A stretch of DNA of 48,751 nucleotides from NCBI GenBank assembly GCA_029974925.1, contig JARKQH010000160.1, positions 1 through 48,751 on the forward strand, given 5' to 3'. This DNA is from Verrucomicrobiota bacterium. GTDB taxonomy: Bacteria > Verrucomicrobiota > Verrucomicrobiia > Limisphaerales > UBA8199. The notes under the pieces are model-generated. The model was not told the origin of the DNA. It saw only the letters and a list, made by a program, of their open reading frames with translations, and ran no database searches. The stretch's first letter is position 1; each line of letters starts with the position of its first letter. The translations under genes were made by a program, and so were the position numbers. Positions 1-48,751 of this stretch are shown in pieces.

Positions 1-1265
1 GTGAAATCAGGAAATCTCACAAGTTTGCCTCCCTTGGCCACCGAGGAGCAGCTCAGGGGCATGATGGCTGACCACGTGGCCGCATCATACACGTCCAGCG
101 GCGGGGTGGAACGGGTGCGCACCGCGTGGAGAAAGTCGTGAAACATCGGGTATTCAGCTCCCCCATGCCCCCCGCTCTTGAGCGCCTCCGCCCCCATCGC
201 CTTCCACACCGGGTGCTCATATTTCTCCTGATAAGGCTGGAACGGTTCCCACGCATCGGCTGACTTCCCCGCGGTTTCCAGGCAAATGCTGTCCAGCGAG
301 CCGAAGTAGATGCCCTGGGTTCCCTGAAGCCGCAGGATGAGGTCATACGGGCGCGGCGAGTAAACGTTATGGTAGAGGGTGACCGTGCGGCCATGGGCCG
401 TCTGCAAGAGCGTGGTGTTCAGGTCGCCCTGGGCGTATTTTCGCCGGGCCAGTTCGTGATCCGGCCCGAACTTCTTTGCCGCATACTCCTGAAGACCGCG
501 CGCCGGCGTGCTCAAGCTGCTCAGTGCGACAAAGCGGTCGCCGCGGTTGATGTTCATCCACTGCGCCACAGGGCCGATCGGATGCGTCGGATACGGGTTG
601 CCATTGGTTTGGGCGGCGCGCTGACCCCGCCAGGTCAATTTCCCGTCCGGGGTAAAGGCCAGGGCTCGGCAATCGTGCTGATAACCGGCTTCACAATGCA
701 AAATCTCGCCGAACACGTTTTCGCGCACCATGCGCAGCAGGGCCATGACGTTGCGGAAATAACAAACGTTCTCCAGCATGGTGCAGGGAATGCCCGTCCG
801 CTCCGACACCCGCACCAACTCCCAGCATTCCTCCAACGTCTCCGCGGCGGGAACCTCGACCCCGGGATATTTCCCCGCCCGCATTGCGCCCACGGCCATG
901 CGCGCGTGCCAGGAGGGGGGCGTGGCGATGATGACGGCCTCGAGGTCGTCCCGTTCCACCAGCCGTTCCCAGGCGCCCTCGGTGTCCGCATAAATGTCCG
1001 GTGCCTGGCCGTCGCGCTGCCTGACCAGGCCGGCCGCCCGCGCCGCCCGCTCGCGCACGATGTCGCACACGGCTTGCACCCGCGCCTCCGGGAAGCGGAG
1101 CAGGGTCCCGAGCAGGCTCGTGCCGCGGGAGCCGGTGCCGATGATTCCCAGGCGCACCGGGGCGGCTGGCGCGCCAAAGCCGCGGCCAGCCGTGGCAAAG
1201 ACTGCGGTTGCGGCAAGGCTGGTTTTGAGAAATGCCCGACGATTCACAACCATGCTGTCGCTCAT
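1..1265 (-). CDS. Tat-exported GH109-like Gfo/Idh/MocA-family glycosidase (3' end outside window)
   Basis: The 421 visible residues run off the window edge without a stop, so the C-terminus is missing. Residues 9-16 are NRRAFLKT, a twin-arginine signal followed by a short hydrophobic stretch. A Rossmann NAD-binding motif, GIIGTGSRG, follows at about residue 40. The block around residue 225-245, with YPTH (His228) and then NINRGDRF, is typical of GH109 proteins, which cleave alpha-N-acetylgalactosaminides by a redox mechanism using bound NAD. I chose the ATG at 1265; the in-frame ATG at 1253 (MVVNRRAFLK) is equally possible. The product is probably periplasmic. A plain Gfo/Idh/MocA dehydrogenase is the alternative; the conserved block makes GH109 likelier, but the true substrate cannot be read from sequence. 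Confidence 0.85.
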   Translation of the reverse strand, partial: MSDSMVVNRRAFLKTSLAATAVFATAGRGFGAPAAPVRLGIIGTGSRGTSLLGTLLRFPEARVQAVCDIVRERAARAAGLVRQRDGQAPDIYADTEGAWERLVERDDLEAVIIATPPSWHARMAVGAMRAGKYPGVEVPAAETLEECWELVRVSERTGIPCTMLENVCYFRNVMALLRMVRENVFGEILHCEAGYQHDCRALAFTPDGKLTWRGQRAAQTNGNPYPTHPIGPVAQWMNINRGDRFVALSSLSTPARGLQEYAAKKFGPDHELARRKYAQGDLNTTLLQTAHGRTVTLYHNVYSPRPYDLILRLQGTQGIYFGSLDSICLETAGKSADAWEPFQPYQEKYEHPVWKAMGAEALKSGGHGGAEYPMFHDFLHAVRTRSTPPLDVYDAATWSAIMPLSCSSVAKGGKLVRFPDF

Positions 1266-1382
1266 GAGCCACAGCCTACCCTTCCGCCCGCCCGGAGCAA
1301 CTCTTACCCGACGCGGCCGCGCAAAGCTCTCGACAGAATCGCCCCGGCAGGCTATCCACCCTGGCCGTAATCAATAAGAATT

Positions 1383-1688
1383 ATGGGTGTGATTGTGCAA
1401 TTCGACTTTCCGTTTCCGGGACCGTTCGGCCCCGAGATGGAACAAGGTCTGAAAGACCTGGCTGTGTCCATTACGGAAGAGCCGGGTTTCGTTTGGAAAA
1501 TCTGGACGGAAAACGCCCGGGAAAGGGAGGCGGGCGGCATTTATCTTTTCAGGGACCGCCCCTCTGCGGAGGCCTACGTGGCCAAGCACACGGCGCGGCT
1601 GGCCGGGTTCGGCGTTCAAAACGCCCGAGCCAAGATATTTGAAATCAACGGCGGCCTCACTCAAATCACCCATGGTCCCGCGGCTTGA
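1383..1688 (+). CDS. YdhR-family small protein (putative monooxygenase fold)
   Basis: This 101-residue protein closely resembles E. coli YdhR over its whole length. Shared blocks are FNGPFG-like (FPGPFGPEM), the EPGF(V/L)WK(I/V)WTE segment at residues 33-42, EAGGIYLF at about 49-56, and AYxxKHTARL near residue 64. YdhR is a dimeric alpha-beta-barrel (ABM-like) protein grouped with monooxygenases; its physiological substrate is not established, so no reaction is claimed. It is divergent from the GH109-like gene, and its end overlaps the likely start of the downstream aminopeptidase by 17 bases. No strong ribosome-binding site is seen. The length matches the family. Confidence 0.85.
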   Translation: MGVIVQFDFPFPGPFGPEMEQGLKDLAVSITEEPGFVWKIWTENAREREAGGIYLFRDRPSAEAYVAKHTARLAGFGVQNARAKIFEINGGLTQITHGPAA

Positions 1689-4377
1689 GTTTCGCGGCGC
1701 GCCCCGCCCGGTCCGGGTGATGCTCCGGCTGCTGCTGGGAATGTTTTGCGTGGCGGGCGGCCCCTCCGTCACCGCAAGGGGCGAATCAATCGAGTGTGTC
1801 AAAACCGCGGCTTTTTTTGCCGCGCCCGATTCTCCCGATTACAGGAAATACGCGCCGGACCGCGAAGTGCTGCTGACGCATCTGGCGCTGGATATAACCC
1901 CCGATTTCAAACGGCGGACCGTGCAGGGACGAGCCACCCTTCAGCTCAAGGCCAACGCCCGGCCGGTGCGCGAGGTGCGCCTGGATGCGGTGGACTTGCG
2001 GGTGCGATCGGTCGAGGCGACACCTCCGGTCGAGGCATATCAAGTCACCGACGAGGCGCTGATTGTCACCTTCGCCCGCGACCTGCCGGCGGGCGAGCAG
2101 GCCCGCGTCACCGTGGCCTACGAAGCGGAACCGCAGCGGGGGTTGTACTTCCGCACCCCCGAACTGGGTTACAAACCGGGTGACACTCACCTGTTTACGC
2201 AGGGCGAGGAAATCGAAGCGCGGCATTGGTACCCCGCTCTGGATTTTCCCAACCAGTTTTTCGCCTCGGAAATCATCTGCCGGGTGCCGGAAGGCATGAC
2301 GGTCATTTCCAACGGGAGGTTGATCGGCCAGACTCGCGAGCCGTCCGGCCTGACGGCATTTCATTGGCGCCAAGACAAACCGCACGTCAATTACCTGGTA
2401 ACCCTGGTCGCCGGCTACTTCAAGACGCTCGAGGACCGGTACCGGGACATCCCCCTGGCGTTTCACACGCCCCCCTCCGATTTCCCTCAAGCCGCCCATT
2501 CATTTCGAGGCACCCGCGAGATGCTGGCCTTTTTCGAGCAGGAGATCGGAGTGCCCTATCCCTGGGCGAAGTATGACCAGGTGGTGGTCCACGATTTCGT
2601 GGCCGGCGGCATGGAGAACACCAGCGCGACCACGCTGACGGACCGGACGCTGTTCACCGAGGCCACCGAGAACATTCGCAACAGCGAGGGGCTGGTTTCC
2701 CATGAACTCGCTCACCAGTGGTTTGGCAACCTCGTCACCTGCAAGGACTGGAGTCACATCTGGCTCAATGAAGGTTTCGCCACGTATTATGAGTCGCTGT
2801 GGACCGCCTACCGCCACGGCCGCAACGACATGCTCTACGAGCTGTACCACCGCGCCCGCCAGATCGCCAGCCGCACCAACGAAACCACCCCCATCGTCCG
2901 CCGCACTTTTTCCGACCCGGGCGAAATGTTCAACCACCTGGCCTATGGCAAGGGCGGTTGGGTGCTGCACATGTTGCGGGCGCAGCTCGGCGAGGACCTT
3001 TTTCGCCGCGGCATTCGCGCCTACCTTGAACGGCACGCGCACGGCAACGTGGTCACCGACGACCTGCGCCGCGCTTTGGAGGAGGTTTCCGGCAAGACCC
3101 TGGACCCGTTTTTCGACCAGTGGGTTTACCATGGCGGGTTGCCCACTTCGGAGGTTTCCTGGAGCTGGGACCAGCAACGACGGCTTGCTCGGGTCACCGT
3201 CAGGCAAACCCAGGCCGTCAACGACCAGGTTCTGCTTTTCTCCTTCCCCCTCACCATCCGTTTCAAGGGCAGCTTCGGTGTGGTCGAACAAACGGTTCGG
3301 ATCTCGAGCCGGCAGGAGGATTTCCACTTTCCGCTCGAGTCCGCTCCGGAAATTGTCCGGCTGGACCCGGAATACACCCTGCTGGCACGCATCCAGTTCC
3401 CCCTCTCGCGAGCCATGGCGCACGCCCAGTTGAAGGATTCCAGCGACGTGATCGGCCGGCTGCTGGCGATCGAGGATTTGGGACGGCGCCGCGACCGGGA
3501 GGCGGTGGCCAAGCTCAAGGAGGTGCTGAACACGGACGAGTTTTACGGCGTGCGCATCGAAGCGGCGCGCGCCTTGCGGGCCATTCATTCCGACGAGTCC
3601 CTCAGCGCCCTGGTCTCCTCCAGAAATCAGGCCGACGCCCGGGTTCGGCGCCAGGTGGCGGAGGAAATCGGCCGCTTTTACCACCCCGATGCGCTGGAGG
3701 CGGCGCGGGAAATGGCGCGCTCCGAGCGAAATCCCGCGATCCGCGCCGAAGCGATCAAGGCACTGGGCGCTTACGGCGAAGCCGGGGTCAGGAACACCTT
3801 GCTGGAATTCCTGAACTCGGATTCCTACCGGAATGAACTGGCCGAGGCGGCGCTGGAGGGCATTCGCGCGTCGGACGATCCTTTCTTTGTCGGGTTGCTG
3901 TTGGAAATTCTGGCGCGGCGGGAGGCGGATTTCACCACGCGCGGCCTGGCGCAAGGGATTGAAACCCTCGCGTGGGTGGCCCGCAATGAAAGCCAGAAGG
4001 ACAATGTCCGCGAGTTCATTCTACGCCACGTCAACAGTCCCAAACGCCGAATTCAAATCGCCAGTCTCAAAGCCCTCGGTCTGCTCGGCGATTGGAAAGC
4101 GGCCCCCATCCTCGAGCGGTTCGCCAGCGCCGCCGAAAAAACGCCCCAGCGCGAGGCGGCCGAATCCGCTCTGCGGAAATTACGGGATGAGCGCAAGCCG
4201 GCCGAGGAATTGCAGTCCCTGCGCCAGGAGGTGTTGGAGCTGAAGAAAGCCGGCCGGGAGGCCAGCCAGACATTGGAATCGTTGAAAAAACAGGTTCAGG
4301 CTCTGAGCGCCCAAACCACCAAGTCCGGGCGTCGGGCCCCCCCGGCGCTGCGGAGCCCGAAGCAAAGTGAGCCTTGA
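1672..4377 (+). CDS. Secreted M1-family zinc aminopeptidase with C-terminal HEAT repeats
   Basis: The gene encodes 901 residues from the ATG at 1672. In-frame ATGs at 1639 and 1720 are alternatives, and 1720 gives a more compact signal peptide. A hydrophobic signal segment lies at about 17-30. The substrate-anchoring motif reads GGMEN (312-316), a variant of GAMEN. The zinc site is HELAH (344-348) with Glu367 in WLNEGFA, the HExxH-x18-E pattern of M1 gluzincins, which remove N-terminal residues from peptides. After the catalytic part, residues 585-830 form alpha-helical HEAT-like repeats with alternating charged and leucine positions. Residues about 840-885 look like a coiled coil, and a basic proline-rich tail follows. 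The family often has another helical C-terminal domain; HEAT repeats replace it here. Confidence 0.93.
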   Translation: MVPRLEFRGAPRPVRVMLRLLLGMFCVAGGPSVTARGESIECVKTAAFFAAPDSPDYRKYAPDREVLLTHLALDITPDFKRRTVQGRATLQLKANARPVREVRLDAVDLRVRSVEATPPVEAYQVTDEALIVTFARDLPAGEQARVTVAYEAEPQRGLYFRTPELGYKPGDTHLFTQGEEIEARHWYPALDFPNQFFASEIICRVPEGMTVISNGRLIGQTREPSGLTAFHWRQDKPHVNYLVTLVAGYFKTLEDRYRDIPLAFHTPPSDFPQAAHSFRGTREMLAFFEQEIGVPYPWAKYDQVVVHDFVAGGMENTSATTLTDRTLFTEATENIRNSEGLVSHELAHQWFGNLVTCKDWSHIWLNEGFATYYESLWTAYRHGRNDMLYELYHRARQIASRTNETTPIVRRTFSDPGEMFNHLAYGKGGWVLHMLRAQLGEDLFRRGIRAYLERHAHGNVVTDDLRRALEEVSGKTLDPFFDQWVYHGGLPTSEVSWSWDQQRRLARVTVRQTQAVNDQVLLFSFPLTIRFKGSFGVVEQTVRISSRQEDFHFPLESAPEIVRLDPEYTLLARIQFPLSRAMAHAQLKDSSDVIGRLLAIEDLGRRRDREAVAKLKEVLNTDEFYGVRIEAARALRAIHSDESLSALVSSRNQADARVRRQVAEEIGRFYHPDALEAAREMARSERNPAIRAEAIKALGAYGEAGVRNTLLEFLNSDSYRNELAEAALEGIRASDDPFFVGLLLEILARREADFTTRGLAQGIETLAWVARNESQKDNVREFILRHVNSPKRRIQIASLKALGLLGDWKAAPILERFASAAEKTPQREAAESALRKLRDERKPAEELQSLRQEVLELKKAGREASQTLESLKKQVQALSAQTTKSGRRAPPALRSPKQSEP

Positions 4378-4407
4378 ACTTCGGACGCTGAACTTTAGCC
4401 TTTCGGT

Positions 4408-5367
4408 GTGAACAACGACCTGCCGAGCGTGACGGTGGTGATCGCCGCCCGGCCGGGCCAGGCGCAGATTCAAGCGGTGGAGGCTGCCCGCGCGCTGGAT
4501 TACCCGGCCGGCAAGCTGGAGGTCATCGTCGCGCGCGGGCGCCAGCCTTCCGCCCAGCGGAACGCCGCCATCCGTGCGGCGCGGGGCGACCTGATTTACT
4601 TTCTCGACGATGATTCAATGCCCGCCCCCCAAAACCTGCGGCGCGCTGTCGGGCATTTTCGTGATCCGAAGGTCCAGATGGCCGGCGGGCCCAACCTTTG
4701 CCCCTCCGATGCGCCCGGTCTGGAGCAGGTTTTCGCGTTGGTTCTCTCGAGTTGGCTGGCCTTTGGGCCCAGCCGCGCCCGCTACGCCAAAGTCGGGCGG
4801 CCGCGTCCTTCCAGCGAAAAAGAGCTGATTCTCTGCAATCTCGTGGCCCGCCGCCAGCCCCTCCTGGACCTCGGCGGATTCAACGAGGCCCTGTATCCCA
4901 ACGAGGAAAATGCCCTCATGGACGAATTGCAGAAACGTGGCGGCGTCCTGCTGTATGACCCGGAGATTGCCGTGTTTCGGCGGCCGCGATCCAGTCTGAA
5001 GGCTTTCGCCAAAATGCTCCTCACCTATGGACGCGGGCGGGCGGAACAGTTCCGGCTGCATCCCACACCCGGCTCCGCGCTGAACTTTGTGCCGCCCCTG
5101 TTCTGCCTCTACCTGGTGATTGCCCCTTTCCTGGGCAGGGTTGGTTTGGTTCCCCTGGTGTTTTACCTTTTGGCCGTGGCGGGGCAGGGGATGGTTCTGA
5201 TTCCAACCGGAGGGGTGTTCCGGGCGCTGGCGGCCACGCCGTTGGTGGTGCTAACGCATCTGCTTTACGGTCTGGGCTTTTGGCGCGGCTTGTTCACAAG
5301 GCTGGCGCCGCCGGGTCAAAGGCGGGAGGTCGCAGTCTCGCTCGAAAGGTTGGCGGGGGCACCATGA
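4408..5367 (+). CDS. Family 2 glycosyltransferase, membrane-anchored at the C-terminus
   Basis: This 319-residue GT-A-fold protein begins with SVTVVIAAR (residues 7-15). It carries a DDD triad in YFLDDDSMPAP (67-69), which in this family binds the divalent metal and nucleotide-sugar diphosphate. The later LLDLGGFNEALYPNEEN segment matches the acceptor-side region of GT2 enzymes. About three hydrophobic segments after residue 220 suggest attachment to the cytoplasmic membrane with the catalytic part inside. The start is a GTG at 4408; no clear ribosome-binding site precedes it. The stop overlaps the glnE start as ATGA, so the two are probably translationally coupled. It resembles succinoglycan/exopolysaccharide transferases, but sugar and acceptor are unknown. 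Confidence 0.88.
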   Translation: MNNDLPSVTVVIAARPGQAQIQAVEAARALDYPAGKLEVIVARGRQPSAQRNAAIRAARGDLIYFLDDDSMPAPQNLRRAVGHFRDPKVQMAGGPNLCPSDAPGLEQVFALVLSSWLAFGPSRARYAKVGRPRPSSEKELILCNLVARRQPLLDLGGFNEALYPNEENALMDELQKRGGVLLYDPEIAVFRRPRSSLKAFAKMLLTYGRGRAEQFRLHPTPGSALNFVPPLFCLYLVIAPFLGRVGLVPLVFYLLAVAGQGMVLIPTGGVFRALAATPLVVLTHLLYGLGFWRGLFTRLAPPGQRREVAVSLERLAGAP

Positions 5368-8345
5368 AGAATCCGGTGTGGTCCAAGGTCATTCCGGCCT
5401 GCCCGGACCCGGCGCGGGCCAGGCAGATGCTTGAGCTCTTCGAAGGCACGCCAGGCGTCGAGGTGCTGGAGGCGGCCGACGAGGATCAGGCCGGCTTGCT
5501 GGCGCTGTTGTTCTGCGGCTCCCGCATCTCCACCAGCCTGTTGATTGCCCATCCGGAATGGCTCGGCGCTCTCACCCGCGACGCGCTCCGGCACCCGCGT
5601 CGAAAATCCGGCCTCAAGCAAGAGCTCGCATCCTGGCTGCCCGGCCTGCTCGAAGCCGGAGATTACAGCGCCGTGCCGCGCCGCCTGCGCGAATTCCAAC
5701 AGCGCGAATTGGTCCGGATTGCGCTTCGGGACCTGTCCCACGCGGCGGAGGTTCCCGAAATCATCCTCGAAATTTCGGACCTGGCGGACGTATGCCTGGA
5801 TGCGATTTGGCAAAACTGCTGGCGGCAGCTCACGCGCCGTTATGGCACCCCCTACCACCGGGACCCGCAAGGCAAATGGCGGCCCACGGCCGCCTGTGTG
5901 CTCGGCCTGGGCAAGTTGGGCGGGCAGGAGTTGAACTACAGCTCGGATGTGGACCTGATGTTCGTGTATGACGACGAGGGCGAGGTGTTCGCGCAGCGTC
6001 CGGGCAAGACCGCCCGGCCCGTCCTGAGCAACCATCAGTTCTTTACGCGCCTGGCCGAGGCCTTTATCGCCCAGGTCAGTGGCGCCCGCCAGGAGGAGGC
6101 GCTCTACCGCATTGACCTCCGATTGCGGCCCGAGGGCAACGGCGGCCCCTTGGCCCGTTCCCTCGCCAGCTATGAAAACTACTACGCGCAATGGGGCCAA
6201 ACGTGGGAGCGGATGATGCTCATCAAGGGCCGCGGCGTCGCGGGCGATGTCGCGCTGGCCTCGGAATTCCTCGAGATGATTCAACCCTTTCGCTTTCCCC
6301 GCTCCATCAACGAAGGGGTGCTGCGGGAAGTGGCGGCCATGAAAGACCGCATTGAACAGGAAGTGGTGAAAAGCGGCGAGCTCGAGCGAAATGTAAAGCT
6401 GGGCCGCGGCGGCATCCGCGAGGTGGAGTTTATCGTGCAATCCCTTCAGGTCCTGCACGCCGGCAAACAGCCCTTCCTGCAGGGCGGCCAAACCCTTCCT
6501 GGTCTGGCCAAGCTCGCCCAATACGAATTGCTGACGCCCGCCGAAGCGGACGCCCTGGCCGCCGCCTACTGCTTTCTCCGCAAGGTCGAGCATCGGCTCC
6601 AGATGGAGGAAAACCGCCAGACCCATACCCTCCCCGATGAGCGCGCTTCACTCGAGCGGCTGGCGCGCCTCATGCGTTTTCCCAATCTCCGCCTTTTCGA
6701 ACAGGAGCGCCGCCGTCACACCGACAACGTCCGCCGCATCTTCGAGCGCCTCCTTCGCCCCGAGCACGGTCCCGAGGCCCAGCGTTTCGCCTTTCCCCGC
6801 CAGTTTGACGGCGCGGAGGCCGAATGGACCCGCCTCCTGACCGAACACCGGTTTCGCGATGTGCCCAAAGCCCTTCGCGTTTTGCGCGAGTTCGTCGAAG
6901 GACCCGGTTACGTTCACGTCTCCTCCCGAACGCGCGAGCTGGCGTTGGGGTTGCTGCCCCGTTTTTTTGCCCTTTGCCCGGCTCCCGCGGGCTCAGGCCC
7001 GCCAAGCCGAAGGCCAAACCGGTCCTCATCAAACCTCGACGGCGGGCGCCCCTCGGTGGAGGCGCCGCTCTCAGACCCGGACCGCGTCCTGACCCGCCTG
7101 GACAGTTTCATTGCCGCCTACGGCGCCCGGGCCACGCTGTTCGAGCTCTGGCACAGCAATCCGGCGATTTTCGAACTGCTCGTGCTCCTGTTCGACCGTT
7201 CCGAGTTCCTCGCCGAGCTGGCAATCCGCTCGCCGGACCTCGTGGACGAATTGGTCACCAGCGGCCGGCTCCGCCAGCGGAAAACCGCCGCGGAGACCCT
7301 GAAGGACCTGCGCTATGGCGCGGACGACAAGGACCAGCACCTGTGGCTCCGCCGCTACCATCCCGCCGAACTCATGCGCATCGGCCTCCGGGACATCCTC
7401 GGCCTGGCGGATTTCGAACAGTACCTGACCGAACTGTCCGCGCTGGCGGACGCCTGCCTCCAGTATGCCCTCGAAGTGGTCATGCGCCGCCACCAGTTGC
7501 GCCGACCGCCTTTCGTCATCGTCGGCCTGGGCAAACTGGGCGGCGCGGAAATTGATTACGGTTCCGACCTGGACATCATCTTCGTGGCCGACGACCGGAC
7601 CAAAGGCCTTGACCGGTTGGGGCGGCTCGCGCTGGAGGTGATGGACCTGCTCTCGGCGCGCACGCCGCAGGGGATGCTCTTCAAAACCGACGCCCGCCTC
7701 CGCCCCGACGGCGAGAAAGGGCAGTTGGTCAACTCGCTCCGGGCGCATGAGGAATATTACCGCCACCGCGCCGGCTTGTGGGAAATCCAGTCCCTGACCC
7801 GCACGCGCCCCGTCGCTGGAGACCTCAAGCTGGGCGAACGGTTTCAGCAGATGGTCGCGCGCCTGACCAATTTTCAGCACCCTTCCGCCCCTCTGGCCGC
7901 CTACAGCCCGGACTGGAAGCTCAAGATTCATCAAATGCGTTTGCGCATCGAAAAGGAGCGCACCCCCCGGGGCAAGGACGAGCTGGCCATCAAAACCGGC
8001 GCCGGCGGTTTGATGGATGCCGAATTCGTTGCCCAAGCCCTCTGCCTCGAAAATGGCTGGCAGGAGGCCAACACACTTCGCGCGCTCGAACGCGGGCGCG
8101 CGGCCGGCCTTTTGCCCGACGCCGATCAACTCATCGAAAACTATCGCCGCATTCGGCGCATCGAAGGCATCCTTCGCCGCTGGAGTTACGAAGGCGAGTC
8201 CGTCCTGCCGGATGATCCCGCCCCCTATTATCGCGTATCGGTGCGCTGCGGCTTCCCCACGCCCGAAGCCTTCCGTCAGGCCCTCGCGGAATACCGGGCC
8301 GCCATCCGCAACGCCTATCACCGCTTCTTCGGGGTGAAATCTTGA
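5364..8345 (+). CDS. glnE: Bifunctional glutamine synthetase adenylyltransferase/adenylyl-removing enzyme
   Basis: GlnE attaches AMP to, or removes it from, glutamine synthetase in response to nitrogen status relayed by PII. The 993-residue protein shows the expected duplication of nucleotidyltransferase domains. The first has GLGKLGG at 181-187 and the metal pair Asp195/Asp197 in SSDVDLMF. The second has the same GLGKLGG at 721-727 and Asp735/Asp737 in GSDLDIIF. Each is followed by a helical GlnE-type regulatory region. Residues about 536-574 form a proline-, serine- and arginine-rich stretch between the halves that looks like an in-frame insertion. The ATG at 5364 overlaps the upstream stop by four bases. 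Neither glnA nor PII is in the window. Confidence 0.96.
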   Translation: MKNPVWSKVIPACPDPARARQMLELFEGTPGVEVLEAADEDQAGLLALLFCGSRISTSLLIAHPEWLGALTRDALRHPRRKSGLKQELASWLPGLLEAGDYSAVPRRLREFQQRELVRIALRDLSHAAEVPEIILEISDLADVCLDAIWQNCWRQLTRRYGTPYHRDPQGKWRPTAACVLGLGKLGGQELNYSSDVDLMFVYDDEGEVFAQRPGKTARPVLSNHQFFTRLAEAFIAQVSGARQEEALYRIDLRLRPEGNGGPLARSLASYENYYAQWGQTWERMMLIKGRGVAGDVALASEFLEMIQPFRFPRSINEGVLREVAAMKDRIEQEVVKSGELERNVKLGRGGIREVEFIVQSLQVLHAGKQPFLQGGQTLPGLAKLAQYELLTPAEADALAAAYCFLRKVEHRLQMEENRQTHTLPDERASLERLARLMRFPNLRLFEQERRRHTDNVRRIFERLLRPEHGPEAQRFAFPRQFDGAEAEWTRLLTEHRFRDVPKALRVLREFVEGPGYVHVSSRTRELALGLLPRFFALCPAPAGSGPPSRRPNRSSSNLDGGRPSVEAPLSDPDRVLTRLDSFIAAYGARATLFELWHSNPAIFELLVLLFDRSEFLAELAIRSPDLVDELVTSGRLRQRKTAAETLKDLRYGADDKDQHLWLRRYHPAELMRIGLRDILGLADFEQYLTELSALADACLQYALEVVMRRHQLRRPPFVIVGLGKLGGAEIDYGSDLDIIFVADDRTKGLDRLGRLALEVMDLLSARTPQGMLFKTDARLRPDGEKGQLVNSLRAHEEYYRHRAGLWEIQSLTRTRPVAGDLKLGERFQQMVARLTNFQHPSAPLAAYSPDWKLKIHQMRLRIEKERTPRGKDELAIKTGAGGLMDAEFVAQALCLENGWQEANTLRALERGRAAGLLPDADQLIENYRRIRRIEGILRRWSYEGESVLPDDPAPYYRVSVRCGFPTPEAFRQALAEYRAAIRNAYHRFFGVKS

Positions 8346-8363
8346 CCCCGCCTCACTAAAGCA

Positions 8364-8391
8364 TTGACTGGCGCGCGAACGGGGACATGAT
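8364..8391 (+). promoter_or_regulatory. Candidate promoter of the kinase-gnd-epimerase-reductase cluster
   Basis: TTGACT at 8364-8369 and CATGAT at 8386-8391 are separated by 16 bases, a passable sigma-70-type pair about 50 bases before the kinase ATG. It is the only good pair in the gap after glnE. It is weaker than consensus in the -10 element. Confidence 0.4.
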
Positions 8392-8439
8392 GGTTCCCGA
8401 AGCTTTTTGCAACCAAGCGCAACTGGAAAACAAAACAAC

Positions 8440-9525
8440 ATGATTAAATACGGCTTAAGCATACCTGACACTGGCAGTTTGGATTTTGTCTCCCTCGGAG
8501 CCCTGGTTCACCGGCTGGACCCGGGAATCATTCCGTTTCGCAAAGCGACGGAATGCCGGATTCACGTCAGCGGCGGCGAGTTCAACTGCGCCGCCAACCT
8601 GGCGGATTGCTTCCGGCTGAACACGGGGATTGTCACCGCCATGGTGGATTATCCCATCGGCGACCTCATCGCCGAGCGGGTCAAAGCCATGGGCGTGAAG
8701 CCCTTCTACAAGCGCTTCAAGCATAACGGGGTCAACGGCCCGAACATGGCCACCGTCTATAGCGACCAGGGTTTCGGCGTTCGCGCCCCCGTGGTGTTTT
8801 ACAACCGCTCAAATGAGGCGGGCGCCCAGCTCAAACCCGGTGATTTCAATTGGACCGAGATTTTCAGCGGCGGAGTGCGCTGGTTCCACAGCGGCGGCAT
8901 TTTCGCCTCCCTTTCCGAAACCACCGGCGAATTGATCATTGAAGGAATGAAGGCGGCCAAAGCCGCGGGGGCGGTCACTTCCTTCGACCTGAACTTCCGC
9001 CAGAAACTTTGGGACATCTGGGGAGGCCAGGCCAAAGCCTTGTCGGTGATGAAGCGCATTGTCGAGCACGTGGACGTGCTGGTGGGCAACGAGGAAGACC
9101 TCCAGAAGGGCCTCGGCCTCAAGGGACCGGACGTTGCCGCCAAGTCCAAGCTCGATCCCTCCGTCTTCTTCGGCATGATTGACGAAGTGGTCCGCAATTA
9201 TCCCAAAGTGAAGGTCGTGGCCACCACCTTGCGCGAAGTTCATTCCACCAACCGCCACAGTTGGAGCGCGGTCGCCTGGATTGATGGCAAGTGCTTCACC
9301 GCCCCCACCTGTGAGCTGGATGTTTACGACCGCGTCGGCGGCGGCGACGGCTTCGCCTCCGGCTTGTTCTATGGCCTGCTCACCGGCCAGGAGCCCGAGG
9401 AGGCGCTCAAGCTCGGCTGGGCGCACGGCGCGCTCCTCACCACCTTCCCCGGCGATACCACCATGGCCACGGTTGACCAGGTCAAGGCCTTCGCCAAAGG
9501 CGGCTCCGCCCGCATCCAACGCTAA
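8440..9525 (+). CDS. PfkB-family sugar (acid) kinase, 2-dehydro-3-deoxygluconokinase-like
   Basis: This 361-residue ribokinase-fold protein phosphorylates a sugar or sugar acid with ATP. The N-terminal HVSGGEFNCAANLA block matches the substrate-side glycine motif of PfkB kinases. The C-terminal signature is DRVGGGDGFASG (297 onward), where Asp303 is the expected catalytic base and the glycines form the anion hole. Overall similarity is to KDG kinases. The ATG at 8440 is preferred over an in-frame TTG at 8407 because family homology begins at MIKYGLS. It sits 35 bases before gnd, so gluconate is a competing substrate: a gluconate kinase would feed Gnd directly. A KDG role would instead pair it with UxuA at 25.3 kb. 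Sequence alone does not decide. Confidence 0.85.
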   Translation: MIKYGLSIPDTGSLDFVSLGALVHRLDPGIIPFRKATECRIHVSGGEFNCAANLADCFRLNTGIVTAMVDYPIGDLIAERVKAMGVKPFYKRFKHNGVNGPNMATVYSDQGFGVRAPVVFYNRSNEAGAQLKPGDFNWTEIFSGGVRWFHSGGIFASLSETTGELIIEGMKAAKAAGAVTSFDLNFRQKLWDIWGGQAKALSVMKRIVEHVDVLVGNEEDLQKGLGLKGPDVAAKSKLDPSVFFGMIDEVVRNYPKVKVVATTLREVHSTNRHSWSAVAWIDGKCFTAPTCELDVYDRVGGGDGFASGLFYGLLTGQEPEEALKLGWAHGALLTTFPGDTTMATVDQVKAFAKGGSARIQR

Positions 9526-9560
9526 CCCAAAACCCCGAAAGTCCTTAACTTCGAATTTTT

Positions 9561-11015
9561 ATGGAACCTCAAGGTGATATTGCTGTCATCGGCCTGGCCG
9601 TCATGGGCCAGAACCTCATTCTCAACATGAACGACCACGGCTTCACCGTCGTGGCCTACAATCGCACCGTCTCCAAGGTGGATGATTTCCTCAATAACGA
9701 GGCCAAGGGCACGCGCATCCTCGGCGCTCATTCCCTCCAGGAGATGGTCGCCCTGCTCAAAAAGCCCCGCCGCGTCATGCTCATGGTCAAGGCCGGCAAG
9801 GCGGTGGATGAATTCATCGAACAGCTTCTGACCGTTCTGGAACCCGGCGACATCATCATTGATGGCGGCAACTCCCTGTTCGAGGACACCATCCGCCGCG
9901 TCAAATACGTCGAATCCAAAGGACTGCTCTACATCGGTACCGGCGTCTCCGGCGGCGAAGAGGGCGCCCGCCACGGCCCGAGCATCATGCCCGGCGGCAG
10001 TCCCGCAGCCTGGCCGCATGTCAAACCGATCTTCCAAGCCATTGCCGCCAAGGTCGCCGATGGCACGCCCTGCTGCGACTGGGTGGGCGAGGGCGGCGCC
10101 GGCCATTATGTGAAGATGACTCACAACGGCATCGAATACGGCGACATGCAGCTCATTTGCGAGGCCTACCACATCATGAAGGACGGCCTCGGCATGTCCG
10201 CCGACGAAATGCACGAGGTTTTCAAGGCCTGGAATGAAGCCGAGCTGCAATCCTACCTGATCGAAATCACCCGCGACATCCTCGCCAAGAGGGACGAGGA
10301 TGGCGCCCCGTTGGTGGACAAGATTCTCGACACCGCCGGCCAGAAAGGCACGGGCAAGTGGACCGTCATCTCCTCCCAGGAAATGGGCATTCCCATCACC
10401 CTCATTGCCGAGGCGGTCTATTCGCGCTGCGTCTCGGCCATGAAGGATTTGCGTGTTCAGGCCGCCAAGGTCTTCCCGCCCGGCAACTGCAAAATCCCCG
10501 GGGACCGCAAGCGCTGGATTGACGACATTCGCAAGGCGCTGTACGCCTCGAAGATCATCAGCTACGCCCAGGGCTACATGCTCATGCGCGCCGCGGCCCA
10601 GCAATACGCCTGGAACCTCAATTACGGCGGCATTGCCCTGATGTGGCGCGGCGGCTGCATCATTCGCAGCGCCTTCCTCGGCGACATCAAGAAAGCCTTC
10701 GACAAGAACCCGGACCTGCCGAATCTGCTGTTTGATCCCTTCTTCAAGAAGGCGATCAAGAGCTGCACCCGCTCCTGGCGGAAGGTCGTCAGCACCGCCG
10801 TCAAGAAGGGCATTCCCGTCCCCGCCTTCAGCACGGCGCTGGCTTTCTTCGACGGCTTCCGCTCCGAGCGGCTCCCGGCCAACCTCCTCCAGGCCCAGCG
10901 CGACTACTTCGGCGCGCACACCTACGAACGGGTGGACAAGCCCCGCGGCGAATTCTTCCACACCAATTGGACCGGCACGGGCGGGCGCGTGGCCTCCAGC
11001 ACCTACACGGTTTGA
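9561..11015 (+). CDS. gnd: 6-phosphogluconate dehydrogenase, decarboxylating
   Basis: Gnd oxidises and decarboxylates 6-phosphogluconate to ribulose-5-phosphate with NAD(P)+ in the cytosol. The 484-residue length fits the long bacterial type. The nucleotide-binding loop GLAVMGQNL is at 11-19, IIDGGNS at 99-105, and the hallmark GTGVSGGEEGARHGPS at 126-141. The catalytic pair is Lys185 in HYVKMTHNGIEYGD with Glu192. C-terminal motifs include GTGKWT and the IIRSAFL region. The context is unusual: rather than sitting with glucose-6-phosphate dehydrogenase, it lies between a PfkB kinase and a mannonate/gluconate-type epimerase plus mannonate reductase. That suggests a sugar-acid catabolic role, not only the oxidative pentose phosphate pathway. 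Confidence 0.97.
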   Translation: MEPQGDIAVIGLAVMGQNLILNMNDHGFTVVAYNRTVSKVDDFLNNEAKGTRILGAHSLQEMVALLKKPRRVMLMVKAGKAVDEFIEQLLTVLEPGDIIIDGGNSLFEDTIRRVKYVESKGLLYIGTGVSGGEEGARHGPSIMPGGSPAAWPHVKPIFQAIAAKVADGTPCCDWVGEGGAGHYVKMTHNGIEYGDMQLICEAYHIMKDGLGMSADEMHEVFKAWNEAELQSYLIEITRDILAKRDEDGAPLVDKILDTAGQKGTGKWTVISSQEMGIPITLIAEAVYSRCVSAMKDLRVQAAKVFPPGNCKIPGDRKRWIDDIRKALYASKIISYAQGYMLMRAAAQQYAWNLNYGGIALMWRGGCIIRSAFLGDIKKAFDKNPDLPNLLFDPFFKKAIKSCTRSWRKVVSTAVKKGIPVPAFSTALAFFDGFRSERLPANLLQAQRDYFGAHTYERVDKPRGEFFHTNWTGTGGRVASSTYTV

Positions 11016-11056
11016 TTGCTGCGCGACGGCGCGTTCCCGCGCCCCGGGTTGTTTCG

Positions 11057-11090
11057 GCGCCTGGCTGGAGATTGTTCCCCGGCCAGGCGC
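11057..11090 (+). other. Strong stem-loop between gnd and the epimerase gene
   Basis: GCGCCTGGC at 11057-11065 pairs perfectly with GCCAGGCGC at 11082-11090. Pairing extends inward by three more positions, one of them a G-U, leaving a 10-base loop. No T-run follows, so a standard intrinsic terminator is unlikely. Partial termination or an mRNA processing/stability element inside the operon are possible roles. Confidence 0.5.
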
Positions 11091-11144
11091 GAGCGCCAAA
11101 GAACTTTCCATGCTTCTCACTCCGGAGTATGGTGAGGCACTGTT

Positions 11145-12419
11145 ATGCTCTATTTTGAACGCGGCTCCGCAACCGACAAGTTGACCCCCGACGATCTGCG
11201 CGCGGGTTTTGCCCAGGCGATGGATCGGCTGGGGGCCCGCCGGCGTGTCCTGGCCATCCCTCCGGATTTCACCCGGTTCCACTCGCAGGCCGGCATCCTC
11301 ACCCGCATCGCTTGGGACTATTTTGGCGACCGGCTGGTGGACGTGCTGCCCGCTCTGGGCACCCATTCCCCCATGTCTCCCGCCCAGATCGGTGAGATGT
11401 TCGCCGGGGTTCCCCCCAGCCTGTTCCGCGTTCACAACTGGCGCACCGGCGTGACCACCGTCGGCGAAGTCCCCGCCGCCTTCGTGCGCGAGGTGTCCAA
11501 CGGAGCGGTGGATTTCCCCTGGCCCGCCCAATTGGCCAACCTCATCTGGACCGGGCGGCATGACCTGATCCTCTCGATTGGCCAGGTCGTCCCGCACGAG
11601 GTCATCGGCATGGCCAATTACAACAAGAATATCTTTGTCGGCACCGGCGGCGCCGAAGGGATCAACAAGAGTCATTTCGTCGGAGCCGCGTACGGCATGG
11701 AGCGCATGATGGGGCGCGCTGACACGCCCGTCCGCCGCATCCTCAACTACGCCGGCGAGAAGTTCATCAGCCATTTGCCGATTGTTTATGTTCATACCGT
11801 CGTGAGCCGGGATGCCGGCGGCCAGTTGCGTGTCCGCGGTCTGTTCATCGGGGATGACGCCTCGGCCTTCACCAAGGCCGCGGATTTGTCCCTCCAGGTC
11901 AATTTCGAAATGCTCGAGGAGCCGCTCCACAAGGTCGTGGTTTACCTCGACCCCGGCGAATTCAAGAGCACCTGGCTGGGGAACAAGAGCATTTACCGCA
12001 CCCGCATGGCCATGGCCGACGGGGGCGACTTGCTGGTCCTGGCTCCGGGCCTCAAAGAATTCGGCGAGGACCCCGAGATTGACCGGCTCATCCGCAAGTA
12101 CGGCTATCGGGGCACGCCCGCCACCCTGGCCGCCGTCCGGGCCAACGGCGAGTTGCGCGACAACCTCAGCGCCGCCGCCCATCTGATTCACGGCTCGAGC
12201 GAGGGCCGCTTCAACATCACCTACTGTCCCGGACATCTCACCCGCGCCGAAATCGAAGGGGTCGGTTTCGCCTATGCGGACCTGGCTGCCATGAGCCGCC
12301 GCTACGATCCCAAACTTCTGAAGGACGGCTGGAACACCCTGCCGGACGGCGAGCGAATTTTCTTCATCTCCAACCCGGCCCTCGGTTTGTGGGCCTGGCG
12401 CAAACGTTTTGAAAACTGA
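11145..12419 (+). CDS. LarA-like (DUF2088) nickel-type 2-hydroxyacid racemase/epimerase, probable mannonate/gluconate 2-epimerase
   Basis: This 424-residue protein belongs to the lactate racemase LarA superfamily, whose members interconvert 2-hydroxyacid stereoisomers using a nickel-pincer nucleotide. The LarA landmarks are visible: Asp41 with TR at 43-44 (PPDFTRF), His74 in GTHSPMS, His151 in VPHEVIG, Lys161 (the pincer-linked lysine position, ten residues after the histidine), and His177 (sixteen residues further, the nickel-ligand position). The ATG at 11145 has a GTGAGG-type ribosome-binding site about seven bases upstream. The stop is 14 bases before the mannonate reductase gene. C2 epimerisation of D-mannonate gives D-gluconate, which fits the adjoining reductase, kinase and gnd. 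The substrate is inferred from context. No larB, larC or larE cofactor genes are in the window. Confidence 0.82.
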   Translation: MLYFERGSATDKLTPDDLRAGFAQAMDRLGARRRVLAIPPDFTRFHSQAGILTRIAWDYFGDRLVDVLPALGTHSPMSPAQIGEMFAGVPPSLFRVHNWRTGVTTVGEVPAAFVREVSNGAVDFPWPAQLANLIWTGRHDLILSIGQVVPHEVIGMANYNKNIFVGTGGAEGINKSHFVGAAYGMERMMGRADTPVRRILNYAGEKFISHLPIVYVHTVVSRDAGGQLRVRGLFIGDDASAFTKAADLSLQVNFEMLEEPLHKVVVYLDPGEFKSTWLGNKSIYRTRMAMADGGDLLVLAPGLKEFGEDPEIDRLIRKYGYRGTPATLAAVRANGELRDNLSAAAHLIHGSSEGRFNITYCPGHLTRAEIEGVGFAYADLAAMSRRYDPKLLKDGWNTLPDGERIFFISNPALGLWAWRKRFEN

Positions 12420-12433
12420 CTCCACGACATACC

Positions 12434-13291
12434 ATGAACACACCATTCAAAGTTGACCTGAAGGACCAAGTCGCCCTCGTGACCGGCGGCGGCGGCGTTT
12501 TGTGCAGCACCATGGCCCGCGCGCTGGCCGCCTGCGGGGCGCGGGTGGCCGTCGCCGACCTGAAAGCCGAAGCGGCGGAGGCCGTGGCCGAAGCAATTCG
12601 CAAAGAGGGCGGCACGGCCATCAGTGTGGCCTGCAATGTTTTGGAACTGGCCAGCCTCAAGGAGGCCAACGAGACGGTCAAAAGACAGTTGGGGCCGGTT
12701 TCCCTCCTCATCAATGGCGCCGGCGGCAATCACCCCAAAGGCACGACCACCCTCGAATACCTCCGCAAAGAGGACGTGGCCGGGGCCGTCGAGGGCATCG
12801 TCACCTTTTACGACCTGGACCCCAAAGGGATTGAATTCGTATTCAATCTCAACTTCCTGGGCACGCTGCTTCCCACCCAGGCGTTCACCCGCGAAATGGC
12901 CGCCACCGGACGCGGCACCGTCATCAACATCTCCTCGATGAACGCGTTTCGACCGCTGACCAAAATCCCGGCCTACAGCGGCGCCAAGGCCGCGGTCAGC
13001 AACTTCACCCAGTGGCTCGCCGTGCATCTGTCCCGCGTTGGCATTCGCGTCAACGCCATCGCCCCCGGCTTTTTCGTGACGGATCAAAATCGCGCGCTCC
13101 TCACCAAGCCGGACGGTTCCTGGACGCCGCGCGGCAACACGATTCTGGCCCACACCCCCATGGGCCGGTTCGGAACGCCGGACGATTTGATTGGCGCGTT
13201 GCTCTGGCTCGCCTCGGACCGCGCCTCCGGTTTCGTTACCGGTGTGGTGGTCCCCGTGGACGGGGGATTTGCGGCCTTCAGCGGCGTCTAG
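12434..13291 (+). CDS. SDR-family D-mannonate oxidoreductase (fructuronate reductase type)
   Basis: This 285-residue classical short-chain dehydrogenase would interconvert D-fructuronate and D-mannonate with NAD(P)H. The glycine-rich motif TGGGGVL begins at 17, and NGAGGNHP is at 94-101; the NHPK continuation is characteristic of SDR-type mannonate reductases. The active site is Ser167/Ser168 in NISSMNAF with Tyr181 and Lys185 (YSGAK). An insert at about 108-135 (YLRKEDVAG...FYDLDPKG) is also typical of this subfamily. The C-terminus GVVVPVDGGF is the usual SDR end. It is nearly contiguous with the LarA-like epimerase, so the two probably share mannonate as intermediate. The alternative is a related sugar-acid dehydrogenase. 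Confidence 0.88.
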   Translation: MNTPFKVDLKDQVALVTGGGGVLCSTMARALAACGARVAVADLKAEAAEAVAEAIRKEGGTAISVACNVLELASLKEANETVKRQLGPVSLLINGAGGNHPKGTTTLEYLRKEDVAGAVEGIVTFYDLDPKGIEFVFNLNFLGTLLPTQAFTREMAATGRGTVINISSMNAFRPLTKIPAYSGAKAAVSNFTQWLAVHLSRVGIRVNAIAPGFFVTDQNRALLTKPDGSWTPRGNTILAHTPMGRFGTPDDLIGALLWLASDRASGFVTGVVVPVDGGFAAFSGV

Positions 13292-13329
13292 CCGCGCGGC
13301 TTGCAGTCCGTGAGGCTCGGTGAGGAGTG

Positions 13330-13351
13330 GGGGCCGGCTTCGGCCGGCCCC
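13330..13351 (+). other. Perfect 9-bp hairpin with TTCG tetraloop
   Basis: GGGGCCGGC at 13330-13338 pairs perfectly with GCCGGCCCC at 13343-13351 around a C(TTCG)G tetraloop, among the most stable RNA hairpins. It lies in the 91-base gap between the mannonate reductase and the transporter gene. No T-run follows. It could separate expression of the transporter from the enzymes, act as a weak terminator, or be a dispersed repeat. Confidence 0.6.
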
Positions 13352-13382
13352 TGAACGCGAAGCGGGAATCGGACAGGTGCAA

Positions 13383-15056
13383 ATGGTCTGGATCAAAGAA
13401 ATGGCAACCTCGCAGCCGGTGGCTTGGGCGGTTCTCGTGCTCATGCTGGTGGCGGTGGCAGGGCTGGCCCTCTCGAGCTTCAAGGTCAAAGGGGTGGGCT
13501 TGGGAATTGCGGGGGTGCTGTTCGCCGGCATTGCCGCCGGCCATGTCGGCTTGCGGATCGAAAAGGAAATCCTGGAGTTCGTCCGTGAATTCGGCCTGAT
13601 TTTGTTTGTTTTCACCATCGGCCTGCAATTAGGCCCTGGCTTCTTTGCCTCGCTGCGCAAACAGGGACTGAAACTCAACTTGCTGGCCGTGGCGGTGGTC
13701 TGCCTGGGGGCGGTCATCGCGGTCTCCCTGGCCTGGCTCGCCGGCTTCGATATCGTCGCCGCCCTGGGCCTGTTTTCCGGTGCCACCACCAATACGCCCT
13801 CCTTGGGCGCCACTCAGCAAACCTTGAAGATGCTCGGGGGTGAGGCCGGCGCCAAAGTCACCCTGCCGGCGCTGGCGTATGCAGTCGCGTATCCCGGCGG
13901 CGTGTTTGGAATCATCGCCGTCCTTCTGTTGCTTAAAACGTTCTTCCACATCAACCCCGAGCAGGAGGCCGAACAGTTTCGCACGGAGCAAAAGGCCGGC
14001 ATCGAGCCGCTGGAGCGCATGAATCTCGAGGTTCAAAACCCCAACCTCGAAAATCTGCCCATCGGCGAAGTCCCGGGCCGCGAGGGCGGGGTGGTCGTCT
14101 CCCGCATCAAACGCGCCGGCAATGCCGAGGTCGAAACCGCAACCGAGCAAACCGTCCTCCACCAGGGCGATGTCATTCTCGCTGTCGGGACGCGCAAGGC
14201 GCTGGAAAAATTCCGCGTGGTGATCGGCAAGGTCAGTGATCTGAACCTGGTCAAGGTCCCGGGACGGGTGGTCTCGCGCAAGATTGTGGTCACCCACCAG
14301 GACGTGCTGGGCAAAACCCTCGAGGAAATGGACCTGGACGACCTTTACAACGTAACGGTCACTCGGGTCACGCGCGCGGACATCGAAATGACCGCCGTGC
14401 CCGATCTCCACCTCCAGTTCGGCGATGTTCTCCAGGTCGTCGGCGAGGAAAGCGCCATCGCCAAGGTCGCGGCCCTCCTGGGCAACCGCCTTAAAGCGCT
14501 CAACGAAACGAATTTCATCCCGATTTTCATCGGCATTGCCTTGGGCGTCCTGGTCGGTTCACTGCCGCTCGCCGTCCCGAACATGCCCGTCCCGGTTCGG
14601 CTCGGCATTGCAGGCGGCCCCCTGGTTCTGGCCATCATCCTCAGCCGGATCGGCCGGATTGGCCCCTTGGTCTGGTACATGCCGGCCAATGCCAACGTGG
14701 CCTTTCGGGAATTGGGCATCGTGCTCTTCCTGGCCTGCGTCGGACTCAAGGCCGGCGAAAATTTCTTCGCCACCGTCCTCACCGCCGAGGGGCTTTACTG
14801 GCTCATGGGAGGGCTGGCGATCACGGTAATTCCAACCTTTATCGTGGGGGTGATCGCCCGCCTGATGTTGAAATTGAACTTCACCATCATCAGCGGCCTC
14901 CTGGCTGGAAGCATGACCGACCCTCCGGCGCTGGCCTTCGCCAACACCATCAGCGGTTCGGACGCGCCCTCGGTGGCCTACGCCACCGTTTACCCGCTGA
15001 CCATGCTGCTGCGGATTCTGTCCGTTCAGATTCTGGTGCTGATCCTGTGCCGGTGA
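13383..15056 (+). CDS. AspT/YidE/YbjL-family transporter with two RCK-C (TrkA-C) domains
   Basis: This 557-residue inner-membrane protein has the family layout: about five hydrophobic helices at residues 10-180, a cytosolic middle at about 195-380, and another set of helices at 390-557. Each membrane half carries a family block: GATTNTPSLGATQQ at about 138-151 and GSMTDPPALAF near 510. The middle shows two TrkA-C-like segments (ISRIKRAGNAEVE...LHQGDVILAVG and VTHQDVLGKTLEEMDL...FGDVLQVVG). AspT itself exchanges aspartate and alanine; YidE and YbjL substrates are unclear. The ATG at 13383 begins MVWIKEMATS; the reading frame is open further upstream, but that extension lacks transporter character. 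Its place after the sugar-acid cluster may mean organic-acid transport, which is inference. Confidence 0.88.
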   Translation: MVWIKEMATSQPVAWAVLVLMLVAVAGLALSSFKVKGVGLGIAGVLFAGIAAGHVGLRIEKEILEFVREFGLILFVFTIGLQLGPGFFASLRKQGLKLNLLAVAVVCLGAVIAVSLAWLAGFDIVAALGLFSGATTNTPSLGATQQTLKMLGGEAGAKVTLPALAYAVAYPGGVFGIIAVLLLLKTFFHINPEQEAEQFRTEQKAGIEPLERMNLEVQNPNLENLPIGEVPGREGGVVVSRIKRAGNAEVETATEQTVLHQGDVILAVGTRKALEKFRVVIGKVSDLNLVKVPGRVVSRKIVVTHQDVLGKTLEEMDLDDLYNVTVTRVTRADIEMTAVPDLHLQFGDVLQVVGEESAIAKVAALLGNRLKALNETNFIPIFIGIALGVLVGSLPLAVPNMPVPVRLGIAGGPLVLAIILSRIGRIGPLVWYMPANANVAFRELGIVLFLACVGLKAGENFFATVLTAEGLYWLMGGLAITVIPTFIVGVIARLMLKLNFTIISGLLAGSMTDPPALAFANTISGSDAPSVAYATVYPLTMLLRILSVQILVLILCR

Positions 15057-15074
15057 TCCGGCCCGGCTCCCAAC

Positions 15075-15107
15075 CCCCGGTTTTCCGCGGAGCAGCCTGA
15101 ACCGGGG
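15075..15107. terminator. Possible bidirectional terminator between convergent genes
   Basis: CCCCGGTT at 15075-15082 pairs with AACCGGGG at 15100-15107 across a 17-base loop, in the gap between the convergent transporter and leuA genes. There is no clear T-run on either strand, so the call rests on position and pairing only. Confidence 0.35.
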
Positions 15108-15176
15108 AGCAGGCGCGGAGCGGAACGCAACGCTGAGGCTTTGTGGTCGCGAGGGACCGTCGTCGCAGGCTGCGCC

Positions 15177-16850
15177 CTAGCCGGCCAGTGCTCGATTGAG
15201 GGCGCTCAAAACGGCTTTGACCGAGGCCAGCTCGATGTTGGTGTCCACGCCGGCGCCCCAGCGGGTGCGTCCCTGGGCGTCGCGAATCTGAATGTAGGCA
15301 ATCGCGGAAGCCTCTTCTCCTGCACTCAAGGCGTGTTCGCTGTAATGCAGGATTTCGAATCGCGGCACGCCCACGCGGCTGAATCCATGCACCAACGCCG
15401 CCAGCGGGCCGTTGCCCTCGCCGCGGAGTTCCACGGTCTGGCCCTCGCGCAGGAGCTGCGCGCGGCAGCAAACCGTCCCGTTGCGGCTTTCGGTTACAAA
15501 CGAGCGCAGTTGCCAGGGAGTGGTCCGCTCGATGTATTCGCGCCAGAACATGTCCTTCAGCTCGGCGCCGCTCACTTCGCGGCCCAGGCGGTCCACCTCG
15601 TCGTTGGCCAGCGGCCCAAACTCCCGCTGCATTTCCTTGGGCAACTGGATGCCGAACTCGGTCTCCAACAGGTAAGCCACGCCGCCCTTGCCCGACTGGC
15701 TGTTGACGCGGATTACCTCCCGGTACTCCCGGCCAATATCGCGTGGGTCAATGCTCAGGTACGGCACATCCCAATACTGGCGCTCGCCCTTCGCCCATTC
15801 CGCCAGCCCTTTGCGGATGGCGTCCTGGTGCGAACCGCTGAAGGCGGTGAACACGAGCTCGCCCGCATACGGATGGCGCGGGGGCACCGTCATCCCGGTG
15901 CAGCGTTCGTAAATTTCCCGAAGGGAATTGAGCGCGGAGAAATCCAATTGCGGGTCAATGCCGTGCATGTAAAGGTTCAACGCCACCGTGACAATATCCA
16001 GGTTGCCCGTCCGCTCGCCGTTCCCGAAAAGCGTCCCTTCCACCCGGTCCGCTCCGGCCAGCAGCCCAAGCTCGGTGGCGGCCACGCCCGTCGAGCGGTC
16101 GTTGTGCGTGTGAAGGCTGATGATGAGGGCCTCCCGGTTCTTGATATTGCGGCAGATGTACTCGACCTGGTCCGCATAAATGTTCGGCATCGCGACTTCC
16201 ACCGTGTCCGGCAGGTTCAATATCGCCTTGCGCTGCGGCGTCGGTTTCCACACTTCCATGACGGCTTCCGACACCTCCCGGGCGAACTCAACCTCCGTGG
16301 CGCTGAAGCTCTCGGGCGAGTACTGCAACCGCACCTCCGTGCCCTTCAGCAACGGCAGGCGGTCCTGGATCATTTGCGCGCCCCGCACCGCCACCTGCAC
16401 GATTTCCGGTTTGGACATTCCGAAAACAACGCGGCGCTGGGCCGGCGAGGTGGAGTTGTAAAGGTGAATGATGGCTTTCCGCGCGCCCACCAGCGACTGA
16501 AAGGTGCGTTCAATCAGGTCCTCCCTGGCTTGGACCAGGACCTGAAGCCAGACATCGTCCGGGGCCCGCCGCTCCTCGATGAGCCGGCGGTTGAAGGTGA
16601 ACTCGGTGTTGGAGGCCGAGGGGAAGCCGACCTCGATCTCCTTGAACCCGCACTTCACGAGCGCCTGGAACAGCTCGAGCTTCTGGCTGACGTTCATCGG
16701 CACCGCCAGCGCCTGGTTGCCATCCCTCAGATCCACGCTGCACCACAGCGGCGCCCGCGTCAGCACCCGGTTGGGCCACTGGCGGTCGGGCAAATCCACA
16801 GGAGGAAACGGCCGGTATTTTTTTGACGGATCTTTGAGCATAACGGTCAC
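15177..16850 (-). CDS. leuA: 2-isopropylmalate synthase (LeuA type 2 length class)
   Basis: LeuA condenses acetyl-CoA with 2-oxoisovalerate, the committed step of leucine synthesis. The 557-residue protein shows the DRE-TIM motif as DLRDGNQAL (40-48), with Arg42 and Asp43 in place. EIEVGFPSAS is at 71-80 and the metal histidines His247 and His249 in SLHTHNDRSTG. GTLFGNGERTGN follows, then the RVNSQSGKGG turn near residue 395, and a C-terminal regulatory LeuA dimer domain after about 430. The start may be the ATG at 16850 or the in-frame ATG at 16841 (MLKDPSKKYRP). Upstream on the same strand lie a leucine-rich leader peptide and an intrinsic terminator, so expression is probably controlled by attenuation. 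No other leu gene is in the window. Confidence 0.97.
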   Translation of the reverse strand: MTVMLKDPSKKYRPFPPVDLPDRQWPNRVLTRAPLWCSVDLRDGNQALAVPMNVSQKLELFQALVKCGFKEIEVGFPSASNTEFTFNRRLIEERRAPDDVWLQVLVQAREDLIERTFQSLVGARKAIIHLYNSTSPAQRRVVFGMSKPEIVQVAVRGAQMIQDRLPLLKGTEVRLQYSPESFSATEVEFAREVSEAVMEVWKPTPQRKAILNLPDTVEVAMPNIYADQVEYICRNIKNREALIISLHTHNDRSTGVAATELGLLAGADRVEGTLFGNGERTGNLDIVTVALNLYMHGIDPQLDFSALNSLREIYERCTGMTVPPRHPYAGELVFTAFSGSHQDAIRKGLAEWAKGERQYWDVPYLSIDPRDIGREYREVIRVNSQSGKGGVAYLLETEFGIQLPKEMQREFGPLANDEVDRLGREVSGAELKDMFWREYIERTTPWQLRSFVTESRNGTVCCRAQLLREGQTVELRGEGNGPLAALVHGFSRVGVPRFEILHYSEHALSAGEEASAIAYIQIRDAQGRTRWGAGVDTNIELASVKAVLSALNRALAG

Positions 16851-16885
16851 TTTGTCATTCTTGCGCCATCGGCACCGGGGGTAAA

Positions 16886-16917
16886 CAAAAAAACCCGCTG
16901 CCGCACGGCAACGGGTT
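16886..16917 (-). terminator. Attenuator terminator upstream of leuA
   Basis: Read on the minus strand, AACCCGTTGCCG pairs with CGGCAGCGGGTT around a short TG-centred loop, with one imperfect position. Seven Ts follow (A-run 16887-16893 on the plus strand). It lies after the leader peptide stop (16938) and before the leuA start (16850). Its 5' arm can instead pair with the last codons of the leader peptide, giving the two alternative structures of a classical amino-acid attenuator. Confidence 0.88.
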
Positions 16918-16937
16918 CCAAAACTATCATCGCCGAA

Positions 16938-17000
16938 CTAGAACCCGCCGTCCGCGCCGCTCAACAGCAGCGCCAGCGATAGCAGCAGGTTCAAGTTCAC
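16938..17000 (-). CDS. Leucine-rich leader peptide of leuA (LeuL-like)
   Basis: A 20-codon reading frame starts at GTG (17000), with GGAG eight bases upstream at 17009-17012, and ends at TAG (16938-16940). Eight of 20 codons are leucine (TTG, CTG, CTG, CTA, CTG, CTG, CTG, TTG), giving the runs NLNLLLS and ALLLSG. An in-frame GTG at 17006 would add two residues. Ribosome stalling at the Leu codons when charged leucyl-tRNA is scarce would leave the last codons (GAC GGC GGG TTC, 16941-16952) free. These pair over about ten positions, including two G-U, with GAACCCGTTG in the 5' arm of the terminator and so prevent termination. When leucine is plentiful, the ribosome reaches the stop and covers this arm. 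The leader is too short for routine gene callers. Confidence 0.88.
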   Translation of the reverse strand: MNLNLLLSLALLLSGADGGF

Positions 17001-17012
17001 ATTCACGTCTCC

Positions 17013-17041
17013 AAGCTACCCGCTTCCCGCGGAATCGTCAA
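17013..17041 (-). promoter_or_regulatory. Probable leuL-leuA promoter
   Basis: On the minus strand TTGACG (17036-17041) and TAGCTT (17013-17018) are spaced by 17 bases. The -35 has five of six consensus bases, and the -10 keeps the three most conserved positions (T, A and final T). The predicted start of transcription, six to nine bases on, falls at about 17004-17007, on or beside the GTG at 17006. The leader peptide might therefore be translated from a leaderless message. Confidence 0.6.
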
Positions 17042-17126
17042 GAGTGCGTTCTGGGTCTTTTCAGGGCGCCACCTTTTCTGTAGGGTGGGGGAGCCAACCG
17101 GGTGGGTTGGCAGTCCTTTCCAGACC

Positions 17127-17696
17127 ATGCCCTCGAATATCGAAATCAAGGCGCGCGCCAGAGACCCCGAGCGGCTGCGGCGGCTCGCCGAGCGGTTGAG
17201 TGACATACCGCCGGAGGTGCTCGAGCAGCACGACACGTTCTTTCCCTCTCCACGCGGACGTCTCAAGCTCCGGCAGTTTTCACCGCGGTCGGGCGAGCTG
17301 ATTTTTTACTGCCGCCCCGATGTCGCCGGCGCCCGGCAATCCGACTACGTCATCGCGCAAACCGCGTCGCCCGCCGACTTGCGGGCCGTGCTCAGCGCCG
17401 CGCTGGGCGTAAACGGCACGGTCACCAAAACGCGGCGGTTGTTGCGGGTGGGCCAGACGCGCATCCACCTGGACGAGGTGGCCGGCCTGGGGGCGTTTGT
17501 CGAGCTGGAGGTGGTGCTCCGCGAGGGCCAAACGCCGGAGGAAGGCCGGCGGGTGGCGCGCCAGCTCATGGCCGCCCTCGAGATTGACGAGAGCGAACTG
17601 GTCGCGGGCGCTTATGCGGACCTACTGGCGGCTGCCGATGCAGTACAAGTGAGTAAAGCCGCGCAAGAAGACCCGTCCCCCGCTGATGGCGGGTGA
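17127..17696 (+). CDS. CYTH-domain protein (class IV adenylate cyclase / triphosphate-binding fold)
   Basis: This 189-residue protein begins with PSNIEIKAR, the usual CYTH opening strand (ExExK-type, here NIEIK). Charged beta-strand motifs of the triphosphate tunnel follow: HDTFF, GRLKLRQF, KTRRLLRVGQTRIHLDEV and GAFVELEVVL. CYTH enzymes act on triphosphorylated substrates: adenylate cyclase CyaB, thiamine triphosphatase or inorganic triphosphatase. Which of these applies here cannot be told. The ATG at 17127 is chosen because homology starts there, although the frame is open from 17085. The last 25 codons overlap the convergent propeller gene by 75 bases and encode a non-conserved tail. Confidence 0.85.
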   Translation: MPSNIEIKARARDPERLRRLAERLSDIPPEVLEQHDTFFPSPRGRLKLRQFSPRSGELIFYCRPDVAGARQSDYVIAQTASPADLRAVLSAALGVNGTVTKTRRLLRVGQTRIHLDEVAGLGAFVELEVVLREGQTPEEGRRVARQLMAALEIDESELVAGAYADLLAAADAVQVSKAAQEDPSPADGG

Positions 17697-18848
17697 GGCA
17701 TAGGTTTTTTCTCCCAGCTCATTGCGGGCCACCACCTCGGCTTGCGGCCCCGCTTTCAGGACGCAAGTCACTCCGTCGTCGTTCAGGAAATAGAGCAAGC
17801 CGTTTGCCGAGACCGGCGAGGCGTGGCAGAGCCCGATTTTCTCACGCCAGAGCACCTTGCCCGAGGTGGCCTCGTAGCAATGAACTTCCTTGGTCGAGTA
17901 CGAGGAGGTGAAAAACCAATCACCGGCGCTGATGGGGGAGGGGACATACGGCGCGCCTTCGGTCGTCGTCCAGGCGACATGGGTTTGGGTCACTTCGCCG
18001 TTCCCGTCGGGTTTGATGGCCAGGAGCGCCCGCTTGGGCCAGCTCGTGCAACTCAGCACCAGGCCCGCCTTTTCGTTAAACGTCGGGGTGGCAACCGAGT
18101 CGCTGGCCGGCGCCTCGACAACCCAAAGGAGCTTTCCGGTGCGGGGATCGTAGCTGGTGACGGTCTTGTTTCCGGCCACCACCATTTGCGGCCGGCCCGC
18201 CAGCTCACGAATCAGCGGCGGACTGTAGCTCTGGCTGGGGTTGTCCCGCTGGACCTTCCAGACGGTCCTGCCGGTGGCTCGGTCCAGCGCGGCGATGAAG
18301 TTCTCGCCCTTGCTGTCGCACACCACAATCACCTTGTCCTCGAAAAGGTTCGGGTTATGGCTGAACCCCCACTGGCTGTAAAACTCGCCCGGGCGGGCGA
18401 GCCATCGCTGCCTGCCTTCGAAATCGTAGGCGGCCACCACGACCTCCTTCCGATCCAGGAACGTCACATACACGTTCTCCCCGTCGGTGGCTGGCGTTGC
18501 CGAGGCGTAGCTGTTCTCGGCGTTCTTGGCCTCGAGCGGCGCCGTCACGACGGTCTGCTGCCAAAGCAGCCGCCCGGTGTCGCGGTCGAAACCCAGCAGA
18601 AGCCGCTGCTGGGTTTCCTTCAGCGCGCTGGTCAGAAAGAGGCGCCGGCCCCATACAATGGGCGAGGAATGGCCCTCGCCGGGGACGGCCACTTTCCAGG
18701 CGATATTGCTGTGCGCGTTCCAGAACGTGGGCACGCCCGACTCGAGACTCGAGCCGTCTCCGCGCGGTCCCCGCCAGCAGGGCCAGTTCTCCGCAAGGAC
18801 GGAAGTGGCGCATACGATGAAGGCAGCCACGGGAATGATCGTTTTCAT
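17622..18848 (-). CDS. Secreted PQQ-type beta-propeller repeat protein
   Basis: The 408-residue protein has a signal peptide (MKTIIPVAAFIVCATSVLA) followed directly by ENWPCWRGPRGDG, the N-terminal hallmark of a large Verrucomicrobia/Planctomycetes family of secreted PQQ-like propellers. Repeats of the form 'xALDRATGRTVWKV', 'SYDPRTGKLLWVV' and 'CYEATSGKVLWRE' occur at blade spacing, about seven to eight in all. No dehydrogenase catalytic set can be pointed to, and many relatives probably do not bind PQQ, so the role is unknown. The start is the ATG at 18848; the frame continues upstream but without protein-like sequence. It is the last gene of a likely GH106-isomerase-propeller operon (61-base gap) and overlaps the CYTH gene at its 3' end. 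Confidence 0.87.
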   Translation of the reverse strand: MKTIIPVAAFIVCATSVLAENWPCWRGPRGDGSSLESGVPTFWNAHSNIAWKVAVPGEGHSSPIVWGRRLFLTSALKETQQRLLLGFDRDTGRLLWQQTVVTAPLEAKNAENSYASATPATDGENVYVTFLDRKEVVVAAYDFEGRQRWLARPGEFYSQWGFSHNPNLFEDKVIVVCDSKGENFIAALDRATGRTVWKVQRDNPSQSYSPPLIRELAGRPQMVVAGNKTVTSYDPRTGKLLWVVEAPASDSVATPTFNEKAGLVLSCTSWPKRALLAIKPDGNGEVTQTHVAWTTTEGAPYVPSPISAGDWFFTSSYSTKEVHCYEATSGKVLWREKIGLCHASPVSANGLLYFLNDDGVTCVLKAGPQAEVVARNELGEKTYASPAISGGRVFLRGFTHLYCIGSRQ

Positions 18849-18909
18849 CAAGCCAAAAAGTAAATTCGCAGTTTCTCTGGGGAATGGCGGGCTGGGGCCC
18901 GGCGAGACC

Positions 18910-20334
18910 TCAGCACACGCGCCGGACCTCGAGGTTGAGCAACGCGCCCAGCTTCTCGATCTGGCCGGCGATATGACCCACGCCGATGGCGCAATGGTGT
19001 GCGGGGCCGGCTTTGGACCAGAGGTTGATGAAGTTGCGGGCGCCCACGGCAAAGCGATAGCGGCTGTTGGTATTCCCGATCTGAAGCACCGGGCCGGGCA
19101 CCGACTCGCCTTCGGCGGTGAGGAGGAAGAGCTTGCCGCCGGCCGCCTGCACCACCGAGAGCAGCGTGACCGGCCCGTGTTTGACGCTCATTTGAATGGA
19201 AAGCCCCTTGCCCGGTTTGCCGTGATAGACCGGCAGGGGCACCAGCCCCACCCGCCCTTCGGCAATGGCGAAGTGCGCCGGCCCGTCGTGGCCCAGGAAC
19301 ACCACGTCGTCCACGAAATCGGCAAGGTAAAACTCGGAGAACGAGCCGCCCGCGCCGGAGAGGTCCATGATCTTCATCGCCTGCATGTTCTTGATTTCAC
19401 ATTCGCCGGCCACGGGGACGTGATGGCCGGTCAAAAGGGTGTTGCCCGCAATGACCGACGTGGCGATATCCCGATGGGGGCTGCCGTCCGCCCCCTCGTA
19501 ATAGTAGGCGATGGAGCCGAGGTTGTGTTTGGCCACCAAGGCATCCAACGCGCATGAGGTCCGCGCGGCGCGCTGGATTTCGGCGGGATCACATTCCTTG
19601 GAAACGTCGAATTCCCGCTCGAACTGGCGGATTTTGGCGCGGATGGCGGCGGGCTTGACCTGCTCGCGCAGCTCATTGAGCTCGCACATTTCCAAGAGCT
19701 CGAAATGGTTGCCGAAAGCGGCCGCCTGCTGGGTCATGTCGCTGTACACATCCAGCATGCCGCAGTAGTAATGGCCGATGATGCCGGCCCGATTGGCCCG
19801 CATGCCGGCGGCCACGCGCGCCGCCGCCACCCATTCGCGGATTTCCTGCCACGCCGCGGGGTCCTGCAGATGGCCGGTGACCAGGTGATAAGCCACTCCG
19901 GCGCGGTTGAAAACGCAGGCGATTTCCGGGGCGGAACAGGCCTGGCAGTGTTCGAGCCAGATGCCGGTCATCAGGCCGCGGTCCCCCAGGGCGTTGAACT
20001 TCTGGTAATCAAGCTGGGGCACCGGCTGCAGATTCAGCACCACCACCGGCACGCGCGTGTGCTGTACCACCGGCAGCACGGTGGACGACAGCGCGTAGGT
20101 GGAAATATAGAGAAAGATCAAATCCACTTCCTCCCGGCGGAACAACGAAGCGGCTTCGCGGGCTTTCAGCGGATTATCCACCATCCCCGCGTCCACGAGG
20201 TCAACGCCGCACGCGCGAATTTCCCGGGCGATTTGTTTCTGGTAACCCGTGAGGCGTTTCAGCAGGCCGTCAAACTGGGGCCAATAGGTGTCCAGTCCGA
20301 TGCCAAACAATCCAATCTTGATTTTGGGACTCAT
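18910..20334 (-). CDS. L-arabinose/L-fucose isomerase-fold sugar isomerase
   Basis: This 474-residue protein fits the L-arabinose/L-fucose isomerase superfamily, which interconverts aldoses and ketoses with a divalent metal. AraA landmarks can be matched by motif: VTGHLQD (152-158, AraA TGHWQD), Glu311 in VAGECE, Glu334 in SFSEFY, His349 in FLGHDG, and the HH pair at 446-447 in AGPAHHC. These four positions correspond to the two metal-binding glutamates and two histidines of AraA, so the enzyme is likely active. The start is taken as MSPKIKIG (20334); an ATG four codons upstream is possible. It begins 19 bases after the GH106 stop, suggesting it acts on the sugar released, possibly L-rhamnose, but the substrate is not determined. 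Confidence 0.85.
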   Translation of the reverse strand: MSPKIKIGLFGIGLDTYWPQFDGLLKRLTGYQKQIAREIRACGVDLVDAGMVDNPLKAREAASLFRREEVDLIFLYISTYALSSTVLPVVQHTRVPVVVLNLQPVPQLDYQKFNALGDRGLMTGIWLEHCQACSAPEIACVFNRAGVAYHLVTGHLQDPAAWQEIREWVAAARVAAGMRANRAGIIGHYYCGMLDVYSDMTQQAAAFGNHFELLEMCELNELREQVKPAAIRAKIRQFEREFDVSKECDPAEIQRAARTSCALDALVAKHNLGSIAYYYEGADGSPHRDIATSVIAGNTLLTGHHVPVAGECEIKNMQAMKIMDLSGAGGSFSEFYLADFVDDVVFLGHDGPAHFAIAEGRVGLVPLPVYHGKPGKGLSIQMSVKHGPVTLLSVVQAAGGKLFLLTAEGESVPGPVLQIGNTNSRYRFAVGARNFINLWSKAGPAHHCAIGVGHIAGQIEKLGALLNLEVRRVC

Positions 20335-20353
20335 AAGGGTGGGCAAACAGGGT

Positions 20354-23300
20354 TCAATTTTCCTCGAGAATTGTTACCGGTCCAAACAGCCCCGACTCCA
20401 TCAGGGGGGTCGAGCGGGTCAATTTCCGAATGTTGGTTTGGGTCAGGCGTTTTTCCACCGGCAGGCCAGCATCCCCGATGATCCGGTTGGGCCAGAAGTT
20501 GACCACGTCCACCTCAAGCCGGTTGCCGGACGATTTCACCGCCCCCGTTATCCTGACCCGGAAGGGCGGGGACCACACTACGCCGAGCGGCTTGCCGTTG
20601 AGCCGGACTTCGGCCAGCTCGCGCAGACCGCCCAGGTCCAGCCACAGGTTGGTTGCCGAGGCATCCACCCCCGGCGGCAGGTCGAACGTCTTGGTGTAAA
20701 CCGCCGTGCCGGAATAGAACTTGATTTCCGGCTCCGGGCGGGCGGTCCAGCTTGCCAGCTCGTCGAACGTCGCGGACGCGGGCCCTCCCCACCGCGGGTC
20801 AAAGTTCACCATCCACGGGCCGTGAATCGCTCCGCGTTCGCGGAATTCGCGGTGATTGCGCGACGCCCCCGGCGACGCCGGATGTCGCGCCGCGGGCTCG
20901 CGAAAGACGACAAACCAGGAGCCGCACGGCGTAAATTGCAGCGGCACGGTCGTGACGCCGTCCCGCGTTTCATAGGCCGCCGCAAAGCGGCGCTCGCCGG
21001 TGACCGCGTCCCACAGCTCGGGCGCCTTGCCTGCGACCCGGAAGCTGCAGCGGACTTCCTCCCAGCGGTTCGAGCCGTTGGCCACGAAGTAAATGTCCGT
21101 CCCATCAGCCGCGCGGTGGATATAGTCGAATACCGCGCCCGGCTTGCCGCCGGCGACTTCAAAATCAGGCGGCACCCCGTCCGCCCGCAAAACCTCGCGC
21201 GCCGTCCGGCCCCAAATGACGCGCCCCTGGCCGGCCGCGTGTTGCTTGAGGTTCTGCCCGTCGCAATCCGCCCACAAATCATCGGCCAGGCGCCGAACTT
21301 CCGCGTCCGACCCCGGGTATCCGCTCAGGCCGCTGGCGCGGCGGGGTTTGGGGCCCAACACCGTGCCGCCCGCAGGCACCAGTTCCTTCAATCGGCGGAG
21401 GACCGGGAGCGAGATGATGTCCCGGTCGGGCAGCACCAGGACGCGGTAGCTCATTCCGTCGGGCAAAACCCAGCGCCCCTCGCGCACCGTCAGCCGGGTC
21501 AGGACCGCTTCCTCCGTGATTACGTCGTAATCGTAGCCGGGCAGGACCCGGGCGGGATCCGAGCGTTTCAACTGGGCGAAATTGGGCACGTGATCGCCAT
21601 AGTAATAGCATGCGTCCGCGACAAACAGGCCCTGCTGGAGTAGAAACTGGGCGCGATTGATGTAGCTCAGGAAGGGGCCGGACCTGGACCACCAGGTGGT
21701 GTTGGGATTGAAATGCGTCCCGGCGAAGTATTGCTGGCCGGGCATGCCCATCTCTTCGGGCGAACACACAAACGCGTGCCACACCAGCAGATTCATCCCC
21801 TCGCACAATGCCTTGTCGAACGAGGGCTTGAGGTTGTCCCAGATTGTCTCCTGCCAATGCGGTCCGATGGTGGTAAAGCCTTCGGCCAGCACCAGGTTGC
21901 GCCCGTAGGTGTGCGCCGCCGAAGCGGGTTGCTTGAGGAAAAAGCGGTTCGGGTCGCCGACGCGGTGACGCCACGACCACGCCCAAAACTCGCTCATGGG
22001 CGCGTCGTTCCAGCCCAGGCAGCGCTGCGCGTCTATCGGCACCCCGTGAGGACCGCCGGACTCGGGATGAATGAGCAGGCCGTGCCGGTGCGCCCGGTCG
22101 CGGAAGATGCGGTAATGGTGGTCAATGGCCAGGTCGCCGATGGTTTTGCGGAAGTCATCCAGAAACCGGTTGCTTTCCTCGCGGTTGTTCACAATGCGGC
22201 CCGCGAGGACCGGCAGGAACGGCAGTGGCTCGTAACCTCGCCGCTGGCGGAACTCGTCGAAAAGCCGGGGTGTCCAGTTCAAGGGCTCGACCTCCCAACT
22301 GTCCGTGTGCAGGTATTTGAGCGTTTTGCCTGCCAGAGGTCCCGCATCGGCAATCAACGGCTCGACAATCGCGTCCCAATACCGCTCGAAGGCGCCCGCG
22401 TCCAGGACGTCCAGCGCGTACCCCTTCCACCCGTCACTGCAGGTCGAGACGTAGGAATGGTCCCCGATGGTGTAACCGAACCGCAGAACCTGCCACTCAC
22501 CCTCGGGGGCGTCCCAGTTCAAAGTCCCCTCCGGGTTCAGGTTGCGAGTTAGGTTCACCACGGCGTCTGTGGTGGTGTCCTCTTCGCCGGGGGTGGCGGG
22601 GTGGTCCTGAAACAGGGGCGTGGAATCCGGCGCCGAAAAGGGTTGCAGCGGGCGGAAGATGGCTTTCTCAGCCCAGTTTTGAATCGGTTTTCGAGCGGTC
22701 GCGCCAGGGGCCGCCGGCCACGACCGATCTTTGGCTTCCAAACGCAATTCCGCAACCTGGACATTGCGCGGGGCGTCCGGATAACGCGGATCATAGCTGC
22801 TGAAGAACAATACCCGGAAAAAGCGACCGCCGACGGCGTCTAAGCTCACCGCGACTTCGCCTCCCAACGGTGCGGTAAAGGCCTTTACGGGGCGAAACGC
22901 TTTGCCATCGTCCGACACTTGCAGTTCACAGTCCCGCGGGCCGTAGCCGGCACGCCCCAGCAGCGATAAACGCTCAACGGTCACGGGCCTGCCGAAAGCC
23001 AGTTGCAGCCACTGCGGCTGCTCGCGGCTTGGGCCTTGTCCCGGCTGGTCCGAGCTGGAAACCCAGAACGTGGCCGGGTCGCCGTCGCCCGCCAGAGCCG
23101 CGGGGTGCGCGCTCTGCGCCGAAGCGGCGGTGAGTTCCTTAAAAGCGTCATCCGTTCCCGGGCTGGCGCGCAGGCGGTAGGCGACGACGAACTGATCCCG
23201 GTAATACCCGTCCCGATGCTTCGGTACCGGCAGGGCCAGGCTGATTCTGCCCGGCCCGGCGACCCGCGCTTCAGACCAGGTGAGCTTCTTCGCCGCGTCA

Positions 23301-23740
23301 TCGGCCGTGACGTTGGGTCCGCCCAGGTTCCAGCCGCTCATGATGTTCAGGCTCATTTCCAGTCCCAGGCGGTGGGCTTCGCGCAATGTATGCCGGTACA
23401 GCTCCCGCCACTCCGGCGTGAAAAAAGTCGGTCCATGCGGCACCCGGTCGTTGCCATCCTGCTCGGCACCCCCCGCGTCGCAAATGAGGGCGCCGCCAAA
23501 ACCCCTGGCCGCCATCTCCTCAAGATCTCGTGTGATGGCGGCCCGGGTCACGTTGCCGTTGAGCCACCACCAATACGCCCGCAGCCGGGCGTTCAGGGGG
23601 GGCGTTTCCCAGCCTTGTGCCAGCGCATCCGGTTTGGTTTCCGCAGCCAGCACCGTCGGAGTTCTATCATTCAGCGTTATTGCCGCCAACACGGCCAGCA
23701 CCCCAGCGAACCTGAATCGCAAAGAAACAACGCGTGGCAT
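20354..23740 (-). CDS. Secreted GH106-family alpha-L-rhamnosidase
   Basis: The 1128-residue protein opens with a signal peptide (about residues 1-33). The GH106 N-terminal block follows: RAYWWWLNGNVTRAAI (54-69), GFGGALICDAGG, and SLNIMSGWNLGGPNV (130-144). A discoidin-like (F5/8 type C) segment is inserted at about 203-336 (DGDPATFW, WLQLAFGRPVTVERL, CELQVSDDG). Conserved GH106 stretches continue with LAEGFTTIGPHWQETIWD and HAFVCSPEEMGMPGQQY, and the C-terminus is a jelly-roll sugar-binding domain (WLDLGGL, VRLNGKPLGVVW). GH106 enzymes release terminal L-rhamnose from pectin-type side chains. The ATG at 23740 is preferred over 23767 because it gives a clean signal peptide. It leads the operon with the isomerase and propeller. 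Confidence 0.92.
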   Translation of the reverse strand: MPRVVSLRFRFAGVLAVLAAITLNDRTPTVLAAETKPDALAQGWETPPLNARLRAYWWWLNGNVTRAAITRDLEEMAARGFGGALICDAGGAEQDGNDRVPHGPTFFTPEWRELYRHTLREAHRLGLEMSLNIMSGWNLGGPNVTADDAAKKLTWSEARVAGPGRISLALPVPKHRDGYYRDQFVVAYRLRASPGTDDAFKELTAASAQSAHPAALAGDGDPATFWVSSSDQPGQGPSREQPQWLQLAFGRPVTVERLSLLGRAGYGPRDCELQVSDDGKAFRPVKAFTAPLGGEVAVSLDAVGGRFFRVLFFSSYDPRYPDAPRNVQVAELRLEAKDRSWPAAPGATARKPIQNWAEKAIFRPLQPFSAPDSTPLFQDHPATPGEEDTTTDAVVNLTRNLNPEGTLNWDAPEGEWQVLRFGYTIGDHSYVSTCSDGWKGYALDVLDAGAFERYWDAIVEPLIADAGPLAGKTLKYLHTDSWEVEPLNWTPRLFDEFRQRRGYEPLPFLPVLAGRIVNNREESNRFLDDFRKTIGDLAIDHHYRIFRDRAHRHGLLIHPESGGPHGVPIDAQRCLGWNDAPMSEFWAWSWRHRVGDPNRFFLKQPASAAHTYGRNLVLAEGFTTIGPHWQETIWDNLKPSFDKALCEGMNLLVWHAFVCSPEEMGMPGQQYFAGTHFNPNTTWWSRSGPFLSYINRAQFLLQQGLFVADACYYYGDHVPNFAQLKRSDPARVLPGYDYDVITEEAVLTRLTVREGRWVLPDGMSYRVLVLPDRDIISLPVLRRLKELVPAGGTVLGPKPRRASGLSGYPGSDAEVRRLADDLWADCDGQNLKQHAAGQGRVIWGRTAREVLRADGVPPDFEVAGGKPGAVFDYIHRAADGTDIYFVANGSNRWEEVRCSFRVAGKAPELWDAVTGERRFAAAYETRDGVTTVPLQFTPCGSWFVVFREPAARHPASPGASRNHREFRERGAIHGPWMVNFDPRWGGPASATFDELASWTARPEPEIKFYSGTAVYTKTFDLPPGVDASATNLWLDLGGLRELAEVRLNGKPLGVVWSPPFRVRITGAVKSSGNRLEVDVVNFWPNRIIGDAGLPVEKRLTQTNIRKLTRSTPLMESGLFGPVTILEEN

Positions 23741-23858
23741 AAAAACTTGCGGCCAGAGAACAGGCATGCCCGAATCAATGCAAGTTTATTCACCGCCTCC
23801 CCGGCAAATCCTCCACAATCGTGACCCGGCATCCTTCCCGCGAGGTTCGGGTCGGTGC

Positions 23859-23872
23859 GGTCAAGCTTGACC
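23859..23872. promoter_or_regulatory. Perfect 14-bp palindrome, candidate operator
   Basis: GGTCAAGCTTGACC is its own reverse complement and lies in the 209-base divergent region between the GH106 operon and the hexuronate transporter, about 120 and 78 bases from their starts. Its size and position suit a dimeric sugar-responsive regulator controlling both sides; no regulator gene is adjacent. Confidence 0.45.
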
Positions 23873-23949
23873 CCGCCCCCGGGGATTTGAAAGACTGCCG
23901 GCCAAGCCGGATTGCGAGTTGCAGTCGGCCTTGAGCAAAATACGAAAGA

Positions 23950-25293
23950 ATGACCATGCCAGAAGCCACCAAAACCCAGGCTGCCAACTCGCTGGCGGCT
24001 GATTCCTCCGGCCCGATGGGCAACTACCGCTGGGTCGTTTGCGCCCTCCTGTTCTTCGCCACCACGATCAACTACATTGACCGCCAGATTCTTTCGCTGC
24101 TCAAAGAAATCCTCGACCGGGAGATCGGCTGGACCAACGCGGAGTTTGGATGGGTGAACTCTGCCTTCCAGCTCGCCTACGGGGTCGGGCTGCTCGGATT
24201 TGGATGGTTTGTGGACCGATTCGGCACCAAGATTGGTTACGCGGTTTCCATTGCCGCCTGGAGCGTCGCGGCAGCAGCGCATGCGGCGGTGGGCAGCGTG
24301 GTCGGTTTTATCACGGCGCGCGCCGCCCTGGGTCTGGGGGAATCCGGGAACTTCCCGTCAGCCATCAAAGCCGTGGCGCTTTGGTTTCCCAAACGCGAAC
24401 GAGCCTTTGCAACCAGCATTTTTAACGCCGGCACCAATGCCGGCGCCCTGATCGCCCCGGCGGTCATCCCGTGGATGGCTTTCAAGTTTGGCTGGCAGTC
24501 CACCTTTATCGCGGCCGGCGTGGCCGGCTTTCTCTGGCTGTTCCTGTGGATGCCGTTCTATGACGTCCCGGAGAAGAGCAAGTATGTGAAGGAGCCCGAG
24601 CTGGAGCACATTCGCAGCGATCGCGAGGACGAGCGGCCGCAGGAGAAGATTCCGTGGCTCAGCTTGCTGGGCTATCGCCAGACTTGGTCTTTCATTATCG
24701 CCAAATTCCTCACCGACCCCGTTTGGTGGTTCTTCCTCATCTGGTTGCCGGATTATTTCAACAAAACCCGCCACTTGGAAATCAAGAAGAGCTGGATTCA
24801 CATCGTGACCATCTACGGCATTGTCACGGTCTTGAGTATTTTCGGGGGCTGGATCACCGGCTGGCTGACCAAACAGGGGTGGACGGTCACGCGCGCCCGC
24901 AAGACCGGCATGTTTGCCTTTGCGCTCTGTGTCCTGCCCATCCTGATCGTGACCCGGGTGGGCGACTGGACGGCCGTGCTGTTGATCGGCCTGGCGGGCG
25001 CGGCCCATCAAGCCTGGTCGGCCAACCTCTTTACCACCGTTTCCGACATGTTCCCGAAGCGGGCGGTGGCGTCCGTGGTGGGAATTGGCGGCATGGCCGG
25101 CTCGGCCGGCGGCTTCATCTTCCCCATCCTCACGGGCATGATGCTCGACCACTTTCAAAAACTCGGAAAAATCACCAGCGGCTACGCCATCCTGTTTGGC
25201 ATTTGCGCGTGCATGTATCTGGTCGCCTTTGTGCTCCATCATCTCTGCGCCCCGCGGCTGGAACAGATCGAAATCCGCGAAGCTCGCGACTGA
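23950..25293 (+). CDS. MFS transporter, hexuronate (ExuT-like) family
   Basis: The 447-residue protein has twelve hydrophobic segments and the anion:cation symporter features of ExuT and related uronate carriers: INYIDRQILS (about 38-47), the GWFVDRFGTK loop between helices 2 and 3, and LGLGESGNFPSAIKAVALWFPKRER (the family's most typical block) after residue 118. The C-terminal half has SDMFPKRAVASVVGIGGMAGSAGG-type sequence. ExuT relatives import galacturonate or glucuronate with protons. The ATG at 23950 is preceded by a GAAAGA-like site. The stop overlaps the mannonate dehydratase start (TGATG), indicating coupled expression and supporting a uronate substrate. Confidence 0.9.
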   Translation: MTMPEATKTQAANSLAADSSGPMGNYRWVVCALLFFATTINYIDRQILSLLKEILDREIGWTNAEFGWVNSAFQLAYGVGLLGFGWFVDRFGTKIGYAVSIAAWSVAAAAHAAVGSVVGFITARAALGLGESGNFPSAIKAVALWFPKRERAFATSIFNAGTNAGALIAPAVIPWMAFKFGWQSTFIAAGVAGFLWLFLWMPFYDVPEKSKYVKEPELEHIRSDREDERPQEKIPWLSLLGYRQTWSFIIAKFLTDPVWWFFLIWLPDYFNKTRHLEIKKSWIHIVTIYGIVTVLSIFGGWITGWLTKQGWTVTRARKTGMFAFALCVLPILIVTRVGDWTAVLLIGLAGAAHQAWSANLFTTVSDMFPKRAVASVVGIGGMAGSAGGFIFPILTGMMLDHFQKLGKITSGYAILFGICACMYLVAFVLHHLCAPRLEQIEIREARD

Positions 25294-26375
25294 TGAAACT
25301 CGGCCTGGGTCTGTACCGTCACCAGTTGACCCGCGAGAATTTTCAGTTCGCGCGCCAGGCCGGCGCCACCCATCTGGTCATTCATCTGGTGGACTATTTC
25401 AAAGGGGGCGTCCATAACCCGCGCGACAACCAGCCGACGGGCGGGGACCAAGGCTGGGGGCTGGCTGGCGACCCCAATGCCCTGTGGACGCTGGAGGAAC
25501 TCCAAAACCTCTGCCGCGCCGCCGCAGCACAGGGTTTGCAGATCGAGGCGGTTGAGAACTTCGACCCCGCCCACTGGCACGATGTGCTGTTGGACGGACC
25601 GAAACGGGCCGCGCACATCGAGAATGTGAAGACTATCATCCGGCGGCTCGGTGAGGCCGGCATCCCCATCATGGGATACAATTTCAGCATTGCGGGTGTG
25701 GCGGGCCGTGTCACCGGCCCGTTCGCCCGCGGGGGCGCGATGTCGGTGGGGATGGAGGGGCCGGTGGATGATCCCATGCCCAACGGCATGGTGTGGAACA
25801 TGGTTTACGACCCTCATGCCCCCCCGGGCACCGTGCCCCCCATTTCCCACGACGAACTGTGGCGGCGGCTGGCCCGCTTCCTGGATGAAGTCCTCCCCGT
25901 CGCCGAGCAGGCCGGTGTGAAACTCGCCCTGCACCCCGACGACCCCCCGCTGCCCACCGTCCGCGGCCAGCCGCGTCTCGTCTATCAGCCGCATCTTTAC
26001 CAAAAGGTCATTGATCTGAACCCCAGCCCCTCGAACACTCTCGAATTCTGCCTCGGCACCCTCGCCGAGATGACCGAAGGGAATCTCTACGAAGCCGTGG
26101 AGCAATACAGCCGTCAACGGCGCCTGGCCTACGTGCACTTCCGCAATGTCACCGGCAAGGCGCCGTTCTACAAAGAGACGTTCGTGGATGATGGCGATAT
26201 TGACATGCTTCGGGTTGTCCGAATCCTGCACCAGACCGGTTTCGATGGCGTTCTGATTCCCGACCATACCCCGCAGATGACGTGTGCCGCGCCCTGGCAC
26301 GCCGGCATGGCCTACGCCATGGGATACCTCCGCGCCGCCCTGCAAACCGTCACCGGCCAACGCCACCCCGGTTGA
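25293..26375 (+). CDS. uxuA: Mannonate dehydratase
   Basis: UxuA dehydrates D-mannonate to 2-dehydro-3-deoxy-D-gluconate in the cytosol. The 360-residue TIM-barrel protein shows family motifs: VENFDPAHW at about 88-96, GYNFSIAGV near 129-137, LALHPDDPP at about 209-217, NTLEFCLGT with the metal-site cysteine, YVHFRNVTG with a conserved histidine, and the C-terminal DHTPQM. It overlaps the transporter stop by one base. Its substrate is the product of the SDR reductase at 12.4 kb, about 12 kb upstream. It therefore competes with the proposed mannonate/gluconate epimerase for the same intermediate. It is slightly shorter than the E. coli protein, as is common outside the Enterobacteria. Confidence 0.93.
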   Translation: MKLGLGLYRHQLTRENFQFARQAGATHLVIHLVDYFKGGVHNPRDNQPTGGDQGWGLAGDPNALWTLEELQNLCRAAAAQGLQIEAVENFDPAHWHDVLLDGPKRAAHIENVKTIIRRLGEAGIPIMGYNFSIAGVAGRVTGPFARGGAMSVGMEGPVDDPMPNGMVWNMVYDPHAPPGTVPPISHDELWRRLARFLDEVLPVAEQAGVKLALHPDDPPLPTVRGQPRLVYQPHLYQKVIDLNPSPSNTLEFCLGTLAEMTEGNLYEAVEQYSRQRRLAYVHFRNVTGKAPFYKETFVDDGDIDMLRVVRILHQTGFDGVLIPDHTPQMTCAAPWHAGMAYAMGYLRAALQTVTGQRHPG

Positions 26376-26415
26376 GCCGATTGCCGCAGGCGGAGCGGCT
26401 TGCATTGCCTGCCCT

Positions 26416-26447
26416 GGTCGGGCGCGCACTCCGCTGCGTGCCCGACC
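26416..26447. terminator. Hairpin downstream of uxuA
   Basis: GGTCGGGCGCGC (26416-26427) pairs with GCGTGCCCGACC (26436-26447) over 12 positions with one G-U, leaving an 8-base loop. There is no T-run. Its position 40 bases after the uxuA stop suggests a terminator or 3'-end protecting structure. Confidence 0.45.
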
Positions 26448-26519
26448 CCGAAGGTTGAAGGCTGCGGTGCGGCGCCCAGAGCCAAGGAGGACGCCCTACG
26501 CGTGACCGACCAAAGAGCC

Positions 26520-26549
26520 GACCACGGATTTCGCGGATTTCACGGATGG
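26520..26549 (+). repeat. Inverted repeat, left arm (CGGAT-type short repeats)
   Basis: Three CGGAT units occur about nine bases apart (ACCACGGATTT, CGCGGATTT, CACGGAT). The arm matches the reverse complement of 26639-26668 at 22 of 30 positions. This resembles dispersed 'CGGAT' intergenic repeats seen in environmental Verrucomicrobia-like genomes; that comparison is from memory. Confidence 0.6.
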
Positions 26550-26638
26550 CGTGCAAGCCCAAAGACCTCTGGCGTAACTGGCCCGGCTCACCTGTCCCTG
26601 ACAGCGCCATCCTCGCCGCCATGTTCTCCGGCTCTTTC

Positions 26639-26668
26639 TTATCCGTGTCATCCGAGTCATCCGCGGTC
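26639..26668 (-). repeat. Inverted repeat, right arm (CGGAT-type short repeats)
   Basis: Read on the minus strand this arm has the same 9-base spaced CGGAT units as 26520-26549. The 89 bases between the arms contain no convincing gene. The pair could form a long hairpin or mark a small non-autonomous element. Confidence 0.6.
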
Positions 26669-26912
26669 AGATTCACCGCATGGAAACGGCGGCGATTGCG
26701 GCGCAGCCCCGGGGCCGGTCGGCGGCGGAGACTGTTCCCGGGAATGAGAGCGCCTCTTTCCTACTATTCCGCTTCCGATGCTGTCAGCCTCTCCCCCCTG
26801 TTTTTCTAATTTTTGCTTTCCCCATCTCACCGGTTGCACGCTTCCTTCGCCCCTGACGGGGTATGGCTCTGCTGCTTGACAGCGATGGTGCCGATTGCGA
26901 GGGGCGGAGGTC

Positions 26913-27374
26913 CTAAATCACGTAATCCAAAGCGACCGTCGGATGCGTTTGAAGCCGCTCGTAACGTTCGCAAAGCTCGGCGATGGTGACACGTTCGGCG
27001 ATTTTGACGACCGCGTCCCGGATTTCCTTCATGACGCTCCGGATGGCGCACCGGCTTTCATCCGGGCACGAGCATTTTTCGTAATAACGCTCACTGACGC
27101 AACTGACCGGCGCCAAGGCGCCCTCGATGTGGCGCACGACTGCCGCCAGAGTGATCTCCTCCGGTTTGCGCGCCAGCCGGTAGCCGCCCGAGACGCCCCT
27201 CTTGCTCTGCACCAGACCCGCGGATTTCAAATCGTTGAGAATCTGCTCAAGAAAACGCTTGGGGATGTTCTGCTGCTGGGAGATGGTCTGAATGCGAACG
27301 ACTGGCTCGTTGTAATGCAATCCCAAGACGAGCAAAGCGCGCAGGGCGTACTCACCTCGGAGCGATAACTTCAT
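26913..27374 (-). CDS. Rrf2-family transcriptional regulator with a four-cysteine cluster
   Basis: The 153-residue protein is a winged-helix Rrf2 regulator: MKLSLRGEYALRALL at the start, recognition region IPKRFLEQILNDLKSAGLVQSKRG (about 38-60) and GGYRLARKPEEITLAAVV. Cysteines at 92, 101, 103 and 109 cluster in the loop where IscR and NsrR bind an iron-sulfur cluster, with spacing C-x8-C-x-C-x5-C, different from IscR. A fifth cysteine is at 135. It is divergent from cysTWA. In other bacteria Rrf2 proteins (CymR, IscR) control sulfur and cysteine genes, so a role in sulfate-uptake control is likely but inferred. The frame is open far upstream; the ATG at 27374 is chosen on homology. Confidence 0.9.
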   Translation of the reverse strand: MKLSLRGEYALRALLVLGLHYNEPVVRIQTISQQQNIPKRFLEQILNDLKSAGLVQSKRGVSGGYRLARKPEEITLAAVVRHIEGALAPVSCVSERYYEKCSCPDESRCAIRSVMKEIRDAVVKIAERVTIAELCERYERLQTHPTVALDYVI

Positions 27375-27679
27375 AAATGGGAAGGTAAAAGGTACACTAA
27401 CAATATCAAGATTTACATCATTGGGAGCTCCGTAGAACGAATGCGAGCGCCGGGCGGTTAAAAATTGCGCAATAACTCGATTGACATAGTCGAGATTTTC
27501 CATAAATTCGCTCGCCGTATGATGATACACCGTGACAACAGCGTTTGCCTTGGGCATCTCCTTTTGGCAATTGACTAATGCAAAAGCGACTGGCACAAAC
27601 CAAGGGGCGGCCCCGCCGCCACTCAGAAGGGCTACAGCCGTCGGGAAACGCCAGCGGCGGCGGATAGCCGCACAACAAG
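27375..27679. other. Divergent control region between the Rrf2 gene and cysT
   Basis: These 305 bases contain no convincing gene and are AT-richer than their surroundings. The main feature is the operator/promoter pair at 27476-27508. A sulfate-binding-protein gene, often found upstream of cysT, is not present here. Confidence 0.6.
27476..27508 (+). promoter_or_regulatory. Candidate cysTWA promoter with overlapping inverted repeat (possible Rrf2 operator)
   Basis: A consensus TTGACA -35 (27481-27486) is spaced 16 bases from TAAATT (27503-27508), reading toward cysT. The -35 is enclosed by an inverted repeat CTCGA (27476-27480) and TCGAG (27490-27494), so a protein bound there would block polymerase. 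The divergent Rrf2 regulator is the obvious candidate; binding is inferred. Confidence 0.5.
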
Positions 27680-28504
27680 ATGGCCCGAGCAAAATTCAAC
27701 GCCCTGCCCGGTTTTGGCCTCACAATGGGGTTCACGCTGGTTTACTTGAGCGCCATCGTTCTGATTCCATTTGCCGGTTTGGTTTTGCGGGCATGTGAGC
27801 TCTCGTGGGCGGATTTCTGGCGTTTGGCCACGACGGATCGTGCGCTGGCGGCCTACCGGCTGACGTTTGGGGCCTCGCTGATCGCCGCGCTGGCCAACGC
27901 CTTGTTTGGCACGTTGGTGGCATGGGTGCTGGTTCGCTATTCGTTTCCCGGGCGAAGAATCATTGATGCGATGGTGGACTTCCCCTTTGCGCTGCCGACG
28001 GCCGTGGCCGGATTGACCTTGTCGAGTTTGTTCGCCGCCAACGGGTGGCTGGGTCAGTTCCTGGTGCCCTTGGGAATCAAGGGGGCTTTCACGCAACTGG
28101 GGGTGGTGATTGCCTTGACCTTCGTGGGCTTGCCGTTCGTGGTGCGGACGCTGCAGCCGGTCCTGCATAATCTGGACCGGGAGGTGGAGGAAGCGGCGGC
28201 CACGCTGGGAGCGGGAAGGCTGCGGACATTCGTTGGGGTGATTGCCCCCACGCTGTTGCCGGCGGTTTTGACGGGGTTTGCCCTCGCGTTTGCGCGGGCG
28301 ATTGGGGAGTACGGCTCGATTGTGTTTATTTCCGGGAACCTGCCGTTCAAGACGGAGATTGCGCCGTATCTCATCGTGATGCGGCTGGAGGAATATGACT
28401 ACACCGGGGCGGTTGCGCTGGCGGTGGTGCTGCTGGTGTGTTCCTTCTTGCTGCTGGGGGCCATCAATTTGCTCGAGGCCTGGACCAGCCGTTTTGCGCG
28501 TTGA
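27680..28504 (+). CDS. cysT: Sulfate/thiosulfate ABC transporter permease CysT
   Basis: The 274-residue membrane protein aligns by eye with E. coli CysT (CysU): LPGFGLTMGFTLVYL at the N-terminus, RYSFPGRRIIDAMVDFPFALPTAVAGLTLSSLF in the first half, LPFVVRTLQPVL, and the ABC-permease coupling (EAA) loop EEAAATLGAGRLRTFVGVIAPTLLPAVL. ARAIGEYGSIVFISGN is also typical. It forms the sulfate channel with CysW, driven by CysA. The start at 27680 is supported by N-terminal homology, though no clear ribosome-binding site is seen. It is the first gene of cysT-cysW-cysA. Confidence 0.95.
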   Translation: MARAKFNALPGFGLTMGFTLVYLSAIVLIPFAGLVLRACELSWADFWRLATTDRALAAYRLTFGASLIAALANALFGTLVAWVLVRYSFPGRRIIDAMVDFPFALPTAVAGLTLSSLFAANGWLGQFLVPLGIKGAFTQLGVVIALTFVGLPFVVRTLQPVLHNLDREVEEAAATLGAGRLRTFVGVIAPTLLPAVLTGFALAFARAIGEYGSIVFISGNLPFKTEIAPYLIVMRLEEYDYTGAVALAVVLLVCSFLLLGAINLLEAWTSRFAR

Positions 28505-28512
28505 CTCGTGAC

Positions 28513-29406
28513 ATGGCAGGCACGTTAAGAAAAAACTGGCGCGGGCACCGCGAAGCATCGCAGCGGGGGACGGAGGAGCCGCCGCTGATCAAGTGGCTGC
28601 TGATCGGGGCCGCGCTGAGCTTTTGCGTCGTTTTTCTGTTGCTGCCCCTGGCGAACGTGTTTGCCCAGGCGCTGGCCAAGGGGTGGGCCTTCTATTGGAA
28701 GTCGCTGGCGCACCCCGACTCCCGGGCGGCCATCCGGCTCACGCTCACCGTGGCGGCCATCAGCGTGCCGCTCAATGTCGTGTTCGGCCTGGCGGCGGCC
28801 TGGGCCATCGCGAAGTTTCAATTTCGGGGCAAGTCGCTGCTCATTACCTTGATTGACCTTCCCTTTTCGGTGTCCCCGGTCGTGGCCGGGCTGATGTTTC
28901 TCGTGCTGTTTGGGCTCCAGGGCTATCTGGGCGAATGGCTGCAAGACCACAACCTGCGGGTGATTTTCGCGCTGCCCGGCATTGTCCTGGCCACCGTGTT
29001 CATCACCTTTCCGTTTGTGGCGCGGGAACTGATTCCGGTGATGGAGGCGACGGGCACGGAGCAGGAGCAGGCGGCGCTGACGCTGGGGGCCAGCGGCTGG
29101 CAGACCTTCTGGCATGTCACTCTCCCCTCGGTAAAGTGGGGGTTGTTGTATGGCATCATCCTTTGCAACGCGCGCGCCATGGGCGAGTTTGGCGCGGTCT
29201 CGGTGGTGTCCGGGCATATCACCGGCCAGACCGACACCATGCCGCTGCGCGTGGAAAAGCTGTATAACGAGTATAACGCGGCGGGGGCGTTTGCCGTGGC
29301 GAGCCTGCTGGCGTTGCTGGCGCTGTTCACGCTGGCGATCAAGACGTTCCTCGAGTGGCGCCAATCCCGCGAATTTGCCCGCGCCCGGACGGCCGGGAGG
29401 GTTTAA
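28513..29406 (+). CDS. cysW: Sulfate/thiosulfate ABC transporter permease CysW
   Basis: The 297-residue partner permease has about six transmembrane segments and CysW motifs: KFQFRGKSLLITLIDLPFSVSPVVAGLMFLVLFG, FPFVARELIPVMEATG, and the EAA loop EQEQAALTLGASGWQTFWHVTLPSVKWGLLYG. ARAMGEFGAVSVVSGHI and DTMPLRVEKLYNEYN, both characteristic of CysW, follow. The ATG at 28513 lies eight bases after the cysT stop and is chosen over upstream in-frame starts that lie inside cysT. The N-terminal 25 residues are a hydrophilic extension rich in arginine. Confidence 0.95.
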   Translation: MAGTLRKNWRGHREASQRGTEEPPLIKWLLIGAALSFCVVFLLLPLANVFAQALAKGWAFYWKSLAHPDSRAAIRLTLTVAAISVPLNVVFGLAAAWAIAKFQFRGKSLLITLIDLPFSVSPVVAGLMFLVLFGLQGYLGEWLQDHNLRVIFALPGIVLATVFITFPFVARELIPVMEATGTEQEQAALTLGASGWQTFWHVTLPSVKWGLLYGIILCNARAMGEFGAVSVVSGHITGQTDTMPLRVEKLYNEYNAAGAFAVASLLALLALFTLAIKTFLEWRQSREFARARTAGRV

Positions 29407-29448
29407 GCGGCCGCAAATGCCAAGTGAAAACGAGCCGAGTTTAAAGCC

Positions 29449-30552
29449 GTGAGCATCGAACTGCGCAACGTGAGCAAGAGGTTCGGCGAGGTGGTTGCCG
29501 TGAACAACGTGTCGTTTACGGTTCGCGAGGGCGAGCTGATGGCGCTGCTGGGGCCCAGCGGCGGCGGCAAGACCACGGTGCTGCGCATGATCGCCGGCCT
29601 GGAGATGCCCACCTCGGGCGATGTGTTGATCGGGGGGAAACGAGTCAACGACGTCTCCGTGCAGCAGCGGAACATAGGCTTCGTGTTCCAGAATTACGCC
29701 TTGTTCAACAACATGACCGTGGCGCGCAACATCGCTTTCGGCCTCAAGATCAAAAAGTGGCGGCGCGCGGACATCCAGGCGCGCATTGCGGAATTGCTGG
29801 AGTTGTTCGGGCTTCAGGGCCTGGAATCGCGCTATCCGCACCAGTTGTCCGGCGGGCAGCGCCAGCGGGTCGCGATCGCCCGCGCCTTGGCCCCGAAGCC
29901 CAGTGTGCTGCTGCTGGACGAGCCGTTCGGGGCTGTGGACGCCAAAATCCGGCAGGAGTTGCGCGAGTGGCTGGTCACTTTGCATCACGACCTGAACGTA
30001 ACCACAGTCTTTGTGACGCACGACCAGGAGGAAGCGATGGAGGTGGCGAATCGCATTGTGATTTTCTCCCGCGGGAACCTCGAGCAGGTGGGGTCGCCGC
30101 GCGAGGTTTATGAGCAGCCGGCCAACGAGTTTGTCGCCCGCTTCATCGGGGTGATGAACGTGCTGGAACCGGTCGTGAAGGACGGCGTGGCGCGGGTGGG
30201 CGAGCTGGAGTTCCCCGCACCGGGCCAGCCGGACGGGCAGAAACTTCGCATCGGGTTTCGTCCCTACGCCGTGCAGATTTCCTCGGACCTGACCCAATAC
30301 CGCTACCGGGCGGTGCTGCGGCACACCTTTTTCCTGGGAGTGCTCCTGCGGGTCGAGCTGGAATTGCCCAGCGGCTTGATCGTTCGCGCCCGGATGACCA
30401 AGGAAGAATATGCCCATCAGGGGCTCGAGGAGGGATGCGAGGTCTCGTTCCAGATTCGCCAATACCGCGTGCTTGCCCGCGAAGAGGCCCCTCTGCAACC
30501 GGAACTGGAGCTGCCTTACACGCCGCCGCCCATCCTGGGCGAGAACATTTGA
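29449..30552 (+). CDS. cysA: Sulfate/thiosulfate ABC transporter ATP-binding protein CysA
   Basis: The 367-residue ATPase powers CysTW. Walker A is GPSGGGKTT (about 36-44), the signature LSGGQRQRVAIARAL, Walker B VLLLDEPFGAVDA, and the switch histidine lies in VTHDQEEAMEVA. The FQNYALFNNMTVARNIAFGLK Q-loop region is typical of the CysA/PotA/MalK group. A C-terminal TOBE-like regulatory domain follows from about residue 240 (FRPYAVQIS, FFLGVLLRVELEL). Translation starts at GTG 29449; an ATG at 29417 is out of frame and meets a stop at once. Length matches E. coli CysA. The gene converges on the deacetylase-fold gene 20 bases away. Confidence 0.96.
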   Translation: MSIELRNVSKRFGEVVAVNNVSFTVREGELMALLGPSGGGKTTVLRMIAGLEMPTSGDVLIGGKRVNDVSVQQRNIGFVFQNYALFNNMTVARNIAFGLKIKKWRRADIQARIAELLELFGLQGLESRYPHQLSGGQRQRVAIARALAPKPSVLLLDEPFGAVDAKIRQELREWLVTLHHDLNVTTVFVTHDQEEAMEVANRIVIFSRGNLEQVGSPREVYEQPANEFVARFIGVMNVLEPVVKDGVARVGELEFPAPGQPDGQKLRIGFRPYAVQISSDLTQYRYRAVLRHTFFLGVLLRVELELPSGLIVRARMTKEEYAHQGLEEGCEVSFQIRQYRVLAREEAPLQPELELPYTPPPILGENI

Positions 30553-30572
30553 CCGCCGCCGCGGCCGCACTG

Positions 30573-31436
30573 CTATTTGCCCTCAAGGCCGGTGAGGTAG
30601 GCCAGGATCAAATCAGGCAAATCTTCGCTGTAGCCGCCCTCCAGAAGGCTGACGATCGGCACGCCGAGTCGGCGCAGAGAGGCCCCCAGCCAATGGAAAT
30701 CCTCGCGTTCCAGAGTCTCTTGGGCGAGCGGATCGTGAAGGTAAGCGTCAAAGCCGGCGGAAACGATGACCAGACGGGGTTTGAAGCACTGGAGATGCTC
30801 CAAAGCGCTTTCCAGAACGTGACGATACTCGCCGCGCGGCGTTTGCGGCGGGAGGGGAAAGTTGAAGCAGTTGTCGCCGACGTTCCGGGTGCCCGTGCCC
30901 GGATAACAGGGGTGCTGGTGGATGGAATAAACCGCCGTGTTGGGCTGATTCAGGAGGATGGCTTCGGTGCCGTTGCCATGGTGGACATCAAAATCGTACA
31001 CCGCAACCCGCTTTTCCCCCGCGGCCACCGCCGCCAGCGCCGTAATGGCCGGGTTGTTCAGGTAACAAAAGCCCATGGCACGCTGGCGGGTGGCGTGGTG
31101 GCCGGGCGGGCGCATGAGGCTGAAAACACTGTCGCCGGCTCGGGCGGCATCCAAGGCCGCCAGCGCGGCGCCAACCGAGGCCCGCGCGTAGCGATCAATA
31201 TCCTCGTAGAAGGGCGTGTCGGCGTCGAAATCGCGCGGTTCACGCAATCGCTCGAGATGCTCGCGAGCATGGGCGCGGAGGATGGCCTGCTCGTCAACCG
31301 GGCCCGGTGCGCCCCAGGCAATGGGGAGAGCGGTTTGTGACTTGAGCTTCTTCAGGGTCGTGGCGATGCGTTCGGGCCGTTCGGGGTGCCCGAGGCGGAA
31401 ATAAGTGGTGCAGCGTTCGTCGGTGAAAATCTTCAT
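30573..31436 (-). CDS. Histone-deacetylase-superfamily amidohydrolase
   Basis: The 287-residue protein carries the full zinc-hydrolase set of the HDAC/AcuC superfamily: LMRPPGHHA with His113/His114 as the general acid/base pair, GFCYLNN, and zinc ligands Asp150 and His152 in YDFDVHHGNGT plus Asp230 in VSAGFDAY. LEGGY (265-269) supplies the transition-state tyrosine. Bacterial members deacetylate acetylated lysines, polyamines or small amides; the substrate here is unknown. The N-terminal HPERPERI is also conserved. The gene lies 68 bases downstream of the M6-type exoprotein gene on the same strand and may or may not be co-transcribed. Confidence 0.93.
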   Translation of the reverse strand: MKIFTDERCTTYFRLGHPERPERIATTLKKLKSQTALPIAWGAPGPVDEQAILRAHAREHLERLREPRDFDADTPFYEDIDRYARASVGAALAALDAARAGDSVFSLMRPPGHHATRQRAMGFCYLNNPAITALAAVAAGEKRVAVYDFDVHHGNGTEAILLNQPNTAVYSIHQHPCYPGTGTRNVGDNCFNFPLPPQTPRGEYRHVLESALEHLQCFKPRLVIVSAGFDAYLHDPLAQETLEREDFHWLGASLRRLGVPIVSLLEGGYSEDLPDLILAYLTGLEGK

Positions 31437-31504
31437 TGTTCAGCCACCGGCATGCGGCCCCGCCGCGGCGCCGAGGTTGAATCTCGCAACGAAAAGGCGG
31501 CGCC

Positions 31505-34500
31505 TTACCATTCCCGGACCCGATAGAAACGTTGCGGGGCGCTGGCGTGAGGGTCCACGAGGGACTGCAGGGTGCCATTGCCGAAAACCGTGCCGAGAGT
31601 CGTCCAGGCGCTCTCCTGCAGCGAGCCCTTGAATTCCAGCGAGTAGCGTTTGCCCGGCGCCGTCTGGAGCCAGGCGGTGAAAGAGCCGTTGGCGAAAGAT
31701 TGGCGTGTGATTCGCGGCGGCTGGCCGGGGGAGCCCAGCAGCAACAGCGTGTGGGCGCTGCCGGCGGCAATCGCGCTGACGTTGGTGAGCGTGCCCGAGA
31801 CGCTGCATTGACCGTTCCAGTTGGCGCCCCAGGCCAGGACGCTGCCGTTGGCGCGCAGCGCCACGCTGTGCGCGCCGCCGCCAGCCACCGCGACCGCGTC
31901 GCCAAGGCTCGGTGGCGGTTGGGCTTGACCCTGCGTGTCATCACCCCACGCCACCACCGTGCCGTCCGCCCGGATGGCGAGGCTGTGGTATTCGCCCGCG
32001 GCAATGGCCCTGATCCCGCTGAGATTCCAGGGCACAACGGACTGCCCCACATAGTAGCCTTGCGCATCGGTATTCTCGCCCCAGGCGACGACGGTGCCAT
32101 CGGCCCGCAGCGCCAGGTTGTGATTGCCGCCCGCCGCGATGGCAACGACTCCCCGCAAGTTGGGCGGCACGGAGGCCTGTCCCCACGAGTTGTCACCCCA
32201 GGCGACCACGGTTCCGTCAGCGCGCAGGGCCAGCGAATGCCAGAACCCGGCCGCGATGGCGACCACGTTGGCAAGGCCGGCCGGCGCATTTAACTGGCCG
32301 TAATAGTTGGCGCCCCAGCCCGTCAGCGTGCCGTCGGACTTGAGCGCCAGGCTGTGGTAGCCGCCGCCCGCGATGGCCATGACCCCGCCGAGGCCGGGCG
32401 GAATGTCGCATTGGCCATCCCAGTTTTCTCCCCAGGCCAGAACCGTTCCCTGCGGCGTCAGGGCAAGGCTGTGCCAGGAACCGGCGGCAATGGCCACCGG
32501 ATTGGTCGCAGCGGCGACGACGCTGATTTGACCGAAGGAATTGTCTCCGGCGATGGCCATCGGCACCACACCCAGCAGCGCATTGGAACTGACAATCGCG
32601 CCGTAGGGATTGCTCACGCGCACGGAATAGTACCCGCCATGGGCCACGCCGGGGCTCGAGAGGGTAAACGAGCTTGCGGTCGCGCCGGCAATCGGCGCGC
32701 CGTTAAAGAACCACTGATAACCAAGCGTCGGCGTCCCGAAAGCAGCAACCCGGAACGTCACCGCCGCCCCGCCGACGCTGCTTTGGCTGGCCGGTTGTTC
32801 CGTTATAAATGGCAGGGTGGCGCCCGCCGTGTAGCGAACCTCGTCCACCCACCCTTGATCCTGCCCGGCACTGCCGCCGGCATCTTTGCGGTAGAGCCAT
32901 TCGAGGTTGAGGCTCCCGGCGGGCAAATAGAGGGTTTTCTGTTCCCAACCCTGCTCGCCGGAAATCCGGGCGATTTCTTCAGCGCCCAGTTTGAAGCTCA
33001 AGGTGTCCGCGTTGGTTTGAGACGACACCCGCCACCAGAACTCGACTGTCCCGGGACCGGTAACGGTGGTGCGCAGGCTGGTGGATTGGTCGTGTCCAAT
33101 GAAATAGCTGCGAGCCGAGGCGACGCCATCCCAAGAGAAATTGGTCTGGCCATACCAGGGCAGGTCGGCATCGGTCATCCACGTCTGGTTGCTGTTATTG
33201 AGGGCGTAGGGCAGGGGGACGGTGGGAATGACCACCAGCGACGCGCTGGCGCTGGTCACGCTTCCGTAGGCGTTGGTGACCATCACGGAGTATTGGGCGA
33301 CGTCCGCGGGCTGGACGTTGACAATGGAGTAGGCCGACTGGGTTGCGCCGGCGATGGCGGCGCCATCCTTGCGCCACTGGTAGTGCAGCGGTGAGAAGCC
33401 GCTGGCCGCCGCGGTGAAGGTCGCCGTCTGGCCCGGCACCACCGTGAGGGTTGAGGGATGTTTCACAATCACGGGGGCGGGGTCGTTGGTGCCCACGACA
33501 AAGTTCATGCTGAGCCCCGGCGGCGAAAAGTTGCGGAGCACCAGGCCCGAGGGCTGGCCGCTCCACCAGTGCGCATGCGGGGCCGAGGTGTCCGACAAGA
33601 GGTTGCTGTAGCCGGCCGCCGTGTTGCCCTGATAGTAGAGGTCTTTGGAGTCTCCGCTGTTGCGATTCCTTTCCAGATGCCACTGGTTGTCGGCCTGGAC
33701 GAGCGTGGCTTCAAAGTTGTTATGCGTGGTGTTCGGGTTGAGGTTGACCTTGCTGTTGTCCCCCAACTCGTCAATGTGCCACACGGCAACGCCGGAACCG
33801 GGAAGAGAACTGTCGTGGTTGGTTTTGTAACGGGCCTCGATGAGGAAGTATTCCCGGGGCGTCCCGGGCTTGGCGAAGCGGTAGAAGGTGTTGAAATTCG
33901 AGCCGGGCTGGGAGTGGACGGTGGCGACGAGACTGGAGGTCAGGTCGAGGTCAATCGTGGTGGCCCAGCCGGAGGCGCGCTTGAGATAGGCGCATATTTG
34001 CGCCGGATTGTTGCCGGGGTTGGAGGAGCTGCCGCCCCAGGAGCCGCCCGCCATCAGGCACCAATCACCCACTCCGGCCGACCGCCCGGTGTAGTCATAG
34101 AGGTCGGGGTAGTCGCACAGCATGTGCCCGTTCTCATGAACAAAGGTGCCGATGGACAGTTTGTCGCCGATGTTGGTGATTTGATAAAAATAAACCCGTT
34201 TGCCGCCCGGGGACAGCTCGATCGGGCTGGCGAGCACCCACGAATGCGGCCACAGCCCGTAGCTCCAGCGCCCGCCGTTGTCGCCAGCGTAAAAAACGTT
34301 CAGAGCCAGCACCCGGTTTTGCGCGTCGGTGCTAAGCGCGGCGAAGGTGGGGAGAATTTCACTGTCGTAGTTCGGCAGGGCCTTCATGGCTTCGAGGGCG
34401 TCTTTAATGAGCAGGCGGCCCTGCTGACCGGCATCCTTGCTGGTGTCGTTGTAGGTGGTTTTGGGTTTGGGGGCGCGGATGTAAACGGTCACCACGTTGG

Positions 34501-35155
34501 TGTAAGTCAGCTTCCCGTTGGAGTTGTAAGCGAAGTAGGCTTTGACCGACCCGTTGTTGCCGTAACCGGAATAATTGTCGCCATTGCAGAAGTTGAGGAT
34601 TTCGGCCTGGGGCACAGTGGCCACGTCGTCCTCGAAATCAATCAGCAAAGTCAGCCCGACTTTCAGGCCCACCGTGGACCCGCCGGGCGGGGCGAAGGTG
34701 GCGCCGTCGGCGGCGGCCAGGGCCAGGGCTTGTTTGCGCGCCTGCCAGCGTTCGGAAATTCGCATGCCCTCGTCCCAGCGCGCGAACCGCGCCGCCGCCT
34801 GCTCCGCCACGGCGTCGGGGCTGATGCGCAGGTGGGGCTCGAGACCCAGGCCTTGAGGATTGCCAAGATGAACTTGCACGCCGGTGGAAAGCAGTTGGCG
34901 GCCATCCTCCGAACGGCGGGCATAGCAATAGGCCATGAGCCCCTCGTCAAAGACAACCGTGTAGCCTTCGAGGGTTTCGAAAACGGCATGAAATTCATCC
35001 CCCTGGCCCCACAAGCGGATGGCGGTGCCGTCGGGCTGGCGAAACGGGATTTCTTTTGAGAACGGCGCCGCCCACAGGAGCTGGAGGGTGGCAAGCAAGG
35101 TCGCCCCGGTGAGGAGCAAACCCGTGCGGGAAGTAAAGCGGCACGGTGCGGACAT
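31505..35155 (-). CDS. Secreted M6-like metalloprotease with Ig-like domains and RCC1 propeller
   Basis: This 1216-residue exported protein begins with a signal peptide (about 1-30, ending LLWAAP) after an AAAGG ribosome-binding site. Residues about 160-600 form an M6 (immune inhibitor A-like) protease with HENGHMLCDYPDLYD at 340-354; His340, Glu341 and His344 are the zinc/catalytic residues. Two Ig-like domains follow (about 605-690 and 815-900; each with YQW and YSVxVxNxYG motifs), with a beta-sandwich segment between them. Seven RCC1-type repeats occupy about 866-1143, each close to 'AIAAGxxHSLALRADGTVVAWG'. The end is QRFYRVREW, a C-terminus common in exported proteins of this group. Likely a cell-surface or extracellular protease; targets unknown. 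Confidence 0.9.
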   Translation of the reverse strand: MSAPCRFTSRTGLLLTGATLLATLQLLWAAPFSKEIPFRQPDGTAIRLWGQGDEFHAVFETLEGYTVVFDEGLMAYCYARRSEDGRQLLSTGVQVHLGNPQGLGLEPHLRISPDAVAEQAAARFARWDEGMRISERWQARKQALALAAADGATFAPPGGSTVGLKVGLTLLIDFEDDVATVPQAEILNFCNGDNYSGYGNNGSVKAYFAYNSNGKLTYTNVVTVYIRAPKPKTTYNDTSKDAGQQGRLLIKDALEAMKALPNYDSEILPTFAALSTDAQNRVLALNVFYAGDNGGRWSYGLWPHSWVLASPIELSPGGKRVYFYQITNIGDKLSIGTFVHENGHMLCDYPDLYDYTGRSAGVGDWCLMAGGSWGGSSSNPGNNPAQICAYLKRASGWATTIDLDLTSSLVATVHSQPGSNFNTFYRFAKPGTPREYFLIEARYKTNHDSSLPGSGVAVWHIDELGDNSKVNLNPNTTHNNFEATLVQADNQWHLERNRNSGDSKDLYYQGNTAAGYSNLLSDTSAPHAHWWSGQPSGLVLRNFSPPGLSMNFVVGTNDPAPVIVKHPSTLTVVPGQTATFTAAASGFSPLHYQWRKDGAAIAGATQSAYSIVNVQPADVAQYSVMVTNAYGSVTSASASLVVIPTVPLPYALNNSNQTWMTDADLPWYGQTNFSWDGVASARSYFIGHDQSTSLRTTVTGPGTVEFWWRVSSQTNADTLSFKLGAEEIARISGEQGWEQKTLYLPAGSLNLEWLYRKDAGGSAGQDQGWVDEVRYTAGATLPFITEQPASQSSVGGAAVTFRVAAFGTPTLGYQWFFNGAPIAGATASSFTLSSPGVAHGGYYSVRVSNPYGAIVSSNALLGVVPMAIAGDNSFGQISVVAAATNPVAIAAGSWHSLALTPQGTVLAWGENWDGQCDIPPGLGGVMAIAGGGYHSLALKSDGTLTGWGANYYGQLNAPAGLANVVAIAAGFWHSLALRADGTVVAWGDNSWGQASVPPNLRGVVAIAAGGNHNLALRADGTVVAWGENTDAQGYYVGQSVVPWNLSGIRAIAAGEYHSLAIRADGTVVAWGDDTQGQAQPPPSLGDAVAVAGGGAHSVALRANGSVLAWGANWNGQCSVSGTLTNVSAIAAGSAHTLLLLGSPGQPPRITRQSFANGSFTAWLQTAPGKRYSLEFKGSLQESAWTTLGTVFGNGTLQSLVDPHASAPQRFYRVREW
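31728..32560 (-). repeat. Seven tandem RCC1-encoding repeats
   Basis: Seven imperfect units of about 115-140 bases each encode an AIAAG..HSLAL..DGTVVAWG blade. Seven copies are what a closed RCC1 beta-propeller requires. The units are diverged at DNA level, so they are not a recent expansion and not CRISPR. Confidence 0.8.
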
Positions 35156-35440
35156 AGAGCCTTTCTTTGCTGAGCGCAGACGAACCGGGCCCATCCCAAT
35201 CCGCGTGCACCCCCTACTTATCCGACCGGGCGACGCCGCAATCAAGAGAAATTATGTGGCGAAGGCGGACAATCTGGCCGGAGCAGCCGGATGCGAGCAG
35301 AGGGCAAGACCGGGCCTTAAGCAGACCTGCGGCGCCTGCGAGGGACGGGCAATCGGCCCAAGGCCCCAGGTGGAGCTTGGGTTGATCCCCGGGACCGTGT
35401 ATCAGAAGAGTGGATTGAACAGCGCAAACTGGATTGAATT

Positions 35441-37093
35441 ATGAAAACGCGGATTTTGAAGGTGGCATGGATTGTTCCTGTGGTCATGGCGGCGAGTTTC
35501 CCCCCTCCCTCCGGCCCGGCGCCGGCCGGTTCGGCCATCAACCAGGCCGAGGACGTGGTTTGGGAGCTGCACCCCAAATACAGCGCGGCGACCCGCCGGT
35601 TGGAGACCAATTTCACCCTGGGCCTCAATGCGGGGAAGTACGCCAACCCGTACCGGCAGTACTCCACGATCATCGGCAGCGAGGCGGGAATGTACGCCAC
35701 CCGGGCGCTGCGGCCGACCTTTATCGGCTACGAGGCCGGCAAGTTTGCCACCGCGGCCGATTGCTGCGTGTTCCTCGGAACGGCGGCCGGAGCTCACGCG
35801 AGCAATTCAACGCTCACTACGCTGCTGGGATACTCCGCGGGCCGGTATGCTGCGTTCGCGGAACGCGCCACGCTGGTTGGCACTGATGCCGGGCGCCACG
35901 CCACCAACTGCCAATACACCGTGGCGGTGGGGCAGGGGGCGGCCAATTATGCCAGCGGCGCCACTCATGCGACCCTGGTCGGTCAATACGCCGGACGCTT
36001 TAACCGGGCTCCCGGCTCCGTGATGATCGGGTATCTGGCCGGGGATGCGGGCGATGTCATGGGAAGTGTGACCAATACAAAAGCTTCGACCCGGGATGCC
36101 TATGCGACATTTGTGGGGTACCAGGCGGGCAAAGCGCCGGAGGCGCCTCATGCAAGCCATTCCATTGCCATCGGAGCCAACGCCGTTGTCACAGGCCCCT
36201 ATCAAGCCGTGATTGGGGCGGCGAACATCACCAATACCGTCCTCCAGGGAGTGGTCCGCGGCAATGGCGGCGGGCTGACCAATCTCACTCCGGACACCGT
36301 TATGTTTTTCGGGCGCAACCGGTTGTTTGTGGACCCGGACAAGGGGAACGACGCCACCGCGGTCGCGGAAAATCCCTGGAGGCCCTACCGAACAGTTCAA
36401 GCGGCTCTGGCTGCGGCGGTTGCGGGTCAAACGGTGGTGTTGGGTCCCGGCAATTATGCCGGCACGGTCCGTCTCAAGAACGGCGTGGCGGTGGAGGCGG
36501 CGGCGGGGGCCTCTTTTCAAGGAAACCCCAACCGGCCATTGTTCATCGCCGAAGTTGGGGTGACCGACGTCACCATCCGCGGTGAGGCTGCCATTTCGGG
36601 CGGGAACCCCACGCTGTTGATCGGCTCGAGCAACGCGGTGATTTCCGTGCGGTCAGGCCCGGTGCAGGACGGAGTGATCCTTTTCACCAATGCCGTGGGG
36701 GATCAGATGCAGTTCCGGTGGGAATCCTCCGGAAGCCTCACCCAGGCCTTTCAGACCGCCGGCGGGCAGCCGCTCGACGGCACCCTCTGGTTGAAGGGCC
36801 GGAACGTGGCGGCCACCTTTGCCGCCCCATTGAGCGACCACACGGTGACGACCGTGGAAAGTGAGTCGTTGTTCCTCTTGTCAGCGCTGCCGGCCACTTC
36901 GAGCCGCTGCGTGTTCAACATCAAGGCCGGGACGATGAACGCGAGCGGCCTGCTAACGCGCAATCCCGCCCTGGGCACGTTCTATTTGCATAATGTGAAG
37001 CTGCCCGACCATTCGCACCTGCCCGACCCGACGAATGTCTTTGGAATGGCGTTCTTAACCTGTTCCAACAAGACGCGAATCTTTGGCCTTTAA
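35441..37093 (+). CDS. Secreted repeat protein: 17-residue beta-roll repeats plus beta-helix domain
   Basis: I do not recognise a named family for this 550-residue protein. Residues 1-23 look like a signal peptide. From residue 58 about eight repeats follow a 17-residue period with consensus 'TxxGxxAGxxAxxxxxx' (TFIGYEAGKFATAADCC, TLLGYSAGRYAAFAERA). This resembles the IG-x-x-AG coils of YadA heads and tail-fibre-like beta-rolls. A VVRGNGGGLTNLT linker near residue 270 is common in tail-fibre-like proteins of this phylum. From about 290, FVDPDKGNDATAVAENPWRPYRTVQAAL begins a right-handed beta-helix domain of the pectate-lyase-like/DUF1565 kind. The ATG is at 35441; the gene is divergent from the protease giant. 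An adhesin or surface fibre is likely; no catalytic residues are claimed. Confidence 0.85.
   Translation: MKTRILKVAWIVPVVMAASFPPPSGPAPAGSAINQAEDVVWELHPKYSAATRRLETNFTLGLNAGKYANPYRQYSTIIGSEAGMYATRALRPTFIGYEAGKFATAADCCVFLGTAAGAHASNSTLTTLLGYSAGRYAAFAERATLVGTDAGRHATNCQYTVAVGQGAANYASGATHATLVGQYAGRFNRAPGSVMIGYLAGDAGDVMGSVTNTKASTRDAYATFVGYQAGKAPEAPHASHSIAIGANAVVTGPYQAVIGAANITNTVLQGVVRGNGGGLTNLTPDTVMFFGRNRLFVDPDKGNDATAVAENPWRPYRTVQAALAAAVAGQTVVLGPGNYAGTVRLKNGVAVEAAAGASFQGNPNRPLFIAEVGVTDVTIRGEAAISGGNPTLLIGSSNAVISVRSGPVQDGVILFTNAVGDQMQFRWESSGSLTQAFQTAGGQPLDGTLWLKGRNVAATFAAPLSDHTVTTVESESLFLLSALPATSSRCVFNIKAGTMNASGLLTRNPALGTFYLHNVKLPDHSHLPDPTNVFGMAFLTCSNKTRIFGL
35612..36020 (+). repeat. 51-bp periodic repeats encoding 17-residue coils
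   Basis: About eight consecutive units, most exactly 51 bases, encode the GxxAG coils of the surface protein. Protein periodicity is strict while DNA identity is modest, indicating structural selection rather than recent duplication. Confidence 0.75.
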
Positions 37094-37183
37094 GCAGGGC
37101 CAACCTCCCCGCCGAAGCCGTCCCGTGGCAAGGGGGATCCTCGTTCGGGCAACAAGGTCTCCGCCAAGAACGTGAAACGCTGT

Positions 37184-38599
37184 TCAGGCATTGGGGCCGC
37201 CCCGGCCGTACGCGAAAAACGTGAGGTAGCTTTCTCCCCGCGCCTCTCGCAGCAGCAACAAAGCCAGCTCGCGCAGATGGTAATCACCCCACATCGAGCT
37301 CTCGCCCTGGGGAATCGTTTGTCCGGGGGCGATGTAATCCCAACCGTTTGGCCGGTGATAGATGGAGTGGAGCAGCAGCCCCTGGTGCCGCGGGTCCACC
37401 GACAGGTAAGGCTCCTGCAGCAAAGTCCGGGCCACCGTCAGTCCCGCCTGCCGGTAGCGTTTCCCCGCCGCGTCCTCCCCGCGCGCTTTGAGCCAGTTGC
37501 CCAGGCGGACCAGTCCCTGCGCGGCGATGGCCGCCGCGGAGCTGTCCACGGGTTCCCAGCCGTTGAACGGGTCGGAAGGCTTGTCGAGATACCCCGGCAG
37601 CCGGTGCAGATTTGGCGCGCCCGTGTCCCACATGGGCACGCCATCGGTGCAGGAATTGACTAGGTAGAAATCCGCCGTGACCCGGGCGGCGCGCAGGAAC
37701 AGGGCGCGCACCTCAGCCGCCGTGGGCGCCGGCTGAAAGAGCCCCCGCAGTTCCTTGTCCCGGACGGTTTCGAGGAACTCGAGCTGCTCGGCGCAGCCGA
37801 GGATCGCCCAAGCCAGCCCGCGGGTCCAGGTTGAGAAAGGCGAAAAGCCCTGCTGCGTGCTGGGGCAGCGATAGCTCCCGTCGTTGAGGTTGAAAATGCA
37901 CTCATGGGCGGTGCGGCCTGCGAGGTCATACACATCGCGACCGGCGCCGAAAAAGATGTTGTAGCGGGCAGTGGTGGCGGCGTGCTGGATGAGCCGGCGA
38001 AGCAGGGAAATCCGCTGGTCCCGCTCTCCCATGAGGGCGTGCCCCAACTGGTGTGCGACGGCCAGCGAGCGGAGCGACCGCAGCGTGTCCACGAACAGCG
38101 AATGCGGACCGTTGAACGAATAGATGTAGCCGTAGCCGTCGGGCAGCTCCGTCCAGCGCGCCGCTTGAACCGCCCCGGACACCTTGAGCGCCAGTTCGTA
38201 AAAATCCCGCTCGGCCGGGTTGAACGGAATCCTCCCTTCGCGCATGAGCCGCCAGAGGTTCCCGTAGGTCGAGATATTGTTGAAGCCGTGATCATGCACG
38301 CCGATGTGGGAGACGTGTGGGGCCATGCGCTCGACCGTGCGACGGCGCCCGAGTTCGAGAAACCGGTCGTCGCCGGTCGCGTCGAATTGCAGCAGGGCGG
38401 ACCCATACTGAAATCCCTGGGTCCATTCGGTCCAGCCCCGCGAGGTGTATTTTCCCCGCACCGTGAAAACCGGCGTGCCGCGGCCGGGGTCCCACGTTCT
38501 CTCCAAGGCCAGGATTTTGGCGGCGGACACCTCGAACAACCGCAGAAGGCGGGGTTCCAGTTGCGCGGGGGTCAAACGCTGATCAATTTTAATTGCCAT
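37184..38599 (-). CDS. GH88-family unsaturated glucuronyl hydrolase
   Basis: GH88 enzymes hydrate the 4,5-double bond of unsaturated uronate residues left by polysaccharide lyases, releasing 5-keto-4-deoxyuronate. The 471-residue (alpha/alpha)6-barrel protein has Asp103 in VHDHGFN and Asp171 in LFVDTLRSL, matching the two catalytic aspartates of Bacillus UGL. It also has TWTRGLAWAILG, VDSSAAAIAAQGLVRLGN and ESSMWGDYHLRELALLLL, all typical of the family. No signal peptide is seen, so it is probably cytosolic. It follows the SDR gene by 36 bases on the same strand. GH105 is a related alternative. No polysaccharide lyase is in the window. Confidence 0.88.
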   Translation of the reverse strand: MAIKIDQRLTPAQLEPRLLRLFEVSAAKILALERTWDPGRGTPVFTVRGKYTSRGWTEWTQGFQYGSALLQFDATGDDRFLELGRRRTVERMAPHVSHIGVHDHGFNNISTYGNLWRLMREGRIPFNPAERDFYELALKVSGAVQAARWTELPDGYGYIYSFNGPHSLFVDTLRSLRSLAVAHQLGHALMGERDQRISLLRRLIQHAATTARYNIFFGAGRDVYDLAGRTAHECIFNLNDGSYRCPSTQQGFSPFSTWTRGLAWAILGCAEQLEFLETVRDKELRGLFQPAPTAAEVRALFLRAARVTADFYLVNSCTDGVPMWDTGAPNLHRLPGYLDKPSDPFNGWEPVDSSAAAIAAQGLVRLGNWLKARGEDAAGKRYRQAGLTVARTLLQEPYLSVDPRHQGLLLHSIYHRPNGWDYIAPGQTIPQGESSMWGDYHLRELALLLLREARGESYLTFFAYGRGGPNA

Positions 38600-38635
38600 A
38601 AGCGAAAGCGCGGCGGCCGGAAAGGCCCGCCGGGT

Positions 38636-39433
38636 CTAAAGCCGTCGGATATGAAAACCGCCGTCCACATTGATAACCTCGCCGGTGCTGAAGGGAAGCA
38701 GGTCCCGGGCAATGGCTCCCACGGCTTTGCCGACGTCCTCGGGCGTGCCCCAGCGGGGCAGGGGAGTCAGCCCGTTTTCAATAAGCTGATCGTATTTTTC
38801 CTTCACGGGGCCGGTCATGTCAGTGGCGATGATCCCGGGCCGGATTTCGTACACGTTGATGCCGTATTCAGCCAGGCGGCTTGCGTAAAGCAGGGTGAGC
38901 ATCGAGAGCGCCGCCTTTGACAGGCAATACTCACCGCGATTGACCGAGGCGGTATAGGCGCTGACCGATGAGATGGTGACGATTTTGGGGCGGACGCCGC
39001 CGGCGCCTCCCGCCTGGCGGCTCTGCTGGATCATCCAGCGGGCGGCAAGCTGGGTCAGGAAAAAAGGCCCCTTCAGGTTGACCTGCAAGAGGTGGTCAAG
39101 ACTCTCCTCCGTCGTCTCGAGCAGATCGGCGCGGACGCGCGGCGCCACCCCCGCGTTGTTGACCAGCAGATCCAGCCGGCCGAACGCAGCCCGCGTGAAT
39201 TCAATCAAGCGCAGGCGGTCAGGTCCCTGACTCACATCCGCAGCACAGATTTCCGCGCGGATGCATTTGCCGGCCGCCTGGGCGGCGGCGTGGCAATCCG
39301 CGGCGGTGCGCCGGGCGGCGGGTTCATTGGACACGTAATTGATGACCACGTCCCAGCCCAGGCTGGCCAGCTCCAAGGCGATGCCCCGTCCAATGCCCCG
39401 CGATGCGCCGGTGATCAATGCTGCCGGATTCAT
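38636..39433 (-). CDS. Short-chain dehydrogenase/reductase (FabG-like subgroup)
   Basis: The 265-residue classical SDR has the cofactor loop [12 protein letters not shown] (8-19), NNAG near residue 92, and the active site Ser in TISSVSAY, Tyr in [10 protein letters not shown] and the following Lys. The C-terminus [15 protein letters not shown] is standard. It belongs to the '3-ketoacyl-ACP reductase-like' group, many of which act on sugar derivatives rather than fatty acids. Its place before GH88 suggests reduction of a uronate breakdown product such as a deoxyketouronate, but that is inference. It lies 43 bases downstream of the giant exoprotein gene and probably forms one operon with both neighbours. 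Confidence 0.86.
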
Positions 39434-39476
39434 GCCGCCCCAGCATAACCACCCTGCCCAACTGAAAAAGGCTTTT

Positions 39477-42400
39477 CTAGAGCCTCAGCCGGTAGAAAAC
39501 CGCGGGGGCCGCCGGGTTGATGGGCACAATGACCTGATTGGTCGTGGTGGACGCCGGAATGTCAACCCAGTTGTCGCCCAGTCCAACCCCCAGCCCGTTG
39601 GTCTGGCCTTGCAGCGTCCAGCCAGTGTGATCCGCCGGCCATGAGAGCGTCAACCGGTCGCCGGAAACATGAACTGAAAGGTTCGTCGGGTTCGGATTCA
39701 CCGTTGCGATGACCGATAACGTGCCGCTGCTGGCCAGCGCCGATGTCTCCCACGCCAGCCCCGGCCCGGGCGTCGGGGGCGAAATCGCCGCGAATGAGCC
39801 GCTGTAATGAGGGGCGTTGAAAAGCGTGAACGCATCGCCCGGCGCCAGCGGCGTGCCACCCAGGTTTGTCAGCAACAGGGTGCCCCCGAAGGTTATGTTG
39901 CCGGTTGCTCTAACCTGGTCGTTGGTCAACGGCGATTTTGACAGCTCAAGTTCCGTCACGCCGGCGAGGGCAAGATCACCGGAAAAATTCAACCTGCCGA
40001 GGGAAAGGCCGGGCTCAAGCCTTCCGAGAACAACCGTGTTCCCGGTAATGGTACCGCTGCCTTTCAGCGTCTGGGACGTGCCAACGGTGAGTCCGTTGAC
40101 CGCGTCCAGAGTTGCCCCCGCAGCGACGATCAGGTTGGGGCTGGCAGCCAGTGAACCGGAAGCGTTCAGCGCCAAGGTTCCTTCATGGATCACCGTATCG
40201 CCGGCGTAACTCGCAGGGCCGGCCAAGGTGAGCCGGCCCGCGCCGGTTTTGGTCAGACTCCCGTTACCCCCCGCCGTCCCGAGGAAAGTGGTGTTGGACA
40301 CTGCGATGTTGAAGGTGGCCGCGCCATTCAGGGTCAACGGAGCCTCGAGCGTGAACGCCGCGGTTGGCGCGCCGGTGATGGTGAGACGATGCCCGCCGAC
40401 GCTCAGCGCGCCCCCTCCCGCGGCCGCCTGGGTGCCACGAAGGTCCACCGTCGAATCGCCGGTAACGTTCAGGGCATTGACCAGGCTTACCGGCCCATTC
40501 ACCACCGTCGCGCTGATCGCGAAGACGTTCAGCACCCCGCTGCCCCCCGTGCGAACAATCGTCACCGAGGCAATGGGCTTCATCTGGCTGCCCACGGGCA
40601 CATTGTAGTCCGTCTGAAACAGGTACCACGACGAACCCGTCTCAAAACTGCCGCCGCGCTGCACCCGCCCTTTGACGACCACCGCAACCGCCGCGTTGGA
40701 AGTGCCCCAGTCGGGTGAACTCAACCCGCCGACCGTCTGGGACGTGCCGTCGGCAAAGTTGACCACCAGGCTGAAGGTGGTCGTTCCGGAACCCGACGTG
40801 TGCAGAAGGCTCAGCCTGGACGCGGTGACGGGGGAACTCAGCGTCAGGGTGCCGGAGCCGCTGGCCAGCGTGAGGGCATTGTTGCCGCCGTATGGCTGCA
40901 ACAAAAAGGACACGGCCGGGTTCACCTGGCTGTTCAGCACCCGCGAAGCCGGCAAACCGCCAGCGCCGCCCGAGCCTGGCGCGTTGGTCTCGTAGAAAAC
41001 ATAGTTGGCATTGTCAATGCCCCGGGTCGTGCCTGCCGCGGCGCTGGCTTCACTCGCCCCAAGCAGCACGTCGTGATTGAAACCAGTCAGACCCAGCGGG
41101 GTCTGGGTCGTTGGCCCAAACAGCGCCAGGGTTCCCCCCGCCAGGGTGATCCCGCCCGTGCTCAGCGGGGCGTTGCCGCCGGCAAACTGTGCCGCGAGGG
41201 TGCCGCCGTTGAGAAGGGTGCCGCCGCTGTAAGTGTTCGTGCCGGACAGCAACAGCGTGCCGGGACCGTCCTTTGTCAGACTGGCGGCCCCCGGATAATC
41301 TCCCGAACCGTCCTTCAACGAAGCGCTGATCACCAGGTCCGGCGCTTCGTCCCCGGTTGCATCCGCCACCGCAAACACGGTCGTGCCTCCGCCTCGCAGG
41401 TGGTTGGCCCGGCCGGTGGCGGCGCTCATGCTCGAGGCGTTGGTTCCCCCAACGGCAACCGCGCCGATGAATTGAAATCCTTCATAAGTGCCGGGACCAT
41501 CGCTCGCGTTCTGCACCAGCGCCCCGCCGTTCAGCGTTACGTTCGGCAGCACATTGAATCGCGACGCGCTCAGCGTCCCATGGATGACCAGCGCGGGCAG
41601 ACCGGCGGCGCTCATGCCGCCGCCCCCGAAGATGTTGTTCATGCTGAATTCCAGCATCGCATTCGGCCCGACGGTGATCACCCGCGCGCCGCTCTTGGCT
41701 CCGAGCGCAGAGGCCGTGCCGCTGCTGGTCAGGGCACTGGCGATCACCGTCCCTTCACTCACCGTCAAATCGCCTCCGAACGTGTTCCCCGCGTTCCCCA
41801 GCCGCAGGCTGCCGGCGCCGGCTTTAATCAGCCCCCCGCTGCCGGACAAAATGCCGGCAAGCACCGTGTCGCCCGCCCCCGCAATCGAAAGATTGTGACC
41901 GTTGTTGTTCACGGACCCGCCCACCGTCAGCGTGTCGTTGCTGCTGATCACGCTCTGGGGGGCGGCCAGGGTGAGGGGGATGTTCCACTGGTTCGGACCG
42001 GCCTGGCTGAGGATTCCCTTCCCCAGCACCAGCGCATTGCCGTAAATCGAAAAACCGGGCGTGAGGAAACACACTTGCCCCGCCGACCCCAGAAAGTTGT
42101 TGGTATTTCCCCGGCGCGCCAGTCCGGTGAACACGAGGTCTTGTCCCCCGGCGGGCGTGGTGCCGGACCAATTGGCCGGCTGGTTCCAAAAGCTGCTGGT
42201 TCCTCCACCGTTCCAAACCACGCCGCCGGCGCTGAGCTGCACCCGGCCCGTCGCCGCCGCATTGAAACTGTCAGTGGCCCGAACCATCAACGTGTTCAAC
42301 CCGGCATCGCCCGCCTGGGGCGTTCCGCTCAGCGAGGCGTCCGGCGCTACCGAGAGCCAGTCCGGGCCCGCCACCTTGCTGAACGTGAGAGTGTCCCCGG

Positions 42401-45368
42401 GATTGGGGTCGGAAACGACTCCCCCAAGGCTGTTTGAATACGCCACGCCAATGGACGCCGCGGGGAGCACAACCGGATCGAACGCGAAGAACGGCGCCCG
42501 GTTGACCGACTGCTGGTAGCGGCTGGCAATCTCGGCGGCGGAAAGCGGCCGGTTGTACACCCGCACGTCATCCACCAACCCCGGGAAATAATAGGCCCCC
42601 GCGGTTTCCGTCGAGCCGGCGCCAATCCGCAGCGGTCTGGCGGTGTTGGGCGCAAAGTTCGCCTGGGCGGTCCCGTAGGGCGCGCCATTGACGTAAAAGC
42701 TCTGATAATTGGCGTGCACCACCCCCACCAGTTGCACCCATTGGTCGAGCACCACCTCCGGCCCGCTCATTTGCGTCCAGCCTCCCGCGTTCCCGTTTCC
42801 GGTCCAGAATTGCCACACATTGTTGTTCCCCGCGTAAAACACGAAACCGCGCGACGGACTGTCGTCCCGCGATGTCAAGGGCGAGCGATACGTGCCCGCG
42901 CCGCCGGTGACCTTGCACCACACCTCGACGGTGAATGACGTGGTGTTCAAAACGCTCGCGTAGGGCACATCCACCTTCTGATTCGAGCCATTGAATCGCA
43001 CCGCCCGGTTGGTGGCCTCAATCAACACCCCGGGCTGCGCCAGGGTCGGGTTGTTGAAGTAGGTGCCGTGGTTGACGCCAATGGCATCGCGCGCCACCGC
43101 CCCGCTGAGTTCATCCAGCTTCCATCGGGCAACCGGGTCACCGGAAGAGTACGAGAAAAACCACACGGGCCCCTTCACCACCTGCCCGCCATACTCTTCG
43201 TCCACCCGCCAATACCACGTGCCATCCGTCAAGGCCGGCAGAAATTGCGTCCCGCTGACTCGCCCCACGTACTCGGCGGAGTTGGTCGTCGCATTCGCCA
43301 CCGCCGCGTAATCCGTCCCCAGAAAAACCTGTTGCGCAAGAGCGGTGCGGGGATTCTGCCACTGCAGCGCCGGCAGGCTGCTGAAGAGGGCGCCGCCGGA
43401 AGCCGGAACCGGATTGTAGGCGCTGCCGATGCCAGCCGCCACCTGCGCCACCTCCACGGCGCTCAACGCCCGCCGATAAATCCGCACCTCGTCCATCACG
43501 CCGTTGAAAAAACGCCCGTCGTTCGCCTCCCGCCCAATATAGAGCGTCGAGCCAAAGGTTTGAACCGCGTGCGCCGCATTGTTGGTCGCCGCCCGGAGCC
43601 CCCGCCCGTCGTCAAGGTACAGCACCGCCCGGCCGGGCTCGACCACCAGCGCGCAAAAGGCCCACTGGCCATCGGGAACCACCAGGCCGGACGCGAAGTT
43701 GTAGTACTGGTCGTTCCAGTGATAGCCCAGCTCATGGGTGGTCCCCCGCAAATTCAGACCGGCCACCGTCCCGTTGCCGCGGGTGAAAATCAGGCCGGCA
43801 TAACTGGACTGGCTGCCGTTGCGCTTGACCCAGCCGGTGAGGGTGACGGTGTTGGTGTTCAGATTCAGCGCCGGCACGGAAACCTGCATTGTGCTGCCAT
43901 TGAATTGCAGACCGCCCCCGACCATCGCGCTGGTCCAGGCTCCGGCGCTCGCCACCGTGCCGTCGTTGGCGCTCCCGGACGCGTCGTGCGCCACCGTCCC
44001 GCTGCCTTCGTCCAAAGGCCAATAGCCTGCCAGGTCGTTCGCCGGCGGATCAACCATCACATAAACGTAGCCCAGACCCGTCCGGCCCGCCGAGTCTGTG
44101 ATCCGGTAGGAAAACCGGTCGGCGCCCAACGGCGAGCTGGCCGGTGGTGTGTAAACGATCTGATCCCGTCCTCCCGGGCCCGTGCCAACCGAGCGCGTGA
44201 CCGTGCCCCCGCGCATGCTGGTGGCGGGCACCTCCAGCAGCGAAAGCGGCAGCCCGTTGCCACTATGGTCGTTGTGGAGCACGTCCACCGTCACGGAGTT
44301 CGGATACACCGCGATCGCGGTGTCCAGCGAAGCGCGGGGCGGTAGCGGGAAGGAATAGGGCCCCAGGTTGTCCAGAATGCCAAGCTTGCCGTTCCGGTGT
44401 GAAACGATCTTGTTCTCTTCGGGCCCCGAGCACCGTGCATACGCATTCCCGTTCATGATCGTCGCCCCTTCACTTGACCCGCCCTCCCAGTCGCCACAAC
44501 TCCAATTATGCCCCACCTCATGACGCCACACCTGGGAAAAATCGCCGTTCTCTCCCCCGTTGTACCCGCAGGCCGAATACCGCACCGAGGTGCCGATCAC
44601 GCCCACCCAAGCCACCCCACCGCCAATCGAGTCCGCCACCGTCCCGACGTCGTGCGTCGTGTCGTTGGCGCTTAGGAACACCCGGCAGGCGTCCAGTTTG
44701 CCCCCCGCCGAGGAAATCAAGTGGTACGGATCCTGATCATAATTGGCGCGGATAAACACCTTCCCCACACGGTGCAGGATGCCGTTATCGCGCAGATAGA
44801 AATAGGTGCCGGACAGAATGGAAAACTCCACCGCCGCCACCGTTCGTTCCAAGTCCTGGCCGCAAGCGTTGAAATGCGCATACGCCGAGTCCACGGCGAT
44901 TTCCGCCGCATAAATGTTGCTGCCCGCTCCACCCGCCACGGTCACGATGGGCGAGGTGGGATAATTCAGGCCAAACGTGGTGCTGCCGCGCGAGTAAGCC
45001 CTGGCACTCGGCCCGCTGAAATAGACCCATTCAACGCCGTTTTCAAAGCTGACCTTTGCCCAGAGATTGCCGTCCGCCAGCAAAGTCGCGCAGGCCAAAG
45101 CGCCGGGGTTTCCCGTGACCGTGCCAAGGTAGGTGCGCGCCGGTCCCGGCGTATAGTCCGCAAATGAACCATCGGGCTGCTGCACTTTGACGCCGAAATT
45201 GGCGCTGCGGATGGGGTGGTATTGAAATGCCACCGCAACGGTGGTGCCGCCGACAGTCAGGTTGGTGGTGAAAGAGGCGGGCGGAGTTTGCGCCTGAACC
45301 GGGAGCCTGACCGGCAGACCCAGGAATACAACGAGGGCAATTCCGGCATGGCCGACAAAAATCTTCAT
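39477..45368 (-). CDS. Giant secreted metalloprotease with LamG domains and autotransporter-associated beta-strand repeats
   Basis: This 1963-residue exported protein starts at ATG 45368 (45377 is an alternative) with a signal peptide ending about residue 28. A reprolysin/metzincin-like domain follows, with [11 protein letters not shown] at 283-293 (His283, Glu284, His287, Asp293 at +10). An Ig-like domain precedes two LamG/concanavalin-type domains at about 444-644 ([10 protein letters not shown]...[14 protein letters not shown]) and 744-953 ([10 protein letters not shown]...[14 protein letters not shown]). A putative-Ig segment (about 955-1045) comes next. Residues about 1046-1880 are beta-solenoid with at least three autotransporter-associated repeats ([40 protein letters not shown]). 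There is no outer-membrane beta-barrel; the end is PAVFYRLRL. It is likely surface-exposed or released. Confidence 0.88.
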
Positions 45369-45463
45369 CGTTAACACGCTATCTCACATTGAATTGGGCT
45401 TCCAATACCACGTTTTGGGGAGGCTTGGAATGCCCTGAACCCGGTGCGGACTTTTACCATTCC

Positions 45464-45493
45464 TTAACAATTCTCCCCTCATTCGCACATAAA
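45464..45493 (+). promoter_or_regulatory. Possible promoter of the EF-hand gene
   Basis: TTAACA (45464-45469) and CATAAA (45488-45493) are 18 bases apart in the AT-richer divergent region, about 120 bases before the EF-hand gene start. The match is modest. Confidence 0.3.
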
Positions 45494-45611
45494 AGCTTAA
45501 CAAGCCGGGAGTCTGATTATGACAGAGGCCAGGACTGTGGGAGCCGGCGGCTGAAGAGGTCAGCGCTCCTCCCAGCCTGGCGGAAACGAAAAAAAACAAA
45601 ACGACACAATT

Positions 45612-46190
45612 ATGAAAAAAACAATCAGCATGATCATCGGGCTGGCCCTCGCGGGCACAGCGTTTACCCTCACAGCACAACCTGGTCCGGGTCGCGGTGG
45701 TCCGGGACCGCATCGGTTCGGTTCGCAGGGTTTCCAACCCCCGATTGCCACCGTGCTCGACGCGGATGGCGACGGGGTACTGACCGACGCCGAAATCGCC
45801 CAGGTTCCGACTCAACTCCTCACCCTCGACAAGAATCGCGACGGCCAGTTGACCGCCGACGAGCTTTGTGCCGGTGGCCCGGGTCGTGGCGGGCAAAACT
45901 GCCCCTTCGGCAACCCTGGACAAGGCGGGCAGGGCAGGGGACAGGGCAAAGGCCGGGGTCTTTGTGTGCAGGGTCAAAACCCGCTGTTCCTCCGGCTGTT
46001 CGATGCCGACGGCGACCAATTGCTCTCCAACGTCGAAATCAATAATGCGCCCGCCGTTCTCCGGGCCTTGGATGCCAACCAGGACGGCCAGCTCACCGCC
46101 GACGAACTCCGTCCCCGGAGCGGACTCGGCCGGGGCCAGGGCAACGGCCAGTGCGGCGGCCGGCACCCCGCCTGCCCGCGCCAAAGTTAA
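45612..46190 (+). CDS. Exported EF-hand calcium-binding protein
   Basis: The 192-residue protein has a signal peptide (MKKTISMIIGLALAGTAFTLTA) and four EF-hand loops in two pairs: DADGDGVLTDAE, DKNRDGQLTADE, DADGDQLLSNVE and DANQDGQLTADE. Each begins with Asp and ends with Glu at position 12, as needed for calcium binding. The linkers are glycine-, arginine- and glutamine-rich low-complexity (GGQGRGQGKGRG). Similar small EF-hand proteins are common in Planctomycetes and Verrucomicrobia, with no established function. It is followed by a broken DUF4405 gene and a sigma-54 response regulator, so a sensory or metal-responsive role is possible but unproven. Confidence 0.88.
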   Translation: MKKTISMIIGLALAGTAFTLTAQPGPGRGGPGPHRFGSQGFQPPIATVLDADGDGVLTDAEIAQVPTQLLTLDKNRDGQLTADELCAGGPGRGGQNCPFGNPGQGGQGRGQGKGRGLCVQGQNPLFLRLFDADGDQLLSNVEINNAPAVLRALDANQDGQLTADELRPRSGLGRGQGNGQCGGRHPACPRQS

Positions 46191-46231
46191 TGGACCGCTC
46201 TCGCTGACGGAACCTCCGGGCCAACCTCCTT

Positions 46232-46617
46232 ATGAATAAGCCGAAACCTCAATTCATGTGGTGTGGTCTGGCTTCCGTCCTCGTCGCGGTTTCCTTCGTC
46301 ATGTTGCTGCTGAGCGGGGCCATGCTTTTCGTGGCCCCGCCCGGTCGCGTCGCCAACTGGAGCAACTGGCGGCTGCTCGGCCTCACCAAACACGACTGGG
46401 GCGGGCTCCATATCTGGTTCGCCGCGGTGCCGGTGCGGGCCGCCGCACTTTGGCTGAATACTGCGCTTCCCGGGGACTCGACCTTCAAACCGTTTCAGCC
46501 CGCCTCCAATCCAAAGGCATTAAATTCGCCCCCGACCGTTCCCTTCGCGACATCGCCTTGGACAACGGCTTCGACCGCCCGTATGGAATCATTGACATCA
46601 TCGAGGAGAAGGATTAG
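46232..46617 (+). pseudogene. Broken DUF4405 membrane protein gene (internal deletion and frameshift)
   Basis: The first 60 or so codons (from ATG 46232) give a DUF4405-type N-terminus: a membrane helix (FVMLLLSGAMLFVAPPG), VANWSNWRLLGLTKHDWGGLHIWFAAV. The homology then breaks in the segment around 46415-46450. In a second frame, ending at TAG 46617, a typical DUF4405 C-terminus appears: RRTLAEYCASRGLDLQ, LQSKGIKFAPDRSLRDIALD and PYGIIDII. The intervening helices and histidine-containing middle are missing, so both a deletion and a frame change occurred. If the original frame is followed, translation runs on to 46669 through meaningless sequence. The event could be genuine decay or an assembly error. 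Confidence 0.72.
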
Positions 46618-46649
46618 TCAAACCACTGCCGCCACCGGCGGTTCCTGTC

Positions 46650-48107
46650 ATGGAAAACGGAACGGATAAGGCGCTCGCGGGCTTGAGTGTCCTCGTCGTG
46701 GACGACGAGGCGCTCCTTCGGCGCCGATTGGCGGCTCACTTGGAAGCCCTCGGCGCCGATGTCACCGCCACCGAAAACCTGGCCGGCGCCCGACGCTTGT
46801 TGACCGGCCTCGAATTCGATTTTGTCCTCCTCGACGTCCATCTGCCCGACGGCCTGGGGACCGATCTGTTGCGGGAGGGGTTGCTCGAAAACGGACCGGG
46901 GGTCGTGATCATGACGGCGCAGGGGGAGATCGGCGGCGCCGTCGAGGCGATGCGCCTGGGCGCCTTGGACTATCTGGTCAAGCCGTTCGACCCCGCCATT
47001 CTGCCGTTGGTCATGCGGCGCGCCCGCCGCTCGCGGCAATCCCGCCGCGCGGCTGAACATGTCGCCGAGTCCGCGCCTGAAGCGCAATTCTTCTTTGGCG
47101 ACTCCCTGGCGGAACTGCGCGCCCAGCTTGAGCGCCTCCTCGCGGCCGACCGCCGTCTGCAGACTCGGTTGCCCCCGGTGCTGATCATCGGCGAAACCGG
47201 CACCGGCAAATCCAGCCTGGCTCGCTGGATTCACCGCAACGGCCCTCGCGCCACCCTGCCGCTGATCGAAGTCAACTGCTCGGCTTTGCCGGATACGCTG
47301 GCCGAATCGGAGCTGTTTGGTCATGAGCGCGGGGCCTTCACAGACGCGCGCACCGCGCGCCAGGGGCTTTTCGAAGCAGCGCACGGCGGCACGCTTTTCC
47401 TGGATGAGCTGCCCAGTCTCTCGCCGGCGCTCCAGGCCAAGGTGCTCACCGCCCTTGAAGACCGAAAAATCCGGCGTCTGGGCGGAAACCGCCAGATTGA
47501 AGTGGATGTCCGCGTCATTGCCGCGACAAGCCGGGACCTGCGCGCCGCGGTGGCGAGCGGCGAGTTCCGCGAGGATTTGCTGCACCGGCTGGACCTTTAT
47601 CGGATCACGCTGCCACCGTTGCGCGAGCGCGGGACCGATATTCTCAAGCTGGCCGAACATTTGCTGGGGCAGTTCTGCCGGGAGCACCGGTTGCCCCCGC
47701 GGGCAATCTCCCCGCCGGGGAAACAGCGCCTGATGGCCTATCGCTGGCCGGGCAACGTGCGCGAGCTGGCGCACGAGTTGGAGCGGGCGCTGGTCTTTGA
47801 TGACGCCGCAGCCTTGGACTTCGCGCATTTGGAGCCCCTGGCGCAACCGGGGCGGCCAGGTTCCCAAGCCGGGCCCCAGACCAGCGGAACCCCGGACTGG
47901 CTTAATCCCGGTTTTGCTTTTCCCGAGGAAGGTTTCGTGCTCGAAGACGCCATCAACCGGCTGGTGCAACTGGCCCTGAAGCAGGCCCAAGGCAATGTTT
48001 CCCAAGCCGCGCGATTCCTCGGCGTGACGCGCGATTTCATTCGCTACCGCCTGCACGGCGATCGAAAGAACCGGACAGACTCGGGCACCTCGCCCGGTCA
48101 ACCCTGA
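46650..48107 (+). CDS. NtrC-family sigma-54-dependent response regulator
   Basis: The 485-residue protein has a receiver domain (Asp18, Asp19, phospho-acceptor Asp62 in VLLDVHLPD, Lys111 in LVKPFD), an AAA+ sigma-54 activation domain and a C-terminal Fis-type helix-turn-helix (NVSQAARFLGVTRDFIRYRL). In the AAA+ part, Walker A is GETGTGKS (181-188), the sigma-54 contact loop reads GAFTDA (228-233) instead of GAFTGA, and Walker B is TLFLDE. RWPGNVREL-type sensor 2 is present as YRWPGNVRELAHEL. No cognate histidine kinase is seen in the window. It would activate sigma-54 promoters when phosphorylated; targets are unknown. It starts 33 bases after the DUF4405 remnant. Confidence 0.95.
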   Translation: MENGTDKALAGLSVLVVDDEALLRRRLAAHLEALGADVTATENLAGARRLLTGLEFDFVLLDVHLPDGLGTDLLREGLLENGPGVVIMTAQGEIGGAVEAMRLGALDYLVKPFDPAILPLVMRRARRSRQSRRAAEHVAESAPEAQFFFGDSLAELRAQLERLLAADRRLQTRLPPVLIIGETGTGKSSLARWIHRNGPRATLPLIEVNCSALPDTLAESELFGHERGAFTDARTARQGLFEAAHGGTLFLDELPSLSPALQAKVLTALEDRKIRRLGGNRQIEVDVRVIAATSRDLRAAVASGEFREDLLHRLDLYRITLPPLRERGTDILKLAEHLLGQFCREHRLPPRAISPPGKQRLMAYRWPGNVRELAHELERALVFDDAAALDFAHLEPLAQPGRPGSQAGPQTSGTPDWLNPGFAFPEEGFVLEDAINRLVQLALKQAQGNVSQAARFLGVTRDFIRYRLHGDRKNRTDSGTSPGQP

Positions 48108-48116
48108 AGCGCTGAC

Positions 48117-48751
48117 GTGAGGCTCCATCCCCCATTCTTGCCCCCACGCAGCCGCTGGCGGACGTGCTTCGCAGCGCGGCGGTTCAGCGGCCTTGCAGGC
48201 GCCCTGCTGCTCTCGGTTTGCCTGGGCGGCAGCGGCGCGCAACCCTCAACCAATGACGCGCCGTTGAGCTTGTGGGATGTCAGTTCCCGCGTGCAAATCG
48301 GCGGGGGACATCGTGGGAACGTCTTTCTGGCGCACGTTGCGCCCGAGGATGCCCCCTTCCTGTCCATCGGCGGCGATACCTCGGTCATCCGCATTTCCGA
48401 CACGGGCTCGGAATTGACCCTGTTCCTGGTGGCGGAAGACATCCAGTATCTGGACGCGGTCTCCGTGGAGGGGGAGCGGTTCCTCTCGGCTTCCGCGCAA
48501 TTTCTGCAACCGCTATCGTCGCGGGACAAGGTGGGTGCGGAGGTGGGATATCTGTATCAACACCAAGTCCTGGACGTTTCGGAAACCGAGGAGTCCTTGC
48601 GCCGCGTTCTGGTGGAAGGTCACGGCCTCTCCCTTCGGCCCACCTGGCGTCACAGCTTCTCGCCGGTGTGGTCGCTTCAGCTCGAGGCGGGCGCGCACCG
48701 CCAGTTTTACATGGGCGAGCTGGATGATTATTGGGAGGCCAGCGCCCGCTT
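48117..48751 (+). CDS. Exported protein, probable outer-membrane beta-barrel (3' end outside window)
   Basis: From the GTG at 48117, 211 codons are open to the window edge. A basic N-terminus (RSRWRTCFAARRF) leads into a hydrophobic signal segment (SGLAGALLLSVCLGGSGAQ). The mature part alternates polar and hydrophobic residues with repeated aromatic ends (VGAEVGYLYQHQVLDV, LSLRPTWRHSFSPVWSLQLEAGAHRQFY), as in outer-membrane beta-barrels with a surface-measured domain. The family is not recognised. It starts 9 bases after the response-regulator stop, and the start codon is uncertain. Confidence 0.6.
   Translation, partial: MRLHPPFLPPRSRWRTCFAARRFSGLAGALLLSVCLGGSGAQPSTNDAPLSLWDVSSRVQIGGGHRGNVFLAHVAPEDAPFLSIGGDTSVIRISDTGSELTLFLVAEDIQYLDAVSVEGERFLSASAQFLQPLSSRDKVGAEVGYLYQHQVLDVSETEESLRRVLVEGHGLSLRPTWRHSFSPVWSLQLEAGAHRQFYMGELDDYWEASAR

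Follow-up and report, generated by a model that had tools for sequence, protein, structure and literature searches.

How might a long exported protein with the beta-strand repeats of an autotransporter, but without a translocator barrel, be brought to the cell surface, and does the C-terminus that it shares with a metalloprotease have a part in this? The question is raised by a locus in the window analyzed here, by which we mean the whole stretch of 48,751 nucleotides from a Verrucomicrobiota bacterium (contig JARKQH010000160.1). The open reading frame 39477-45377, on the minus strand, encodes 1,966 amino acids from a GTG or 1,963 amino acids from the ATG at 45368. An earlier note on this DNA had placed the end of the coding sequence at 45368; the frame is real and that position is the ATG at codon 4, while the frame itself opens at the GTG at 45377. 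We read its architecture as follows:

39477..45368, minus strand: coding sequence with signal peptide, M12-like metallopeptidase, Big_9, LamG, autotransporter-type beta-helix repeats and C-terminal module
45288..45368, minus strand: signal-peptide-like N-terminus of 27 residues, directly after the ATG (read from the translation)
44475..44903, minus strand: M12-type metallopeptidase-like region with HEVGH, residues 159-301 (Reprolysin_5, E 1.4e-4, below the Pfam cut-off)
44076..44339, minus strand: Big_9 bacterial Ig domain, residues 347-434 (Pfam match)
42525..42992, minus strand: Laminin_G_3, the better of two LamG stretches, residues 796-951 (Pfam match)
41739..41834, minus strand: TIGR02601 repeat
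41190..41282, minus strand: TIGR02601 repeat
40164..40259, minus strand: TIGR02601 repeat
39699..40349, minus strand: C-terminal part of the beta-solenoid, as modeled together with the module (pLDDT 93.7)
39480..39698, minus strand: C-terminal module, A-type, Fn3-like with strands A-B-C-E-F, ending in VFYRLRL before the stop

NCBIfam and Pfam scans placed the TIGR02601 repeats in three stretches (E 1.2e-21) and also detected PATR (E 7.9e-19); the last residue of the closing PAVFYRLRL lies at 39480. The last 290 amino acids, modeled with 39 relatives (pLDDT 93.7), were predicted to form a beta-solenoid followed by a separate module, and the best solved matches of the solenoid were autotransporter passengers, namely Ssp (8e7f, E 5.6e-5) and a C-terminal fragment of IcsA (5ke1, E 8.9e-5). 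With its signal peptide, a beta-solenoid passenger like those of Ssp, IcsA and Ag43, and TIGR02601/PATR repeats, the window protein resembles a type V autotransporter, from which it differs in having the module at the position of the barrel. Its description as lacking a translocator barrel was borne out: full-length Pfam and NCBIfam scans gave no barrel model at E<=1 in the protein, and the PF03797 barrel had no match in the whole genome, with E. coli and Caulobacter controls positive. None of the 10 ORFs scanned on the window contig was a secretion gene near this protein or the metalloprotease described below. Elsewhere in the window, 20354-23767 (minus strand) encodes a GH106 rhamnosidase whose residues 212-323 are an F5/8 type C domain, and three long candidate ORFs on the minus strand (9522-12446, 28525-30570 and 46614-48242) had no Pfam match at E<=1e-4.

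The second protein with this ending is an M6 metalloprotease whose start codon is uncertain: a TTG is listed, and an ATG lies 30 codons in, followed by a signal-peptide-like stretch. The last residue of its closing QRFYRVREW is at 31508.

31505..35245, minus strand: coding sequence of the M6 metalloprotease, with M6 domain, Ig domains and RCC1 repeats
31508..31735, minus strand: C-terminal module of the M6 protein, B-type, ending in QRFYRVREW before the stop

We found that the two C-termini are, as had been claimed, related: they are divergent members of one domain of about 75 residues. A search of the genome with the last 73 amino acids of the window protein gave 17 matches at E<=0.01 and one with the last 76 amino acids of the M6 protein gave 39, nearly all of them within a few residues of a stop codon, so the two ends are no chance pair. 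Sequences such as L013-L017 are intermediate between the A-type and B-type ends, and a single profile of 45 ends, A1, covers both. In full-length scans the C-termini of the window and M6 proteins matched no Pfam or NCBIfam model at E<=1, and the 45 isolated ends gave only single insignificant matches, including one to PF00041 (fn3) at E 0.14. We found no description of the module in the accessible parts of the open literature, and it may be described elsewhere.

In its own genome, profile A1 detected at least 150 copies of the module (the best 150 of 371 candidates). Of these 150 matches, 133 sit 0-12 residues before a stop codon, making about nine in ten C-terminal; six overran the fetched stretch, nine were followed by at least 30 residues and two by 18. 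Longer stretches settled the internal matches except for C442, which stops at its contig edge. Where stretches overlapped, some internal rows appeared twice, and one match, C128 612-682, proved to be a genuine Fn3 domain. Searching the retrieved frames locally, we obtained 143 distinct terminal copies. The other matches comprised about six first copies of tandem pairs, the true Fn3 domain, the match at the contig edge and eight proteins (C482, C96, C203, C190, C29, C125, C199 and C76) in which the module is non-terminal, being either internal or just behind the signal peptide. These eight indicate that the C-terminus need not be free, and copies inside the chain or behind the signal peptide make docking or anchoring likelier than an obligate one-way export signal of the T9SS kind.

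Several individual loci show how the module can be arranged. Directly after a signal peptide, it precedes an FGE-sulfatase domain in C482:21717-23111, a lipase-like domain in C29:32341-33903 and an unassigned region in C199:24689-26290. Tandem pairs at the C-terminus occur in C323, C26 (two ORFs), C199:28327, C138 and C436, and their short linkers leave little room for a strand G. At C405:21125-21319 and C239:11094-11246 an in-frame stop falls exactly at the usual module end, with the frame open for 18 and 54 residues further.

The very end of the chain appears to be constrained. In the 143 terminal copies the motif reads [FY][YF]R with L, V or A as the next residue; its Arg is 98% conserved at that column, and so is Trp41. 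The distance from the motif Arg to the stop is 4-6 residues in 104 of 139 copies (median 5; four copies lay outside the motif search). Pro is the last residue in 85 of 143 terminal copies versus 12 of 110 module-less ORFs (Fisher 4e-16), in 58 of 77 A-type modules from other species and in 16 of 38 modules across the phylum; neither window copy ends in it. Terminal placement also extends to other species, applying to 77 of 78 A-type loci and to 38 of 40 modules taken from 40 genomes of the phylum. The sole non-terminal A-type module, the L093 match 8001-8207, lies in a frame that continues for at least 300 residues.

To what fold does this ending belong? An AlphaFold2 model based on the 45-row alignment (pLDDT 90.6) has strands at residues 8-12, 15-19, 28-32, 55-59 and 68-72 and a short bridge near 46 (DSSP). 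Its Foldseek and VIA-align rows were mostly Fn3 domains, with weak scores (best E 0.057, Z up to 6.6). Because the Foldseek E-values are weak, the Fn3 assignment rests on the whole match set and on profile comparison by hhalign, which aligned the module with Fn3 domains of its own genome (prob 69, E 5.6e-6) up to Fn3 column 60 of 74; the controls reached prob 0.41 for Ig, 0.06 for Big_9 (one sequence only) and 0.05 for LamG. Conversely, an Fn3 profile from the same genome picked up one module copy (C128, E 1.5e-4), and TENCON chains (93-98 aa) align to residue 74 only, that is, minus their last strand. One finding leads in another direction: in a PDB sequence search, positions 11-70 of A1 matched the chitosanase binding modules 2rv9 and 4zxe, which we take to be CBM32, at E 2e-5, ahead of FN3con (4u3h) at E 0.004, but the AlphaFold2 model is Fn3-like. 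Known T9SS CTD structures were not among the fold matches listed, which does not in itself speak for a different fold. Taken with the stop at column 60 of 74, the Fn3 matches make the module look like a truncated Fn3 domain whose last strand is F, carrying the conserved [FY][YF]R motif, and which has no strand G. It shares with Fn3 (PF00041) the strand order A-F, YxL in strand C, W after strand C and FYRV in strand F, and differs from it in the missing strand G and the terminal placement. Without strand G, the most conserved strand lies at the edge of the sheet.

Next, we consider which proteins carry the module. The earlier note had raised the possibility that it is equally common in proteins without signal peptides. 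It is not: a strict home-made scan (not SignalP) detected a signal peptide in 94 of 115 complete module-terminal ORFs, versus 40 of 109 module-less ORFs, controls that came from the same module-rich stretches; among interior control windows it detected one in 6 of 81. With a looser scan the counts became 97 of 112 versus 50 of 110, and several of the 21 module-terminal ORFs that failed the strict scan look 5'-truncated or show a signal peptide by eye. The cargo is varied. Twenty random terminal ORFs shorter than 1,400 aa contained reprolysin, BNR, LamG, LTD, Ig, beta-helix and exo/endonuclease-phosphatase domains, and eight of the 20 had no Pfam match.

The TIGR02601 proteins allow the module to be compared with known surface endings. 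At least 26 ORFs in the same genome match TIGR02601, of which 22 reach a stop (among the best 150 of 160 candidates); the other four (C65, C170, C93 and C54) run off contig or stretch edges and were left out. All 22 stop-reaching ORFs among the matches listed end in the module, 21 of them clearly and C469 weakly at 15.2 bits. We then looked at 20 TIGR02601 proteins, hand-picked one per genome from genomes with no module match. None of them matched the module; judged by eye, 14 have PEP-CTERM-like ends, four a barrel-like strand with a final Phe and one neither, and one is cut off. In agreement with this exchange, a study of Akkermansia describes nine barrel-type autotransporters and 23 PEP-CTERM proteins (PMC4960237). 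The same passenger class thus ends in the module here and in PEP-CTERM or a barrel elsewhere, so that the module takes the position of two known surface endings. Like PEP-CTERM, it is a C-terminal tag of exported proteins, and PEP-CTERM is found on the equivalent beta-helix proteins of module-free genomes. Unlike PEP-CTERM, the module is a folded domain, and A1 and the 143 terminal copies have no PEP motif, transmembrane helix, Arg cluster or basic tail. PEP-CTERM does coexist in this genome, with 18 matches at other genes and one exosortase; it was seen on none of the 22 stop-reaching TIGR02601 ORFs.

Beyond this genome, we sampled 240 genomes of Verrucomicrobiota: the module gave one match or more at E<=1e-5 in 95 of them and none in 145; 42 genomes had at least 10 copies, counts per genome saturating at 24. 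The named A-type loci come nearly all from Verrucomicrobia subdivision 3, Limisphaerales, Pedosphaera or other Verrucomicrobia, with one titled Methylacidimicrobium and some only 'bacterium'. A plasmid search outside the phylum returned one weak Vibrio match (E 0.2). Exosortase was present in 94 of 95 module-bearing versus 85 of 145 other genomes (raw counts, uncorrected for kinship), in 55 of 55 genomes with at least five copies versus 124 of 185 others, and in 42 of 42 with at least 10. C25 peptidases occurred in 33 of 95 module-bearing and 18 of 145 other genomes; an obligate C25 partner was rejected, since only 22 of 42 genomes with at least 10 copies have one, and the C25 family is wider than PorU. 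A search for SprA matched 0 of 240 genomes and 0 of 14 positive controls. Of the route proposed in the earlier note, to profile the C-termini and look for a protease or secretion gene of matching distribution, the profile recovered the family; the SprA, exosortase and C25 searches yielded no partner.

We propose that the module is probably a hitherto undescribed address label, marking proteins bound for the cell surface. Its copy number, its terminal placement with fixed spacing to the stop, the varied exported cargo and the exchange with PEP-CTERM and barrels are together best explained by a shared address. The main rival, which we consider rather doubtful, is an accessory binding domain, Fn3- or CBM32-like and directed at carbohydrate or matrix, that is merely placed at the end of secreted proteins and has no sorting role. 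The eight non-terminal copies and roughly six tandem pairs would suit such a domain, as would the PDB sequence matches of A1 to 2rv9 and 4zxe, presumed CBM32 modules, and to FN3con. The fixed stop distance and the terminal Pro enrichment argue against it, as do cargo that includes both proteases and beta-helix passengers and the exchange with other surface endings; furthermore, the stretches, chosen for a module at the end, contain 17 other Fn3 rows, of which none is terminal. Alternatively, the module could serve as a structural end-cap, in which a truncated Fn3 would close off long chains rich in beta-strands and shield the C-terminus from proteolysis with no receptor involved. This would account for a fold finishing at strand F and for the terminal Pro, which would resist carboxypeptidases. 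We think it improbable, because the cargo domains have unrelated folds and hence offer no common surface to cap, and an open edge strand would make a poor cap.

The analogy to type IX secretion is close in design. According to PMC5445135, type A CTDs are beta-sandwiches of about 70-80 aa that form the extreme C-terminus of many proteins with signal peptides and varied cargo; their last strands are the most conserved, and in a 72-residue Ig-like C-terminal domain the last two strands carry the signal. The module differs in having [FY][YF]R and 4-6 residues to the stop where T9SS has PxGxYVV and KxxxK, in apparently lacking strand G and in occurring internally in some copies. Furthermore, the T9SS sorting models of Pfam and NCBIfam (which we take to be TIGR04183 and Por_Secre_tail, PF18962) matched 0 of 45 A1 members at E<=1, and C25 is patchy in module-rich genomes. 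Membership is not supported, and a genuine T9SS substrate signal in Verrucomicrobiota seems very unlikely, although the SprA search, blank in genomes and controls alike, does not show that a T9SS is absent. Hardly more can be said for the module as a divergent exosortase substrate. The enzyme is indeed present in every genome with at least five copies, but the module lacks the PEP motif, transmembrane helix and basic tail, and the single exosortase of its own genome has its 18 PEP-CTERM matches at other genes. The enzyme also occurs in many genomes that lack the module, so common descent can account for their co-occurrence.

We therefore return to the shared address. What we computed is that the two proteins end in homologous modules, how many copies there are and that they are mostly terminal, that the Fn3-like fold finishes with strand F, and that PEP-CTERM or barrel endings replace the module in other genomes; on balance, we favor the reading that exported proteins carry this shared end as a portable address module that sorts or anchors its cargo at the surface. 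A cargo protein would consist of a Sec signal peptide, varied cargo and the module, with the chain stopping 4-6 residues after [FY][YF]R[LVA], often in a terminal Pro. Judging from the signal peptides, the cargo would pass the inner membrane by Sec. One receptor in the periplasm, outer membrane or surface matrix would then recognize the folded module and give the cargo a common destination. We suspect that it would bind the open edge of strand F, and possibly the free C-terminus too, and would deliver the cargo to the cell surface or hold it there. Docking modules of the dockerin kind are likewise mostly C-terminal, sometimes internal, and found on varied enzymes; the fold of the module is unrelated to dockerin and no cohesin-like partner is known here. 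In the window protein, the module would occupy the position at which comparable beta-helix passengers elsewhere have an outer-membrane barrel. The suggestion of a sorting or anchoring module used instead of a beta-barrel has thus held as regards a recurring module in the barrel's place, mostly on signal-peptide carriers and exchanged for other endings; sorting or anchoring is its best, though unproven, reading. More tentatively, the module may belong to an undescribed Verrucomicrobiota system of outer-membrane delivery or surface docking, with at least 150 substrates here marked by a G-less Fn3, in which the receptor would donate the missing strand as in pilin donor-strand complementation and which would have taken over autotransporter passengers after these had lost their barrels.

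How the very many large enzymes and adhesin-like proteins of Verrucomicrobiota reach the cell surface is largely an open question. A module that replaces two known surface endings on one class of proteins offers a sequence marker of the likely surface proteome and opens the search for its partner by phylogenetic profiling or pull-down. If that partner were a new translocon, it would define a new secretion system.
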